Part shown: in pieces, positions 1 through 64,000 of the stretch
Numbering within the stretch: position 1 is the stretch's first letter
Layout: each line of letters opens with the position of its first letter
Source: Amphiura filiformis
Lineage: Eukaryota > Echinodermata > Ophiuroidea > Amphilepidida > Amphiuridae
NCBI RefSeq assembly: GCF_039555335.1
Contig: NC_092647.1
Coordinates: 13,623,594-13,687,593, forward strand
Direction: 5' to 3'
Length of the DNA: 64,000 nt
The notes under the pieces: model-generated
What the model was told of the DNA's origin: nothing
What the model saw: only the letters and a program-made list of their open reading frames with translations
The model's database searches: none
Translations under genes and position numbers: made by a program

Positions 1-2391
1 GGTAAAACAACATATCACATACACTTTGCACGGTAAAACAACATATCACATACACTTTGCACGATAAAACAGCATATCGCGTGCACTTTACACGGTAAAC
101 AACATATCACATGCACTTTGAACGGTAAAACAGCAAATCACATGCACTTTGCACGGTAAAACAGCATATCGCGTGCACTTTGCACGGTAAACAACATATC
201 ACATACACTTTGCACGGTAAAACAACATATCACATACACTTTGCACGGTAAAACAACATATCACATACACTTTGCACGATAAAACAGCATATCGCGTGCA
301 CTTTACACGGTAAACAACATATCACATGCACTTTGAACGGTAAAACAGCAAATCACATGCACTTTAAACGGTAAAACAGCTTATCGCATACACTTTGAAC
401 GGTAAAACAGCAAATCACATACACTTTGCACGGTAAAACAGCATATCGCGTGCACTTTGCACGGTAAACAACATATCACATGCACTTTGCACGGTAAAAC
501 AACATATCACATACACTTTGCACGGTAAAACAGCATATCGCGTGCACTTAGCACGGAAACAACATATCACATGCACTTTGCACGGTAAAACAATATATCA
601 CATGCACTGTGCACGGTAAAACAACATATCACATACATTTTGCACGGTAAAACAGCATATCGCGTGCACTTAGCACGGTAAACAACATATCACATGCACT
701 TTGCACGGTAAAACAACATATCACATACACTTTGCAAGGTAAAACAGCAAATCACATGCACTTTGCACGGTAAAACAGCAAATCACATGCATTTTGAACT
801 GTAAAACAGCAAATCACATACAGTCTGAACGGTAAAACAGCAAATCACATGCACTTTGCATGGTAAAACAACATATCACATACACTTTACACGGTAAAAC
901 AGCATATCGCGTGCACTTAGCACGGTAAACAACATATCACATGCACTTTACACGGTAAAACAGCAAATCACATGCACTTTGCACGGTAAAACAGCAAATC
1001 ATATGCACTTTGAACGGTAAAACAGCAAATCACATACACTCTGAACGGTAAAACAGCAAATCACATGCACTTTGAACGGTAAAACAGCAAATCACATGCA
1101 CTTTGAACGGTAAAACAGCAAATCACATGCACTTTGAACGGTAAAACAGCAAATCACATGTACTTTGAACGGTAAACAACATATCACATACACTTTGTAC
1201 GGTAAAACAGCAAATCACATGTACTTTGAACGGTAAACAACATATCACATACACTTTGCACGATAAAACAGCATATCGCGTGCACTTTGCACGGTAAACA
1301 ACATATCACATGTACTTTGAACGGTAAAACAGCAAATCACATGTACATTGCACGGTAAAACAGCATATCGCGTGCACTTTGCACGGTAAACAACATATCA
1401 CATGTACTTTGAACGGTAAAACAGCAAATCACATGCACTTTGCACGGTAAAACAGCATATCACATGCACTTTGCACGGTAAAACAACATATCACATACAC
1501 TTTGCACGGTAAAGCAGCAAATCACATGCACTTTGAACGGTAAAACAGCATATCGCGTGCACTTTGCACGGTAAACAACATATCACATGTACTTTGAACG
1601 GTAAAACAGCAAATCACATGCACTTTGCACGGTAAAACAACATATCACATGCACTTTGTACGGTAAAACAACATATCACATACACTTTGCACGATAAAAC
1701 AGCATATCGCGTGCACTTTGCACGGTAAACAACATATCACATGTACTTTGAACGGTAAAACAGCAAATCACATGCACTTTGCACGGTAAAACAACATATC
1801 ACATGCACTTTGTACGGTAAAACAACATATCACACGCACTTTGTACGGTAAAACAACATATCACATACACTTTGCACGATAAAACAGCATATCGCGTGCA
1901 CTTAGCACGGTAAACAACATATCACATGTACTTTGAACGGTAAAACAACATATCACATACACTTTGCACGATAAAACAGCATATCGCGTGCACTTTGCAC
2001 GGTAAACAACATATCACATGTACTTTGAACGGTAAAACAGCAAATCACATGCACTTTGCACGGTAAAACAACATATCACATGCACTTTGTACGGTAAAAC
2101 AACATATCACACGCACTTTGTACGGTAAAACAACATATCACATACACTTTGCACGATAAAACAGCATATCGCGTGCACTTAGCACGGTAAACAACATATC
2201 ACATGTACTTTGAACGGTAAAACAACATATCACATACACTTTGCACGATAAAACAGCATATCGCGTGCACTTTGCACGGTAAACAACATATCACATGTAC
2301 TTTGAACGGTAAAACAGCAAATCACATGCACTTTGAACAACATATCACATGCACTTTGTACGGTAAAACAACATATCACATGCACTTTGTA
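1..2391. repeat. 31-bp satellite array, left part
   Basis: About 77 head-to-tail copies of a 31-bp monomer, with a common 30-bp variant that has lost one base. The core reads GGTAAAACAGCAAATCACAT followed by a GCACTTTG segment. Sub-types differ at the middle (CAAATCACAT, CATATCACAT, CATATCGCGT) and alternate in short higher-order blocks. No open frame of note. The array stops at 2391, where a transposon begins, and resumes at 11252 in the same orientation and phase. Confidence 0.97.
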
Positions 2392-2745
2392 CACTCTCAG
2401 AACATTGGATAAAAAATGAATGGGCAGAAAACAGTTGGTTAAAAAATGCCCAACAATGGTTAAGATTCTTGAAGTTGGGCAAAATACAGTTTAATACATG
2501 GTTGGTCAAACCTGTCAATATGGTATTTACACAATGTTGGTCAAAGGTTAACCAACCTTGGTAAAAAACATCCTTTTCCCGCCAATAAAGTTGGGCAAAG
2601 TATGGTTTTGCCCAACCATGGTCACATGGTGTTCCTTTGCGAACTGTGATTGGTCATTGTGTTGGGCAAAAATGCATTTCAGAAAACAAGATGGCCGATA
2701 TGAGTGGCTTGCTGCAAAGCGGTGGATCAGGGTCTTCAAGATCTG

Positions 2746-2990
2746 TTGGAGACATTTGAAGGTATGAAATTATATTATAAAGTATATCATTTCATCGGGT
2801 ATAACACTTAGTTTAAGTGTGTGCGAGAGGCCGAACTGGTAGCAAGCCTACGATGCTTTACGGACAACTGGTACCACGTCCGATAAAGCATCGTTGTCTT
2901 GCTCACAGTCTGGCCTCGCACACACTTAAACTAAGTGTTATACCCGATAAAATGTTTATAATATAATTTCCTGCCTTCAAATGTCTCCAA
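2746..2990. repeat. Long imperfect inverted repeat (hairpin)
   Basis: The segment from TTGGAGACATTTGAAGG (2746) onward is the inverse of the segment ending at 2990. Pairing continues through GGGTATAACACTTAG and GTGTGCGAG, and even the core (ACGATGCTTTA...) pairs, so nearly the whole 245 bp folds on itself. It lies between the outer transposon's left end and the Helitron leader. It may be a small foldback element or an end structure. Confidence 0.8.
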
Positions 2991-3054
2991 TTGGTTAAAA
3001 TATGAACAATGAAATGAACTTCCCATTCATAGTGTTTAAACTTCTTACTTGACT

Positions 3055-3232
3055 GTGTAGTGGGTAAAGGTCACGGGAATGAATCTGTCTCTTGGGTTGG
3101 CAGAAAGTGCATTGGCAAAACAAAAATATGTGTAAAATATGTGTAAGGCAGTGGTGTAGTGGGTAAAGGTCACGGGAATGAATCTGTCTCTTGGGTTGGC
3201 AGAAAGTGCATTGGCAAAACAAAAATATGTGT
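3055..3232 (+). repeat. 99-bp tandem duplication
   Basis: Two nearly identical copies with an offset of 99 bp (starts at 3055 and 3154), each containing GTGGGTAAAGGTCACGGGAA and TTGGGTTGGCAGAAAGTGC. No coding potential seen. Confidence 0.9.
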
Positions 3233-3467
3233 TACTTCTTAGTCCAAGCAAGAGTATTTGGTCCAAGCTCCTCATTTGACAAGCATGCAAATATTTTCAC
3301 TATAACACATGACTTCTCACATTAGTGAATACTGCTTTGATAACCATAAAAGAGTGCTCAGATAATACATAATATTGGGATCACATCTACTTTGATGCAT
3401 CTACTTTAATTACACCAAGAGCAAGAGTTCCTGAGCGTTAACTAGAAGGTGTGATAACTAACAAGGT

Positions 3468-4215
3468 AAGAGATATCAAACATGATCTATTTAGGTTTGT
3501 TTGTCTGTGACTGCTGATGTGAGGCCGTAGTAGGAAGTTCGTTAAGTCATCTGACCCCGCCCCCCCGGGGGGGTCGTCTCTCTTACTCCCCATAGGTTGT
3601 GCATGCTTAATCACACATTATTATTATTTACTAAGTAGTCCTACGTGTATGGGGTGGGGTGGGTGGGTGTTAGATAAAAGTAGTCCTATGGGGGGACGTT
3701 TTTTATACTTTGTTGTACGTAGTCCTACAGGGGGCACATTTTCCTTATTATTGTTTACTGAGTAGTCCTACGTGTGTGGGGTGGGTGTGTGGGTAAAGAG
3801 ATATCAAACATGATCTATTTAGGTTTGTTTGTCTGTGACGGCTGATGTGAGGCCGTAGTAGGAAGTTTATGTTCGTTAAGTCATCTGACCCCGCCACCCC
3901 CGGGGGGGGTCGTCTCTCTTACTCCCCATAGGTTGTGCATGCTTAATCACACATTATTATTATTTACTAAGTAGTCCTACGTGTATGGGGTGAAGTGGGT
4001 GGGTGTTAGATAAAAGTAGTCCTATGGGGGGACGTTTTTTATACTTTGTTGCACGTAGTCCTAGAGGGGGCCCATTTTCCTTATTATTGTTTAATGAGTA
4101 GTCCTACGTGTGTGGGGTGGGTGTGTGGGTGTTAGATGAAAGTAGGCCTACGGGGGACTTTTTATACTTTGTTGCATTTAGTCCTACAGGGGGGCCCATT
4201 TTCTTATTTACCTCT
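3468..4215 (+). repeat. 328-bp tandem repeat in the Helitron leader region
   Basis: Two and a part copies with a 328-bp offset (AAGAGATATC at 3468 and 3796). Each contains a run of C then G, repeated GTAGTCCTACG motifs and G-rich tracts. The segment TTTAGGTTTGTTTGTCTGTG...GAGGCCGTAGTAGG plus TTCGTTAAGTCATC is shared with the minisatellite at 25090-25975 downstream of the Hox gene, so part of this leader belongs to a dispersed family. Confidence 0.85.
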
Positions 4216-4321
4216 TTTCTCGGAGACTAGGGTCACATTATTATAATTTCAGTTTCAATTTAGTTCATCTTATTCGACATTTCAAAACATTTTTTTTGCA
4301 CCAAAAATATTTATGATATTA

Positions 4322-4363
4322 TTTTTTTTTTTTTTTTTTTTTTAAATATATTTCTTTGCATAG
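4322..4363 (+). promoter_or_regulatory. Polypyrimidine tract and likely 3' splice site before the Helitron coding exon
   Basis: A run of 22 T (4322-4343) is followed by TTTCTTTGCATAG at 4351-4363, a good 3' splice-site shape. The reading frame of the Helitron N-terminus is open from here, but its first in-frame ATG is only at 4534, within the repeats. This suggests that an upstream first exon, not identified, supplies the start. Confidence 0.45.
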
Positions 4364-5898
4364 AGCCATGGATAAAATGTCCAACAGTCAAACAAACAGC
4401 TGCTAAAAAAGGGGAATACCGTAAAACGTTGACACCAGCTCAGAATGAAGCCATTAAACAGAAGGATGCTGCAGCAAAGCGTGTATCCTGGGCAGCTCAA
4501 ACACCAGAACAGCATGACGTAGCAAAACAGAAAATGGCAGCTGCAGCACGTGCATCCCGGGCGGCCCAAACACAAGAACAGCATGACGCAGCAAAACGGA
4601 AAAAGACAGCCGCAGCACATGCATCCCGGGCGGCTCAAACACCAGAACAGCATGACGCAACAAAACAGAAGGGTGCAGCAGCAAAACGTGCATCCCGGGC
4701 GGCTCAAACAGCAGAACAGCATGACGCAGCAAAACGGAAAAAGGCAGCCGCAGCACATGCATCCCGGGCGGCTCAAACACCAGAACAGCATGACGCAGCA
4801 AAACAGAAGGGTGCAGCAGCAAAACGTGCATCCCGGGCGGCTCAAACAGCAGAACAGCATGACGCAGCAAAACGGAAAAAGGCAGCCGCAGCACATGCAT
4901 CCCGGGCGGCTCAAACACCAGAACAGCATGACGCAGCAAAACAGAAGGGTGCAGCAGCAAAACGTGCATCCCGGGCGGCTCAAACACCAGAACAGCATGA
5001 CGCAGCAAAACGGAAAAAGGCAGCCGCAGCACATGCATCCCGGGCGGCTCAAACACCAGAACAGCATGACGCAGCAAAACAGAATGGTGCAGCAGCAAAA
5101 CGTGCATCCCGGGCGGCTCAAACAGCAGAACAGCATGACGCAGCAAAACGGAAAAAGGCAGCCGCAGCACATGCATCCCGGGCGGCTAAAACACCAGAAC
5201 AGCATGACACAGCAAAACAGAAGGGTGCAGCAGCAAAACGTGCATCCCGGGCGGCTCAAACAGCAGAACAGCGTGAAGCAGTAAAGCAGAAGGATGCCAC
5301 ATACCATCGGAACAAAACCAAAGCACAAAAGCAGAAACATTGTGCTCAGGTCAACAGGAACACTTTCGATGAGCAGCATGTTGTTCCACTCAATGTTGGA
5401 TCAACAACACTATGCTCATCATGCAAAGCAGTCATGTTTTCAGGGGAAACTCATAAAGGTCGCCTAGGAATAAATGCCACTTTCTCCTTATGTTGTTCCT
5501 ATGGAGATATTTCCTTACCACCAATCAAGCCTCCACCAGAACCATTAGCAGATCTCTTTATCAAGACTGATTCGAATGCCAGAGATTTCAAGCAACACAT
5601 CCGAAAGTACAATTCTGCTTTGGCACTTTCTTCAATTGGTGTTGATCTTGGAAGCACTTTCCAATTCAGGAATTCTGGACCATGGGTTTACAAGATTAAT
5701 GGTCAGATGTACCATGCAGCAGGCCCTATCATGCCTAACAGTGGTACACCTCCAGCATTCAGTCAATTGTATGTGTACGACACAGAACATGAATTAGACA
5801 ATCGACATGCGAGGAATAAGGATATGAACCGAGATACCCTCACACTTCTCCAGGACCTCATGCATACCTACAATCCATTTGTGCAGAAATATGTGCAG
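4364..5898 (+). CDS. Helitron Rep/helicase, N-terminal exon with expanded 23-aa repeats
   Basis: This exon encodes the N-terminal part of a Helitron transposase. Positions 4480-5290 encode about twelve copies of a 23-residue Ala/Lys/Gln-rich repeat (ASRAAQTPEQHDAAK plus a variable tail ending AAAKR or AAAAH). The two tail types alternate, making a 138-bp dimer. Shorter versions of this Ala/Gln/Arg repeat are known at Helitron N-termini. After the repeats comes the typical Helitron N-terminal region: a CSSCKAVMFSGE zinc-binding-like motif, FSLCCSYGDISLPPIKPPP, then IRKYNSALALSSIG and GQMYHAAGPIMPNSG. The frame is open up to a splice donor (CAG/GTAATA) at 5898, phase 0. The true start is unknown because no upstream in-frame ATG is visible. 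The Cys-rich frame on the opposite strand is only the antisense of the repeat. Confidence 0.88.
4480..5290 (+). repeat. 69/138-bp in-frame coding minisatellite
   Basis: Units of 69 bp (23 codons) alternate between two subtypes, so the homogeneous unit is 138 bp. Nucleotide identity between dimers is very high, implying recent expansion within the coding frame. Each unit contains the palindrome-like GCATCCCGGGCGGC. Confidence 0.9.
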
Positions 5899-6349
5899 GT
5901 AATATTACATATTATGTATTTTCTATTTACATATTATGACTACCTACCTTAAAGGAGCATTGTCCAATCTTTTCATATTCTGTTTTCTATATAGCTGACA
6001 TTGAGGCCTACCATTCAAACAATATATATATATGTTTCCAAAGTTTGAGTTGTATTGCTCCAGCAATAGGATATTACATAGACTTCCAGTGTGGTTACCA
6101 CAATTCAGCACGTTTTTGTTAACACCATGCATCTAAAGGAAACATCCCGGGCACCTGCCTGGGCATTAAATTTTACTAGGTAATGAGAAAAATATTTCTT
6201 CTCATACCAAAATCTCAGTTTCGATGAAGATAAATGGTGGGATGAGGCAGTCGGTCGGGTCACACCCTTTTCATATAGATCTATGTACTTTTCATTTCTT
6301 CTTATTTTAGCATCTCTATAACATTTACTTTCCAATACATTAACCACAG

Positions 6350-7264
6350 GCAGCACATATCATACAGCAGCAACCTACTACAAATGTCTGCTTGGTTCTC
6401 AAAGGTACTGGCACACCAGACCCACGAAGATATAATCTCCCAACCGGCAATGACATTGCAATCGTCATCCCACAAGTCCAGCAAATGCAGCCAGGACATC
6501 ACAGAGATGTAGTCCTGTACAAGACAGCAACAGACCATCCAAATGGCTTGACTACAGTGCGCATACATGAATTGCATCCAATGTATGATCCTACTGCTTA
6601 TCCTTTACTCTTCATACATGGTATGTATTATGTTTCACAAGGACATTACAACACCCTTCAGAACTGTTGAGTTTTATCAAAATCCTAACATGCTCTACCT
6701 CAATTTAGCAATGAGTTTCATCCCAATGCCACAATAATTTTTCATGATTTCCTTTTCTTCCAGGAGACAAAGGCTATGATATAGACACCTTTAAAAGACA
6801 GTCATCTACGGGACAAAAGAAGCTAACAACACGGAAGTACTACAGGTAATTTCCCTTTCATAGTGCACCATTGCAGCCATAGTTGTTTCAAGAAACACAT
6901 ACTCAGTCACTACTTTTATATTTATTATAATCACAAAAATTACCTAATGTGAATATAACCAGTAGTCTTATCCACTATAGATATTCTCACATTTTGCAGA
7001 TATCGCTTTATGGAGCATGACGGCGAATTAAATATTTTGCACCAGGGTGGACGTCTATTTCAGCAATATCTAGCTGACATGTGGTGTAAAACTGAAAAAG
7101 AAACACTTTCTTTCCTACGGTACAACCAAAGCCAGCTCAGAGCAGAACTATACCAAGGTCTTGCAGATGCTGTACACAACAATAACCAACAACAGCTAGG
7201 TACACGAGTTATCCTTCCATCGACTTTCCATGGCTCACCTCGCCAAATGCATGAGCTCTACCAG
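6350..7264 (+). CDS. Helitron Rep/helicase, exons 2-4 (Helitron-like N domain)
   Basis: Three exons join in frame with the first exon. Exon 2 (6350-6620) follows an acceptor CCACAG and ends at CATG/GTATGT, phase 1. Exon 3 (6764-6845) follows CTTCCAG and ends ACAG/GTAATT, phase 2. Exon 4 (7000-7264) follows TTTGCAG and ends CCAG/GTAATA, phase 0. The spliced product contains RRYNLPTGNDIAIVIP, the LHPMYDPTAYPLLF block, and after the exon 2/3 join an HGDKGYDI block. It then continues YYRYRFM and LHQGGRLFQQYLADMW, the conserved region of the Helitron-like N domain just before the Rep nuclease. Intron phases agree across all junctions, so the model is strong. The introns are AT-rich and 143-451 bp long. 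Confidence 0.87.
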
Positions 7265-7622
7265 GTAATATTGACTTCCATAATGTTTCACACTTATAAT
7301 CTAATCAACAAATAGGATGTCATAATAAAACTAACAATAAATGACACATAACAAAATATATTTCAACTAGAATTTCGCGACTTTCGAAGCAAAGCATCAG
7401 CCTCAATGCTTCCACCTTAGCATGAGTCATTTACCGAATTGGCATATTTTGCAATCAATGAACATCTGATGCGATTTGAAGACCGCCAGTTGCCACCCCT
7501 TCCCAAGTCACAACTTTCCAGTTCCGAGGAACATACTCAAAAGCGGCGGATGTACATGTTTTATAAAACTATATTACACAATTGTCACCTGCTTACATTT
7601 TTTCCAACACTTTATTCTGCAG

Positions 7623-8371
7623 GATGCTATGGCCTTAGTTCGATGGTTTGGAAAACCGGAGTTGTTTATTACATTCACATGCAACCCCAGATGGACTGAA
7701 ATAGTGGAGAAGCTCAAACCAGGCCAAACAGCAACAGACAGACAAGACATAGTCAACCGAGTCTTCCACCTGAAACTAAAACAGTTCTTCAAAGATCTTT
7801 TTACTAATGACGTGCTCGGAAACATCAAAGCCTACTGCTGGACCCTAGAAGAGCAAAAGCGATCGCTGAAACATATTCACCTCCTAGCCATACTTCAACA
7901 ACCATTAACTCCTGAATGGGTAGAAAGCGTTGTATGGGCATTCATTCCAGATCCCGGCACTATGCCCAAATTACACAAAATAGTCACCCAGTCTATGCTA
8001 CATGGTCCGTGTGGAACATTCAACCCAAACTCTCCATGCATGATAAATGGACAATGTAAAGCCAAATACCCCAAAGATTTCTGCAGCACTACAACCCTAT
8101 CAGAAGATGGATTTGCACTATATGCAAGACCAAATGATGGCACATTCCATGACAAAAATGGTTTCCGCTTTGACAATCGCTGGGTAGTTCCATATAACCC
8201 TTGGTTACTCCTGAAATACAATGCGCACATCAACACTGAGGTCTGTGGTAGTGTTAAAAACGTGAAGTATCTCTACAAATACATCACTAAGGGTGCTGAC
8301 ATGGCATCTGTGGGCATTGAAGAGACAGAACAACAGAATACAGATGAAATCACCAACTACGTTTCATCACG
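7623..8371 (+). CDS. Helitron Rep (HUH nuclease) exon
   Basis: The exon begins after TTATTCTGCAG (7612-7622), in phase with the previous donor, and reads DAMALVRWFGKPELFITFTC, a hallmark Helitron sequence. The HUH metal-binding motif is present as HIH within QKRSLKHIHLLAIL. The paired catalytic tyrosines lie in KYLYKYITKG near the end. Cys-containing stretches (GPCGTFNPNSPCMINGQCKAKYPK) match the family. It is the replication-initiator nuclease that nicks DNA in rolling-circle-like transposition. The donor is at CACG/GTACGT, phase 2. No stop or frameshift within this exon. A different frame reading through the upstream intron is not expected to be used. Confidence 0.92.
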
Positions 8372-8532
8372 GTACGTTGTTTCATTACCTCTTCCTTCTT
8401 CATATTAGCGCCTGCTTCCAATCAATAATTTATCACTTCTGCTCATCATTGCTAAACCACACAACAATGCATAATGCAGTACCAAACACCTTTCAATTAT
8501 TCCTCTTATCCTTCTCTATTGTATCAATACAG

Positions 8533-10761
8533 GTGGATTACAGCATCAACTGCAACATGGTCTATGTTTGAGTTCCCCACACATGGCAGACACCCACCAA
8601 TTGTACGTCTGGCAGTGCATGAAGAAAACCAGCAAACAGTCATCTTCAAAGAAGGCGAAGAAGACATTGCCCTGGATAGGAATACAAACACCACCCTTAC
8701 AGCCTGGATGAAGTTCAATGAAGATCATCCAGAAGCAAGACAACATACATACGATCAATTCCCTGTACACTATCGTTGGGATGCGGCAAATAAAAGGTGG
8801 CTCCTCGCAAAACATCCAACTACTGCATTGCTAGAGTCTACTCAACTAATCCTGCACAGGGAGAGCGCCACTACTTACGAATGCTTTTACATCACATACC
8901 AGGAGCTACGTGCTACAATGACCTCAAGACAGTACATGGTACTACATACCCTTCGTATAAACAAACTGCCATTGCAATGGGTCTCCTTGATGATGATGCT
9001 GAATGGGAACGATGTCTGAATGAAAGCGTCCTCCAAGATATGCCATGCAAAATTCGCCGCTTATTTGCAATAATTCTGGTATACTGTGCACCAGCCAATC
9101 CTGCACATTTGTGGAATACTTTCAACGAGCACATGAGTGATGACCTCGCACGCCCTCATCTTACTCCTTCACAAATTACAAATCAGGTACTATTGTCACT
9201 GGATACATTGTTAAAAGGCATGAACAGTTCCCTGCAAGACTTCCCCGACATTCCCCTCCCGGACTACACTCAGCGTGCCCAACTTCAGCTGCCAATAATT
9301 CAACAAGAATTATACAATACAACTGTGCAAGGAGATTTTGTAACCCAACATTTTCCACAACTCAACGAGCAACAACAAAGTATTTTCCAAACAGTCATGT
9401 CTGCTGTTGCAGGAACATCAGAGCAGAAGATAGTCATGATTAATGCACCCGGTGGATATGGAAAAACCTTCTTGCTGGCTACAATCTTAGCCGCTGTCAG
9501 AGCACAGGGCCAAATCGCATTAGCCGTGGCGCCAACAGGATTAGCAGCTGAAAACTTGGAGGGGGGTCGAACAGCGCACAGTCGGTTCAAAATCCCGATC
9601 CCAATTACTGACACGTCTATGTGTCGTATTCCAGCACAAAGTCACCTCGCAGCTCTAATTCGCAGGACTAAAGTCATCGTTTGGGATGAAATAATGGCTA
9701 CTCATCGCCATGCTGTGGAATGCGTTGATCGTACTATGCAAGACTTGCGCAACAGTGAACAACCCTTTGGTGGATGTATTGCACTTTTTGGAGGAGACAC
9801 ACGTCAAATCCTACCAGTTGTTCGCCATGGAAGTGAGGCAGCCATTATGGATAGCTCCATCAAACGGAGCCCATTGTGGGCACATTGCACTCAACTACCA
9901 TTAACAATCAACATGCGTGTAAACTCAGATGAAGTGGAATTCTCCAATTTCCTCCTTCAAATAGGAAATGGGCAACATGACACAGTCGATCCCACCAATC
10001 CACAGATCATGGAAATACCGGCTGAATTCATTGAACCAAACCTCGCATCACTAATTAACAAGATCTTTCCTAATCTTCAGGATGGCTACCAAGATCCATA
10101 TTTTATGGCACACCGCTCCATTCTCACTCCACTAAATGAACATATGGACAAAATCAATACTTCCTGCGTCCAATCCTTTCCAGGAACACCTCACACATAC
10201 TTAAGTGCTGACAAAGTACAGGAAGACAATGGCAATCTTGCAATTCCACTAGAATACTTGAATTCCTTAACTCCTTCTGGAATGCCTCCACACCAGCTAA
10301 TACTCAAACTCAACATGGTTGTTATGCTATTACGCAACCTCCAAGCTGGACCATCAGAAGGCTTACGTAATGGCACTAGACTCCTCATCAAGTCACTTGG
10401 AAACCATATGATTGAAGCAGAAATTCTCACTGGAACTAGCACAGGCACCACTGTCTTTCTTCCCAGAATTCCATTCCACCTACGTGACTCGGACTTCCCT
10501 TTCACCATGATCCGTAAACAGTTCCCCATTCGTCCCTGCTTCAGCATGACCATCAACAAAGCCCAGGGCCAAACCTTGGATAAAGTTGGCATTTACCTCC
10601 CAAATCCAGTATTTACACATGGACAACTGTATGTGGCATTTAGCAGAGTGCGCACAAAACATGCACTTGCTGTTTGCATCGATCACCAGCAGCTCACTCA
10701 AATGGCAAGCGTAAACAACAATCATTGCACCTCAAATATCGTCTTCCATTCCATCCTGTAA
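8533..10761 (+). pseudogene. Helitron last exon: Rep C-terminus and PIF1-like helicase, one frameshift
   Basis: After an acceptor AATACAG the frame runs RWITASTATWSMFEFPTHGR, typical of the Rep-helicase linker, to NKRW at about 8800. There the conserved sequence jumps one frame to PRKTSNYCIARVYS and then stays open for about 650 codons to TAA at 10759-10761. The helicase has Walker A (GGYGKT, about 9450), the Walker B-like VWDEI (about 9681), GGDTRQILPV, INMRV, HRSILTPLNEHMDKIN and the C-terminal INKAQGQTL with YVAFSRVR. It belongs to superfamily 1B and unwinds the transposing strand. There is no C-terminal endonuclease, so this is a canonical Helitron and not a Helentron. The single-base frameshift would separate Rep from helicase unless it is a sequencing error. 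Confidence 0.9.
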
Positions 10762-10997
10762 TCAAGGTAAACTTTTATATTAATCTCCCCATGCCATATG
10801 TGTTATATCAAACTTACATTCATGGTATTTATAGGTTAATACTTTAATCTCGCTACATGAATAACATATTTATGTTGTAATTCTTAACTTACATCTTTAA
10901 CTCATGACCAGGAAACATTTTGGAACATTTTGCAGGGGTCGTGTCAAAGGTCAACTGGGGTCCACCTCCCCCCTACTTAATTTGCTATTAATTAATT
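10762..10997. other. Helitron 3' untranslated/subterminal region
   Basis: AT-rich, no open frame, between the helicase stop and the terminal hairpin. It includes a short element GTGTCAAAGGTCAACTGGGG. No clear AATAAA was seen. Confidence 0.5.
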
Positions 10998-11034
10998 AGT
11001 CTATCAGTAGACTATCACCGCGATGTGGCTCTAG
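10998..11034 (+). other. Helitron 3' terminal hairpins and CTAG end
   Basis: AGTCTA-TCAG-TAGACT (10998-11013) forms a perfect 6-bp stem. A second small hairpin CCGC-GAT-GTGG (11018-11028, one G-T pair) sits two bases before CTAG (11031-11034). Helitrons end in a hairpin near a CTRR tetranucleotide, so both are plausible termination signals. The first is farther from the end than usual. Confidence 0.6.
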
Positions 11035-11251
11035 TTGGTTATATTTTGCCCAACATGCTTTGCCCAACTGGTTGGTTACCGTAATGTTAACCAGTAGTTG
11101 GTCAATGTTTTTAACCAACCTGTGGTTATATTGTTAACCAACCCAAGTTGGTTAACAATATAACCAACTGTTGGGCTGTTCACCTGTAAATACATGGTTG
11201 GTTAAAATTTTAACCAAGTTGGTTAAAATTTTAACCAACGTTCTGAGAGTG

Positions 11252-11866
11252 TACGGTAAAACAGCAAATCACATGCACTTTGTACGGTAAAACAGCAAAT
11301 CACATGCACTTTGAACGGTAAAACAGCAAATCACATGCACTTTGAACGGTAAAGCAGCAAATCACATGCACTTTGCACGGTAAAACAGCATATCGCGTGC
11401 ACTTTACACGGTAAAACAGCATATCACATGCACTTTGAAAGGTAAAACAGCAAATCACATGCACTTTGAACGGTAAAGCAGCAAATCACATGCACTTTAC
11501 ACGGTAAAACAGCATATCGCGTGCACTTTGCACGATTAACAACATATCACATGCACTTTGCACGGTAAAACAGCAAATCACATGCACTTTGCACGGTAAA
11601 ACAGCAAATCACATGCACTTTGAACGGTAAAGCAGCAAATCACATGCACTTTACACGGTAAAACAGCATATCACATGCACTTTGAAAGGTAAAACAGCAA
11701 ATCACATACACTTTACACGGTAAAACAGCATATCGCGTGCACTTTGCACGATTAACAACATATCACATGCACTTTGCACGGTAAAACAGCAAATCACATG
11801 CATGCACGTTGACCGGATGAGCAAATCACAGGCACTTTGAACGGTAAAACAACATATCACATGCAG
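11252..11866. repeat. 31-bp satellite array, right part
   Basis: Same 31-bp monomer as at 1-2391, about 19 copies, resuming with TACGGTAAAACAGC directly at the transposon's right end. The last copies decay (a GATGAGCAAATCACAGGC variant near 11815) and the array fades at about 11866. Confidence 0.95.
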
Positions 11867-13217
11867 TATTATCCATTACATCCATAGTATATTGTAGTAT
11901 ATATCCAAAACTGGCCAAATGTCACCACTTTCGTTCAACGCAAAGATAAGTTAATCCCATATCAAGCATTATAGATATATATTCCACGTCAGCGCAGCAA
12001 ATATGCATTATACTGGATCCAAAACTAAGAAACATCTTCTTGCTACAACAACAAACGCATCACTATCCTTGTAAATGAACACAACCTCTAAATATACTCC
12101 CTTAAAACCATGAAATATGCCATAAGAACACCATTACACTTTAAAGTCTCTCAATAAAACAGGTTTAGTTCTGCTATTAGGTGAACTAATGATACCTTGT
12201 AATTGTAATGGGAGAGGCGACAGTACCAATTGGGACGATTTGTACACCGGTTTAACAACACACAATGATTCCATTCCGGTGTTTTTACGAGCTAAAGTAC
12301 ACTATTTAGGCAGATATATAGAATCGTGTCTTGACCACATAGAAATAAGTTAAGAAAGATTATGGTCATTTGCTTTCTCAAATAAAACATATTAACTTTG
12401 GTAGTATCATGTATAGTATGTTTGATAAAGCCCATAACAAGAGCTTACGACCATTACGGTATACGCAAATCATCTTTTAGACTCGACTTACACGGCATTG
12501 CAGGCATAGATATTGCCGGGTAGATATTGCCAAAGTGTCGTCAATAAGCTTCGTTCTTGTACATGTATAGGCGCAACATTAATATAAATATTCAACAACA
12601 TAGTTTAATAGGATTTTTTTTTCATTTTAAGCAGTAATAACGAGGTAAAGTGAAAGACACTCCACTGCTAACATGACACAAAACTGTACAGCTTATCAGG
12701 CTACCATATCCAATCACCAAACCAAGTTGATCGGTTATTGTGTTTAAGCTGCAGAGTGGATTAATGGAATTTAGGCAAAATGTAGGCAAAATATACAAAT
12801 AAGCTCATTAATATTCATAAATATGCAAATAACATGACACAAAACTATACAGCACATCAGGCCACCATATCCAATCACCAAAACAAGTTTGAAGTTGAAC
12901 GGTTATTGCGTTTAAGCTGCGTTTAAGACCCACATATAGGTAATCTGAGGGCCAAAAATTGTATTGTTATGATTGACAGACACAATTTCAATCAATGACA
13001 AAATTAATCTTTGTGATCGAGCACAAAACAAACGTATTATATATCAATTTTGAATTTAGCCTGAATTCGTAAATATGGCCCTCTCACCCTTTTTTGGTTC
13101 AAAGCTGTTTTTACAATTAACTATTAATCAAACGTTCGTGCTATTTAAACGTAAAACGGCCATTCCATCTTTCACAAAATGTGTTATTTGTTACGTTAGC
13201 CCAAACACATCATTATG
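11867..13217. other. Non-coding AT-rich DNA with one direct repeat
   Basis: No convincing coding frame. A direct repeat of about 85-95 bp (12671-12752 and 12830-12925) shares AACATGACACAAAACT, CCATATCCAATCACCAAA and GTTTAAGCTGC, probably two copies of a dispersed element. The rest looks unique. Confidence 0.6.
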
Positions 13218-13290
13218 AGATACTGCCACTAACGGTAAAGACCTGGATTCATAAAGAACGGATCGCTGGTTCGAGTCCCATAGCCGCGGA
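13218..13290 (+). pseudogene. tRNA-derived fragment
   Basis: The 3' half resembles a tRNA: GGTTCGAGTCCC (B-box/T arm) at 13267-13278 followed by ATAGCCGCGG. A partial A-box-like GGTAAAGACCTGG lies upstream. The 5' acceptor strand does not pair with the 3' strand, so this is a degenerate tRNA pseudogene or the head of a SINE. Confidence 0.5.
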
Positions 13291-13549
13291 AATTATTTTC
13301 TTTTCATAATGTATGATTGCATTCCGAAATGGGTCACTTGTCGGTAGCCTAAATTATGTATCAGTGCCCTTAATGAGATTTTTGTTTTGTGTACGGTCTG
13401 CCCCTCAAAGAGTAAGTAGGTCAATGCGAGTCATCTACAGATTGGAAATGATATAAATGAGACACGTGCAATATTATATACACAAAATGAAGACTAATAA
13501 TGGCGGGAACATGAATGATTAATAATAGTCACCATAATATTGTGAGCGA

Positions 13550-13680
13550 CTGCTCAGTGCCAAAAGTGGGTAAGTGCAATAGCTGCCCTGTGAACATTTG
13601 CCAATTTACACACAGTATATTGTACTCACATGGCAGCTACACATCAGCTATTGCACTTGCCCACTTCTGGGACTGAGCAG
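13550..13680. repeat. 131-bp inverted repeat
   Basis: CTGCTCAGTGCC and AGTGGGTAAGTGCAATAGCTG (left arm) are the inverse of CAGCTATTGCACTTGCCCACT and ACTGAGCAG (right arm), with few mismatches. Inside, GCTGCCCTGTGA pairs with TCACATGGCAGC. Either a small MITE or a transcribed hairpin; the open frame across it is not meaningful. Confidence 0.8.
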
Positions 13681-13980
13681 CCGATATTTAATTCCATATA
13701 TTGGATATCCCATAATGCAATATTCCAGGGCACCGTGTACTCTCATCCTTGGAGCAAGAGTTCGAGAGCGGCGCAGGAAAACTGACATTCGACTATGGAT
13801 ATGGACAGTATAGTAAACGGTAAAGTCCGTGTTGAAACAAAAGCGATATCATTATGGTGCTAGGTTATGATTATCCACTTGTCAGTCATTCATCTTTCTC
13901 CAATTACTCGCAGCCTGGTAGATGAACTGTCGCCTCAACTCATCACTTTATTGCATACGGTAAAATGTCCTTTATTACCG

Positions 13981-14220
13981 TTTTTCTAGGCCTGTTGATC
14001 ACGGCGTAACCAAGGAAAGGGACAGCCCATCCCCATACCCGTCATAAGTCTTGCACCCTGCACCCCCCCGGATACTGGCCGACCTGATATTTAAGATTTT
14101 ATTACTTTTTGTACTTTTAGCCCATTTCGAAATTCGCCTCGCCCTCCCCCCCGGGCCTTCCCTCTTGCTCCCCCCTTTCCCCACCCCTATGAAAAGTCCT
14201 GGCTATACGTCACTGTTGAG
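13981..14220. repeat. C-rich dispersed repeat fragment
   Basis: Contains runs of C (CACCCCCCCGG, CCTCCCCCCCGGG) between ordinary AT-rich sequence and ends with TCCTGGCTATACGTCACTG. Such C-rich blocks recur in reverse at 38930-39110. No coding capacity is supported. Confidence 0.35.
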
Positions 14221-14469
14221 AATGTAATAGGATGCGTCTTTTTATCTTTAGGAAGGTGACATTTATCAGATGTCTAAAGATTTTCTTTTGGTTTGTGTGT
14301 GTTTTAAAATCGGTTTTACTTATTTGTTGGCGGAATAATTCAGAAATTAAAGCGGTCACTTTTTGCACTTGCAGTATCGATATTGGCAACAGGCGTAATT
14401 TTAAAATAGGCTCAGTCGTCATCACTTCCTACTGTAATCCAGGCCTAATTTCTCACGCTAACTTAAATT

Positions 14470-14536
14470 TCTCAATCCTAATCCTAAACCTAATCTGATC
14501 CCAGCCTGATCCTAACCTAAACCTAAAACCTAACCA
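14470..14536. repeat. Degenerate CCTAA-type repeats
   Basis: About ten loose copies of CCTAA/CCTAATC (for example CCTAACCTAAACCTAAAACC). They resemble the C-rich strand of degenerated telomere-like repeats. Compare the TTAGGG tract at 43950-44115. Confidence 0.55.
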
Positions 14537-15586
14537 TAATTCTAATATCATGGGTGATAGGAATCTTATTGGTGCTAGTTGGCACCCTCATTCCGAGATA
14601 TCCAAGGTCAAAGTTTACACAGGGGTCAAAATCTACGACTTATCAGTCTGGAGTTATTGGCGAAACGGTCAAAGGTCAACATCGGCTCTACACAGGTCAA
14701 GACAGAAAATTTCCTCCGATTTTGAATTTTAATATGGTCTCAAATTGTTTGTCTTGTTATAACAATCAAAAAAGAATAGTTTGCACTACTTAGTATATAT
14801 GACATTTATTTACCTACAGGTAACACATAGCGACAGAACATTTTTAATTTTGACCCGAGATATAGGCATATCTCCAAATGCCCACGGATACCCACTGGGC
14901 ATGGCACCCGTCAAATTCTTTGTTAACTCACCTGAAACTATTACTTAAAGCAAAAAAAAAAAATGATAGTCATGCCCAAATTTACACTTAAGGGTAGACG
15001 CGGTATTGTTGGTCGAAGCAGACAAAATATCGATTTTCATTATCTAAATCAATATATTATTGAAAAATAGCACTTTCATGTTTTGCACAAGTTTATTCCA
15101 CAAATCTTACACTTTGAAAACTTGCTTGTTTTATTGTTGTTAATGAGTTATGTACGTTTTACAAAAGTGTTGTTGTTTCAGCCCTCTTTACAACATAACT
15201 CAAGAACCACAGGACATACAAAAGCATATCGGTAATATCTGAATTCGTCTATCTACACACTCGCTATGAAATGATCCATGCAATTTTTGCCAAAGCTTAC
15301 TACCATTCGCAAGATGCTGTGAACTACCAAATCGCAACAGTTTAAAATAGTTGCTAACCATCTACTTGACTAAATTGATCAGAGACATGAAAGACAAGAC
15401 GAGATCAGATCGCGACAGTTTGTTTACAAAATATAGTTGCTCTTTTACTGGATGCATTTAAGTAACGATATACCACCAGCACCACCACTGATGAGACGAC
15501 ACTGCAACTTATATTAGATGTTCGTTAGACGATATCAATTATAAATCAGGACACCTACACATCATTAGGGCGATATACCTACAACA
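14537..15586. other. Upstream region of the Hox gene
   Basis: AT-rich, no supported gene. 14590-14760 has AAGGTCAAAG and GGTCAAAGGTCAAC motifs typical of dispersed repeats in this window. The last 350 bp before the Hox ATG look unique and presumably contain the promoter and 5' UTR. TATAAA at 15540-15545 is 41 bp before the ATG, which would leave an unusually short leader, so it is only a weak TATA candidate. Confidence 0.35.
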
Positions 15587-16187
15587 ATGAATTTTCTGGA
15601 TTTAGCCTTCCAACATGTCCATAATGCCGACCATGGTCATGGGCCAAATTCGGCAGTGGTTAGCAAAAATGATAAGGTTCAAGATTTGAGTCTTGTTAAA
15701 GAAGAAGAATTGGATTATGCTACACGAGAATCATCATCAGACTATATTTACGGGAACCAAAGCAACTATTCAACTTGCGGCTTACTACCAGTTGCAGACG
15801 ATACAAAATTACATGATAATGATTCAGACAATGTAAACAGACAACAAAATTGTCGCATTGGATCTCCCGCGGAATATCTAGATCTGGACACTACCACAAG
15901 CTCTCGTTTTACCCAAATTTGTGCAATAAGTCATGTTGTACCGCTTCAGCATAGTCAAGGAGATATCTCTTCAACGACTCCTGTTTCGATCGATTCTCCT
16001 CATATTCATGATACTAAAAGTTACCAGGCTAGTCTCAAAGATCATCAAGAAGATGAAGAAGAAATGGCAGATGGTGATATTCACAATTTGAAAGTCAAAG
16101 ACTGCGATGGCGAAGTAACCTCAACGACCTGCCTGACCAATGGGTCCCGAGTTGTATACCCGTGGATGAAAGTATGCCCTAGTCCAA
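15587..16187 (+). CDS. Hox gene exon 1, with YPWM hexapeptide
   Basis: First coding exon of a central-class Hox transcription factor. ATG at 15587 has A at -3 and opens a 200-codon frame plus one base up to a donor CCAA/GTAAGA at 16187/16188. The encoded N-terminus is Asp/Glu/Ser-rich (SLVKEEELDYATRESSSDY, then HQEDEEEMADGD) and poorly conserved, as in most Hox proteins. It lacks the SSYF-type start seen in many Hox proteins. The hexapeptide YPWMK is at residues 191-195 and is the contact for PBC-class cofactors such as Exd/Pbx. The donor phase (1) matches the acceptor of the homeobox exon, giving SPS-KTASTKQ across the junction. The intron position just after the hexapeptide is typical of Hox genes. 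I do not assign a paralogue number. Confidence 0.9.
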
Positions 16188-16334
16188 GTAAGATATCATA
16201 AGTCATGTAAATAGGTAATATAATAGGGTCCACAACTTATAAGTTTCCCCTAATACTTTTTAAAATAAGTCTAAAATATACGAAATGTATTAATGTAAAA
16301 AGTTATGTATTATATTCCTTATTTGTTTTACCCA

Positions 16335-16577
16335 TGTGGACCAATTTATAATAGCGTCACACATCATGACATCATTGCGTTCAGTCACAATGGTTAATTG
16401 TGTTAGAAAAGGAGCCGTTTTAAAAGTTGCACATAGCAGTCAGGTTTTCTTTAACAGACACGTATTGTTTGACTCCTATAAATTCAGATGCAACTTTTAA
16501 CACTGTTTAAAACGGTGAACCATTGTGACCATGGTGACTGAACGCAATGGCGTGGTGACGCTATAATTTGGTCCATA
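16335..16577. mobile_element. Foldback MITE, 243 bp
   Basis: The ends ATGTGGACCAATTTATA and TATAATTTGGTCCATAT are inverse. Pairing continues through AGCGTCAC, CATTGCGTTCAGTCAC, ACAATGGTT and AAAAGTTGCA, so the whole element is a near palindrome. A damaged relative sits at 44873-45100, and the core AAAAGTTGCA...TGCAACTTTT recurs at 63398-63500. Confidence 0.85.
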
Positions 16578-16739
16578 TGTTACTGTATGTGTAAAACAAA
16601 ATTAGGCCTACTCTACACATAATATTTACACGTTTGCAACTTTGCATTTCGTCAAATATTTTTCGATTTATTTACAAAAAGTATTTAAGGGGGAACTTAA
16701 GCCTATAAGTTATGGAACCTATATTTTGTTCAATCTGCA

Positions 16740-17260
16740 TGTGGAACCTTTTTCTTATACAAAGTGGTATGGGTATGCTCCCCCGGGATTTTGAGGTGGT
16801 GGGTCTCTGGAAATCAACGTCGTACCGGTAAAAGGGGTCTTTTGTAGTTGCGAACAGTAAACATGGTAAAAATCAAGGGTCTTTTTGGGTGAAAACCACC
16901 TTAATAAAACCAGAAATGCGCGGAATGAGCAATTTAGGGGTCTTTTTTAATTGTCTTTTTTAATTATCTTTTATTAGTGTATAGTGCGGTCATCTCGCCT
17001 ATTTAAACACTACTATAGTGTATCGAATTTGGGTCGCCTGCATGCTGCACAGGTAGACCTTAACCGTGGCCAAGGTACTTGGCTGGTACTGTTTAGTACC
17101 AGGGGAGTACCAGTGTGGTATCAGTGCAGTAGGGGCCTACCACTGCTGGTGAGTCCTATACAGTAGCAGCATTAGTACCGTGTAGGTACTCTGGGTGTAC
17201 CAGTTAGGTGTACCTGTGCACATGGTTCAGGCGGCCGTAATATGCAGTGTATAATTAAAG
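16740..17260. repeat. Repeat-derived intron DNA with GTACC-rich patch
   Basis: 16745-16975 has GGGTCTTTT motifs (AGGGGTCTTTTGTAG, AGGGTCTTTTTGG, AGGGGTCTTTTTT) typical of a decayed dispersed element. 17065-17230 is rich in GTACC/GGTAC in both orientations (GGTACTTGGCTGGTAC, AGTACCAGGGGAGTACC). No function is inferred. Confidence 0.35.
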
Positions 17261-17288
17261 GTACATGTTAACCAGTCAATGCTTCAAA

Positions 17289-17655
17289 TTAAAAGGGCAT
17301 TCCGTGATCCACAGCCTCATCCCCCACTTTTCTCAAAAAAGTCGAGATTTGTATAACCATTGGAAACCTCTGGCTACATAATGTTTATGTACAAAAAAAG
17401 TGTTGTAGGTTAATTCGTTCAGCAAAATTATCGTCAAATTTGAATTACGTTCTGGTTTACCAGAACGTAATTACAACAGTCATGACAGTGGCCTATGCAT
17501 GGGGAGCAGTGTAATACACACAATCAAGCAGTACTCCCAAACGCAAAATCGGAAAGAACTGAAATGTTGGAAATAAGCTTTTTAAGATATAAGATAAGAT
17601 ATTTACAGAAAATGTCATAAAAAGAGGATACTAGGATTACGAAATACTCCTTTAA
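17289..17655. mobile_element. TTAA-flanked MITE, copy 1
   Basis: Left end TTAA then AAGGGCATTCCGTGATCC; right end GGATTACGAAATACTCCT then TTAA. The ends are imperfect inverses and the TTAA is duplicated, as for piggyBac or Kolobok superfamily elements. It contains the block CCTCATCCCCCACTTTTC and the palindrome around GTTCTGGTTTACCAGAAC. A second copy lies at 44174-44505 in opposite orientation. Confidence 0.85.
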
Positions 17656-19144
17656 GCACATTAAAATGATTTCAATTAGAAATGTTTTGTACACTTCACC
17701 ACAAAGTAGGCCTAATGATCATATAAAAATGCAGATTTTGCATTTTGACTAATAGCATTTAGTTTATGTGTGAAGGCGTGTGTAGGGTGGGCATGAAGAG
17801 GTATACGTTTTCGTATTTTGTTTACGTTAATGATGGGGTGTGTGTGGGTGATTTCCCCAAAACCACGACAATTCTCCATATCCTGCATCGCACTGATTTC
17901 CCAGGTCAATTAATGGTTTCAGTCATCTATAATTATTATTAACCCTAACACCGACCGTGCTCTTTTGCTCTCGGAAGTTAAAGTAGATAAGAAAAAGGAG
18001 AGAAGATGAACAAAGAAGTCACTTAGTACCCCCAGGATTCGCTGACCCGGACAGCGACTCCGTGCGTATATGACTTAGAGTGATTGCGTCATCACATCAC
18101 GTGGGATGCACCCATGCCCGGTGGTTTTGCTTGTGGTATTTCGTGGTAAAAGACAAACAAACAAATATCCCTCCCGAACCACGACAACTGTCCATATCCT
18201 GCCCTGCATCGCACTGATTTCCCAGGTCAATTAATGCTTCCAGGCCAGTGTCCTGTTTGAGCACATCTATATTATTAATCATCACAAACAAACAAACAAA
18301 CAAACAAATACTTGTTGATGAAAAAAATCTCAATTCATTAAATGGGACATCAATATAAATTATTTCTGCTCTGGTATAGGAAACATTTCTTACTGCGTGA
18401 ATTGGTTTTACACAGAGAAGCATTAATTTAAAAGTACTGTAGGCCTATAAGTCTGAAAGATCATAACACATTTTGATTTTATTTTTGATTTTGAAACCTT
18501 GGCACATTTTGATCACCTAAGTTCCTAACCCAGCAAGCAAAAATAATTTGACAGACAATGTTTATACAGAAAACATTAAAATTCTCAACCGAGCCCGGCT
18601 TTCCTTTTTAAAGGGAAGTTTTATTTCCTACTCTCTCGAGCTCTCACTCTTTCTTTGCTTCAATGCAAGAAGTTCAATGCTATTTCACAAATTACAGCAA
18701 CGTGGAGTCACGTATTGTTCTGACCCTGTTCATGCTTTGCTTCGTTCAATGGAACCCTAGTGTAAATGAGATGGATAGATATATAAATGTATTGTGGCAA
18801 CATCGTTATCAAATGTTATGCCTTGTCTCTATGGTACATTTTTTACTTTATGTAAGACTTTTTAAACCCCAAAACCATTTTTTTAAAGCCAAAGAACTTT
18901 AAGTATTGTATATGTTCTACTGCACCTATATTAAACTTGAGCTTTGTTTATTGATCCCGTTTTGGTGATGAAATTATCATAAATCGTAACCCCACCTAAA
19001 CCAGTCAGCACTTTTAAAACATGCTAAATAATACATTTAATCAGCTTGAGAGGTTCAAATACCGACATACTTGAATTATGAGGACTGTACATGCATCTTA
19101 TAAAATTAATCGTATTTCTATTTAAATCTTTCATTAAATAAGAT
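17656..19144. other. Intron DNA with one direct repeat
   Basis: 17862-17930 and 18175-18245 share ACCACGACA and the run CATATCCTGC...ATCGCACTGATTTCCCAGGTCAATTAATG. (CAAA)n lies at 18288-18307. The rest is AT-rich and unremarkable. Confidence 0.5.
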
Positions 19145-20855
19145 ACAGCATATACTTAAGGGTTCTTTTCAGAACCACCAATCTGTCATTAGATAAGAGA
19201 TATCCCATTTGAAGCCTCTTTTCAGAGCCACCAATCTTTCATTTGATAAGAGAAAGGAGAACTTGAAGGGCTCTTTTCAGGGCCACCAATCTTTCATTAG
19301 ATAAGAGAGCCCATTTGAAGGGCTCTTTTCAGAGCCACCAATCTTTCTTTAAATAAGAGATGCTGACATGGCTTTTTTTTGTAGCTATACAGTAGCAATC
19401 TTTCATTAAATAAGAAATTAGCCCACTCGAAGGGCTCTTTGCATTGCTACCATTCTTTCATTAGATAAGAGATAGTCCACTAGAAAGACTCTTTTCAGAG
19501 CCACCAATATTTCATTGGATAAAAGATAGTCTACTGGAAGGGCTTTTTTCAAAGCCACAAATATTTCATTAGATAAGAGATAGCCCACTTGATGGGCTCG
19601 TTTCCGGGCCACCAATCTTTCATTAGATAAGAGATAGTCCACTGGAAGGGCTCTTTTCAGAGCCACCAATCTTTCATTGGATAAGACATAGCTCACTGGA
19701 AGGGCTCTTTTCAGAGCCACCAATCTTTCATTAGATAAGAGATAGCCCATTTGAAGGAGCTCTTTTCCAGAACCACCAATCTTTCATTGAATAAGAGATA
19801 GTCCACTTGAAGGACACTTTTCAGAGCCACCAATCTTTCATTATATAAGAGATATCCCATTTGAAGCGCTCTTTTCAGAGCCACCAATCTTTGATTGGAT
19901 AAGAGACATGATAAATTGAAGGGTTCTTTTCAGAGCCACCAATCTTTCATTGGATAAGAGATAGTCCACTTGAAGGGCTCTTTTCAGAGCCACCAATCTT
20001 TCATTGGTTAATCCACTGGACAAAATGCTGGAAGGGCTTTTTAGAGCTACCAGTCTTTCATTAGATAAGAAGTATACTCGAAGGGCTCTTTTCATTGCCA
20101 CCATTATTTCATTAGATAAGTGATAGCCCACTGGACGGGCTCTTTTCAGAGCCACCAATCTTTCATTAGATAAGAGATATGCCACTGGAAGGACTCTTTT
20201 CAGAGCCCCCAATCTTTCATTGGATAAAAGATAGTCCACTTAAAGGACTCCTTTTATTGCCACCAATCTTTCATTAGATAAGAGACAGTCCACTGGAAGG
20301 ACTCTTTTCAGAGCCACCAATCTTTCATTGGATAAAAGATAGTCCACTTAAAGAACTCCTTTCATTGCCACCAATCTTTCATTAGATAAGAGACAGTCCA
20401 CTGGAAAGACTCTTTTCAGAGCCACCAATCTTTTATTGAATAAGAGATAGCCCACATGAAAGGGCTCTTTCAGGGCCACAAATCTTTCATTGGATAAGAG
20501 AATTTCCACTGGAAGGGCTCGTTACAGGGCAACCGATCTTTCGTAGGATAAGAGATAGCCCACTCGAAAGGCTCTTTTCAGAGCCACCAATCTTTTTTCT
20601 ATATGAGGTAGTCCACTGGAAGGGCTCTCACCAATCTTTCATTTGATAAGAGATGGTCTACTGCATGGAAGGACTCTTTACAGAGCCACCAATCTTTCAT
20701 TTTTAAGACATTGCTCATTGGAAGTGCTCTTTTCAGAACCACCAATCTTTCATTGAATAAGAGATAACTCACTTGAAGGACACTTTTCAGAGCCACCAAT
20801 CTTTCATTGGATAAGAGATAGCCCACTTGTAGGGGACACTTTTCAGAGCCACTGA
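19145..20855. repeat. 54-bp minisatellite inside the Hox intron
   Basis: About 30 copies of a unit with consensus segments CTCTTTTCAGAGCCACCAAT, CTTTCATTRGATAAGAGATA and GYCCACTGGAAGGG. Since 54 is divisible by three, the reverse strand carries periodic 18-residue frames (LLSNERLVALKRALPV), but frames are broken repeatedly and there is no start or context for a gene. Copies diverge by 5-20 percent. Confidence 0.93.
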
Positions 20856-22356
20856 GTCAGTAGGAAAGGGCACCTACTTTAAATTATTATGTTTGCCAAG
20901 CAATTTTAAAGTCGTCATTTTTACTTTCGACATGTTTTATTCATGTAACCTGACAAAATCATAGATTTCCTAGAATTTTTACCCATGTTTATCAGACCGT
21001 AACATCTTATGTATCATTTTATTAATGTATATGTCATACAACCCTTGCCTATACGACGTTAGTGCGTGTCGAAATCATGCACTTAGACCTGATTTTAGCC
21101 ATTGTGGATCTTCCGTCTAATGAGAGAGATGAAATAGATAATGTTCATTTATTTGACAACCCATGGGTCCTTTGAGACACACAAGTGTCGCAAATTACGA
21201 ACCTGACACCTATAACAATAAGCATTAACATGATTAACTTGATGAACTCGGACCACTCGGCGAAACACGGGACCACTGACTAATTTGTACGCCGTTTTTA
21301 ATGGAATATTATATGGATATTTCGTTTCAAAGTGATTGTTAGGATTATGATAATAATTCGAGAATTTTATTTTTTTCCTAAAAATATAGGGAAAAATAAT
21401 TTAGTAAAACAAAACAAGCATCATGGTGTTCAAACAGGTCTGCAGCCAGGTTTTTTTTTTGTTTGTTTGTGGTGCTTCCCCCAAAATATGGACCTTTTTC
21501 CAAGCAAAATTCGCTTCCTGCATCCCCATAACCCCATTCAAATGGTATTTTTACAGTACTGGTTTGAATGGTTTAACATGAAAAAGTGGTCCCTTTGTTA
21601 AAAATCTGTTTTTTTAATTTGGGTCTTTTTTTAAGTAGATTTTATTAACGCTGAAATTGTGTCCTTTTGACGAGGCGAGAGGGTGCGTCCCACACCACCC
21701 TCCCTGTTTATGGATCTGAATTCGAATGTTGAATATTTAGTTTGTGCGGTTCTTTGTTTTGTCAATCAATAAATCAGCCAATCAATAAATAAATAAATAA
21801 ATGATAAGCAACAAATAAAAATAATAATAAATGATGGTAATAAACAGTAAGTAACAAACAATAATACACAATAAAGCAATCAATATTAAATAATCAATAA
21901 ATAAATAATTGTTTAAATAATTAATAATTAATAGACACGAAATAACAAGAAATAAGTAACAAATAAGAAAAATAAAGATTAACAAAATATGCTTATATAG
22001 GCCTATTTCTTAATCTGATATTTCCGAGATGAAATCATCCAAAATGTTATTAGCATTAAATTTGCTCAATATCAACATGATCAAGACACACAAAAACAGA
22101 TACACTGATCATAACGACGATGTTTGACAGGCCAGGTAGCCGTCAGTTCAGGTTCGTCGCTGCCATGCAACACTCTTACCCAGATAGAGTTTCATTGATG
22201 AACATAAACTGGACACCCCTTTGATTTGATATACTTGCTAATGGTTTCTTGTCCATTTCATAATTGGACACTTGATGAAGAGCACACATATATAAAGTGA
22301 CTCTGGTGAAAGATGGATAAAAGCAGAAAAATATCATATCACCGATTAATTTTTAG
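20856..22356. other. Intron DNA, AT-rich, with simple repeats
   Basis: 21436-21700 resembles decayed dispersed repeats (CCCAAAATATGGACCTTTTT). 21780-21980 is dominated by AATA/AAATA motifs. 20856-21330 shows nothing recognisable. Confidence 0.4.
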
Positions 22357-22775
22357 TTAAAGCCATAATGTACGATTTCCATCAAATTTAAAATTTTTGT
22401 TATTTTTACTCAAAATGCTGATATAATAATATTTGACCATTTTTAAATGGTCAAATATTATTAAAAACCGAAACAAATGATAAGATAACGTGAAAGAAAC
22501 CGACTTGTTATTTTATGGTCGTTTAACGTGTAGTTAGTTCTGTGGGGGACGTTTTTAAAAGTGTCCGAATATGACATTATGCTAAAATTGCTCTTTTGAC
22601 ATGACAAACACAACCAATTTGGCTGATACCAAAGGTTGGGTTATCCCCCCTCGAATAGCGAGCGAAGCGAGCAGTGAGCGTATCTGTTAATATTACAAAT
22701 TATATATCAAAAAGTCAGGTTTGCAGATTAACCATTATTTCATTCATATAATACGATCTTACATTATGGCTTTAA
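22357..22775. mobile_element. TTAA-flanked MITE, second family
   Basis: TTAA then AGCCATAATGTACGAT at the left; ATACGATCTTACATTATGGCT then TTAA at the right, inverse with few mismatches. Internal near palindrome ATATTTGACCATTTTTAAATGG. The low-complexity stretch GCGAGCGAAGCGAGCAGTGA is at 22659-22678. Confidence 0.8.
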
Positions 22776-22847
22776 TTTTTTTAAATCCAAAATGGCTGGT
22801 ATCAATGACTTTTCAATTCTTTAGCGGATGTTATTTTTTTTTCGGAA

Positions 22848-23135
22848 AGGATCCCAAAATATGAGGGGTTAAAGTGTTTTCACAAAACTTAGGGGTCCAT
22901 AAAATTATCAAAAGGCTTGTGACTAAGCGGTATTAAAATATTGGCTAAAATTGCATTTTTGGCCTTAATTCGCTTCCTTGACTCATTTTTTATAAATCAA
23001 TGTTTTAATATTAAGACGTACACTGTATAGCAGAGTATAGTTATTTGTTTTAAAATGAATACATTTCGGTATTTATATCCCAAAATATGAGGGATCATAA
23101 TGTTTTCACAAAACTTATAGGGGTCCTTTTTTCAG
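22848..23135. repeat. Direct repeat pair
   Basis: CCCAAAATATGAGGG plus TTTTCACAAAACTTA...GGGGTCC occurs at 22853-22905 and again at 23080-23127. Probably two remnants of one dispersed element. Confidence 0.6.
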
Positions 23136-23504
23136 TTTTAAAACTGGAAAAAAATATGGCTCCTATCATCCAATCCAATCGCCTTAAAATGTTTTTCATT
23201 TCTTGCAAAATAATCGTAATTATTACATAAATACATCCACTACATAAGAAATGGTCAACAGTAGCAGAAAACCAGAAACGCACTAACACCCCAACCCCAC
23301 ATGCGCGTGCACCACCCATATCCACATGCAATCCAATCCGCCATCACCTACACGACCCTTTCTTATGCTTTCAGATCAAATTGCAACATAAATAGTAAAG
23401 GACCTAATGTAAACTTTCCGTTTCTGGGAATCTCATTATAACATAAAATAATCGTTAACAACATGTTTCAAATTTAACATCCAAAATTAACAAATTATTA
23501 GATG

Positions 23505-23647
23505 TTTTTGAAATTTACTTTTTTAACAAAAACACATTTGTATTGACAATTGGCATCCCTTTTAAAAATAAAATAATTTTCAAAAGTGGATTTTCAAAAG
23601 GGGTGCCAAATGTGTTTTTGTCCAAAAAAAAAGTAAATTTCAAAAAT
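23505..23647. repeat. 143-bp hairpin upstream of the homeobox exon
   Basis: The left arm (TTTTTGAAATTTACTTTTTT then AACAAAAACACATTTG) and right arm (CAAATGTGTTTTTGTCC, then AAGTAAATTTCAAAAA) are inverse. An inner pair GGCATCCCTTTT/AAAAGGGGTGCC continues the stem. It ends 109 bp before the splice acceptor. Confidence 0.8.
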
Positions 23648-23689
23648 ATATAATAATGTGTTTAATTGTATTTTTAACAGAACTTAAAA

Positions 23690-23712
23690 GGATCACGAAA
23701 TACTCCTTTAAC
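23690..23712. mobile_element. End fragment of the TTAA MITE family
   Basis: GGATCACGAAATACTCCT followed by TTAA matches the right end of the 17289-17655 element. The matching left end was not located. Confidence 0.5.
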
Positions 23713-23756
23713 TACTTCATCATTAATTTTATCTTTTCTTCCTTTTCTTGATATAG

Positions 23757-24031
23757 GTAAAACAGCATCGACGAAACAAAAACGTGGACGTCAGACGTAC
23801 TCTCGTCACCAGACGCTTGAGTTAGAAAAGGAGTTTCATTTCAACCGTTACCTGACACGCCGCCGCAGAGTCGAGATTGCCCAATCGCTGGGACTCACCG
23901 AGCGACAAATTAAAATTTGGTTTCAAAATCGCCGAATGAAATACAAGAAAGTTGAGCAGGAGACAAACGTTTCACATCCATATCTACGAAATAAACTGCC
24001 ATCTATGTCAAACTTTTTAATATCAGACTAA
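23757..24031 (+). CDS. Hox gene exon 2, homeodomain
   Basis: The exon follows a TTTTCTTGATATAG acceptor and continues the phase-1 frame of exon 1 to TAA at 24029-24031, giving a protein of 291 aa. The homeodomain spans about residues 208-267: [19 protein letters not shown], then [19 protein letters not shown], then [15 protein letters not shown]50 and N51 are present, so TAAT-type sites are expected. It is closest to Antp/Hox6-8 proteins, but residue 56 is Tyr where Antp-like proteins have Trp, and 59-60 are VE. A short 24-residue tail (ending SMSNFLISD) follows. It is a nuclear factor patterning the body axis. The linker between YPWM and homeodomain is only 13 residues, which also fits a central-class gene. 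Confidence 0.96.
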
Positions 24032-24077
24032 CATTTCTTATATGATAATATACGTTCGTATACATTTTTTGCTGTTA

Positions 24078-24083
24078 ATTAAA
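24078..24083 (+). terminator. Candidate poly(A) signal of the Hox gene
   Basis: ATTAAA 47 bp after the stop codon; AATAAA next appears at 24766. The ATTAAA overlaps the TTAA end of a repeat, so the real cleavage site is uncertain. Confidence 0.25.
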
Positions 24084-24360
24084 GGTGGGTGACCTGATTG
24101 ACAACCTCATCCCCTACTTTATCCCCATCAAAATGCAGATTTTGGTATCAAGTGAAAGCTCATATTTTTCTCATTAACATATTGAAATTAGGCGTTCCCA
24201 ATCGGTATCTCGACTGGTATATACTACGCGACTAATTCGACAGTTTTTGGATGATACGGTACCTTCGGAAATACACCGATTTGGAACTTTTGAATATGTT
24301 AATGAGAAAAATAGTGTCCTTCCTTTTGATATCTTTAAACATGATCTTGATGCTAATCAT
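24080..24360. mobile_element. Diverged TTAA-family element in the Hox 3' flank
   Basis: Starts TTAA then AGGTGGGTGACC and continues ACAACCTCATCCCCTAC, comparable with the CCTCATCCCCCAC block of the element at 17289. CTCATTAACATATT (24166) is inverted as GAATATGTTAATGAG (24312). The right end is not clear. Confidence 0.5.
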
Positions 24361-25089
24361 TAAGAAAAACATTATAGACTACCAGTATCACGCTGTATGT
24401 CAGATATTCCATAAGGAATAGTCACATTTACAAGAAACAGTTACACAGTGTTCTTTTTGCAAGATATAAATGCTTGAAAGGGTCAACATTTTATGTTATA
24501 CGTAAGTTTTAAAGAATTCCATTTTTCAAATAGGGTCACAATTCTTTAATTGATCTCAAAGTTATGACCACTCTAGCTTGTATAGGGAAGTTTTTTTGGT
24601 GTATTTATAACTTAGGTACCGGCGCTGGTCGTTCTTTTGACATTTTGTTCTGTCAATTTAGTTGGATGTCAAAGTCGATCGTTGCCAGGTTAACTGGTTC
24701 ACTGTGTTCGGAACCACGAGCAAAATGATCACAACGCAGCGTGAATCAGTAATTAAGGTATCTCGAATAAAAGGTGTGCAATAATTATTAATTTAGAGTT
24801 AGCATATGTTTTAGGATTAGATTTAGAAGGTTTGATATAGGCTATACGGATACTGATGAATAGACGACGAGTAGGCATATTGACGAAATTAGAAAGAAAT
24901 AGCTCCATATTACCCCATTACTCGACTGCCGATAAACGTCCCAATAAATCGGACTTAGTCACCGGTCAGTTCTCATGATAGATATCCATGGCTAACGATG
25001 GTTAACTATGAAAACATGTTAAAGGACATCAAGAAAATTTTCGAAGTTATTTATTTTGAGCTCTTTCGAGTATCGACGAGTAATGGATA
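24361..25089. other. Hox 3' flank, no feature seen
   Basis: AT-rich, without open frame, tandem repeat or inverted repeat of note; AATAAA at 24766. Confidence 0.4.
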
Positions 25090-25975
25090 TATTCTGTAGA
25101 TTTAGGTTTTGTCTGTGACTGCTAATGTGAGGCCGTCGTAGGTCGTACGGGGCTCAAACTCGGTGGGTGGGTGTAGCTCTGTCCTGGCAAGAAGAAGTTT
25201 ATGTTCGTTAAGTCATCCGACCCCGGGCCCCCCCCAGGGGTCATTTGAGGTCAAATGACTAAAAACTGTCATAGGGGCATGAAACTAGGTCGTACGGGAC
25301 TCAAACTCGGTGGGTGGGTGACGTTCTGTCCTGGCAAGAAGATGTTTATGTTCGTTAAGTCATCCGCCCCCGGGGCCCCCTCCCAGGGGTCATTTGAGTT
25401 CAAATGACTACAAACTGTCATATGGGCATGAAACTAGGTCGTACGGGACTCAAACTCGGTGGGTGGGTGTAGTTCTGTCCTGGCAAGAAGATGTTTATGT
25501 TCGTTAAGTCGTCCGACCCCGGGCTCCCTCCCAGGGGTCATTTGAGGTCAAATGACTAAAACTGTCATATGGGCATGAAACTAGGTCCTACAGGGGCTCA
25601 AACTCGGTGGGTGGGTGTAGTTCTGTCCTGGCAAGAAGATGTCTATGTTCGTTAAGTCATCCGACCACGGGGTCCCCTCCCAGGGGTCATCTAAGGTCAA
25701 ATTACTAAAAAGTGTCGTATGGGCATGAAACTTGGTAGGTACAGTCAACATTTAAAGCAGCATTTTTTGAAGGTCATTTTGGGGTCATCCAAGGTCACCA
25801 CGGGTCATCTGAGGTCAAATTAGTAAAAGCTCATATATGGGCATGAAACTTGGTAGGTATGCCTACAGTCAACATTTAGAGTTATACGTTTAGGTCATTT
25901 TGGGGTCATCCAATGTCACCCTGGGGTCATCTGAGGTCAAATTAGTAAAAATTGTCATATGGGCATGTCACCATC
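25090..25975 (+). repeat. 148-bp GC-rich minisatellite
   Basis: Four main copies at about 148-bp spacing (CTCAAACTCGGTGGGTGGGT near 25150, 25299, 25448 and 25599). Each has CCTGGCAAGAAG, GTTCGTTAAGTC, a C-rich/G-rich palindromic patch and AGGGGTCATTTGAGGTCAAA. Shorter, more diverged copies follow to 25975. The opening segment (TGTCTGTGACTGC...TGTGAGGCCGT) is shared with 3468-4215 in the Helitron leader. Confidence 0.88.
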
Positions 25976-26033
25976 AGCCTGGTAATCGCGCCCAGCCGAG
26001 AACCGCCAAATATGGGTAACCGCCTAGTCTATT

Positions 26034-26445
26034 TGTGACCCGTTACAGCGAAAGGTACCTTATGTCGGCTGCTACAAGTGTCTCTTTTTCCCCAATGTTG
26101 GCAGAAAATATCAAACAATAATGACAATCTGAAGTGGCGGTCATTTCAAATCATCTCCAAGTCAACGAGGATCAGAATGTCCTCTCATTGTTAGTGGGTG
26201 GCTAATACATACCTATACAAATACAATACAATGCTTTTGTAACCCACCACTCATGCCACTTGAACAGGGATTAGCCATATCAAATAAAGACTAGAGCTGT
26301 ATAACAAACAGTTCTATAGACAGGTACAAGCTTATTATCCTCTACAACAATAGGATTAATGATTGGTTTAGAATGCATTTGTTACTAGCAAAATAAGGCA
26401 TATGTAGCTCCCGACTTAAGGTACCTTTTGCTGTAACGGGTCACA
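26034..26445. mobile_element. TIR MITE, 412 bp
   Basis: TGTGACCCGTTACAGC, a short AAAGGTACCTTA stretch and TCGG at the left match the inverse of the right end (GGTACCTTTTGCTGTAACGG then GTCACA) over about 35 bp. Interior is non-coding. Target duplication not clear. Confidence 0.8.
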
Positions 26446-27200
26446 TTTTAAAACTGATGCATCAATGACTATGTTCATCATGTCATATAGAGGCCTTGCA
26501 TGCGACGTATCATCCCGTAAATATGGCGGACTACTCAAATGCATTCAACAAAAGCATGATTGCAATCTACCGTGACAGTTCGTCTCACACACATAATCCT
26601 GCACTACGATCAAATAGGTTGATGACAACATTTGATTGAATGGACTGCACTCCGCCATAACTAAGGACACCGGTTGAAAACCTTTGTTTGGAGCCAATCA
26701 ATAACTTCATGCAGGGCCTCTATTGTATCATTCTCACATAGATATAGAAATACTAAATTCGTTCACTATCTATATTTTTACTTCTAGTAGAGATCCAATC
26801 TAAGGGTTAAAGTTATGTTTTAGGTTAGGTTAGGATTTTTTAAAAGTACCCAGTACAGTGAACCTTATGGTACAAATGCGCGCGAAAATTTTAGCATAGG
26901 CCTATTGAAACTAAACTGGTGAAATATGGGACAAAAGTGGAATAAATTCGCGCAAAGCGCTAAAAATGGCATTCTGTGGCTATAAAATAGCCAAATATGA
27001 GGTTAATTTCGACACAAACCAATACAATATTGGGGGGTGATTATATTGACCATCCCCTGGCAAAATATTGTGGCATTTATCCCCCCCGATCTACGCCTAT
27101 GTAATTTAGAGCCCTGTGACTCCATCGGTCTCCCTCTCCCTCTCTCTCCTTCCCCCCCCCCTCCTTCCTTTTTTTCTTCCTCCCCTTGGCGGAAACTCTA
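26446..27200. other. Non-coding, with pyrimidine tract
   Basis: No gene. 27129-27187 is a CT-rich run (TCTCCCTCTCTCTCC, then C9 and T7). Around 26820-26850 are AGGTTAGGTTAGG motifs. Confidence 0.45.
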
Positions 27201-27800
27201 AGGCTGAGTTCACATAGAAGTATACGGTATTCGCTATACGAAATACGCTCATTCGATCAGGCTGAGTTCATATAGGAGTATACTATGTGACCTCAGCCTG
27301 ATCGAATGAGCGTATTTCGTATAGCGAATAGCGAGTATGCCAGTTTACCCATTTTCTTCGTCTTATCAAATGCTTGTAACTTTACTTCTTGAGGTCACAT
27401 TGCATTCAATGAGGTGTCATAATGTGCAGAATTAGATAGTGCATCTATTAAAAAAATGAATTTGCCCACATATGGTTTAGGTTTTTAAAATTTGGACGGT
27501 ATACGCTGCACTAAAATTGAACACGCGCGATTCCCACTATACTATACTATACGCAGGTATACGACCTTTTCGAATAGCTCTTATGTGACCCGGTACTATG
27601 AAATTACCTTGCTCGATTTAATCTATACGCGTGCACCTGCAAAACGTGCATCGTATACCCGAATAGTATACTTCTATGCGATCGTAGCCTTATGTGACCC
27701 GGTACTATGAAATTGCCTTGCTCGATTGAACTATATACGCGTGCACCTGTAAAACGTGCACCGTATACCCGAATAGTATACTTCTATGTGAACGCAGCCT
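27201..27800. mobile_element. TIR MITE with internal tandem duplication
   Basis: AGGCTGAGTTCACATAGAAG (27201) is the inverse, one mismatch, of CTTCTATGTGAACGCAGCCT (27781-27800), flanked by TA on both sides. Inside, an inverted pair GAATGAGCGTATTTCGTATA occurs near 27295 with its inverse near 27230. A 109-bp direct duplication (TATGTGACCCGGTACTATGA at 27582 and 27691) brings an extra copy of the end. Confidence 0.82.
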
Positions 27801-27851
27801 TATAGGCACAAAGGACCAATATGCGATACGTAATCTATTTCCTCTTCTTTC

Positions 27852-28097
27852 TATAGACCACTTGACATCACTGTTTATCAACAAAGGCGAGGGACTCATC
27901 TGTCGATATGGTCGAACGAGCCGCTACACTGTTCAATGGCTTTCCTGTACTATATGAAATGTGGCGGGCGATTTAAAATGCACGTGCCCTTAGCAGACTA
28001 CGATGCGTACGCACACTGCAGGGCAAAGAACAATGGAAAATGCCATAATGCGCGCGCATACTGCCGGGCAATGACGTCACATGGCAAGTGGTCTATA
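27852..28097. mobile_element. MITE, 246 bp
   Basis: Ends TATAGACCACTTG and CAAGTGGTCTATA are exact inverses, with TA at each end. Interior GC content is higher than surroundings (GCGTACGCACACTGCAGGGC). A weak short frame inside is not considered a gene. Confidence 0.8.
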
Positions 28098-28329
28098 TCT
28101 AACCTCCTTGGGCCTACATATTAGTACTGATATATCATACGCTGGCGAAATTACGTAATTAATCGGATTAATTAACATACTGAGCAATAGGTGAAAACAA
28201 TTTTGACAAAAGGAGTTGTCCTTGTCAATTTGTAGACATGTACTTTTGATTATTTACATAGCTTCTTCTCCAATCACTGTGTAAAACATCCATCCAACAA
28301 TCTGATTGCTATTATTATATGGATGAATG

Positions 28330-28930
28330 GACATATCACAAAAGGATTGCTTATCTCAATAGGGCATGTACTTAAGCATTTTTTTAACTGACCGGCGTTA
28401 TTGGGCGTTTTATCGGAGGTCACCGAGTAATGCCGAAGATCAAAATCGATTTTATGTATTGTGTATGTATCATAGGACACTCGTATTGTCTCTATGCGCT
28501 TGAGAATTCAACAATATAAATAATGGTAGCTCTATTATAATACACCTTAATGTTTTAAGCAGATAAAATTCCAAAATATAATACGTTTTCTGCCTTTGCT
28601 TGTCACGTGGTAGGCCTATGTTGAAGTTGCGATTATATTTTTAAATAAGTTTCAGCTGAATAACAAGAAGACAAGTGGCCTAGTGGTCTAAGGCGCTAGG
28701 CTCATAGAGTACTAAGCGTTGCGCCGTGAGTTCGAACCCCGCCTCTGCCAAACTTTAAAAGAAGTAAATTAAAATTTGACTTTTTTAATTTCATATTTGG
28801 GAAATGTGACTGGGAGAATTTATGTATGGTGTGGAGTGGTGTGATAGGGCATGTACTTTAACTGGCCGGCGCGGTCTTTATTGGGCGTTTTATCGGCAGT
28901 CAACGAGTTTTGACATTTTGAATATTTTGA
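28330..28930. repeat. Dispersed direct repeat pair around a tRNA-like sequence
   Basis: ATAGGGCATGTACTT, TTTAACTGRCCGGCG and TTATTGGGCGTTTTATCGG occur at 28361-28418 and 28846-28895. The tRNA-like sequence at 28669-28750 lies between them. Confidence 0.65.
28669..28750 (+). pseudogene. tRNA-like sequence (tRNA pseudogene or SINE head)
   Basis: TGGCCTAGTGG (28676) is a good A box and GAGTTCGAACCCC (28728) a good B box, 52 bp apart. Between them a loop containing CTCATAG could be a CAT anticodon. The acceptor strands do not pair well and the sequence is longer than a class I tRNA, so a functional tRNA is unlikely. Confidence 0.5.
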
Positions 28931-30706
28931 ATTCGTTGACTTATAGGAGTATATTATTTCCAAGATCTCAATGATACCTATTTGCACAAATATTATTTTC
29001 TCCGCCTTTTTTTTATAATATTTTTGGTGCAATGCACCCTTAATGTGATACTCAACCAGATTTATGGATTGCTGCCATCAATTGTCAGTTGAAAAAATAA
29101 TTAATGTATACAGCTCAGTATATAGAAGGCGGGGTATCCATTGGTATACGAGCCCAGGAGGAGCAAGATCTGGTAAAATTGATGTAACTGATTTGTCCAA
29201 ATAACAATGGTAGATCGTGAACTTCCAATTGACAAAAAAACAACACGCATCATTCTGCAATATGAGGCACAGCATGCACCTGGTCCCACCATCACTGCCT
29301 AAGATATAAAACGATTCTGGCGGAGTCAAGAATTATGTAAGTTTTTTCTTGCGGGTAGGGCCTACTACACCAAAATGCTGAATGCACCAAAAAACAAACA
29401 AAAAAAGAATTTTGTTCGGTGTGGGCATGATGGGGGAGGGGGTATTGTTAATTTCAAGGGGGGGCAAAATCAATCAATTTTGCGCAAATTTGCCTCAAAA
29501 GTGGACATTTAGGTAATTTTTGGGTTTTGCTGCGGGAGGCAATAGTCCTGACTGGGGGACATTTTCTCCCATCCCCAACCCAGTTCCGGTAAAACACCAG
29601 TCCTTATACTTTATGCCTATACAGCAAACAAGTGCGTGTCCGTATTAGCCAGGATTGTCTGTTGTGATTAAATTAAAAGATATAACATTGATCAGTGTTC
29701 GGAATATCACAAAATGGTGCATCTTGCATGTTTAAATGGACCCCAATGGAAATATTAAGTTTTATAGGAGATGAGACTTAAGTTCTCTGGCAGTGTTGGC
29801 GCAACAGGATGACGGGTAACACCAAATGCGGAAGAATGCAGTGTTGTCATAATGAAAAAGTGAATCTTTCCAGGAATTCGGGCAGCATTATCTCTTGCCG
29901 ATTGGGAAACATCACGATTTCATTAGTCATGGTGGTAGAGCCTTATTTCAATGCAATGCGGCGTAACCTCAGACTTGGGAAAAGAAAACATAAATAAAAC
30001 TCTGAAAACAGGTGTGTCTCTTACGTCTGACCAAGAAATGGTAAAAACACAGCCACACAAATGTACATTTAATGATAACTCAACCGTAAGCCCTAGGACT
30101 CGATATTATAGCAATTCAAAATGTTAAAAAAACTATAAAAAACTATATCGTATAACCGATAAAGGATTCCATCACATTTCGTTGTCGCCTTGCTTTGTTC
30201 TCGAAGTTCGCCCTCTTTGAAATATCAGAACCAAATCGAACATAACTTAATTGGAAAATATTAGAGGGCGTCCAAGATGTTTGTCCAGACCTTGTCAAAA
30301 GGTTGGTAGAGAGAGAGAGAGAGAGAGGGGGGGGTCGTTAAAGTTGCAAATAATTTGTAATGTCTCATTATTGTGACACCATCCCACGTTGACAAGGTAA
30401 TTCATTACTTTTGGGCCAATCGTGACAAATATTTTATCAAATGGCACGATTTCCACACACGCATCTGCACCCCCGCGCAGTCGAAAAACACATCCAACAA
30501 ATATGCAACATGCAATTCACTTCGAGTTGAGATAATTCAGTGTAATAAATGTGTGAAAAAATTATAGAATTATTATGACATGCCTTGTTTCTATTTTAGT
30601 ACTGCACGAACCTCTTCGAACTTAGGGATGACATCAAAACTTGACAGGCTGTTGAATGCTGGTTCCACCCGGTTCCGTCCGGTTTCCATTGTTTAAGGTT
30701 GTTCTG
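28931..30706. other. Non-coding stretch with decayed repeats
   Basis: Small open frames on both strands at 29078-29329 and 29809-29997 match nothing recognisable. (GA)n at 30310-30328 followed by G8. 29420-29600 is G-rich decayed repeat (GGGGGAGGGGGTATTG). Confidence 0.4.
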
Positions 30707-30790
30707 GAATTATGGAAACTTTCGGGCCTCATAACTGCTAAATTGTTGGTCTAATGTATATAAAAGTATACATATTTAGAATGGCAAAGA
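30707..30790 (+). repeat. Fragment of the foldback family found at 32.1-34.0 kb
   Basis: GGAATTATGGAAACTTTCGG through TAGAATGGCAAAGACTT matches 33640-33727 almost exactly, and the inverse of 32449-32541. Confidence 0.85.
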
Positions 30791-32099
30791 CTTTTCGCCA
30801 GCGCATAGGGCGCTGGTACCTAATTCTGAGATGGGGTTTGTGTACACTAAAGATTAGCTAAGATTATAGCCTTCTTCTATTGGTATGAATTATTTTTTTA
30901 CTTCTCGTGGTGGAAATGTTTTTGATGTCTGCTAATTCGATTTGCAAGGAAAAGAAAGTATGTTTTGCCGTTTCAACGAACGAAAACGATTGAGTAGGCT
31001 ATTGCCAAAGTTATGTTTGAATTAATTATGACTTAAAAAGTTATCATAGGTTAGGCCTACACATATAAACATAAACTTGTTCAGCAATCAGCATATCGAA
31101 AAAAATGACATGGTCAAAGCGGGGGAATGATCACGAGGTCATATCAGTGGACTATACTGAGCATAGCATGATGTTTGGTTGCCTGTGAGTGCATAATTGA
31201 TATGTTGATAACAGATCTAATAATGTTGTGGAATCAAAATCTTCATTATATGGACCACATTGAAGTCAAAGTAATTATCTATCCTATCCTGTATCGTTTT
31301 ATGGATAAAATTGACTCAAAATGTTATTGATGATATTATTGCTATCTTTAACATCAGTTTTGTCTTTTCAACGGGAAAAATCCGATTGAAAATAAAGTTT
31401 TTAGGGCTAGCTATAATATTGAACAATATATCCCATATTTTGACATGCACTTATAGAAAATAAATAAATTATTGTCTTACTTTATAAATGATAAATACTG
31501 TAAAATGACACATAACTAAAGTGAGGCCAATTTCTATCTTTTTTATTTGATTCATAAAATTACATTCAACAAAATGATTGAAGACTGAGAAAACACACAA
31601 TGCAGACTACAGAATGGAGTAGGTAAGATGCCATGTCCATAGCTTTGCAGGAGTTTCGGACTAACAATCAACACATTCAAAAAATACAGTTTAAAAGTGA
31701 AGATTGTAGTGAATGATCAGTCCTTTATCATGTGCGTGCCACTATCTACTTTATAGTAAACTATACATTGCGAAATAATATAAAATTATTTTAAAATAAA
31801 ATGTGCATGTAAGTTGAGTTAACATTGCGAATTAACTAACAAACTGCAGTGTATTTCTTGATTTTTATAATAAGCATGGGTAAAAAGCAGTAAAGACAAA
31901 AATACAGAACAATTTGGGGTAATGAATTAAAGAGTTGACAGGAGTTATAGGAGTTAATGTGTTTTGCTGTTTCAGTGTGCATGTTCTCACCATTGATGGT
32001 TTGGTGAACTGTCATGTAACATGGATGTAAGCGTGATCCTAAAAATGCCTTTCACGGTGACCCAAACTATTTACAAGACCTCTTCTGCATTGACGCTGG
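30791..32099. other. Non-coding, no feature seen
   Basis: AT-rich; no open frame above 60 codons, no clear tandem or inverted repeat. Confidence 0.4.
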
Positions 32100-33990
32100 C
32101 CTTCCCTTTTAAAGGGAATTTTTATTTATTTTTTTGAATTTTGACCAAATTCACTAAAAATAGTTGAAATTTGGGCAAAGATCGGGCTTTTTTATGAATT
32201 TTTTGAACATTCAGCATTTTTGACTATTTTGGTGCAAATTTCACAAAATTGGTCGAAATTCAAAAAATAAATAAACGGCTCCTAGATATTCTTATTTAGT
32301 TTTTAAAAATTAATAAAATGATTTTTTTTTGCCCAAGGATTTTTTTGTTACGAATAACGAAAAAGAAATGGGCTAAAAAAACATTTTTGGGGGATTTGGG
32401 GCCAAAAATGAGCATTTTGGCCCAAATTTGACCTCGCAGATGAACATATCAAGTCTTTTCCATCATGCTAAATATCTATACTTTTATATACTTTAGACCA
32501 ACAATTTAGCAGTAATGAGGCCCGAAAGTTTCCATAATTCCAGGGTTCAGACCAACCTTAAAACAATAAAAACCGGAAGGAACCGGCGGTCAACCGTCGG
32601 TCGAGTTTTGATTTCATACCAAACATTTTTAACCCCTTACAATCCTTTAGGCTTTATTGATTACTGAGGCCTTCCCAGCAAACAACAAATATTTTTAAAA
32701 CGTTACAAGCGTGTTATAGACGCGTTTTGAATGTGGTTAAAACGTTTTAATAACATTTAAATGTCGGGTTATATATTAAGGGATCTAGAATGAGCGTTTA
32801 TTGCGTTTCGACAGTATTTTTTGTGGGACATGAGAGCACCTCAGACCTATCGAATTGCATTCTGAATACGAAGCATGCCTTTCTGATCTCAAATACAAAT
32901 TTTATGACAAATTTATGATATATTTCAAATTTTTGATATATAACAGTCCTCGAAGTAAATTATATAAATCTAATGATATATTCTTAAAGTGTATGTAGCT
33001 GGGAAGAAAAGCCGACGGTCAATTGAAAATTTTGACCTTTCATATTGAAGATATGGATTTTTTTCCCAAAAAGACCTTTTTTTTGTTGTGTGTTTTGGGA
33101 AAAAATCCATATCTCCAATACGAAAGGTCAAAATTTTCAATTGATCGTCGGCTTTTCATCTCACCTACATACACTTTAAGTATAAATCATCAGATTTATA
33201 AAATTTACTTCGAGTACTGTTAAATAACAAATATATCAATTTTTAATGATTTGCCACAAAATGTGTATTAAATTGCGAATTTCAAAAAATCAAAATTATT
33301 TGATATCAGAAGGACATTCTTCGTATTCAGAATGCAATTCGATATGGCTGATGTGCTCTAATGTCCCAAAATAAATACTGTCCAAACGTTCATACCCCAG
33401 CCCTTAAGGTCATGAAAACTTTTCATATGAAAAAAACACTACAACATGTTTAAAATGTTTTCAAAATGTTATTGCTAAATATTTTTTGCAAACTTTTTCG
33501 CAAATATTTTGTCAACACTTAATAACATTTTGTCAGAATGTTTTGCATAAAGTTTTCTGAATGTTATTAAACATAAAACCCGACAGGTTTTGCGTAAAAT
33601 GTTGTGTGTGTGCTTGTTTAAAAGGTTGGTCTGAACCCTGGAATTATGGAAACTTTCGGGCCTCATAACTGCTAAATTGTTGGTCTAAAGTATATAAAAG
33701 TATACATATTTAGAATGGCAAAGACTTGATAAGTTCATCTGTGAGGTCAAATTTGGGCCAAAATGCTCATTTTGGCCCAAAATCCCAAAATACTGGGGTT
33801 TTTTTATTAATTTTTAAAAACTAGATAAAATATCTAGGAGCCATTTTGTCATTTTTTTAAATTTCGACCAACTTCGAGAATTTTGCACCAAAAATGGTCA
33901 AAAAATGCTGAATTTTCAAGAAAATCATAAAAAAGCCCGATATTTGCCCAAATTTCAAATATTTTTGGTGAAGTTAGTTTTTAAAAATTA
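32100..33990. mobile_element. Nested foldback element with 0.4-kb arms
   Basis: The left arm (about 32115-32560) is the inverse of the right arm (about 33614-33990). Shared segments include TTTGGTGCAAATTTC-like sequence, GGCTCCTAGATATT, TGGGCCAAAATGAGCATTTT and GGCCTCATAACTGC. The arms enclose a second MITE family (32664-32775 and 33408-33610, AAAACGTTTTAATAACATTT), which is itself split by the foldback at 32776-33407. This gives three layers. The 32-bp satellite begins at the outer edge of the right arm. Confidence 0.82.
32776..33407. mobile_element. Near-palindromic TTAA element, copy A
   Basis: Starts TTAA then GGGATCTAGAATGAGCG and ends TACCCCAGCCC then TTAA. The two halves (about 310 bp each) are inverse: GACAGTATTTTTTGTGGGAC versus its inverse, GAATTGCATTCTGAATACGA versus its inverse, and a core ATATGGATTTTTTTCCCAAA. 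The insertion split a MITE reading CGGGTTATATA / AAGGTCATG. Related uninterrupted sequence at 59578-59600 supports a TTAA target duplication. Open frames in it are antisense pairs of the palindrome. Confidence 0.9.
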
Positions 33991-34004
33991 ATTAAACAAA
34001 AAAC

Positions 34005-36716
34005 AGTATCTTCTAAAGAAAGCGCCCTGTGTAAATGATATCTTCAGAAGATAGCACCCTGTGTAAATGATATCTTCAGAAGATAGCACCCTGTGTAAAT
34101 GTTATCTTCAGAAGATAGCACCCTGTGTAAATAATATCTTCAGAAGATAGCACCCTGTGTAAATGTTATCTTCAGAAGAAAGCACCCTGTTTAAAAGCTA
34201 TCTTCAGAAGATAACAGCATGTGTGAATGCTATCTTCAGAAGATAGTACCCTGTGTAAATGTTATCTTCAGAAGATAACACCCTGTGTAAATGTTATCTT
34301 CAAAAGATAACACCCTGTGCAAATGTTATCTTCAGAAGATAGTACCCTGTGTAAATGTTATCTTCAGAAGATAGCACCCTGTGTAAAGATAACACCCTGT
34401 GTAAATGTTATCTTCAGAAGATAGCACCCTGTGCAAATGTTATCTTCAGAAGATAGTACCCTGTGTAAATGTTATCTTCAGAAGATATCACCCTGTGTAA
34501 ATGATATCTTCAGAAGATAGCACCCTGTGTAGATGATATCTTCAGATGATAGCACCCTGTGTAAATAATATCTTCAGAAGATAGCACCCTGTGTAAATGT
34601 TATCTTCAGAAGAAAGCACCCTGTTTAAAAGCTATCTTCAGAAGATAGCACCCTGTGTAAAAGCTATCTTCAGAAGATAGCACCCTGTGTAAATGTTATC
34701 TTCAGAAGAAAGCACCCTGTTTAAAAGCTATCTTCAGAAGATAACAGCATGTGTGAATGCTATCTTCAGAAGATAGTACCCTGTGTAAATGTTATCTTCA
34801 GAAGATAACACCCTGTGTAAATGTTATCTTCAAAAGATAACACCCTGTGCAAATGTTATCTTCAGAAGATAGTACCCTGTGTAAATGTTATCTTCAGAAG
34901 ATAGCACCCTGTGTAAAGATAACACCCTGTGTAAATGTTATCTTCAGAAGATAGCACCCTGTGCAAATGTTATCTTCAGAAGATAGTACCCTGTGTAAAT
35001 GTTATCTTCAGAAGATAGCACCCTGTGTAAATGTTATCTTCAGAAGATAGCACCTTGTGTAAATGTTATCTTCAGAAGATAGCACCTTGTGTAAATGTTA
35101 TCTTCAGAAGATAACACCCTGTGTAAATGTTATCTTCAGAAGATAGCACCTTGTGTAAATGTTATCTTCAGAAGATAACACCCTGTGTAAATGTTATCTT
35201 CAGAAGATAACACCCTGTGTAAATGTTATCTTCAGAAGATAACACCCTGTGTAAATGTTATCTTCAGAAGATAGCACCTTGTGTAAATGTTATCTTCAGA
35301 AGATAACACCCTGTGTAAATGTTATCTTCAGAAGATAGCACCCTGTGTAAATGTTATCTTCAGAAGAAAGCACCCTGTTTAAAAGCTATCTTCAGAAGAT
35401 AGCACCCTGTGTAAAAGCTATCTTCAGAAGATAGCACCCTGTGTAAATGCTATCTTCAGAAGATAGTACCCTGTGTAAATGTTATCTTCAGAAGATAGCA
35501 CCCTGTGTAAATGATATCTTCAGAAGATAGCACCCTGTGTAAATGATATCTTCAGATGATAGAACCCTGTGTAAATAATATCTTCAGAAGATAGCACCCT
35601 GTGTAAATGTTATCTTCAGAAGAAAGCACCCTGTGTAAAAGCTATCTTCAGAAGATAGCACCCTGTGTAAAAGCTATCTTCAGAAGATAGCACCCTGTGT
35701 AAATGCTATCTTCAGAAGATAGTACCCTGTGTAAATGTTATCTTCAGAAGATAGCACCCTGTGTAAATGTTATCTTCAGAAGATAGCACCTTGTGTAAAT
35801 GTTATCTTCAGAAGATAGCACCTTGTGTAAATGTTATCTTCAGAAGATAACACCCTGTGTAAATGTTATCTTCAGAAGATAGCACCTTGTGTAAATGTTA
35901 TCTTCAGAAGATAACACCCTGTGTAAATGTTATCTTCAGAAGATAACACCCTGTGTAAATGTTATCTTCAGAAGATAATACCCTGTGTAAATGTTATCTT
36001 CAGAAGATAACACCCTATGTAAATGTTATCTTCAGAAGATAATACCCTGTGTAAATGTTATCTTCAGAAGATAGTACCCTGTGTAAATGTTATCTTCAGA
36101 AGATAATACCCTGTGTAAATGTTATCTTCAGAAGATAACACCCTATGTAAATGTTATCTTCAGAAGATAATACCCTGTGTAAATGTTATCTTCAGAAGAT
36201 AGTACCCTGTGTAAATGTTATCTTCAGAAGATAATACCCTGTGTAAATGTTATCTTCAGAAGATAACACCCTATGTAAATGTTATCTTCAGAAGATAATA
36301 CCCTGTGTAAATGTTATCTTCAGAAGATAGTACCCTGTGTAAATGTTATCTTCAGAAGATAATACCCTGTGTAAATGTTATCTTCAGAAGATAACACCCT
36401 ATGTAAATGTTATCTTCAGAAGATAATACCCTGTGTAAATGTTATCTTCAGAAGATAGCACCTTGTGTAAATGTTATCTTCAGAAGATAGTACCCTGTGT
36501 AAATGTTATCTTCAGAAGATAACACCCTGTGTAAATGTTATCTTCAGAAGATAACACCCTGTGTAAATGTTATCTTCAGAAGATAACACCCTGTGTAAAT
36601 GTTATCTTCAGAAGATAACACCCTGTGTAAATGTTATCTTCAGAAGATAGCACCCTGTGTAAATGATATCTTCAGAAGATAGCACCCTGTGTAAATGCTA
36701 TCTTCAGAAGATAACA
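34005..36716 (+). repeat. 32-bp palindromic-core satellite, forward array
   Basis: About 84 copies of a 32-bp unit: TATCTTCAGAAGATA then GCACCCTGTGTAAATGT. The core TATCTTC-A-GAAGATA is a palindrome with one central base, in many copies extended to GCTATCTTC...GAAGATAGC. Higher-order structure is visible: a block of about 230 bp near 34200-34430 recurs at 34740-34970, and a four-monomer unit (128 bp, with the CCCTATGT variant) recurs four times between 35980 and 36420. Confidence 0.97.
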
Positions 36717-36989
36717 TCCGTAAGTAATGATATTATAAAATTGGAAACTGAGATATCGGCCTTTGAAAATATTATTGACAATGTTGAGAGTAAGAATGAT
36801 CTTAAGAATGGTCTGAAAAATACAAGATGCCAGTTATATTCCGATCTGAAACTATCAGACAATATTAAACATTATAATCATCACAAATTTGCACAAAACC
36901 CAAATTGTGATTTTTTTTTTTTTTTTGGCCATTTCTCCATTTACGATCCTGCCCAAAAGTGTCTACTTTCGATATACCACGTCACATAG
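36663..36989 (+). other. Unrecognised open frame at the edge of the satellite
   Basis: After the last satellite units the frame continues IIKLETEISAFENIIDN and LKNGLKNTRCQLYSDLKLSD, a Lys/Glu-rich, probably helical stretch of about 60 residues, before a poly-T run. The style recalls the connecting region of LINE proteins but no motif proves it. Could be chance. Confidence 0.2.
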
Positions 36990-38050
36990 ACAACTTGTTA
37001 CTTAAATTAATAACTACACTAATTTTCCTATGAAATCTTCTTGGCATTCACGCATTGACACATGATAAATTTATATTTGAAAATATCAGAGTAAAACAAT
37101 CACGACTCTTCCATGAATGGAGGATGATGATGAATGAGATACACCTACCTAAAGTACGAATGATTGATGACTACACGCACACCTTTTAACAACTTATGAA
37201 TACAAAGCATTTTAATATCAAAAGTACATTTAATTGACGTTTTCAGCTATTGTTCCTTTGTCTTTGTTTAACCTATGAAAACTACCTGCCGATTGGCCAA
37301 AATGAATATTGTGTTCAACTTTGAACCAATCAAGGAGAGTATTAATAAGGTCCTCTGTAAATGCAAGTTTGATCATATAGTTTAAAGCCTAGTCATAATT
37401 GGCAATTGAAATGAGCATTTCAAGTTATCAACCAATCAGAAATGCCGTTAGATGACCAATAGTGTCCAGGGGGTTAACAGGGACTAGATCTCCCCCTGTA
37501 TTCAACAATTTGAACAATAACATTAATAATCTTACCATCTTACTTTGACTTTGAAGCTATATGGGTTTTCAGAAGACAGATTAGACATCGATGAGTGGAA
37601 TAAAGCGGTGGAAAATTGGCAATTTTCGAGCAATTATTAAAGTGATAAAAATGTACCAAATTGAGCACCATTATTGAGATGAAAATTGAGCCAAAAAGCT
37701 GTGGGTCATTCGGAGAAGACACCATGGGGGCGTATCCAGGGCCAGGGTGGTTTTGTCAAACTGTTTGGACGCGTGACTGCATGTTTACGGAGAACATGGA
37801 GAACCAGGGAGAGAATAGTGCGCTCTGTATTGACGTATTTGTTACTTGCTGTTTGTTGGCCTTGTTTTTTGAACTCCTCAAAACGCGACCGTGTTCCCAG
37901 ATGTTACAAGTCCTCTACGCCAATTTCTACACAATCCACACCGTCCTTTAAAGGGGGGGGGGGGTACTATGTAGGGGTGTGTTTCTGTAATTCTAATGAT
38001 GTTGTTTTTGTGATTAACCCCGTGAATAGAAAAATCTATACTTAATATAG
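36990..38050. other. Spacer between oppositely oriented satellite arrays
   Basis: 37261-37300 (AACTACCTGCCGATTGGCC) is an inverted match to 63960-63990, a dispersed repeat. 37661-38045 has two overlapping open frames of 96 and 119 residues, with no recognised motif, in a locally GC-richer patch ending in G10. They may be a gene fragment or chance. No splice evidence. Confidence 0.35.
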
Positions 38051-38051
38051 T

Positions 38052-38372
38052 AATATGCTATCTTCTGCAGATAGCATTTACACAGGGTGCTATTTTCTGA
38101 AGGTATGACTTACACAGGGTGCTATCTACTGAAGATAGCATTTACATATGGTGCTATCTTCTGAAGATAACATTTACACAGTGTGCTATCTGCTGAAGGT
38201 AGGACTTACACAGGGTGCTATCTTCTGAAGATAACATTTACACAGGTGCTATCTTCTGGAGATTCTGGGGATATCATTTACACATGGTGCTATCTTCTGA
38301 AGATAACATTTACACAGTGTGCTATCTTCTGAAGGTAGGACTTACACAGGGTGCTATCTATATTGTAGATAG
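38052..38372 (-). repeat. 32-bp satellite, reverse orientation, first block
   Basis: Units read GCTATCTTCTGAAGATAGCA then TTTACACAGGGT, the inverse complement of the array at 34005-36716, about ten copies with variants (GAAGGTAGGACTTACAC). Confidence 0.93.
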
Positions 38373-39632
38373 CATTTACTATCTTTCCTACACTTTCAAA
38401 ATCTGAAGGTTATGTTATTGACATTTTTATCGACGCAGTATACATAACAAATTTTTATTTTTAAATAATTTGCTAGGTTATACTTTGTCCACAACATAAT
38501 ATCATGACACATATATCAATGTTCATATTATTTCGTTTGTGGAGACCGGTCATTGACCTTTGGTGAAGTGACAATGACCATCACTATGGACCACAATGGC
38601 CTCATCCCAGTGGCATAGTTCAATAACCTCAATTAAACAATCATAGTGCAAAATTTGACCTCAAGCTGCAGAGTATGAGTTTTTGTACCCAAATTTTCAA
38701 AGGTCATTCAATGAATGTACAAATGTATTGGGGTTTAAGAAATGTGCCCTGATAGATGAGCATGTTGTGGATCCTAGTGCATGACAAACGACTAGAACAT
38801 GAACGTATATTTCACATGAAAAATTTACTAGTGACATGCCTTTGTTACTGAAATAACACCTGCAATGTCATAGCCGGCCGCTCTACAGAGGTCAAATCAA
38901 AGTGTGAATGGTTAAGGGAGAAACCGGACACATGAAATGTTTTCTTTAAAATGCGCGCAAGCAGTGGTGAGCCAGGGGGATTGCCCTCTCCCCCCGAAAC
39001 GTTCGGGGATGAAAATGAGGACTGCAAAGAATAAAGTGTCTCTAAAATGACTAAAAATGGGACAAACAAATTGGCTTTACCCCCCACACTAAAAAGCTGG
39101 CTACGCTTCTGAGCGCAAGATTGATTAACAATTACATTTCAAGTCAATAATTGAGCGTTCTATATGTTTTCTGATAGATTTATGGTATCACAATCAGACC
39201 CTGGTATAGCTCAAAAGTTGAAAATTAAATAGCATTGCAGTCAAGCAGTGTTAATAGTCCCATCCAATTACCTGCAGGTAGCATCTCTGGATTAAGGTAG
39301 GAGAAACTTTTCCAAACCACCCTATTTTCTATTTGCATAATTATGCAAACTTCGTGTTGCGGAATGATACGCTTGGAATTGCCCATTTATACTGGTATAA
39401 AACGAATTGGTTCATCTCCAAAACACAGATGCATGTGCTATGTGATTTCTCATGCTTTGCCTTAATCAAAATTAAAAAATAATTAATGATTACCCAACCC
39501 TGTAATTAAAAAAAATCAGGATTTCAAGTTGTTTCATCCGTTTTCATGGCTATGGTTACAAGAGGCATAACTGGTGACTAGGCCTACTCTCTAATCACAT
39601 TTGTCTGTTTCTAATGGCCTGCACCTGTATTA
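38373..39632. other. Non-coding spacer with a C-rich repeat
   Basis: 38930-39110 is a decayed dispersed repeat (GAGCCAGGGGGATTGCCC, TTACCCCCCACAC, AAGCTGGCTACGCTTCTG). The rest is AT-rich with no gene. Confidence 0.4.
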
Positions 39633-41140
39633 TTATAAACATGCATACAAAACTAGAGCGGTTACCGCACTATAGCTGAACCATGGGGCTTCGACAGTAT
39701 GTGGCATACCACTGTTACACTTACACATTTACACAGGCTGCTATCTTCTAAAGATAACATTTACACCGTGTGCTATCTTCTGAAGATAGCATTTACACAT
39801 GGTTTTATCTTCTGAAGATAACATTTACACAGGGTGCTATCCTCTGAAGATAGCATTTACACATGGTGATATCTTCTGAAGATAGCATTTACACAGGGTG
39901 CAAACAACTGTTATAAACATGCATACAAAACTAGAGCGGCAAAACTAGAGCGGTTCGACAGTATGTGGCATACCACTGTTACACTTAGCCTACACATTTA
40001 CACAGGCTGCTATCTTCTAAAGATAACATTTACACCGTGTGCTATCTTCTGACGATAGCATTTACACATGGTTTTATCTTCTGAAGATAACATTTACACA
40101 GGGTGCTATCCTCTGAAGATAGCATTTACACAGGGTGCTATCTTCTGAAGATAACATTTACACATGCTGTTATCTTCTGAAGATAACATTTACACATGGT
40201 GATATCTTCTGAAGATAGCATTTACACATGGTGCAAACAACTGTTATAAACATGCATACAAAACTAGAGCGGTTACCGCACTGTGGCTGAACCATGGGGC
40301 TTCGACAGTATGTAGCATACCACTGTTACACTTACACATTTACACAGATACACAGATGAAGATATCATTTACACAGGGTGCTATCGTCTGAAGATAACAT
40401 TTACACAGGGTGATATCTTCTGAAGATAGCATTTACACAGGGTGATATCTTCTGAAGATAGCATTTACACAGGGTGATATCTTCTGAAGATAGCATTTAC
40501 ACAGGGTGCTATCTTCTGAAGATAGCATTTACACAGGGTGCTATCTTCTGACACAGGGTGATATCTTCTGAAGATAGCATTTACACAGGATGCTACCTTC
40601 TGAAGATAGCAGATAGCATTTACACAGGGTGCTATCTTCTGAAGATAACATTTATACAGGGTGCTATCTTCTGAAGATAACATTTATACAGGGTGATATC
40701 TTCTGAAGATAACATTTACACTTGGTGCTATCTCTAAAGATAGCATTTACACATGGTGCTATCTTCTGAAGATAACATTTACACAGGGTACTATCTTCTG
40801 AAGATAGCATTTATCCAGGGTGCTATCTTCTGAAGATAACATTTACACTTGGTACTATCTTCTGAAGATAGCATTTACACATGGTGCTATCTTCGGAAGA
40901 TAGCATTTACACAGGGTGCTAAAGATATCGTTTACACAGGGTGCTATCTTCTGAAGATAACATCTCAGTATGCTACCTGCTGAAGGTAGAACTTACATAG
41001 GGTGCTATCTACTGAAGATAGCATGTACACCGGGTGCTATCTTCTGAAGATAGCATTTACACAGGGTACTATCTTCTGAAGATAATATTTACACATGCAG
41101 GGTGCTATCGTCTAAAGGTAGGACTTACACAGGGTGCTAT
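39633..41140 (-). repeat. 32-bp satellite, reverse orientation, composite array
   Basis: Three copies of a non-satellite module (ATAAACATGCATACAAAACT...GGCTTCGACAGTATGT...CATACCACTGTTACACTTA) at 39637, 39914 and 40245 are each followed by reverse-orientation satellite units, forming a composite higher-order repeat of about 280-330 bp. From 40340 to 41140 it is plain satellite with scattered truncations. Confidence 0.92.
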
Positions 41141-42199
41141 TTACTTGAGAAAAAAAGACAACAAATTAATGCCTATTCGCATTCAAAAGCCCATGAAAAC
41201 ACTTGTTCGTTACAATCGGGCAACAGTTATTTGAGTATAATATCTATCGGTGTGTTGTGATACAATTTACATGCATGCAGCAATGAACCCGTGACATTAC
41301 CCGATATATTGTTTGAATACGCCATCCAAGAAAACATTAAAACCATTTTAACATGGACTTAATACTTTACTACAGTGCTTTGGTTGAATCCAAAGCTTAC
41401 TATGAATAAGTAACGGGATATAGTTCATGTTTCTTTTCAATAATAAATCTAAGATATTTGGAAAAAGGTAGGTTGAATGTAGCATAGTATTAACTATGGT
41501 ACGAAGTATATGCTTTAATTGACCAGCCAAAATCCCCTGAATCAATTAGCTAACAAGAGACAAGTATATAGCGGACTAAAAGATCTCGCATTTTTGCTTA
41601 AACATAAATCCCTAGCATTCTATAGATAGAGAAAATTGAAATGCCACAGAGTGCAGGTCGTGTATATACCCAGCAAGAACTAAAGGATGCCCTCGTGAAT
41701 AGTTAATCTTTTAAAAACCTGTATCGCGTTTGTATTTTAATTATTGATAGTTATCTGAAATGGTGTACAGAATTCCATTCTTGTTTTTAAAATAATGCAG
41801 GGAACAAGTTTCATCTTGTTAGTGCTGTTGAAATGAGATGCTAATTTTGAACGCGTTGCTCATCTTTAGTTAAATGAACATTTGTTTATACAAGTTACTT
41901 ATTGCTACAGTAAGGGGAGAGACATGGAGAAATGGGAAGAATGGAAAATTAATGAATATTAGTACAACAAAAGTTAGACAAACTCCCGTCGTCGAAGGTC
42001 TAATATATATAGGCCCTACATAAATTCACATTATAGTGAAACAGTTAAACAACACAAACTTAGGTGTCGCTAAATAAACACGGTAAAGGCAAGAATTCAA
42101 AGTATGCTACATTTACGGCTAATAAAGCTACATATGAAAGACTTCAAGTGCGGACAGTCCGGGCTGCGTGCTACAACATCATTCGTTCATGCATTCTGT
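41141..42199. other. Non-coding, no feature seen
   Basis: AT-rich unique-looking DNA; no frame, tandem or inverted repeat that I can support. Confidence 0.4.
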
Positions 42200-42541
42200 C
42201 TTAGAAGCATCTGATGAACCCAATGTATAAGTATGCCACTGCTGCTGAGCTCCTTGAGAGCTGTGATTGCACTGATTGGACCTGAAGAATTGCATATTCT
42301 ACCAGAACAATATCATCAGCGAAGGCCAGATCATTCATTTCCTAGACTTCATGGCATATGGATAAGTCACAACTCTCGATTCTATTCGTGTGGAGGTCCT
42401 ATCCAGCAGATGGTCTACAAGGACAATAAAAAGGAATGGTGTCACTACACTACCTTGTCGAACCCCTTCACCATGCTCATCTGTAAGACGTGTAGATATG
42501 CCAGTGTATATCATGCACATAATATATATTATGATATTCAC
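42200..42541 (-). pseudogene. Non-LTR retrotransposon reverse transcriptase fragment
   Basis: On the minus strand the frame reads EGVRQGSVVTPFLFIVLVDH, the classic RT motif block before the catalytic site. Then, after a stop and frame change, DLAFADDIVLVE gives the catalytic FADD box at about 42300. Order and spacing fit a LINE-type reverse transcriptase. Stops, and the absence of endonuclease and other RT blocks nearby, show a dead 5'-truncated copy. The clade (for example RTE- or CR1-like) cannot be told. An overlapping plus-strand frame is its shadow. Confidence 0.82.
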
Positions 42542-42574
42542 ATTAGATTTGTAGTATTTATTTTATTTTAATTT

Positions 42575-42611
42575 GGCTTCTTTGTTGTTGTTGTTGTTGT
42601 TGTTGTTGTTT
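42575..42611. repeat. (TTG)n microsatellite
   Basis: Twelve TTG units interrupted only at the ends. Confidence 0.95.
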
Positions 42612-43381
42612 TATTAAAACTTGAATATCTTAGGTCTAATCAAAAAGTGCTGCAAGGCATTTATATCTATATGAACTTTTATGACGACGGTAGCATTGAT
42701 TGGTAGTAACTTCAATAATATATCGGCTCCATCTTTGTATCGTAACAAGGTTCGTTGAACATATCCTAAAAGAAAACACACCACACTTTAATAATTCTCA
42801 CGCACGCATGTTTTTTTAACAAAACGTATCACATTCATCAAATGTTGTTACACGCCTTACTTAACATTCCGTTTTCCATGTTTCCAAACACCCCCTAATT
42901 TTGTTCTCATGCTTGTTCGAGACCGATGACTCTTTTGTTCCCTTTCTTTGTAATATAACATATTACATTTACATTTCTAGGGGCAATGCGCTTTAATAAT
43001 GTTTTGAGGTCGAGAAGGGAGTGGTGGACGGCAGGCGTGACCAACACATCAGCTAAATCATCATTAGTAGTTTATCTTTTTCATGCTGACATGATTCTCC
43101 CACAACATGTTATAATGTGACGCCAAATATTTTTGAATTACTTAATTTCACATTAAATCAAATTTTAACATGACTAAACAAAAGCAAAAAGTATACACGA
43201 ACATCATTCAGAGATAAACAAAACTTTAAATAATTATTATAGCGCCCGTCGCTGTAGAAGTTGGACCCCATCACAGTTGTATTTGAAGCTGGTTTACAAT
43301 GTATTTTCAGACCAAATCTATCAGCCTTTACCCAATACAGAGTCGAGACACTTTGAAAAGACTTTTCAGACATTAACAAAA
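42612..43381. other. Non-coding, no feature seen
   Basis: AT-rich, no supported frame or repeat. Confidence 0.35.
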
Positions 43382-43383
43382 TA

Positions 43384-43635
43384 CCGTAATAACTCGATAA
43401 TTAGCATATGTGCTTATACTATCGAGCGCTTTTGAAAACACGAAATTGTAAAAGTCCGGCGCTTTACCAACTGAGCTAATGGAGTTGAGACACTTGTTTA
43501 CTTGTTCGTATACAACTGTGTGTATTGATGAATTGCTCAAAACCCTTTACACTTTTGTGGATGGGGCTCTTCATGTTTGCATTTTTTTAAAGCGCTCAAT
43601 AGTAAGCGCATATGCTAACTATCGAGTTTTTACGG
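43384..43635. mobile_element. TA-flanked MITE with internal tRNA-like promoter
   Basis: TA then CCGTAATAACTCGATAATTA at the left and TAACTATCGAGTTTTTACGG then TA at the right. The arms are about 50 bp, inverse with few mismatches, and include AGCGCATATGC-like sequence and TCGAGCGCTTTT. The TA target and CCGTAA ends suggest a Tc1/mariner-type MITE. A second element with CCGTAAAACC ends is at 61157-61371. Confidence 0.85.
43446..43484 (-). pseudogene. tRNA 5' half (Lys-like) inside the MITE
   Basis: On the minus strand: TCCATTAGCTCAGTTGGT then AAAGCGCCGGACTTTTACAA. This matches the tRNA D arm (A box TAGCTCAGTTGGT) and an anticodon arm with TTT (GGACTTTTA). The T arm is missing, so it cannot be a tRNA gene. 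Confidence 0.65.
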
Positions 43636-43949
43636 TACATATTTTCGAAATATCGAAATAAGTATGACTTCAATTAAAATACCGGTACTATAAACTTGAC
43701 ATGCTTGAGTATCGTGTCAAATAATTTATAGGTAAATCAAGAAGCACATCGTCGTTTATATTGCCAATATGTGTTATTGCATGGTCGACCATTATCACTA
43801 CATTACCGGGTCTTAAACATATTCATCTATCCGGACACAGTTCGTGAACCCTAATAAACCAGTACGTAATAGAATGACCTATGAATGTCCTGAGTACAAA
43901 AACTCGGAAGATGTCTCATTTAATTAAGACAGAACAGCACGATGTGCTA

Positions 43950-44115
43950 ATTAGGGTCAAGGTTTAGGGTTAGGGGTTAAAATTAGGGTTAGGGTTAGGG
44001 TTAGAGTCAGGGTTAAGGTTTGGGTTAGGGTTAGGGCTAGGGTTAGGGTTATTGTTAAGGTTAGGGTATGAGTTAGGGTTATGGGTCAGGATTAGGGTTA
44101 GGGGTTAGGGTTCGT
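43950..44115. repeat. Degenerate TTAGGG repeats (interstitial telomere-like)
   Basis: About 20 copies of GGGTTA-type units, six or so perfect in runs (GGGTTAGGGTTAGGGTTAG), the rest with substitutions (GAGTCAGGGTTAAGG). Flanked by ordinary DNA on both sides, so not a chromosome end. Confidence 0.9.
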
Positions 44116-44173
44116 TTCTGTCTTAAATTAGACATTTACTTGAGATCAAATGTCAAATGTTTAGCTATACTTA

Positions 44174-44505
44174 TTAAATGCGATTTCGTGATCCTAGCAT
44201 ACTCTTTTTTATGACATTTTTCAGTAGATATCCACGAAAAAGCTTATTCCCAAAATTTCATTTGGCGTTTGCGAGTTATGCATGATTATGTGTATTACAC
44301 TGCTCCATAGGCCACTGTTGTAATTTCGTTCTGGTATACCAGAACGAAATTAAAATTTAGCGATATTTTTGCTAAACGAATTAATCTGCAAGAAATTTTT
44401 GGTACATAAATATTATGTAGCCAGAGGTTTGCAGTGGTATAAAAATCTCAGCTTAAAAAAAGAAAAGTGGGGGATGAGGCTGTGGATCACGAAATGCCCT
44501 TTTAA
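44174..44505. mobile_element. TTAA-flanked MITE, copy 2 (reverse)
   Basis: TTAA then ATGCGATTTCGTGATCC; right end GGATCACGAAATGCCC then TTTTAA. Contains the palindrome TTTCGTTCTGG-TATACCAGAACGAAA and GTGGGGGATGAGG, so it is the inverse copy of 17289-17655. Confidence 0.85.
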
Positions 44506-44872
44506 TGAACTATATGATCGGGATAGATATCTAAATTAATGCAGCAGAGAAAAATCTGTTACATTTTAGCATAGATAATCTATGATTTTAGATTATATTC
44601 TTCGTGTCTCTTTTCCCTTTGGAGTTAAAAGTGATGGATTAATGAAGAAATTTGTGAATAAACTTGTAATAATTGTCTGGCACGTACGGCCAACTTATAG
44701 AAGGTGACCACCTGCTGGTCTAATTGCTAAGTCAAAAATAGAGACATCGATGATCTGTTTGGAGAATAGACAATATAGGATCTACAAATTTTCAGTTCTC
44801 TTTACCGCTTTTTGAAATGAATCGAACAAATATTTTACGAAATGTAAAAAAGTATGTGTATCTGTTTTACCA

Positions 44873-45100
44873 ATGTGGACCCATTAATAGCGTCACACAT
44901 CATTCCGGACGGTCTTAATAGTTCATTGTCAATGATTGTGCAAATAAGAGGCCATTGTAAAAGTTGCACCTGAGTCCACGGGCTGAGTCCACAGGAGTCA
45001 ACTTTCTTTGATTAACCAACAAACACATAAATAGGACTGGCCTGTTGTATTTTTTGAGAGTTGACTCCTTTGAACCCAGGTGCAACTTTTAAAATACTAT
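44873..45100. mobile_element. Damaged copy of the 16335-16577 foldback family
   Basis: ATGTGGACCCATTAATAGCG then CACACATCAT at the left, and AAAAGTTGCACC...GGTGCAACTTTTAAA near the right. The right end is lost where satellite fragments begin (45100). Confidence 0.7.
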
Positions 45101-45155
45101 CTTCATGTAGGTAGCACCCCGTGTACACTGTTATCTTCAGTAGACAGCACCCATG
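45100..45155 (+). repeat. Two isolated 32-bp satellite units
   Basis: ACTATCTTCATGTAGGTAGC then ACCCCGTGTACACTG, and TTATCTTCAGTAGACAGC then ACCCATGTG: diverged forward-orientation units away from the main arrays. Confidence 0.75.
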
Positions 45156-45316
45156 TGTATAAGCCACAAATACATAAGGGCCATATTTAAAGAACTGAGG
45201 GATATGCTATACTTTAATTTGGAAGACTCCTGCCTTCTTTCCTTTTGGTTTTCTTCCGACCACCACTTCTGTGCAATCATTTCAGGACACCATAATACTT
45301 CCTTTTTGCCAAGCAT

Positions 45317-45988
45317 TTAAGGGCTGGGGTATGAACGTTTGGACAGTATTTATTTTGGGACATTAGAGCACATCAGACATATCGAATTGCATTCTGAATA
45401 CGAAGAATGTCATTCTGATATCAAATAATTTTGGTTTTTGAAATTCGCAATTTAATACACATTTTATGGCAAATCATTAAAATTGATATTTTGATATTTA
45501 ACAGTAGGCCTACTCGAAGTAAACTTTATAAATCTGATGATTTATACTTAACGTGTATGTAGGTGGGATGAAATGCCGACGATCAATTGAAAATTTTGAC
45601 CTTTCGTATTGAAGATATGGATTTTTTTTCCCAAAACACCAAAAAAAATTAGGTCTTTTTGGGAAAAAAATCTATATCTTCAATATGAAAGGTCAAAATT
45701 TTCAATTGACCGTCGGCTTTTCCTCCCTGCTACATACACTTTAAGAATATATCATTAGATTTATATAATTTACTTCGAGGACTGTTATATATCAAAATTT
45801 GAAAAATATCAAATTTTTATAATTTGTCATAAAATTTGTATTATATTGTGATTTTCAAAAAATGAAAATTATTTGATATCAGAAAGACATGCTTCGTATT
45901 CAGAATGCAATTCGATAGGTCTGAGGTGCTCTCATGTCCCACAAAAATACTGTCGAAACGCAATAAACGCTCATTTTAGATCCCTTAA
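45317..45988. mobile_element. Near-palindromic TTAA element, copy B (reverse)
   Basis: TTAA then GGGCTGGGGTATGAACG at the left and CGCTCATTTTAGATCCC then TTAA at the right, i.e. copy A inverted. Arms and core (ATATGGATTTTTTTTCCCAA) as in copy A. Confidence 0.9.
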
Positions 45989-47950
45989 CACCCATTATCA
46001 TCGAAATACGCCCGGTCTAAGACCGCATTCAGTGTAATAATTGCATCAGATATCGGTTATATATACAACTGTATAATTTTTATGACTTCAATTGTCTAAA
46101 TGATTTAATCAGTGATTATATGTGATAGAAACGGGATATCTTGATTATAGGTTGATCAAATTAATATTGATTCAACAAACATCCCTGTACATTAACATAC
46201 GACAAATCGAGACAAAATAGTGTTAACATGATGATTACCTCCGAGATAATCTCAGTAGTACTCTTCGAACGCCGCAGCGCAGATAATGATGATTCAGCAA
46301 AATGCTCATTAACCCATAGTTCACACAATGTAATGTCCTTATATAAATAACATATTTTGAAAGATGGCATTCAAACGGTTGTAATGCGGTGTCATTTCGA
46401 ACGCATTAGAAAATGGTCGGGTTTATGTCAACTCAGTAATGTGTATAATATTTTGAGTGATAGAATAAAATACAATCATTATTGAGCGTGAGAAAATATG
46501 GAAATGTTACTGTGAATTCCGAAATGATATCTTCAAAATTATATTTGTGTTGCGTAATGTTTAGATTATATATGACAACTCGTTGAAGAGATGTCCCAAA
46601 AGAGATTTTTTTATTCCAAATTTATTTAACCGACAAAGTAATTATCGAAGATAATACAAAACAAATTAGGTAAAAATCAAAAACCTATTGTATACTCCGA
46701 TTAAAAAAATCAGGTTAATTAATAGCATTCAATGTCGAGTTAAATTAAGAATAAAAATTCCGATAGGAGGAAACAATAGACTTTGAAATTTGATCAGTTT
46801 GATAAGAGTATAATAAACTTATTCAGAATGTAAAAATACGGTTACACTGGTTTCTAGTGATTCAACTCGCGAAACCTCATCATTACACCATTGTTATACG
46901 AATGGAAACTTCCTAAAAATGGCATGATTAATTGTTCCAATTCTGTTAGTAATATTGTTATGCATATTTTATTAATAAGAAAAGGCTGAGAAGCAAAACA
47001 ATTTCCATTCGATCGAGTTAAGTATAACGCTTCATATGCCCCCTTTTTTCATGAGGTATTTAACAGGCGTTTTTAAATTACAAACCGTGAGGGGGACGGC
47101 TGGCTACAACGTCGGCGGCAGACTAACGCTGTTTTACAAGCCGCGTTATCGAGTCACGAGAGAATACGATCGGAGTAGTACACCCCGTAGCTATCGGCTG
47201 ACGACAATCACACAGCGAAATCGAAGTTTGGTGGCAGGGAATCATCGCTTTAACTGCGGCTAAACATTCAAACCAATTTGTAACTGTCGTGTTGCAAGCC
47301 CTCAAGGGGCTCGCATACCGTTATGCGTTACAAGGATGTGCAAATGATAGCCGGCCAGAAAAGACGTAAAAATTGGCAAATAATTTCGTGAGACTCGCTC
47401 TAATAAAGTTATCGTCAAATCAATGACTTTACATTGCACGATGAAATGCAGATTTAGAATATGACGGTTTTATATGTCAGCTCATTACGTTGAAATAGCC
47501 TTTTTATACGATACAGGTCCACAATTATTATATTGAAGCTGTCTACATTTACACTTCCATAAGAGACACAGCATTTTTACTTAAGGGTTTGCGATTTGAT
47601 TTTCTTGATCTCTTTTCGGTTAATGTTAGAAACCCATATTGTTTAACCCAAAGAAAACATTAGTGTAAAGGAACAAAAGGTCATGAAATATAACTTGTAG
47701 CGCTGTTTTGTCGAATTAAACTCATGTGGAACGGCCATCTGCGATTAAAACCTAATTGCATCTTGCAGGCATCATAAATAGACAAAACAGTATAGGCTTT
47801 GTCGAGTTGCTTAAAACCATTCTATAATTGCTTAAACCATTCCGATTTAAAAGCTAAAGGATGTTCGGTAATAAATCGAACAATGACCAATTGCTTTATA
47901 TGATGGTAACATTTTTATACCTAAACTGATTTATTACCAAATCTATTTTC
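45989..47950. other. Repeat-poor region
   Basis: No MITE, tandem repeat or convincing gene was found. 47040-47330 is noticeably GC-richer than its surroundings (GGGGGACGGCTGGCTACAAC), with short frames on both strands that match nothing known. A candidate conserved non-coding or promoter-like block, but unproven. Confidence 0.35.
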
Positions 47951-48292
47951 AAGGGAGAAGAGAAAAAAAACATACAAGCAAACAAACAAACAAACAAACA
48001 AACAAATAAACAAACAATAATTCAATTAGGAAGGAAAAGTAAGACATTGAATGTATATATCAATTGTTTTATAAACAAATGAAAGCGAAAGCACTAGATG
48101 TGCTATGCCGCACTATAAGTGGACTGCAGCTACACACAAACAAACAAACAAATAAACAATAATCCAATTAGGAAGGAGAAGTAAGACATTGAAATATCAA
48201 TTGTTTTATAAACAAAAGAAAGCGAAAGCACTGCATGTGCTATGCCGCACAAACCTAAGCGGAGCACAGCTATCTACTGAAGATAGCATTTG
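47951..48292 (+). repeat. Tandem duplication with (CAAA)n and a satellite core
   Basis: (CAAA)n at 47978-48016. A unit of about 155 bp containing CCAATTAGGAAGGA, AATTGTTTTATAAACAAA, GAAAGCGAAAGCACT and TGTGCTATGCCGCAC is present twice. 48270-48290 has one palindromic satellite core (CTATCTACTGAAGATAG). Confidence 0.8.
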
Positions 48293-49570
48293 ATATTCAG
48301 CTTCACCATGTTCACCCCAACACGTGTACCGTAATGTCAGCTGTACAGTCGCATCCATAGATACACAAAAATGCATAATTATCTGTTCGCATCGTTTATC
48401 AAACTATATAATTATTATTTGCTAATAAAACAATAGACACAAGACTGACCTTCAACAGAATTTTTTTAAATAACACTGATTACAGGGGATGAAGATGACA
48501 TTTTACTTTTAAAGATGTTTTTGAAACACTGTTTATATCTTTATAATCGAAGACTAAAATTACCAAATGTAAACGATACTTAATTGTACATGGATCCCAA
48601 AACGGAGACACGCTACAAAAACACACGTGGAAGGCAATTTCCATTGAGTAAAGATTCGACAGAACCAATTACAGATTTGCTGACTGAATTACAAATCGCC
48701 CAGGATTCTGCTTCTTTTCTCTCTCACTTTCCTGTCGACACAACACTATTGATTCAATATCGTCTTAATGTATTCTTATTCACGACGTTTCATTTGAACC
48801 ATTAGATAAACATGATCATCTAACTCACAGACGTTTCAAATCAGATTGTTGGGAGTAGGTAGGTTTTAGTTAAACAAATTGGCAGTATTGTTTTGAGCAG
48901 TTCAACCGATATCAGCTTACCGTTGCGTACTCAAACTTTGTATAAATCAAAGCGACTTTGTATATGGATTAGAACGTTATTCTGAAAATATTTTTAGACT
49001 AGTAATGTTTGTACTTTAAAGTATAGCTTTATAGATGTTGTTAGATAGATAATGTCATAAAGTGAGATATTATTGTTGCTTAAGACTTGAAATATGCTTA
49101 AAAACAGGTATTGAAAGGGTTAACTTGACGAAGGCATAGACATTTAGCGGTCAATTACACGCATGAGAAAGGCAACTCCCTCGCGACCTCCCCGTTGCTT
49201 GCGTGAATTTTGATTATGAAATGATATTAGAACAAGAAAGTGTCTTCCCGTCGCTAATAAGGATTCGGCGTGTCCTGGAGGACTCCAAGTCGCAAAGCAA
49301 TTAATTCGAGGGTTCCGCATCGGCGCTCTTCGCCGTATTTTTTGATTGCTTGTGTGTCCTATGAGGAGTAAGTCCCCGTAACCTGCAGTCAGTTGTCATT
49401 CCAGAGTTATCAATCCAACTAACACATGGAGAATAAGCGCCGAGCAACATCTGCCGAGTTTGTTCTACACTTGCGTCTCTTTCTCTTAATCCCATCACTG
49501 TTAACATTTCCATCAGTCCTGACTGATTTCTCACTTTTCTACTTCTATATTCATCAGCATCAATGTTGTT
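48293..49570. other. Repeat-poor region
   Basis: No supported gene. The short frame at 48584-48805 has no recognised motif. 49130-49450 is locally GC-richer and looks unique. Confidence 0.35.
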
Positions 49571-50350
<780 letters not shown>

Positions 50351-50910
50351 TTTGTTTATTAATTACTGTTTTTCGTACAGATTTGACATTTGATTTAGTC
50401 ATGTTTCTTGCGGTCCTCTAATATTAGGTAGCTTAAAAGCGCATGTATTCATTTAAAATCACTCTTTATCGTGTTTGTTAATAATGAGGTTCCACAAGAA
50501 CAACATTAAATTGACGATGGCATGTTGAACAATTAAAAGGAGCTACAACAAATTCCGGCTTTCACAATTTCGATGTTTTACGCGTCATTGGGCCCTGTCT
50601 ATAGTAAACTTACAAAATGTGACTTACGAATACAATAAATTACGTAACAATACCTATATTTTTTTAAATACACTACGACATGAGAGTGCCAAATAAGAAA
50701 CATATTTCACCATGTCAGTGGTTGCACCATTGTGTACTGGTTAATCTCATCATCTCCGTTTGTGGACTGTTTAGCTTGTACAAGGTCAGTCGAAATTTGT
50801 CAAATGTATCCATTAAATGCGCCATATCATTTACTGTGGGAGAACCAATAAATAGCATGAAGCTTATGCTACTGAAATTATGGGAACTTGACCTTTTTTT
50901 TATTTTACCC
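50351..50910. other. Non-coding, no feature seen
   Basis: No frame or repeat supported; possibly further decayed retrotransposon sequence adjacent to the RT fragment that follows. Confidence 0.3.
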
Positions 50911-50911
50911 G

Positions 50912-51100
50912 CTTCACAGGCGGAATCTTCAATAGTAAACCAGCAAGTGTTTTCTCCATGAGCCTTTCAAAACAAGCAGGGGCATTTGAAAGCCCGAATG
51001 GGAGGACTCGCCACTGCCAGTGTCCGTTGTTGGTTTCAGACACGAAGGCTGTAATAGGTATACGTATAACATGGTTTTCGGGCGCTCTGAGGAACCTTTT
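50912..51100 (-). pseudogene. Ty3/gypsy-like reverse transcriptase fragment
   Basis: The minus strand reads TAFVSETNNGHWQWRVLPFG followed by LSNAPACFERLMEKTLAGLL with no interruption. This is the RT block of Ty3/gypsy-type retrotransposons: T-AF preceding the aromatic/VLPFGLSNAP core and F-LM. The catalytic YVDD and all other domains are absent nearby, and a stop follows at about 50911. It is a dead fragment. Confidence 0.85.
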
Positions 51101-53638
51101 GTGGTTCTCTAGTAAAATTCATGTTGAACATTTTATATTTTTTAAGGATTTCTTAAATTTTTAAGAACATTGTTCAGGATTGCAGTGCGAGGTACAAGCT
51201 TTAACGCCTATTTTGCTTGGAGTGAATTTAGGTTTACTATCACATTCATAATTGTTTAACATTCTGTTATGTATAGGTGTTCATACGAATTGAATTTACA
51301 TAGTCATGATAATATACAGATTGTTTATAATTATTTTATTTGTTCTCTTTTCTAAATATTCTACTAGCTTTTACAAAATAATATATTTCTTCGAAATTGA
51401 GCCCTTTCTTGTTTGTTGTCATCCACGTGCAGCAGCGTGGCATGAAATGGAATTCCGATTTCATCAATGGCTGTAATGAAAAGCCTTACGTTGAAATGTT
51501 TACTGAATTAGTGTGCAGTTAACTGTGGCGGATATGGAGGTGGTGTGTAAACACGTGGCTGCAAGTATGGTTCAAATTCAACCGTTCTCCGTCTCGAAGT
51601 TTGAATATGCATGGTGGGTGGAAATTAGACAGAGGCGGTGCGCGCGTGCTGTGATACCTAACTATTTCTGATTTTAAAATGGTGGACCTTTTTCCAGGGG
51701 GAGGAGGCGAGTGTGTGAAAAGTGGCCTTCTAACCCAAATTTGGACCTTTTTAAACCAAAAAAGCATAAAAACCCTGATTTTTTTGCTCGATGCGCTTGC
51801 AAATGTGTGTGTGTGTGTGTGTGTGGGGGGGTGCTTTCCTGGGTATACTGGCCTGGATGAAGGCCAGGCAATTAGCCTATGGTATCCACTGCGTATAGTT
51901 GAATACGCCAAAAATGATTTGTTCATTATGATGCATATGGTTGAATGTATTTTAAGGGTAGTGCCTGATCGGTGTTTTAGGTAAAAATCCCCCTGAAAAG
52001 GTATAATTATTAAGTAATAACCATAGTAACACATATCATGGAATATGGACTTGTAATAGGAACTAAAAATGTGGCTTAAAACTCAGAATGGTTTTTTTGG
52101 ACCGAATATTACGATTTAACTAGTTTCAATTTCAACATATTTTACCATTTTCAAGCATCACTGACAAATTTCACTTGATGCATCTCTGTATAAAGAAACA
52201 TAAATAAATCTCGCACCTGCATTTAAAAAACACTTTACTTTAAGGTGATGCGTAAGACACAAGAGGCCGTGCAGGCTGGGCGAGCAGGGCATGCAGGCAT
52301 GTTGTCGTCCACATTTCAACATGGTTTTGACATGTGATATGGTAGGTTATTATACCATCCATGAATAATGCACAGGAAATAACATCGGGTTACGGTCTTG
52401 ATCTGTGACAGTTTCAACACCCATAGGGTAACAAGATCCGCACCTTAAGGGAAACAGGATCCGCGCCTTAAGGGAAAGCAACCTTTCCGTATTATTGTGC
52501 CATTTTCGTACATGAAAAGGATATTTAAGGGTATGTTTTTACCTTTTTGTGATGTATTTTCATTTGATTTAGATGAAAAACAATGTTTCAGGCATTTGGA
52601 GAGATTTTTTTCCATTCAAATATAAAACGATACTTGAGGCTTGCTGTAATGAAAATGCCGTTCACTAATTTCTAACGCGATTTTTATATATCAAGGTTTG
52701 CCGGATCTGGAAAAATATGTTATAGATTTTTAAGTTATTATGAATTCACCGTGAGATATTGATTGACTGATTTTCTGATTTAAAGTTAAACATGCAATTA
52801 TGAAGAATAGGGTAAAGTGTTTTATATGAAATACTAACGTTAGAAAAGAAGAAGTATGAAAAACTGAAATGAAACCATTAACACCTTCCTGCACTTTGAC
52901 ACTCAGTTGAAGTATATTATTCCATTCCTTCTTGATTAACTCTGACTCTCTTCACGCGGGCGTTGACTGCACACGACAAGTAGAAATTCAAAAATTTCAG
53001 AATTTTAAATTTTCATGACCATTTTTGGAATCAGCATAAAAAATGCATTAAAATGAGTACAAACAAGCCTACTATTGGTTCAGTGGTTCTTGAGATAGCT
53101 CTTGATATTTTGGACATTTTAAAATTTTAGATTTAGCAAAACGATTTATGATGTGTAAAATCCTTATCTATTATCTTTATACCCTAATTCACTCCACTGA
53201 TGATGACCTTCACATCAATTATCCACCTTCGTTTCTGTCTGCGGTTTTTGCTTTTATAAAAAGCTTCTAAACTCTTAGACGACATTCATCCAACTTTTAC
53301 TTTGTTTTAGCTCTTCTTCTGGCATGTGTTCTTCGGGTCCAGGCAGTAGTATTATGGGTCCATATATCATCCTGTTTCGCTCGATAGCCACCCATCTCAA
53401 TATCTTCGTTTTTGTTTAATAACATCTCGTTGACATCTGTTTACCTTTTTTCAAATCAAAGTTGCTGACTTTGTCTTTCCTGTGACTCCGATCAACTCTG
53501 CAACTTGTTTTCAAGCTGTTATACGAGTTATCATCAAAAAAGTGTAGTATTTAAATAGATTATTTTGTTCTGGGGTCTGTGGATAGGGTTCGAGCCCTGC
53601 CACTTTAAAAAATGGAATCCAAAAGCCCTCAGATGCAG
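51101..53638. other. Non-coding with small decayed repeats
   Basis: 51680-51780 has GTGGACCTTTTTCCAGGGGG and CCAAATTTGGACC repeats like those at 21436. (TG)n at 51804-51823 followed by G7. 52429-52490 contains a short direct repeat (GATCCGCRCCTTAAGGGAAA). No gene seen. Confidence 0.4.
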
Positions 53639-53923
53639 CAATGGGCTATTCCATTTAAAATCTATACCATCCCTGTGGAAGATTTTGGAAATAGCTGCCA
53701 GGAGAGTAAATATTTCAAATTGAATGAACACATTTGGCAGCTCCATTTTAATTTCATACACCCTCTGAGAAAGATTCAACCTGAATCTTTCACTGAGGGA
53801 GAGCGAGTTTCAAATGGAGCTGCTAATATATTAATTCCTTTTGAAATTCATACTCCCCCTGAGGAAGATATTTCCAAAATCTTCAACAGGGGGAGTGTGG
53901 ATTTTAAACGGAATAGCCCAATG
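53639..53923. mobile_element. MITE-like element, 285 bp
   Basis: CAATGGGCTATTCCATTTAA and ATCTATACCATCCC at the left are the inverse of the right end (GGAGTGTGGATTTTAAACGG then AATAGCCCAATG). Internal repeats GAAGATTTTGGAA / GAAGATATTTCCAAA and CCCCTGAGGAAGA give it a modular, multiply folded structure. Confidence 0.8.
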
Positions 53924-54022
53924 TTATTTTGTGTTTCTTTCTTTTGAAATTTTTTCAACTCCTCTCAATAAGCCATAAGCCTAATCGCCATTGTAACACT
54001 TCCGGTTTTTAAGATCACTTTT

Positions 54023-54262
54023 GGGACACTTTGACCTCTGACATATCGGGGAAAATGCTGTAATTATTAATAATTAATTTATTATTGTAATAATGTTATC
54101 ATTACAAATATTAAAATAATTAATTTATACAATAACCAAGTTTTGGTTGTTTTTTTTATTCCAGTATAACGTTTTAAATTATATTTTGTACGCACACACA
54201 AAAAAACCCGATTTTTCAGAATTTCCCAATTGGTCAGAGGGCAAAGTGTCCCAAAAACTACA
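54023..54262. mobile_element. Foldback element, about 240 bp
   Basis: TTTTGGGACACTTTGACCTC at the left is inverted as CAGAGGGCAAAGTGTCCCAA at the right; the loop is AT-rich (TAATTATTAATAATTAATT). Confidence 0.7.
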
Positions 54263-54699
54263 AAAACTGTCCCACAATGCATTGCAAACTTCTAATGCCG
54301 ATTGGACTTGTTGACATTTGCAACCACTTGGAATTACTTAGGCCTTTACATTTTCAGATCCAAGACAATCGTGCAATATAACCATTGCCTTACACACTTT
54401 CCTTTATTCTTGGAAGACAGACATACTTTTTTCTATAATAGGCCTATCTTTTAAAATTAATCATAAAGGTTACTTCCAAAAAAAGAAACTATAAATTGAT
54501 ATAAATGGTGATAATAAATTGTGTTATTCGGAATTTTATGGCAATAAATCAATATGTGATGCGATCGAGTAAAATCAGTTGGAACTCGGCAATCCTAGTT
54601 TTTTAGATATGGGTCAAATAATGTGTGTAGGGGTAGAAAAATCGTTTTTCTTTTTTTTCTTTTTGTGCAAAAATTAAAGGAAAAAACAGTGAAAGATTT

Positions 54700-55775
54700 G
54701 TGATGATATGGGCTATGGGAGAGCGCGTCGAGTGGGGTGTAATGGGGTGTGTAGGGTGTGTGTGAGAGAGTATAATGTGTTGGTGTTATTGCGGGTGTTT
54801 CGGTTTGGGAGTGTGTTTGTTAATTCACAAATAATTCATTTTGTGAGGATATCCTGAAACAGGAAAGAGCGCTTTACTATCAAATTTGCTCTATATACGC
54901 ATCAAATATAACGGTACAGTAAAAGCTATGTGGTGATATGTGGTGGGTGTGTGTGTGGGGGGGTGTAGGGGTGGGTAAGCATAATGTGTTAGTGTTATTA
55001 TGGGTGGGATGAAACAGGAAAGAGCACTTTCCTATCAAATTTGTTTTATATACACATCTAATACAGCGCCACAGTCAGAGATATTTGGTGAAATGGGGTA
55101 TGGGAGTGTGTGTGGTGTGGGCTGTAGTGGGGTGTGTAGGGGGTGTGCGCTAGTATAATGTGTTAGTGGTATTGTGGGTGGGTCGGGTGGGGGTGTGTTT
55201 GTCTATTCATTTGTAATCACAAATCATTCTTTTTGTAAGGAGATCCTGAAACAGGAAAGAGCGCTTTACCATCAAATTTGTTTTATATAACATCAAACAT
55301 AGCTATGAATGATGTTTGATGAGTTGAGGTATGTTGGAGAGTGTGTAGCGTGGGAAGTAGTAGGGGGTTTGTATGGGTGTGTGAGAGAATATGATGTGTT
55401 AGTGATATTGTGGGTGGCTCGGGATGGGAAAGTGTTTGTCTATTCATTTGTAATCACAAATAATTCTTTTTGTAAGGAGATCCTGAAACAGGAAAAAGCC
55501 CTTTACTATCAAATTTGCTTTATATACACATCAAATATAGCGGCACAGTGAACGATATTTGGTGGTATGGGGGGAGTAGTTGGGGTGTGTGGGTGTGCGC
55601 GCGTAGTATAATATGTTAATGTCATTGTGGGTGGGTCGGTTTGGGAGTGTGTTTGTTTATTCATTTGCCATCACAAGTAATTCATTTTGTGAGGATATCC
55701 TGAATCAGGAAAGAGCACTTCAATATCATATTTGCTTATAATACATGCACCTGGCAAATATGTTAGCCGCAGTAA
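54700..55775 (+). repeat. G-rich minisatellite, 217-235-bp unit
   Basis: Five copies around the motif GATATCCTGAAACAGGAAAG and its variants (54847, truncated at 55008, 55240, 55477, 55693). Each is followed by ATCAAATTTGCTTTATA and a GT-rich patch (GGGTGTGTGTGGGGG). A short open frame at 55309-55551 is part of one unit. Confidence 0.88.
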
Positions 55776-58010
55776 AATATGCTTCGTAGGGGGGGTATTT
55801 ACGTTTTACGTGGGGTAAGGGGTGAGCGGGTGTGTGTTAGTATGGGGTGCATGATCGGTTTGTGGATGTGTTATGTATTCACTTGTTATCACTATTGTTT
55901 TTCTAAAAACAGGAAAGAGCATTGCAGGTGTATGTGGAGGGTGTATATGGTATTATGGTAGAGAGTGTGGGGTGGTGGTACTTAGAATCTTCTGTATTGT
56001 CCATAAAAGTATCTTGTAAGGATGCCAGGGGAATAGAGATTTTGCGTGTGTGGGCGAGATGAAAATCGTCATAAAAATGTAATAGCAGAATAGAACAGAG
56101 AAGCAACAAACAAAATTATATAGTACCGGTAATAACTATGCAATGTAGTTTTTTTTCAACATTCTTAAGAATTCATAAAAAGCCAAGAATTAGACGAGCA
56201 TTTGGTTTTCTTGGTTTGCTGTCAATTCTTATAATCCATATTACTAACGTAAAGACGTGTTTAATACTAAGGTTAAAGCCTAGGGGAGTTTTGTTAACAA
56301 GATCCGAGACTGACAACTTATTTTATCCATAGCCAGCGGCCTTAACGTTTTACCATTACTTCGTTATCTCCCTAGCGAACACATCTAATCTACAACGAAT
56401 TGCCCGCAACAGTTTCAAAAAATGCAATGCAATCGTTTTACAGTGAACACAATCAGTCCAAACTAGTGGCACATGTTACGACTTAGCGCCAATACAAAAT
56501 TTTTAACAAAACAATCGGTCTTAAAGAAACTCATCTTAATTCTGTCTGAAGTTATATTCATCAGATGTGTTATTTAAGAAAAAAAAATTGTGGACAGCGA
56601 GTATTTTTCTTGGTTTTTTTCGGATAAAAAACGCGTCGAGTTAAACAGTAGCATCTTTTACAGTTAGAGTCTATGGGATAACTAGTCGCCTGAAGGAGTT
56701 CGACACATGGGATTGCGCCGAACAAGTCGTCAGTTTTGTGCTTGAAGCAATGGTACAAGCTTAACATGTGCTTAATCCTCTCCGTACGGAACTCGCGCCA
56801 AAAAAAACGCGCCAAAATTATTGTAAATTAACAGAAATTCTGTAAATAATTATCAGACATAATGCAAAATCGAAATAAAATTATATTAAACCGAGTACAA
56901 ACATGCCTAGTATTTGAGCTACAAATTCTTCGATGTTAATAACATCTCACATTGTTCTGTGTGTGGAAATATATATTCGCGTGCTAAGCATGCGAACGGA
57001 AAGCCAAATTTTAAACTGAGCTGGAGGGTACGGGGGAAAAGAATGGAAGTGGAGCCGACAAACAAGCAGAAATTACGCGGAGCTCAAGGTTACGCGGAGA
57101 GATAATTACACGTTTTCCTGTTGACTCTCCTATGCAATCATTCCCCATGTATAATGAACGTACATATCATAATAAGAAGATTCAACTCCATGTATTCCTA
57201 TTATAATAGGCAATACAACAAACTTATGTATATATTTCAAGCAGTTTTTTACGCGAGATTACCCGGTGTAATGGGAGTTGAACATTTTGTATAATCGAGT
57301 TTAAATTGGAACTATAACTTTTAAGAAAACAACCAAGTTGTAAAAATGAAGTTGACTGATAGCTCGATATGTTATCTTCAAGTAAACTGTATGTTTGACA
57401 TAAATATACTCTCGTAAAATGTTGAATTTCGATTTATTTCAGTTGAATTATGATCTATAAATTTGATTTATATTAAGCATTTTAAATTGGTCTAAATTGT
57501 TTGCATTTGAAATTGAACCTAGTCGGTTGATTTCAAATTTGCAAAGAGCGTATAGGTACTATTAAGAACATCTTATAGACCTGTATCTATAATGTGGTCT
57601 GTTCCTTAAAATTATCTTTTTTTAATGTTCTTTCTTTTCTTTTCTTATTCTCTCATCATTTCTCCGTTGCCAGAGACAAAATTCCTCATGGAAAAAACAA
57701 ACTGCTCTATAGGTAGGCATCTGCATGTACTTTCTGTTATATTTTTGGGTGGAAATCCGGGTTCAGGAAAGTCGACAGTAGTTTCAAAACGATAATTTGA
57801 ACAAGTAAAATGAAATTATGATTCATTAAATGAGAATAATGCAAACACACCTTTAAGGACAGGTTGGGTTGTAATTGGACACAGTCTGTGCAATAGTTTA
57901 ATGAATAGTAGTACTCTTTTTATGGTTGAATCAACATAGTTTAGGAATGCAAAAGTATTAAACGAATGAAAAAAACCACTATCTGAATCTATATTGATTC
58001 GTGATTTAAT
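55776..58010. other. Mostly unique non-coding DNA
   Basis: 55776-55960 is a decayed end of the minisatellite. 56110-57900 shows no repeat and no recognisable gene. The short frame at 56914-57105 (CSVCGNIYSRAKHANGKPN) has no supported identity. 57938-58010 duplicates 59122-59180. Confidence 0.35.
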
Positions 58011-58640
58011 AAGCGTATTTTTTGTGGGACATGAGAGCACATCAGACATATCGAATTGCATTCTGAATACGAAGAATGTCTTTCTGATATCAAATAATTT
58101 TCATTTTTGAAATTACGATATAATACAAATTTTATGACAAATTATTAAAATTGATAGTTTTTCACATTTTTGATATATAACAGTCCTCGAAGTATTTTTT
58201 AAAAATCTAATGACATATTCTTAATTGTATGTAGCTGGGAGGAAAAGCCGACGATCAATTGAAAATTTTGACCTTTCATATTGAAGATATGGATTTTTTC
58301 CCAAAAGACCTCATTTTTTTTGGTGTTTTGGGAAACAAATCCATATCTTCAATACGAAAGGTCAAAATTTTCAATTGATCGTCGGCTTTTCATCCCACCT
58401 ACATACACTTTAAATATAAATCATCAGATTTATAAAGTTTACTTCGAGTACTGTTAAATATAAAAAATATCGATTTTAATCATTTACCATAAAATGTGTA
58501 TTACATTGCGAATTTCAAAAAATCAAAATTATTTGATATCAGAAGGACATTCTTCGTTTTCAGAATGCAATTCGATATGTCTGATGTGCTCTAATGTCCC
58601 ACAATAAATACTGTCCAAACGTTCATACCCCACCCCTTAA
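58011..58640. mobile_element. Near-palindromic TTAA element, copy C (left end truncated)
   Basis: Lacks the first 35 bp of the element, starting near GTATTTTTTGTGGGACATGA, and ends CCCCACCCC then TTAA (58637-58640). Arms and core as in copies A, B and D. The flanks match the uninterrupted sequence at 59122-59250. Confidence 0.87.
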
Positions 58641-58699
58641 GTATACAAGTTGTCATGTGCGGGTCATTTTAGTTCTTAATGATCATATTTTCTGAGAAA

Positions 58700-59121
58700 G
58701 TATACTGTTAGTGTTGGGTGGATCGGGTTGGGAGTGTGTTTGTTTATTCATTTGTCATCAAAAATATTTCTTTTTGTAAGGATATCCTGAAACAGGAAAG
58801 AGCACTTTGCTATCAAATTTGCTTTATATACACAAATCAAATGTAGCAGCACAGTGAATGATGTTCGGTGAAAAGGGCTATGGGAAAGTGCGTGATGTGG
58901 GGGTGTGTACGCGCCAATATAATGTATAAATGTGTTTGTTTATTCATTTTTAATCACAAATAATTCTTTTTGCAAGGATATCCTGAAACAGGAAAGAGCA
59001 CGTTACTATCAAATTTGCTTTATGCATGTATGTAGCAAATATTTTAGCAGCGCAGTGAAAGATGTTTCGTGTAGTTGTGCGCGGGGTGGGGTGTGGGATG
59101 TGCATGGGGGTGTGTTTGTAT
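58700..59121 (+). repeat. Two further copies of the G-rich minisatellite
   Basis: GATATCCTGAAACAGGAAAG at 58777 and 58978 in the same orientation as 54700-55775, about 200 bp apart, separated from the main array by unique DNA and copy C. Confidence 0.85.
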
Positions 59122-59253
59122 AGTTTAGGAATGCAAAAGTAGAATGAAAAAAACTATATGAATCTATATTGATTCATATACTGATTTATTAAGTACACAC
59201 GTTTCCATGTGCGGGTCAATTTAGTTCTCAATGACCACATTTTTTGAGAGTGT
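59122..59253 (+). repeat. Duplicate of the sequence flanking copy C
   Basis: TTTAGGAATGCAAAAGTA...AATCTATATTGATTC and CATGTGCGGGTCA...TTTAGTTCT match 57938-58010 joined to 58641-58700, without the element between them. Confidence 0.85.
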
Positions 59254-59486
59254 ACATTTTTTTCCAGATACATTTGAATGACAATGACCACTCAACAATT
59301 CAATTCTACCTTGAAACTTGCTTATTTAAATTCTGCTTTCTGATTGTTAATGCAAGTTTTCCTATTTCCCATCCTTCTTCATTACGTCATAAATTTAAAT
59401 TGACTCTAGACAGGGTCAGAGAACTTTCTTGAATATATATACTAGAAACACCGTCCTAAAGGACAACATGGAAATCATTACATCCC

Positions 59487-59886
59487 ATAAAACACAAAAA
59501 TGTTTTTAAAACGTTTTAAACATGTTATATTTTGGGTTTTGATTTAAATAAAAACGTATTAATAATATTAAAATGTCGGGTTATATAAAGGTCATGGAAA
59601 CGTTTTAAAACGTTTTGTATGAAAGAACACTGTAACAATATTTTTGAAATGTTTTCAAAATGTTATTGAACAATATTTTTTTGCAAACATTTATTGCCAC
59701 ATATTTTGTTTACACTTAAATAATATTATGTTAGAATATTTGCATTAGGTTATCAACAAATGTTTTTAAATGTTATATGAAAACGTTTTGTACCCCTTAT
59801 AATTATGTCCTTTATAATAACCCGACATTTAAACATTTTCTGGCAACTTTTTGCAAATGATATTGAAAACATTTTGTGTTTGCTGC
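59487..59886. mobile_element. AAAACGTTTT-rich MITE, intact copy
   Basis: The left end (AACACAAAAATGTTTTT) is the approximate inverse of the right end (AAAACATTTTGTGTTTGCTG). The interior has AATGTCGGGTTATAT and its inverse near 59818 and many AACGTTTT units. Relatives: 32664-33610 (interrupted) and 60845-61045. Confidence 0.75.
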
Positions 59887-60844
59887 GATATACGTTATAT
59901 AACACATCTGGACTTAAACTTGTACATATTTTGCGCTTTTATCACTATTTAATATAAATCTGCTACGACTTATCTATATCTAATGATATCCCATATACCT
60001 AAGTATGATTACTCGATGAGAAATTTAGGAATGAAAATGAGACAAAAAAGTGATTAAATTTTCAAACTTTTTTTATCGCATTCGTACGAAGAGATGTCCA
60101 CAACACGTGCATTCCGGTTGAAATTGCTCCTATTGTAAGTTACGTCAGAAGTAAATTGGGTGTGACGTGAAATTCATATTGCCTACTGTTCAGATCTGCC
60201 GACGTGTTTTTTTCCGACCTACAGCAAAAGAAACACCAAGCTATGCATCGGTGTGCCGTAATGTATCATTGTCCCGCTTACACGTGCACGTGTCGGCTAT
60301 AATTGCGTTAAGAATTTGCTTGAAACAGTCACAAAGTTAAACAATTTTCACTCTTAATTAAACATTAAATGCAATTACATTAACGGAAGAAGAAATTGTT
60401 TTTTTCTACTCGATTTAAGCAGTTGTTTTCAGATTACAATATTTTAATGGCCGGACAGGAAATCATATAATGTTGGAATAGATGAGTATTTTGTGACATG
60501 TTGAATCTAATGATTGTATATCTGCGAGGGTTAACGCTGGCAAATGCACAGCTGGTTGAACTATGCTTCTTCGTGTTACAATGCTATAAATATTTGGATT
60601 TTAAAAATGTTAAATTTCTATTTAAAAATGCTTTGTAATAATAGTCATGTGTGTAATTAAATTAAAAATCGAACACGTAATAAAAAATAATATAGATTTC
60701 AACTCTAGTAAATTAAAATAATTTTTGTGATTGTTCCAATCTATTTTCATGAATTGGAGATAAAGAGGTAGGATACGTACAATGAAATTACATGTGTCTC
60801 GACGGAACCACAGCAAACACCCCCCCAATAAATTTAAACGTTAT
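59887..60844. other. Non-coding, no feature seen
   Basis: AT-rich; no supported frame, tandem or inverted repeat. Confidence 0.35.
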
Positions 60845-61045
60845 CATCGTGCTAAAACGTCTTTTAGTTAGGTAGGTTAAAACGTTTTTTAAAATAGCTT
60901 TGAAATGTCGGATTATATTATAAAGGTCATAAAAATGTTCTTAAAATGTTTTATAAAAAAAAGAACACTACCAGAACAATAATGTTTAAACTGTTGTCAA
61001 AATGTTATTGTAAAATATTTCTGAACATTTTTATGAGATATTGAC
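60845..61045. mobile_element. Partial copy of the AAAACGTTTT-rich MITE
   Basis: AAAACGTTTTTTAAAATAGC, AAATGTCGGATTATATTATA, AAGGTCATAAAAATG and TGTCAAAATGTTATTG follow the order of 59487-59886. Confidence 0.7.
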
Positions 61046-61156
61046 GGCACTGAAGACTACAGCTGTTCCGAACTCAGCCAGGAACCATGTTTCCAGACGA
61101 AAATTTTGATGTTGTCACAATGAATTCAAAGTAATTATATCGTCAAGAGAGGAATA

Positions 61157-61371
61157 CCGTAAAACCCCGTCTACAAGCATATAGTGTGCTTCTGATGAAA
61201 GCTACATTAATCCAGTCGCCATTATGGAGTTTGAGCAAATAAATTACGGATCCAAGCATATACAAACAAGTATTATTTTAAGACCGATCTATTGTATTGG
61301 TATATTAACGCTTGCTTCGAATTAAGCTTTTATAAAAAACACTATATATGCTTGTAGACGGGGTTTTACGG
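61157..61371. mobile_element. TA-flanked MITE, 215 bp
   Basis: TA then CCGTAAAACCCCGTCTACAA at the left and TTGTAGACGGGGTTTTACGG then TA at the right: perfect 20-bp inverse ends, extended by GCATATAGTGT / ACTATATATGC. Tc1/mariner-type signature by target site; no coding capacity. Confidence 0.92.
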
Positions 61372-62091
61372 TACGACATCTATCCTGAGCCAATGTGTAT
61401 TCTGTTGCCTGCAAAAGCCGACGATCAGACATAAATTTTAAAAGGAGCATGTCCAGATATCAGCGTTAATTTCATAGTAAGCTTAAACGCATCAAAAATT
61501 CCAAATTGCAGTCAAATATATATGTTTGTGGAAAAGAGCTGCAATAACAATAACAAAGTATGTGCCCAAAGATTTGTTCATGGTCTTTGGCGTGTCGCTT
61601 TTTTGAAATGTCAGTAAAAATACCAAATTTTGGAAAAACGTCCCAAAATTTAAGACACACCTTCCAAAATAAATACATATTCTCACTCGGCGGCCCAGTC
61701 ACTACCTGTCGCTGTGATTTGGGGGTAACTCGGCGCTTCTCCTCTTCAGTTACTAGTACTTTATTTTTTGCACATACCCCAGGCTTTCAATAAATAGACC
61801 GATATGTCTATTCATATCTGTATGTTATGTTATGTTTAATACCAAAATTATTATTTTTTTTGCTGTGGACATGGTGTATATTTTTTTTCTTTTCAAAGCC
61901 CAACTGTAGCCACCTGATAACAATTCAAGCGACAAGTTTTTGTCACCAATAGAATGATGGCACCATTTTACATATACTTGTCTTAACACGCTTAAAGGCC
62001 GCTCCAAATATCTGACAAACATATAGTTGGGAGCTGTACAAAGTTTGGTGGTATAGAGGTGAACGTTGACTTGATTATATTTTAAGCCTAC
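61372..62091. other. Non-coding, no feature seen
   Basis: Short frames on both strands at 61472-61793 match nothing recognised. No repeat identified. Confidence 0.35.
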
Positions 62092-62740
62092 TTAAGGGAT
62101 CCAAAATGAGCGTTTATTGCGTTTCGACAGTATTTTTTGTGGGACATGAGAGCACCTCAGACCTATCGAATTGCATTCTGAATACGAAGCATGTCTTTCT
62201 GATATCAAATAATTTTCATTTTTTAAAATCACAATATAATACAAATTTTATGACAAATTATAAAAATTTGATATTTTTCAAATTTTTGATATATAACAGT
62301 CCTCGAAGTAATTATATAAATCTAATGATATATTTTAAAGTGTATGTAGTAGGAGGAAAAGCCGACAGTCAATTGAAAATTTGACCTTTCATATTGAAGA
62401 TATGGATTTTTTTTCCAAAAAGACCTAATTTTTTTTTGGTGTTTTGGGAAAAAAAATCCATATCTTCAATACAAAAGGTCAAAATTTTCAACTGATCGTC
62501 GGCTTTTCATCCCACCTACATACACTTTAAGTATAAATCATCAGATTTATAAAGTTTACTTCAAGATATCAATTTTTAATGATTTGCCATAAAATGTGTA
62601 TTAAATTGCAAATTTCAAAAAATCAAAATAATTTGATATCAGAATGACATTCTTCGTATTCAGAATGCAATTCGATATGTCTGATGTGCTCTAATGTCCC
62701 AAAATAAATACTGTCCAAACGTTCATACCCCAGCCCTTAA
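62092..62740. mobile_element. Near-palindromic TTAA element, copy D
   Basis: TTAA then GGGATCCAAAATGAGCG at the left, ATACCCCAGCCC then TTAA at the right; same orientation and structure as copy A, with small deletions in the right arm. Confidence 0.9.
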
Positions 62741-63227
62741 TTGGGTTGCCCTTGTAAATTTGCCTGGTCAACTGGATGGGTCTTTAAAGTGGTGTTAAAA
62801 TCCATGGGTTAAAATTCGCCGTATAACGTATAACTAGATTGCATGTAGGCGAAAAATTATTCCTCTCCATTGCAGGCCCTTCATTCTCTATGGCACTCGC
62901 TTCCTCGGCGTAAAGGAGTTTACAACAGAGGTGTCTACGATACTCTTAAAATCCCATACACAGGGCCTACAAACCGCTCAAGAATTAAGGTACCAGTTAC
63001 CTACTATCTACTTAAGATAGCAATGTTGTATCTAACGAAGACACTATTACACGCTGTTATAAGCTATCTACTGAAGATGTTGTTGTGCTATCTACTGAAG
63101 ATAGCAATGTTATATCTAACGAAGGTAATATTACATGCTACTGTTATGAGCTATCTACTGAAGATAGCAATGGTATATATCTAACGAAAACACGCTACTG
63201 TTATAAGCTATATGTAATGAAAAAGGT
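62741..63227 (+). repeat. Satellite-core related tandem units
   Basis: From 63001 to 63190, CTATCTACTGAAGATAGCAA-type units alternate with TATCTAACGAAG and ATTACAYGCT, about six units at 30-40-bp spacing. They share the palindromic core with the 32-bp satellite but have different tails. 62741-63000 shows nothing else. Confidence 0.7.
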
Positions 63228-63685
63228 ACCGGTTACTTTCACCCCTGTATATCCTAAACAAAGACAGATATGTCATAATTAGAACCAGCAGCCAATAGCT
63301 GCATCTTTAAACTCGGATTTAAGATCCCATTCCTTGAAATCGTTCAAGAAAATTAATAAAAACACACTGATCCAAAATACAAAGAAAGATGTAAATTCAA
63401 AAGTTGCAGATTGCTCCATTGGATGTCCTATTGATTCGTATACAAGAAAACTCAGTAGCGCCGTGCTGTCCGTTGATTAGAACATTTAAATGCAACTTTT
63501 GATTTTATTTCTTCCTTTTAATGAGCTTTCGATCACCGTTTCTTTAATTCTTCAACGATTTCAACAAATGAGGGCTTAAATAAGAGCTTCAGGTATTGAC
63601 TGCTGGTTTTAAACTTTGACATGTCTGTCTTTGTTTAGGATATACATGAGTGAAAATAACAAATTGTATAACTGGCACCATAATT
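63228..63685. repeat. 458-bp nested inverted repeat
   Basis: The left arm (TGTATATCCTAAACAAAGAC, then AGCAGC) is inverted on the right (CTGCTGG, then GTCTTTGTTTAGGATATACA). Inside lies an inverted AAAAGTTGCA...TGCAACTTTT pair (63398-63500) related to the 16335 foldback family. Confidence 0.75.
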
Positions 63686-64000
63686 CTTTTGCTGTTTTTG
63701 TGTCGTGTCATTGTATTTGTATTTTTAATTGATTTAACTTGAACAAAACAACCAGACACAAACATATAATACATTAACATAAAGATCCCCCTGAGCACTA
63801 CCTGCCGATCTAACATTGCCTCTGATAGGTCAATTACATGATATTTTTACTTTAATCACCAATCAGAATGGAGCTTTGCAAATAATTCACCCCATTTTTT
63901 TGCCTAGTGAAATTAATCTAACAATGTTGCTGATTGGGCCAATTGATAATGAAAACTTCTTTTTGGCCAATCGGCAGGTAGTTCTCATGGGGTTCTTAGC
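63686..64000. repeat. Dispersed repeat copy at the window edge
   Basis: TTGGCCAATCGGCAGGTAGT (63964-63983) is the inverse of ACTACCTGCCGATTGGCC at 37283-37300. AATTGATAATG and CACCAATCAGAAT blocks also have counterparts at 37395-37440. The element continues past the window. Confidence 0.6.

Follow-up and report, generated by a model that had tools for sequence, protein, structure and literature searches.

A Helraiser-like Helitron very probably nested within a TIR element in a 31-bp tandem array of Amphiura filiformis

The window, ie the whole 64-kb stretch of Amphiura filiformis DNA that was analysed, begins within a 31-bp tandem array, which is interrupted by an insert bounded by terminal inverted repeats (TIRs) and containing the coding region of a Helitron (Table 1). 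The original prediction calls this array a satellite, a term that would imply copies at many sites in the genome. The array was seen at this one locus only, where about 3 kb of it falls inside the window and its left edge falls outside. The array and the nested elements lie upstream of an animal Hox-like gene.

Table 1. Features of the interrupted array, with positions in the window.
Feature	Position	Strand	Remarks
Left array block, running past window edge	1-2391	+	TRF 1-2389, period 31, 77.9 copies, 85% matches
TA target duplication, left copy (or GTAC)	2390-2391	.	TTTG-TA/CACTC...GAGTG/TA-CGG
Left TIR of outer element, CACTCTCAGAAC	2392-2403	+	
Outer element, left part, with subterminal motifs GTTGGTTA, GTTGGGCAAA, GTTGGTCAA	2404-3009	+	Shares k-mers with 11035-11251; direct and inverted repeats
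Near-perfect 245-bp inverted repeat (hairpin) in outer element	2746-2990	.	Self-match 83.6% over 256 aligned columns
Candidate Helitron 5' terminus, A/TCTACTTTGATG	3386-3387	+	Best guess
Tandem repeats, 336 bp x 2 and partial third copy	3468-4208	+	Between outer vocabulary and Helitron coding region
Helitron exon 1, Helraiser 103-281-like after 69-bp (23-aa) coding repeats	4264-5898	+	Open frame from 4264; donor GT at 5899
Helitron exon 2, Helraiser 301-382-like	6350-6620	+	Putative splice sites
Helitron exon 3, putative	6764-6845	+	Splice consensus only
Helitron exon 4, Helraiser 428-513-like	7000-7264	+	Putative splice sites
Rep HUH nuclease exon	7623-8371	+	Helitron_like_N 7.9e-34; Helraiser 508-764, 2e-72
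Rep-Hel linker and PIF1-type helicase	8533-10758	+	PIF1 4.2e-63
Helitron 3' hairpin TAGTCTA-TCAG-TAGACTA	10997-11014	+	
Helitron 3' terminus CTAG, then host T	11031-11034	+	
Outer element, right part, with subterminal motifs, among them palindromes GTTGGTTAAAATTTTAACCAAC	11035-11239	+	
Right TIR of outer element, GTTCTGAGAGTG	11240-11251	+	
Right copy of TA target duplication	11252-11253	.	
Right array block	11252-11866	+	TRF 11253-11865, 19.8 copies

A spacing of 31 bp was found in 59 of the 77 intervals between the 78 anchors of the left block, and in 16 of the 19 intervals between the 20 anchors of the right one. When positions 2392-11253 are excised, ie the element and one TA, the flanking monomer anchors come to lie exactly 31 bp apart. 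TA-bearing monomers are present on both sides of the insert, and CACTTTGTACGG occurs in 8 of the 75 recognised monomers, including the two complete monomers closest to the insert to its left and right (2352 and 11276). An interruption that keeps the phase in this way is, for a single locus, good evidence that an element inserted into a tandem array. Within the window, array pieces matched the array only (blastn, E 1e-3). An exact-pattern scan for the monomer in genome_contigs and viral_contigs, which are prokaryote and virus collections and uninformative on the host genome, gave no match.

The right TIR is the reverse complement of the left, and each directly adjoins the array on its own side. 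Each is the sole site of its sequence in the 64-kb window with up to one mismatch; raising the tolerance to two mismatches yields one extra site for the left TIR and two for the right. The arms are exactly inverted over 12 bp, with a further 3 bp outward (GTA/TAC). Inverted 12-bp pairs separated by 0.3-15 kb are not rare in themselves, about 68 being expected by chance in the window. A fixed-breakpoint estimate was adopted as the chance control: the probability that such a pair falls exactly on both array breakpoints is about 7e-8, or 7e-7 if nine placements are allowed. A count of 12-mer inverted pairs outside the masked arrays was discarded as a chance test, being dominated by long dispersed palindromes. 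It gave 1121 pairs, of which 74 were flanked by TA at either end, 10 began with CAC and two had both features, namely the TIRs of the outer element and a pair at 45458/58498. The target duplication is likely to be TA, judging from the junctions. Because the junction GTAC is a palindrome, a 4-bp GTAC duplication would fit too. The original prediction held that the insert cuts one monomer cleanly and that the TIRs define both boundaries of the outer element. Both claims are supported.

The two ends of the insert share a vocabulary of short motifs. Between 11035-11251 and 2392-3009 there are 58, 40, 32 and 26 distinct 7-, 8-, 9- and 10-mers in common, compared with maxima of 41, 22, 10 and 6 and means of 18.7, 5.8, 1.7 and 0.45 among 1250 other windows of 217 bp. 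The 217 bp ahead of the CTAG share 22, 8, 4 and 1, which is near background. Dense sharing begins at 11033 and is zero across 10953 to 11032; the sequence type past the CTAG is TTGGTTAA. Some of the right-end 7-mers recur beyond 3009 (eg 3091-3094 and 3190-3193), and the left part of the outer element may extend up to about 3385. It also contains a 245-bp hairpin, absent from the original prediction, whose predicted DNA fold (2740-2998) has an energy of -97.9 kcal/mol and a z-score of -23.9.

No transposase was found by Pfam in the five ORFs from 2348-3296. Three of these gave no match up to E 0.1, and the other two, which cover a stretch of uncertain ownership (2998-3296), gave only matches that fell short of the curated cut-off, the best of them at E 0.0036. 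Seven pieces were compared with the window by blastn (E 1e-3). The listing omits self-matches, array-piece matches with a lower coordinate below 2400 or within 11250-11900, and coding-piece matches at 4264-5300. For the outer pieces there were only self-matches, and the piece from the Helitron 3' end had no match. The outer end motif was likewise unmatched in an exact-pattern scan of the prokaryote and virus collections, which do not inform on the host genome. Some short stretches lying ahead of the Helitron gene match 25100-25686, and an intron stretch matches two other places in the window.

The Helitron is collinear with Helraiser in six pieces (103-281, 301-382, 428-513, 508-764, 759-850 and 854-1494). 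The first in-frame ATG of exon 1 is at 4534, and there is none ahead of the coding repeats. The Rep exon carries HIH in KHIHLLA (7869-7889) and two tyrosines in KYLYKYITKG (8265-8294), which we take to be the catalytic ones, and the Rep is accompanied by a PIF1-type helicase. The matches to Helraiser 759-850 and 854-1494, the latter at 4e-132, fall in different frames. The frame is broken once, near 8800-8806, with the motifs kept, and because of this break the Rep-helicase fusion lacks a continuous open frame here. In a search of the viral_contigs for relatives of the Rep, four stretches fitted a pattern and none was confirmed. There was no Rfam match at the gathering score, and a tRNA search with the bacterial code found none.

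At its 3' side the Helitron, seen in a single copy, has a putative CTRR end next to T with a hairpin upstream. The hairpin has a 7-bp stem and a 4-nt loop and ends 16 nt ahead of the CTAG. By itself it is weak evidence for a 3' end: 82 of the 1312 CTRR sites on both strands have a stem of at least 7 within 40 nt upstream, and 13 of 200 shuffles of the hairpin were equally stable as a DNA fold (z = -1.88). There are 77 CTAG sites, and on the plus strand two have such a stem, at 11031 and 42977. The CTAG at 11031-11034 is nevertheless the likely 3' end on sequence grounds, as had been proposed, with T following it and the vocabulary switch falling exactly there. The 5' end, a boundary missing from the original prediction, is bracketed to 3010-4264, where 13 A/TC candidates are found. 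The candidate listed in Table 1 starts with TCTACT, to which AGTAGA in the 3' hairpin is reverse-complementary. This match, noticed by eye, was set aside as evidence for the 5' end, being weak and of 6 bp only.

Both this Helitron and Helraiser or Helibat1 (Helitron1 type) combine a two-tyrosine Rep HUH domain with a PIF1-type helicase. In the available part of its description, Helraiser has TC/CTAG ends that lack inverted repeats; its palindrome lies 11 nt from the 3' terminus, its target junctions are A/T, and Helitrons make no target duplications (PMC4778049). The CTAG next to T and the upstream hairpin are shared, with a spacing from hairpin to end of 16 nt here as against those 11 nt. The window Helitron differs from Helraiser in its putative introns, its N-terminal 23-aa coding repeats and its frame break near 8800. 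A link between short tandem repeats and rolling-circle elements in an animal genome is also found in Cg_HINE of the oyster, in the excerpt of PMC7492417. In those non-autonomous Helentrons, however, the array forms the core, whereas here the array hosts the element.

The arrangement is very probably that of a Helitron within a TIR element within the 31-bp array, ie two independent DNA transposons. This three-layer nest, the central claim of the original prediction, is borne out by the TIRs on the array breakpoints, the 31-bp phase, the k-mer switch at the CTAG and the Rep and helicase domains. On this reading a non-autonomous TIR element, of about 1.2 kb once the Helitron is subtracted with 3386 as its start, would have inserted at the TA of one array monomer, staggered cuts duplicating the TA, presumably in cut-and-paste mode. 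A Helraiser-like, autonomous-type Helitron, of about 7.6 kb given the same start, would have entered a copy of the TIR element between an A and a T, leaving no target duplication; its rolling-circle transfer by the HUH nuclease would have ended at the hairpin-marked CTAG.

By its ends, the outer element most likely belongs with the non-autonomous elements of CACTA/CMC type. Its TIRs end in CAC...GTG, and direct and inverted subterminal repeats are present. A duplication of TA fits the 2-3 bp of CACTA/EnSpm (CMC), while the palindromic GTAC leaves 4 bp possible. In the excerpt of PMC6004678, animal elements of this class (CMC-NA, the CACTA transposon ENS1_Cis) have the same 5'-CAC...GTG-3' termini with a 2-bp duplication, and the excerpt of PMC8978399 gives CACTA elements closely spaced subterminal repeats, direct and inverted, as seen here. 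The likeness seen is one of end structure; the TIR begins CACTC and no transposase is visible. Tc1/mariner elements duplicate TA on insertion, and the TA seen here is consistent with them; the ORFs scanned hold no transposase. A TA duplication would also suit the fungal PHISTA lineage, to judge from the part of PMC12730594 that describes it. That the outer element is of Tc1/mariner or PHIS type is nevertheless somewhat unlikely, since CAC...GTG termini and a 2-bp duplication (PMC6004678, in excerpt) together with subterminal repeats (PMC8978399, in excerpt) make up the CACTA/CMC pattern. The nesting is unaffected by this choice.

The original prediction also gave a relative time order, part of which stands: the monomer predates the outer insertion, and some copy of the outer element received the Helitron. 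The view that the order at this locus is proven was rejected, because the nesting also allows entry of the Helitron elsewhere followed by movement of the composite, and fits either sequence of insertions. No feature seen in the window dates one insertion against the other. An 8.86-kb composite brought to the array by the outer TIRs would leave both outer ends intact and the array interrupted in phase, as would the opposite order. We regard this course as unlikely, since the putative empty element of about 1.2 kb is far shorter than the composite and mobility is usually higher in short non-autonomous elements.

The sole TIR pair here surrounds the Helitron, and might be taken for the termini of a single element, an unusual Helitron or Helentron whose ends are inverted. 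This is very improbable. The Rep-Hel is Helraiser-like, a type for which the excerpt of PMC4778049 gives TC/CTAG ends without inverted repeats or target duplication, so that the TIRs are predicted not to be the Helitron's own. The CTAG and its T also stand 217 bp short of the insert's right end, at the very point of the vocabulary switch, and on these two grounds the TIRs were rejected as Helitron termini. Misassembly is common in tandem arrays, but a rearrangement within the array or an assembly chimera, with boundaries that are no transposition junctions, is scarcely credible given the exact phase and the 12-bp inverted ends that match right at the two breakpoints (probability about 7e-8 to 7e-7).

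Each layer of the nest is a familiar kind of element, and the general understanding of transposons is unchanged. The clean boundaries of one outer-element family, together with the likely Helitron 3' end, aid annotation in Amphiura filiformis. Should this site be found in intermediate states in relatives, one could date the insertions near the Hox-like gene and put them in order. It is doubtful, at a slightly lower probability than movement of the composite as such, that the outer TIR element, with a complete Helitron as its cargo, moved into the array next to that gene; if it did, a cut-and-paste element would have spread a rolling-circle one.

The 31-bp tandem array (window G+C = 36.7%, zero N) is divided into two blocks by an 8.86-kb insert, referred to here as the outer element. 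When the insert and one TA were deleted in silico, exactly 31 bp separated the last anchor of the left block from the first of the right block. This is the commonest monomer spacing in both blocks (59/77 intervals on the left, 16/19 on the right), and the regained phase bears out the original prediction that a single monomer had been cut cleanly. The CACTTTGTACGG variant, present in 8/75 recognised monomers, occurs in both complete monomers adjoining the insert, at 2352 and 11276. The insert is bounded by 12-bp terminal inverted repeats (TIRs), each found once in the whole window with up to one mismatch allowed. Chance alone would give about 68 inverted pairs of 12 bp, spaced 0.3-15 kb apart, in a sequence of this length, so such a pair by itself means little. 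The chance of one falling exactly at two independently defined breakpoints is about 7e-8 (7e-7 if nine placements are allowed), and both proposed outer boundaries stand, the repeats lying exactly at the array breakpoints. The target duplication would be TA if the outer element begins at CAC. Since GTAC is palindromic, a duplication of those 4 bp, with element ends ACTC...GAGT, would fit equally well.

Coordinates of the main features in the window
Feature	Position	Strand	Remarks
31-bp tandem array, left block	1-2391		TRF: 77.9 copies up to 2389
Left TIR, CACTCTCAGAAC	2392-2403		exact 12-bp inverted repeat
Near-perfect inverted repeat, 245 bp	2746-2990		inside left part of outer element
Predicted Helitron introns (five)	5899-6349, 6621-6763, 6846-6999, 7265-7622, 8372-8532		splice borders
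Helitron 3' end, CTAG	11031-11034		followed by T
Right TIR, GTTCTGAGAGTG	11240-11251		exact 12-bp inverted repeat
31-bp tandem array, right block	11252-11866		TRF: 19.8 copies
Hox-like open frame	15569-16198	+	first ATG 15587; hexapeptide-like VYPWMKV near end
Homeobox open frame, Antennapedia-like	23678-24028	+	homeodomain begins about 7.6 kb downstream of Hox-like open frame

According to PMC6004678, CACTA-type elements, among them ENS1_Cis of a tunicate and CMC-NA of wasps and their viruses, have CAC...GTG ends and a 2-bp duplication. Closely spaced subterminal direct and inverted repeats are given for CACTA elements in PMC8978399, and TA duplications for ESTA (an EnSpm-like fungal lineage) and PHISTA in PMC12730594. 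The outer element is like CACTA elements in its CAC...GTG ends and its direct and inverted subterminal repeats. Tc1/mariner elements also have TA duplications. The leading reading from the sequence is a CMC-type candidate; membership is not claimed, because the five ORFs scanned contained no trace of a transposase. The 245-bp inverted repeat, absent from the original prediction, folds as DNA at -97.9 kcal/mol (z = -23.9, equally stable shuffles 0/200), and no target duplication was seen by eye on its flanks. This hairpin may be the core of the non-autonomous outer element, a further insertion or a source of small RNA.

The inner element is a Helitron, a rolling-circle transposon with Rep and PIF1 helicase domains. 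A hairpin (7-bp stem, 4-nt loop) terminates 16 nt upstream of its CTAG. Stems of at least 7 bp were found within 40 nt upstream of 82/1312 CTRR sites on both strands, 2/77 CTAG sites on the + strand being counted among the 82, and 13/200 shuffles were as stable as the fold (z = -1.88). Alone, this hairpin is weak evidence for a Helitron end; the change of sequence type at CTAG is stronger. The 217 bp after CTAG have 58, 40, 32 and 26 distinct 7-, 8-, 9- and 10-mers in common with 2392-3009, above the maxima for 1250 other windows (41, 22, 10 and 6), and the stretch of equal length before CTAG has only 22, 8, 4 and 1 (window means 18.7, 5.8, 1.7 and 0.45). The switch begins at 11033, in agreement with the claim that the subterminal vocabulary of the outer element (short motifs repeated near both its ends) lies beyond CTAG. 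This vocabulary comprises GTTGGTTA and GTTGGGCAAA, each present in both orientations, GTTGGTCAA, present in a single orientation, and palindromes such as GTTGGTTAAAATTTTAACCAAC. On the left it is clear up to 2997, with some shared 7-mers further on, eg to 3194. With the Helitron coding frame open from 4264, the 5' start is placed somewhere in 3010-4264. Thirteen sites in that interval have A before TC. The favoured candidate is 3386, where A precedes TCTACTTTGATGCATCTACTTT, since TCTACT is a common type of 5' end among Helitrons; with this start the Helitron would measure 7649 bp and the outer element, without it, 1211 bp.

For all six Helitron pieces searched, the top-scoring solved structure was Helraiser (PDB 7lcc; residues 103-281, 301-382, 428-513, 508-764, 759-850 and 854-1494). 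Pfam matches were Helitron_like_N (7.9e-34) and PIF1 (4.2e-63), and the motifs HIH, two tyrosines within KYLYKYITKG and a Walker-type GGYGKT were found. Gaps between the pieces have GT...AG borders, which suggests a gene with five introns; its third exon is predicted from splice borders and lies outside the six pieces compared with structures. Where one stretch collinear with Helraiser stops, at 8800, and another begins, at 8806, the reading frame shifts once; barring a sequencing error, this copy is therefore probably not translated in full. In exon 1 the open frame contains a 69-bp (23-aa) coding repeat in 12 copies, and its earliest in-frame ATG, at 4534, falls inside those repeats. Parts of the 336-bp repeats that precede the gene (3468-3907) recur within 25100-25736, those at 25100-25240 and the following 149-bp tandem array being 78-91% identical over 32-53 columns; this region may be a relic of the family to which this Helitron belongs. 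A dispersed repeat whose diverged copies are 71-73% identical is present at 6169-6274 in the inferred first intron, at 24078-24189 (-) directly after the homeobox open frame, and at 44442-44506 (+). Its intronic copy is possibly a fourth layer of the nest.

The Hox-like open frame and the homeodomain are, we infer, exons of one gene, the first ATG of the former lying 4.3 kb downstream of the outer element and 3.7 kb downstream of the right end of the array. The Antennapedia-like homeodomain marks the window as animal DNA. Further along, one 32-bp unit is arrayed in opposite orientations, at 34007-36713 (+) and at 38056-38379 and 39725-41140 (-), with 83 units on + and 38 on - (at most 6 mismatches) and about 1.3 kb between arrays, which we take to resemble a foldback-type element with tandem-repeat arms. 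A self-palindromic, MITE-like repeat of about 620-660 bp has four copies (32784-33403, 45321-45980, 58019-58636 and 62100-62736), the one at 45321 being 89-93% identical to the other three. A degenerate TTAGGG array at 43951-44112 (26 copies, 73% matches) is an interstitial telomere-like repeat.

The TIRs might instead be the Helitron's own ends. This is disfavoured because Helraiser, according to PMC4778049, has TC/CTAG ends without inverted repeats and junctions with A and T, and Helitrons are without target duplications; its palindrome lies 11 nt from the 3' end, whereas the hairpin here is at 16 nt. The nesting of a Helitron in a TIR transposon in a 31-bp array is real and was well described. 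The three-step time order proposed with it is only partly warranted. At this site the monomer is older than the outer insertion, and it was a copy of the outer element that received the Helitron, either in this array or earlier, before the composite arrived here; both fit. Transposons within other transposons or within tandem arrays are commonplace, and the arrangement is of low general interest.
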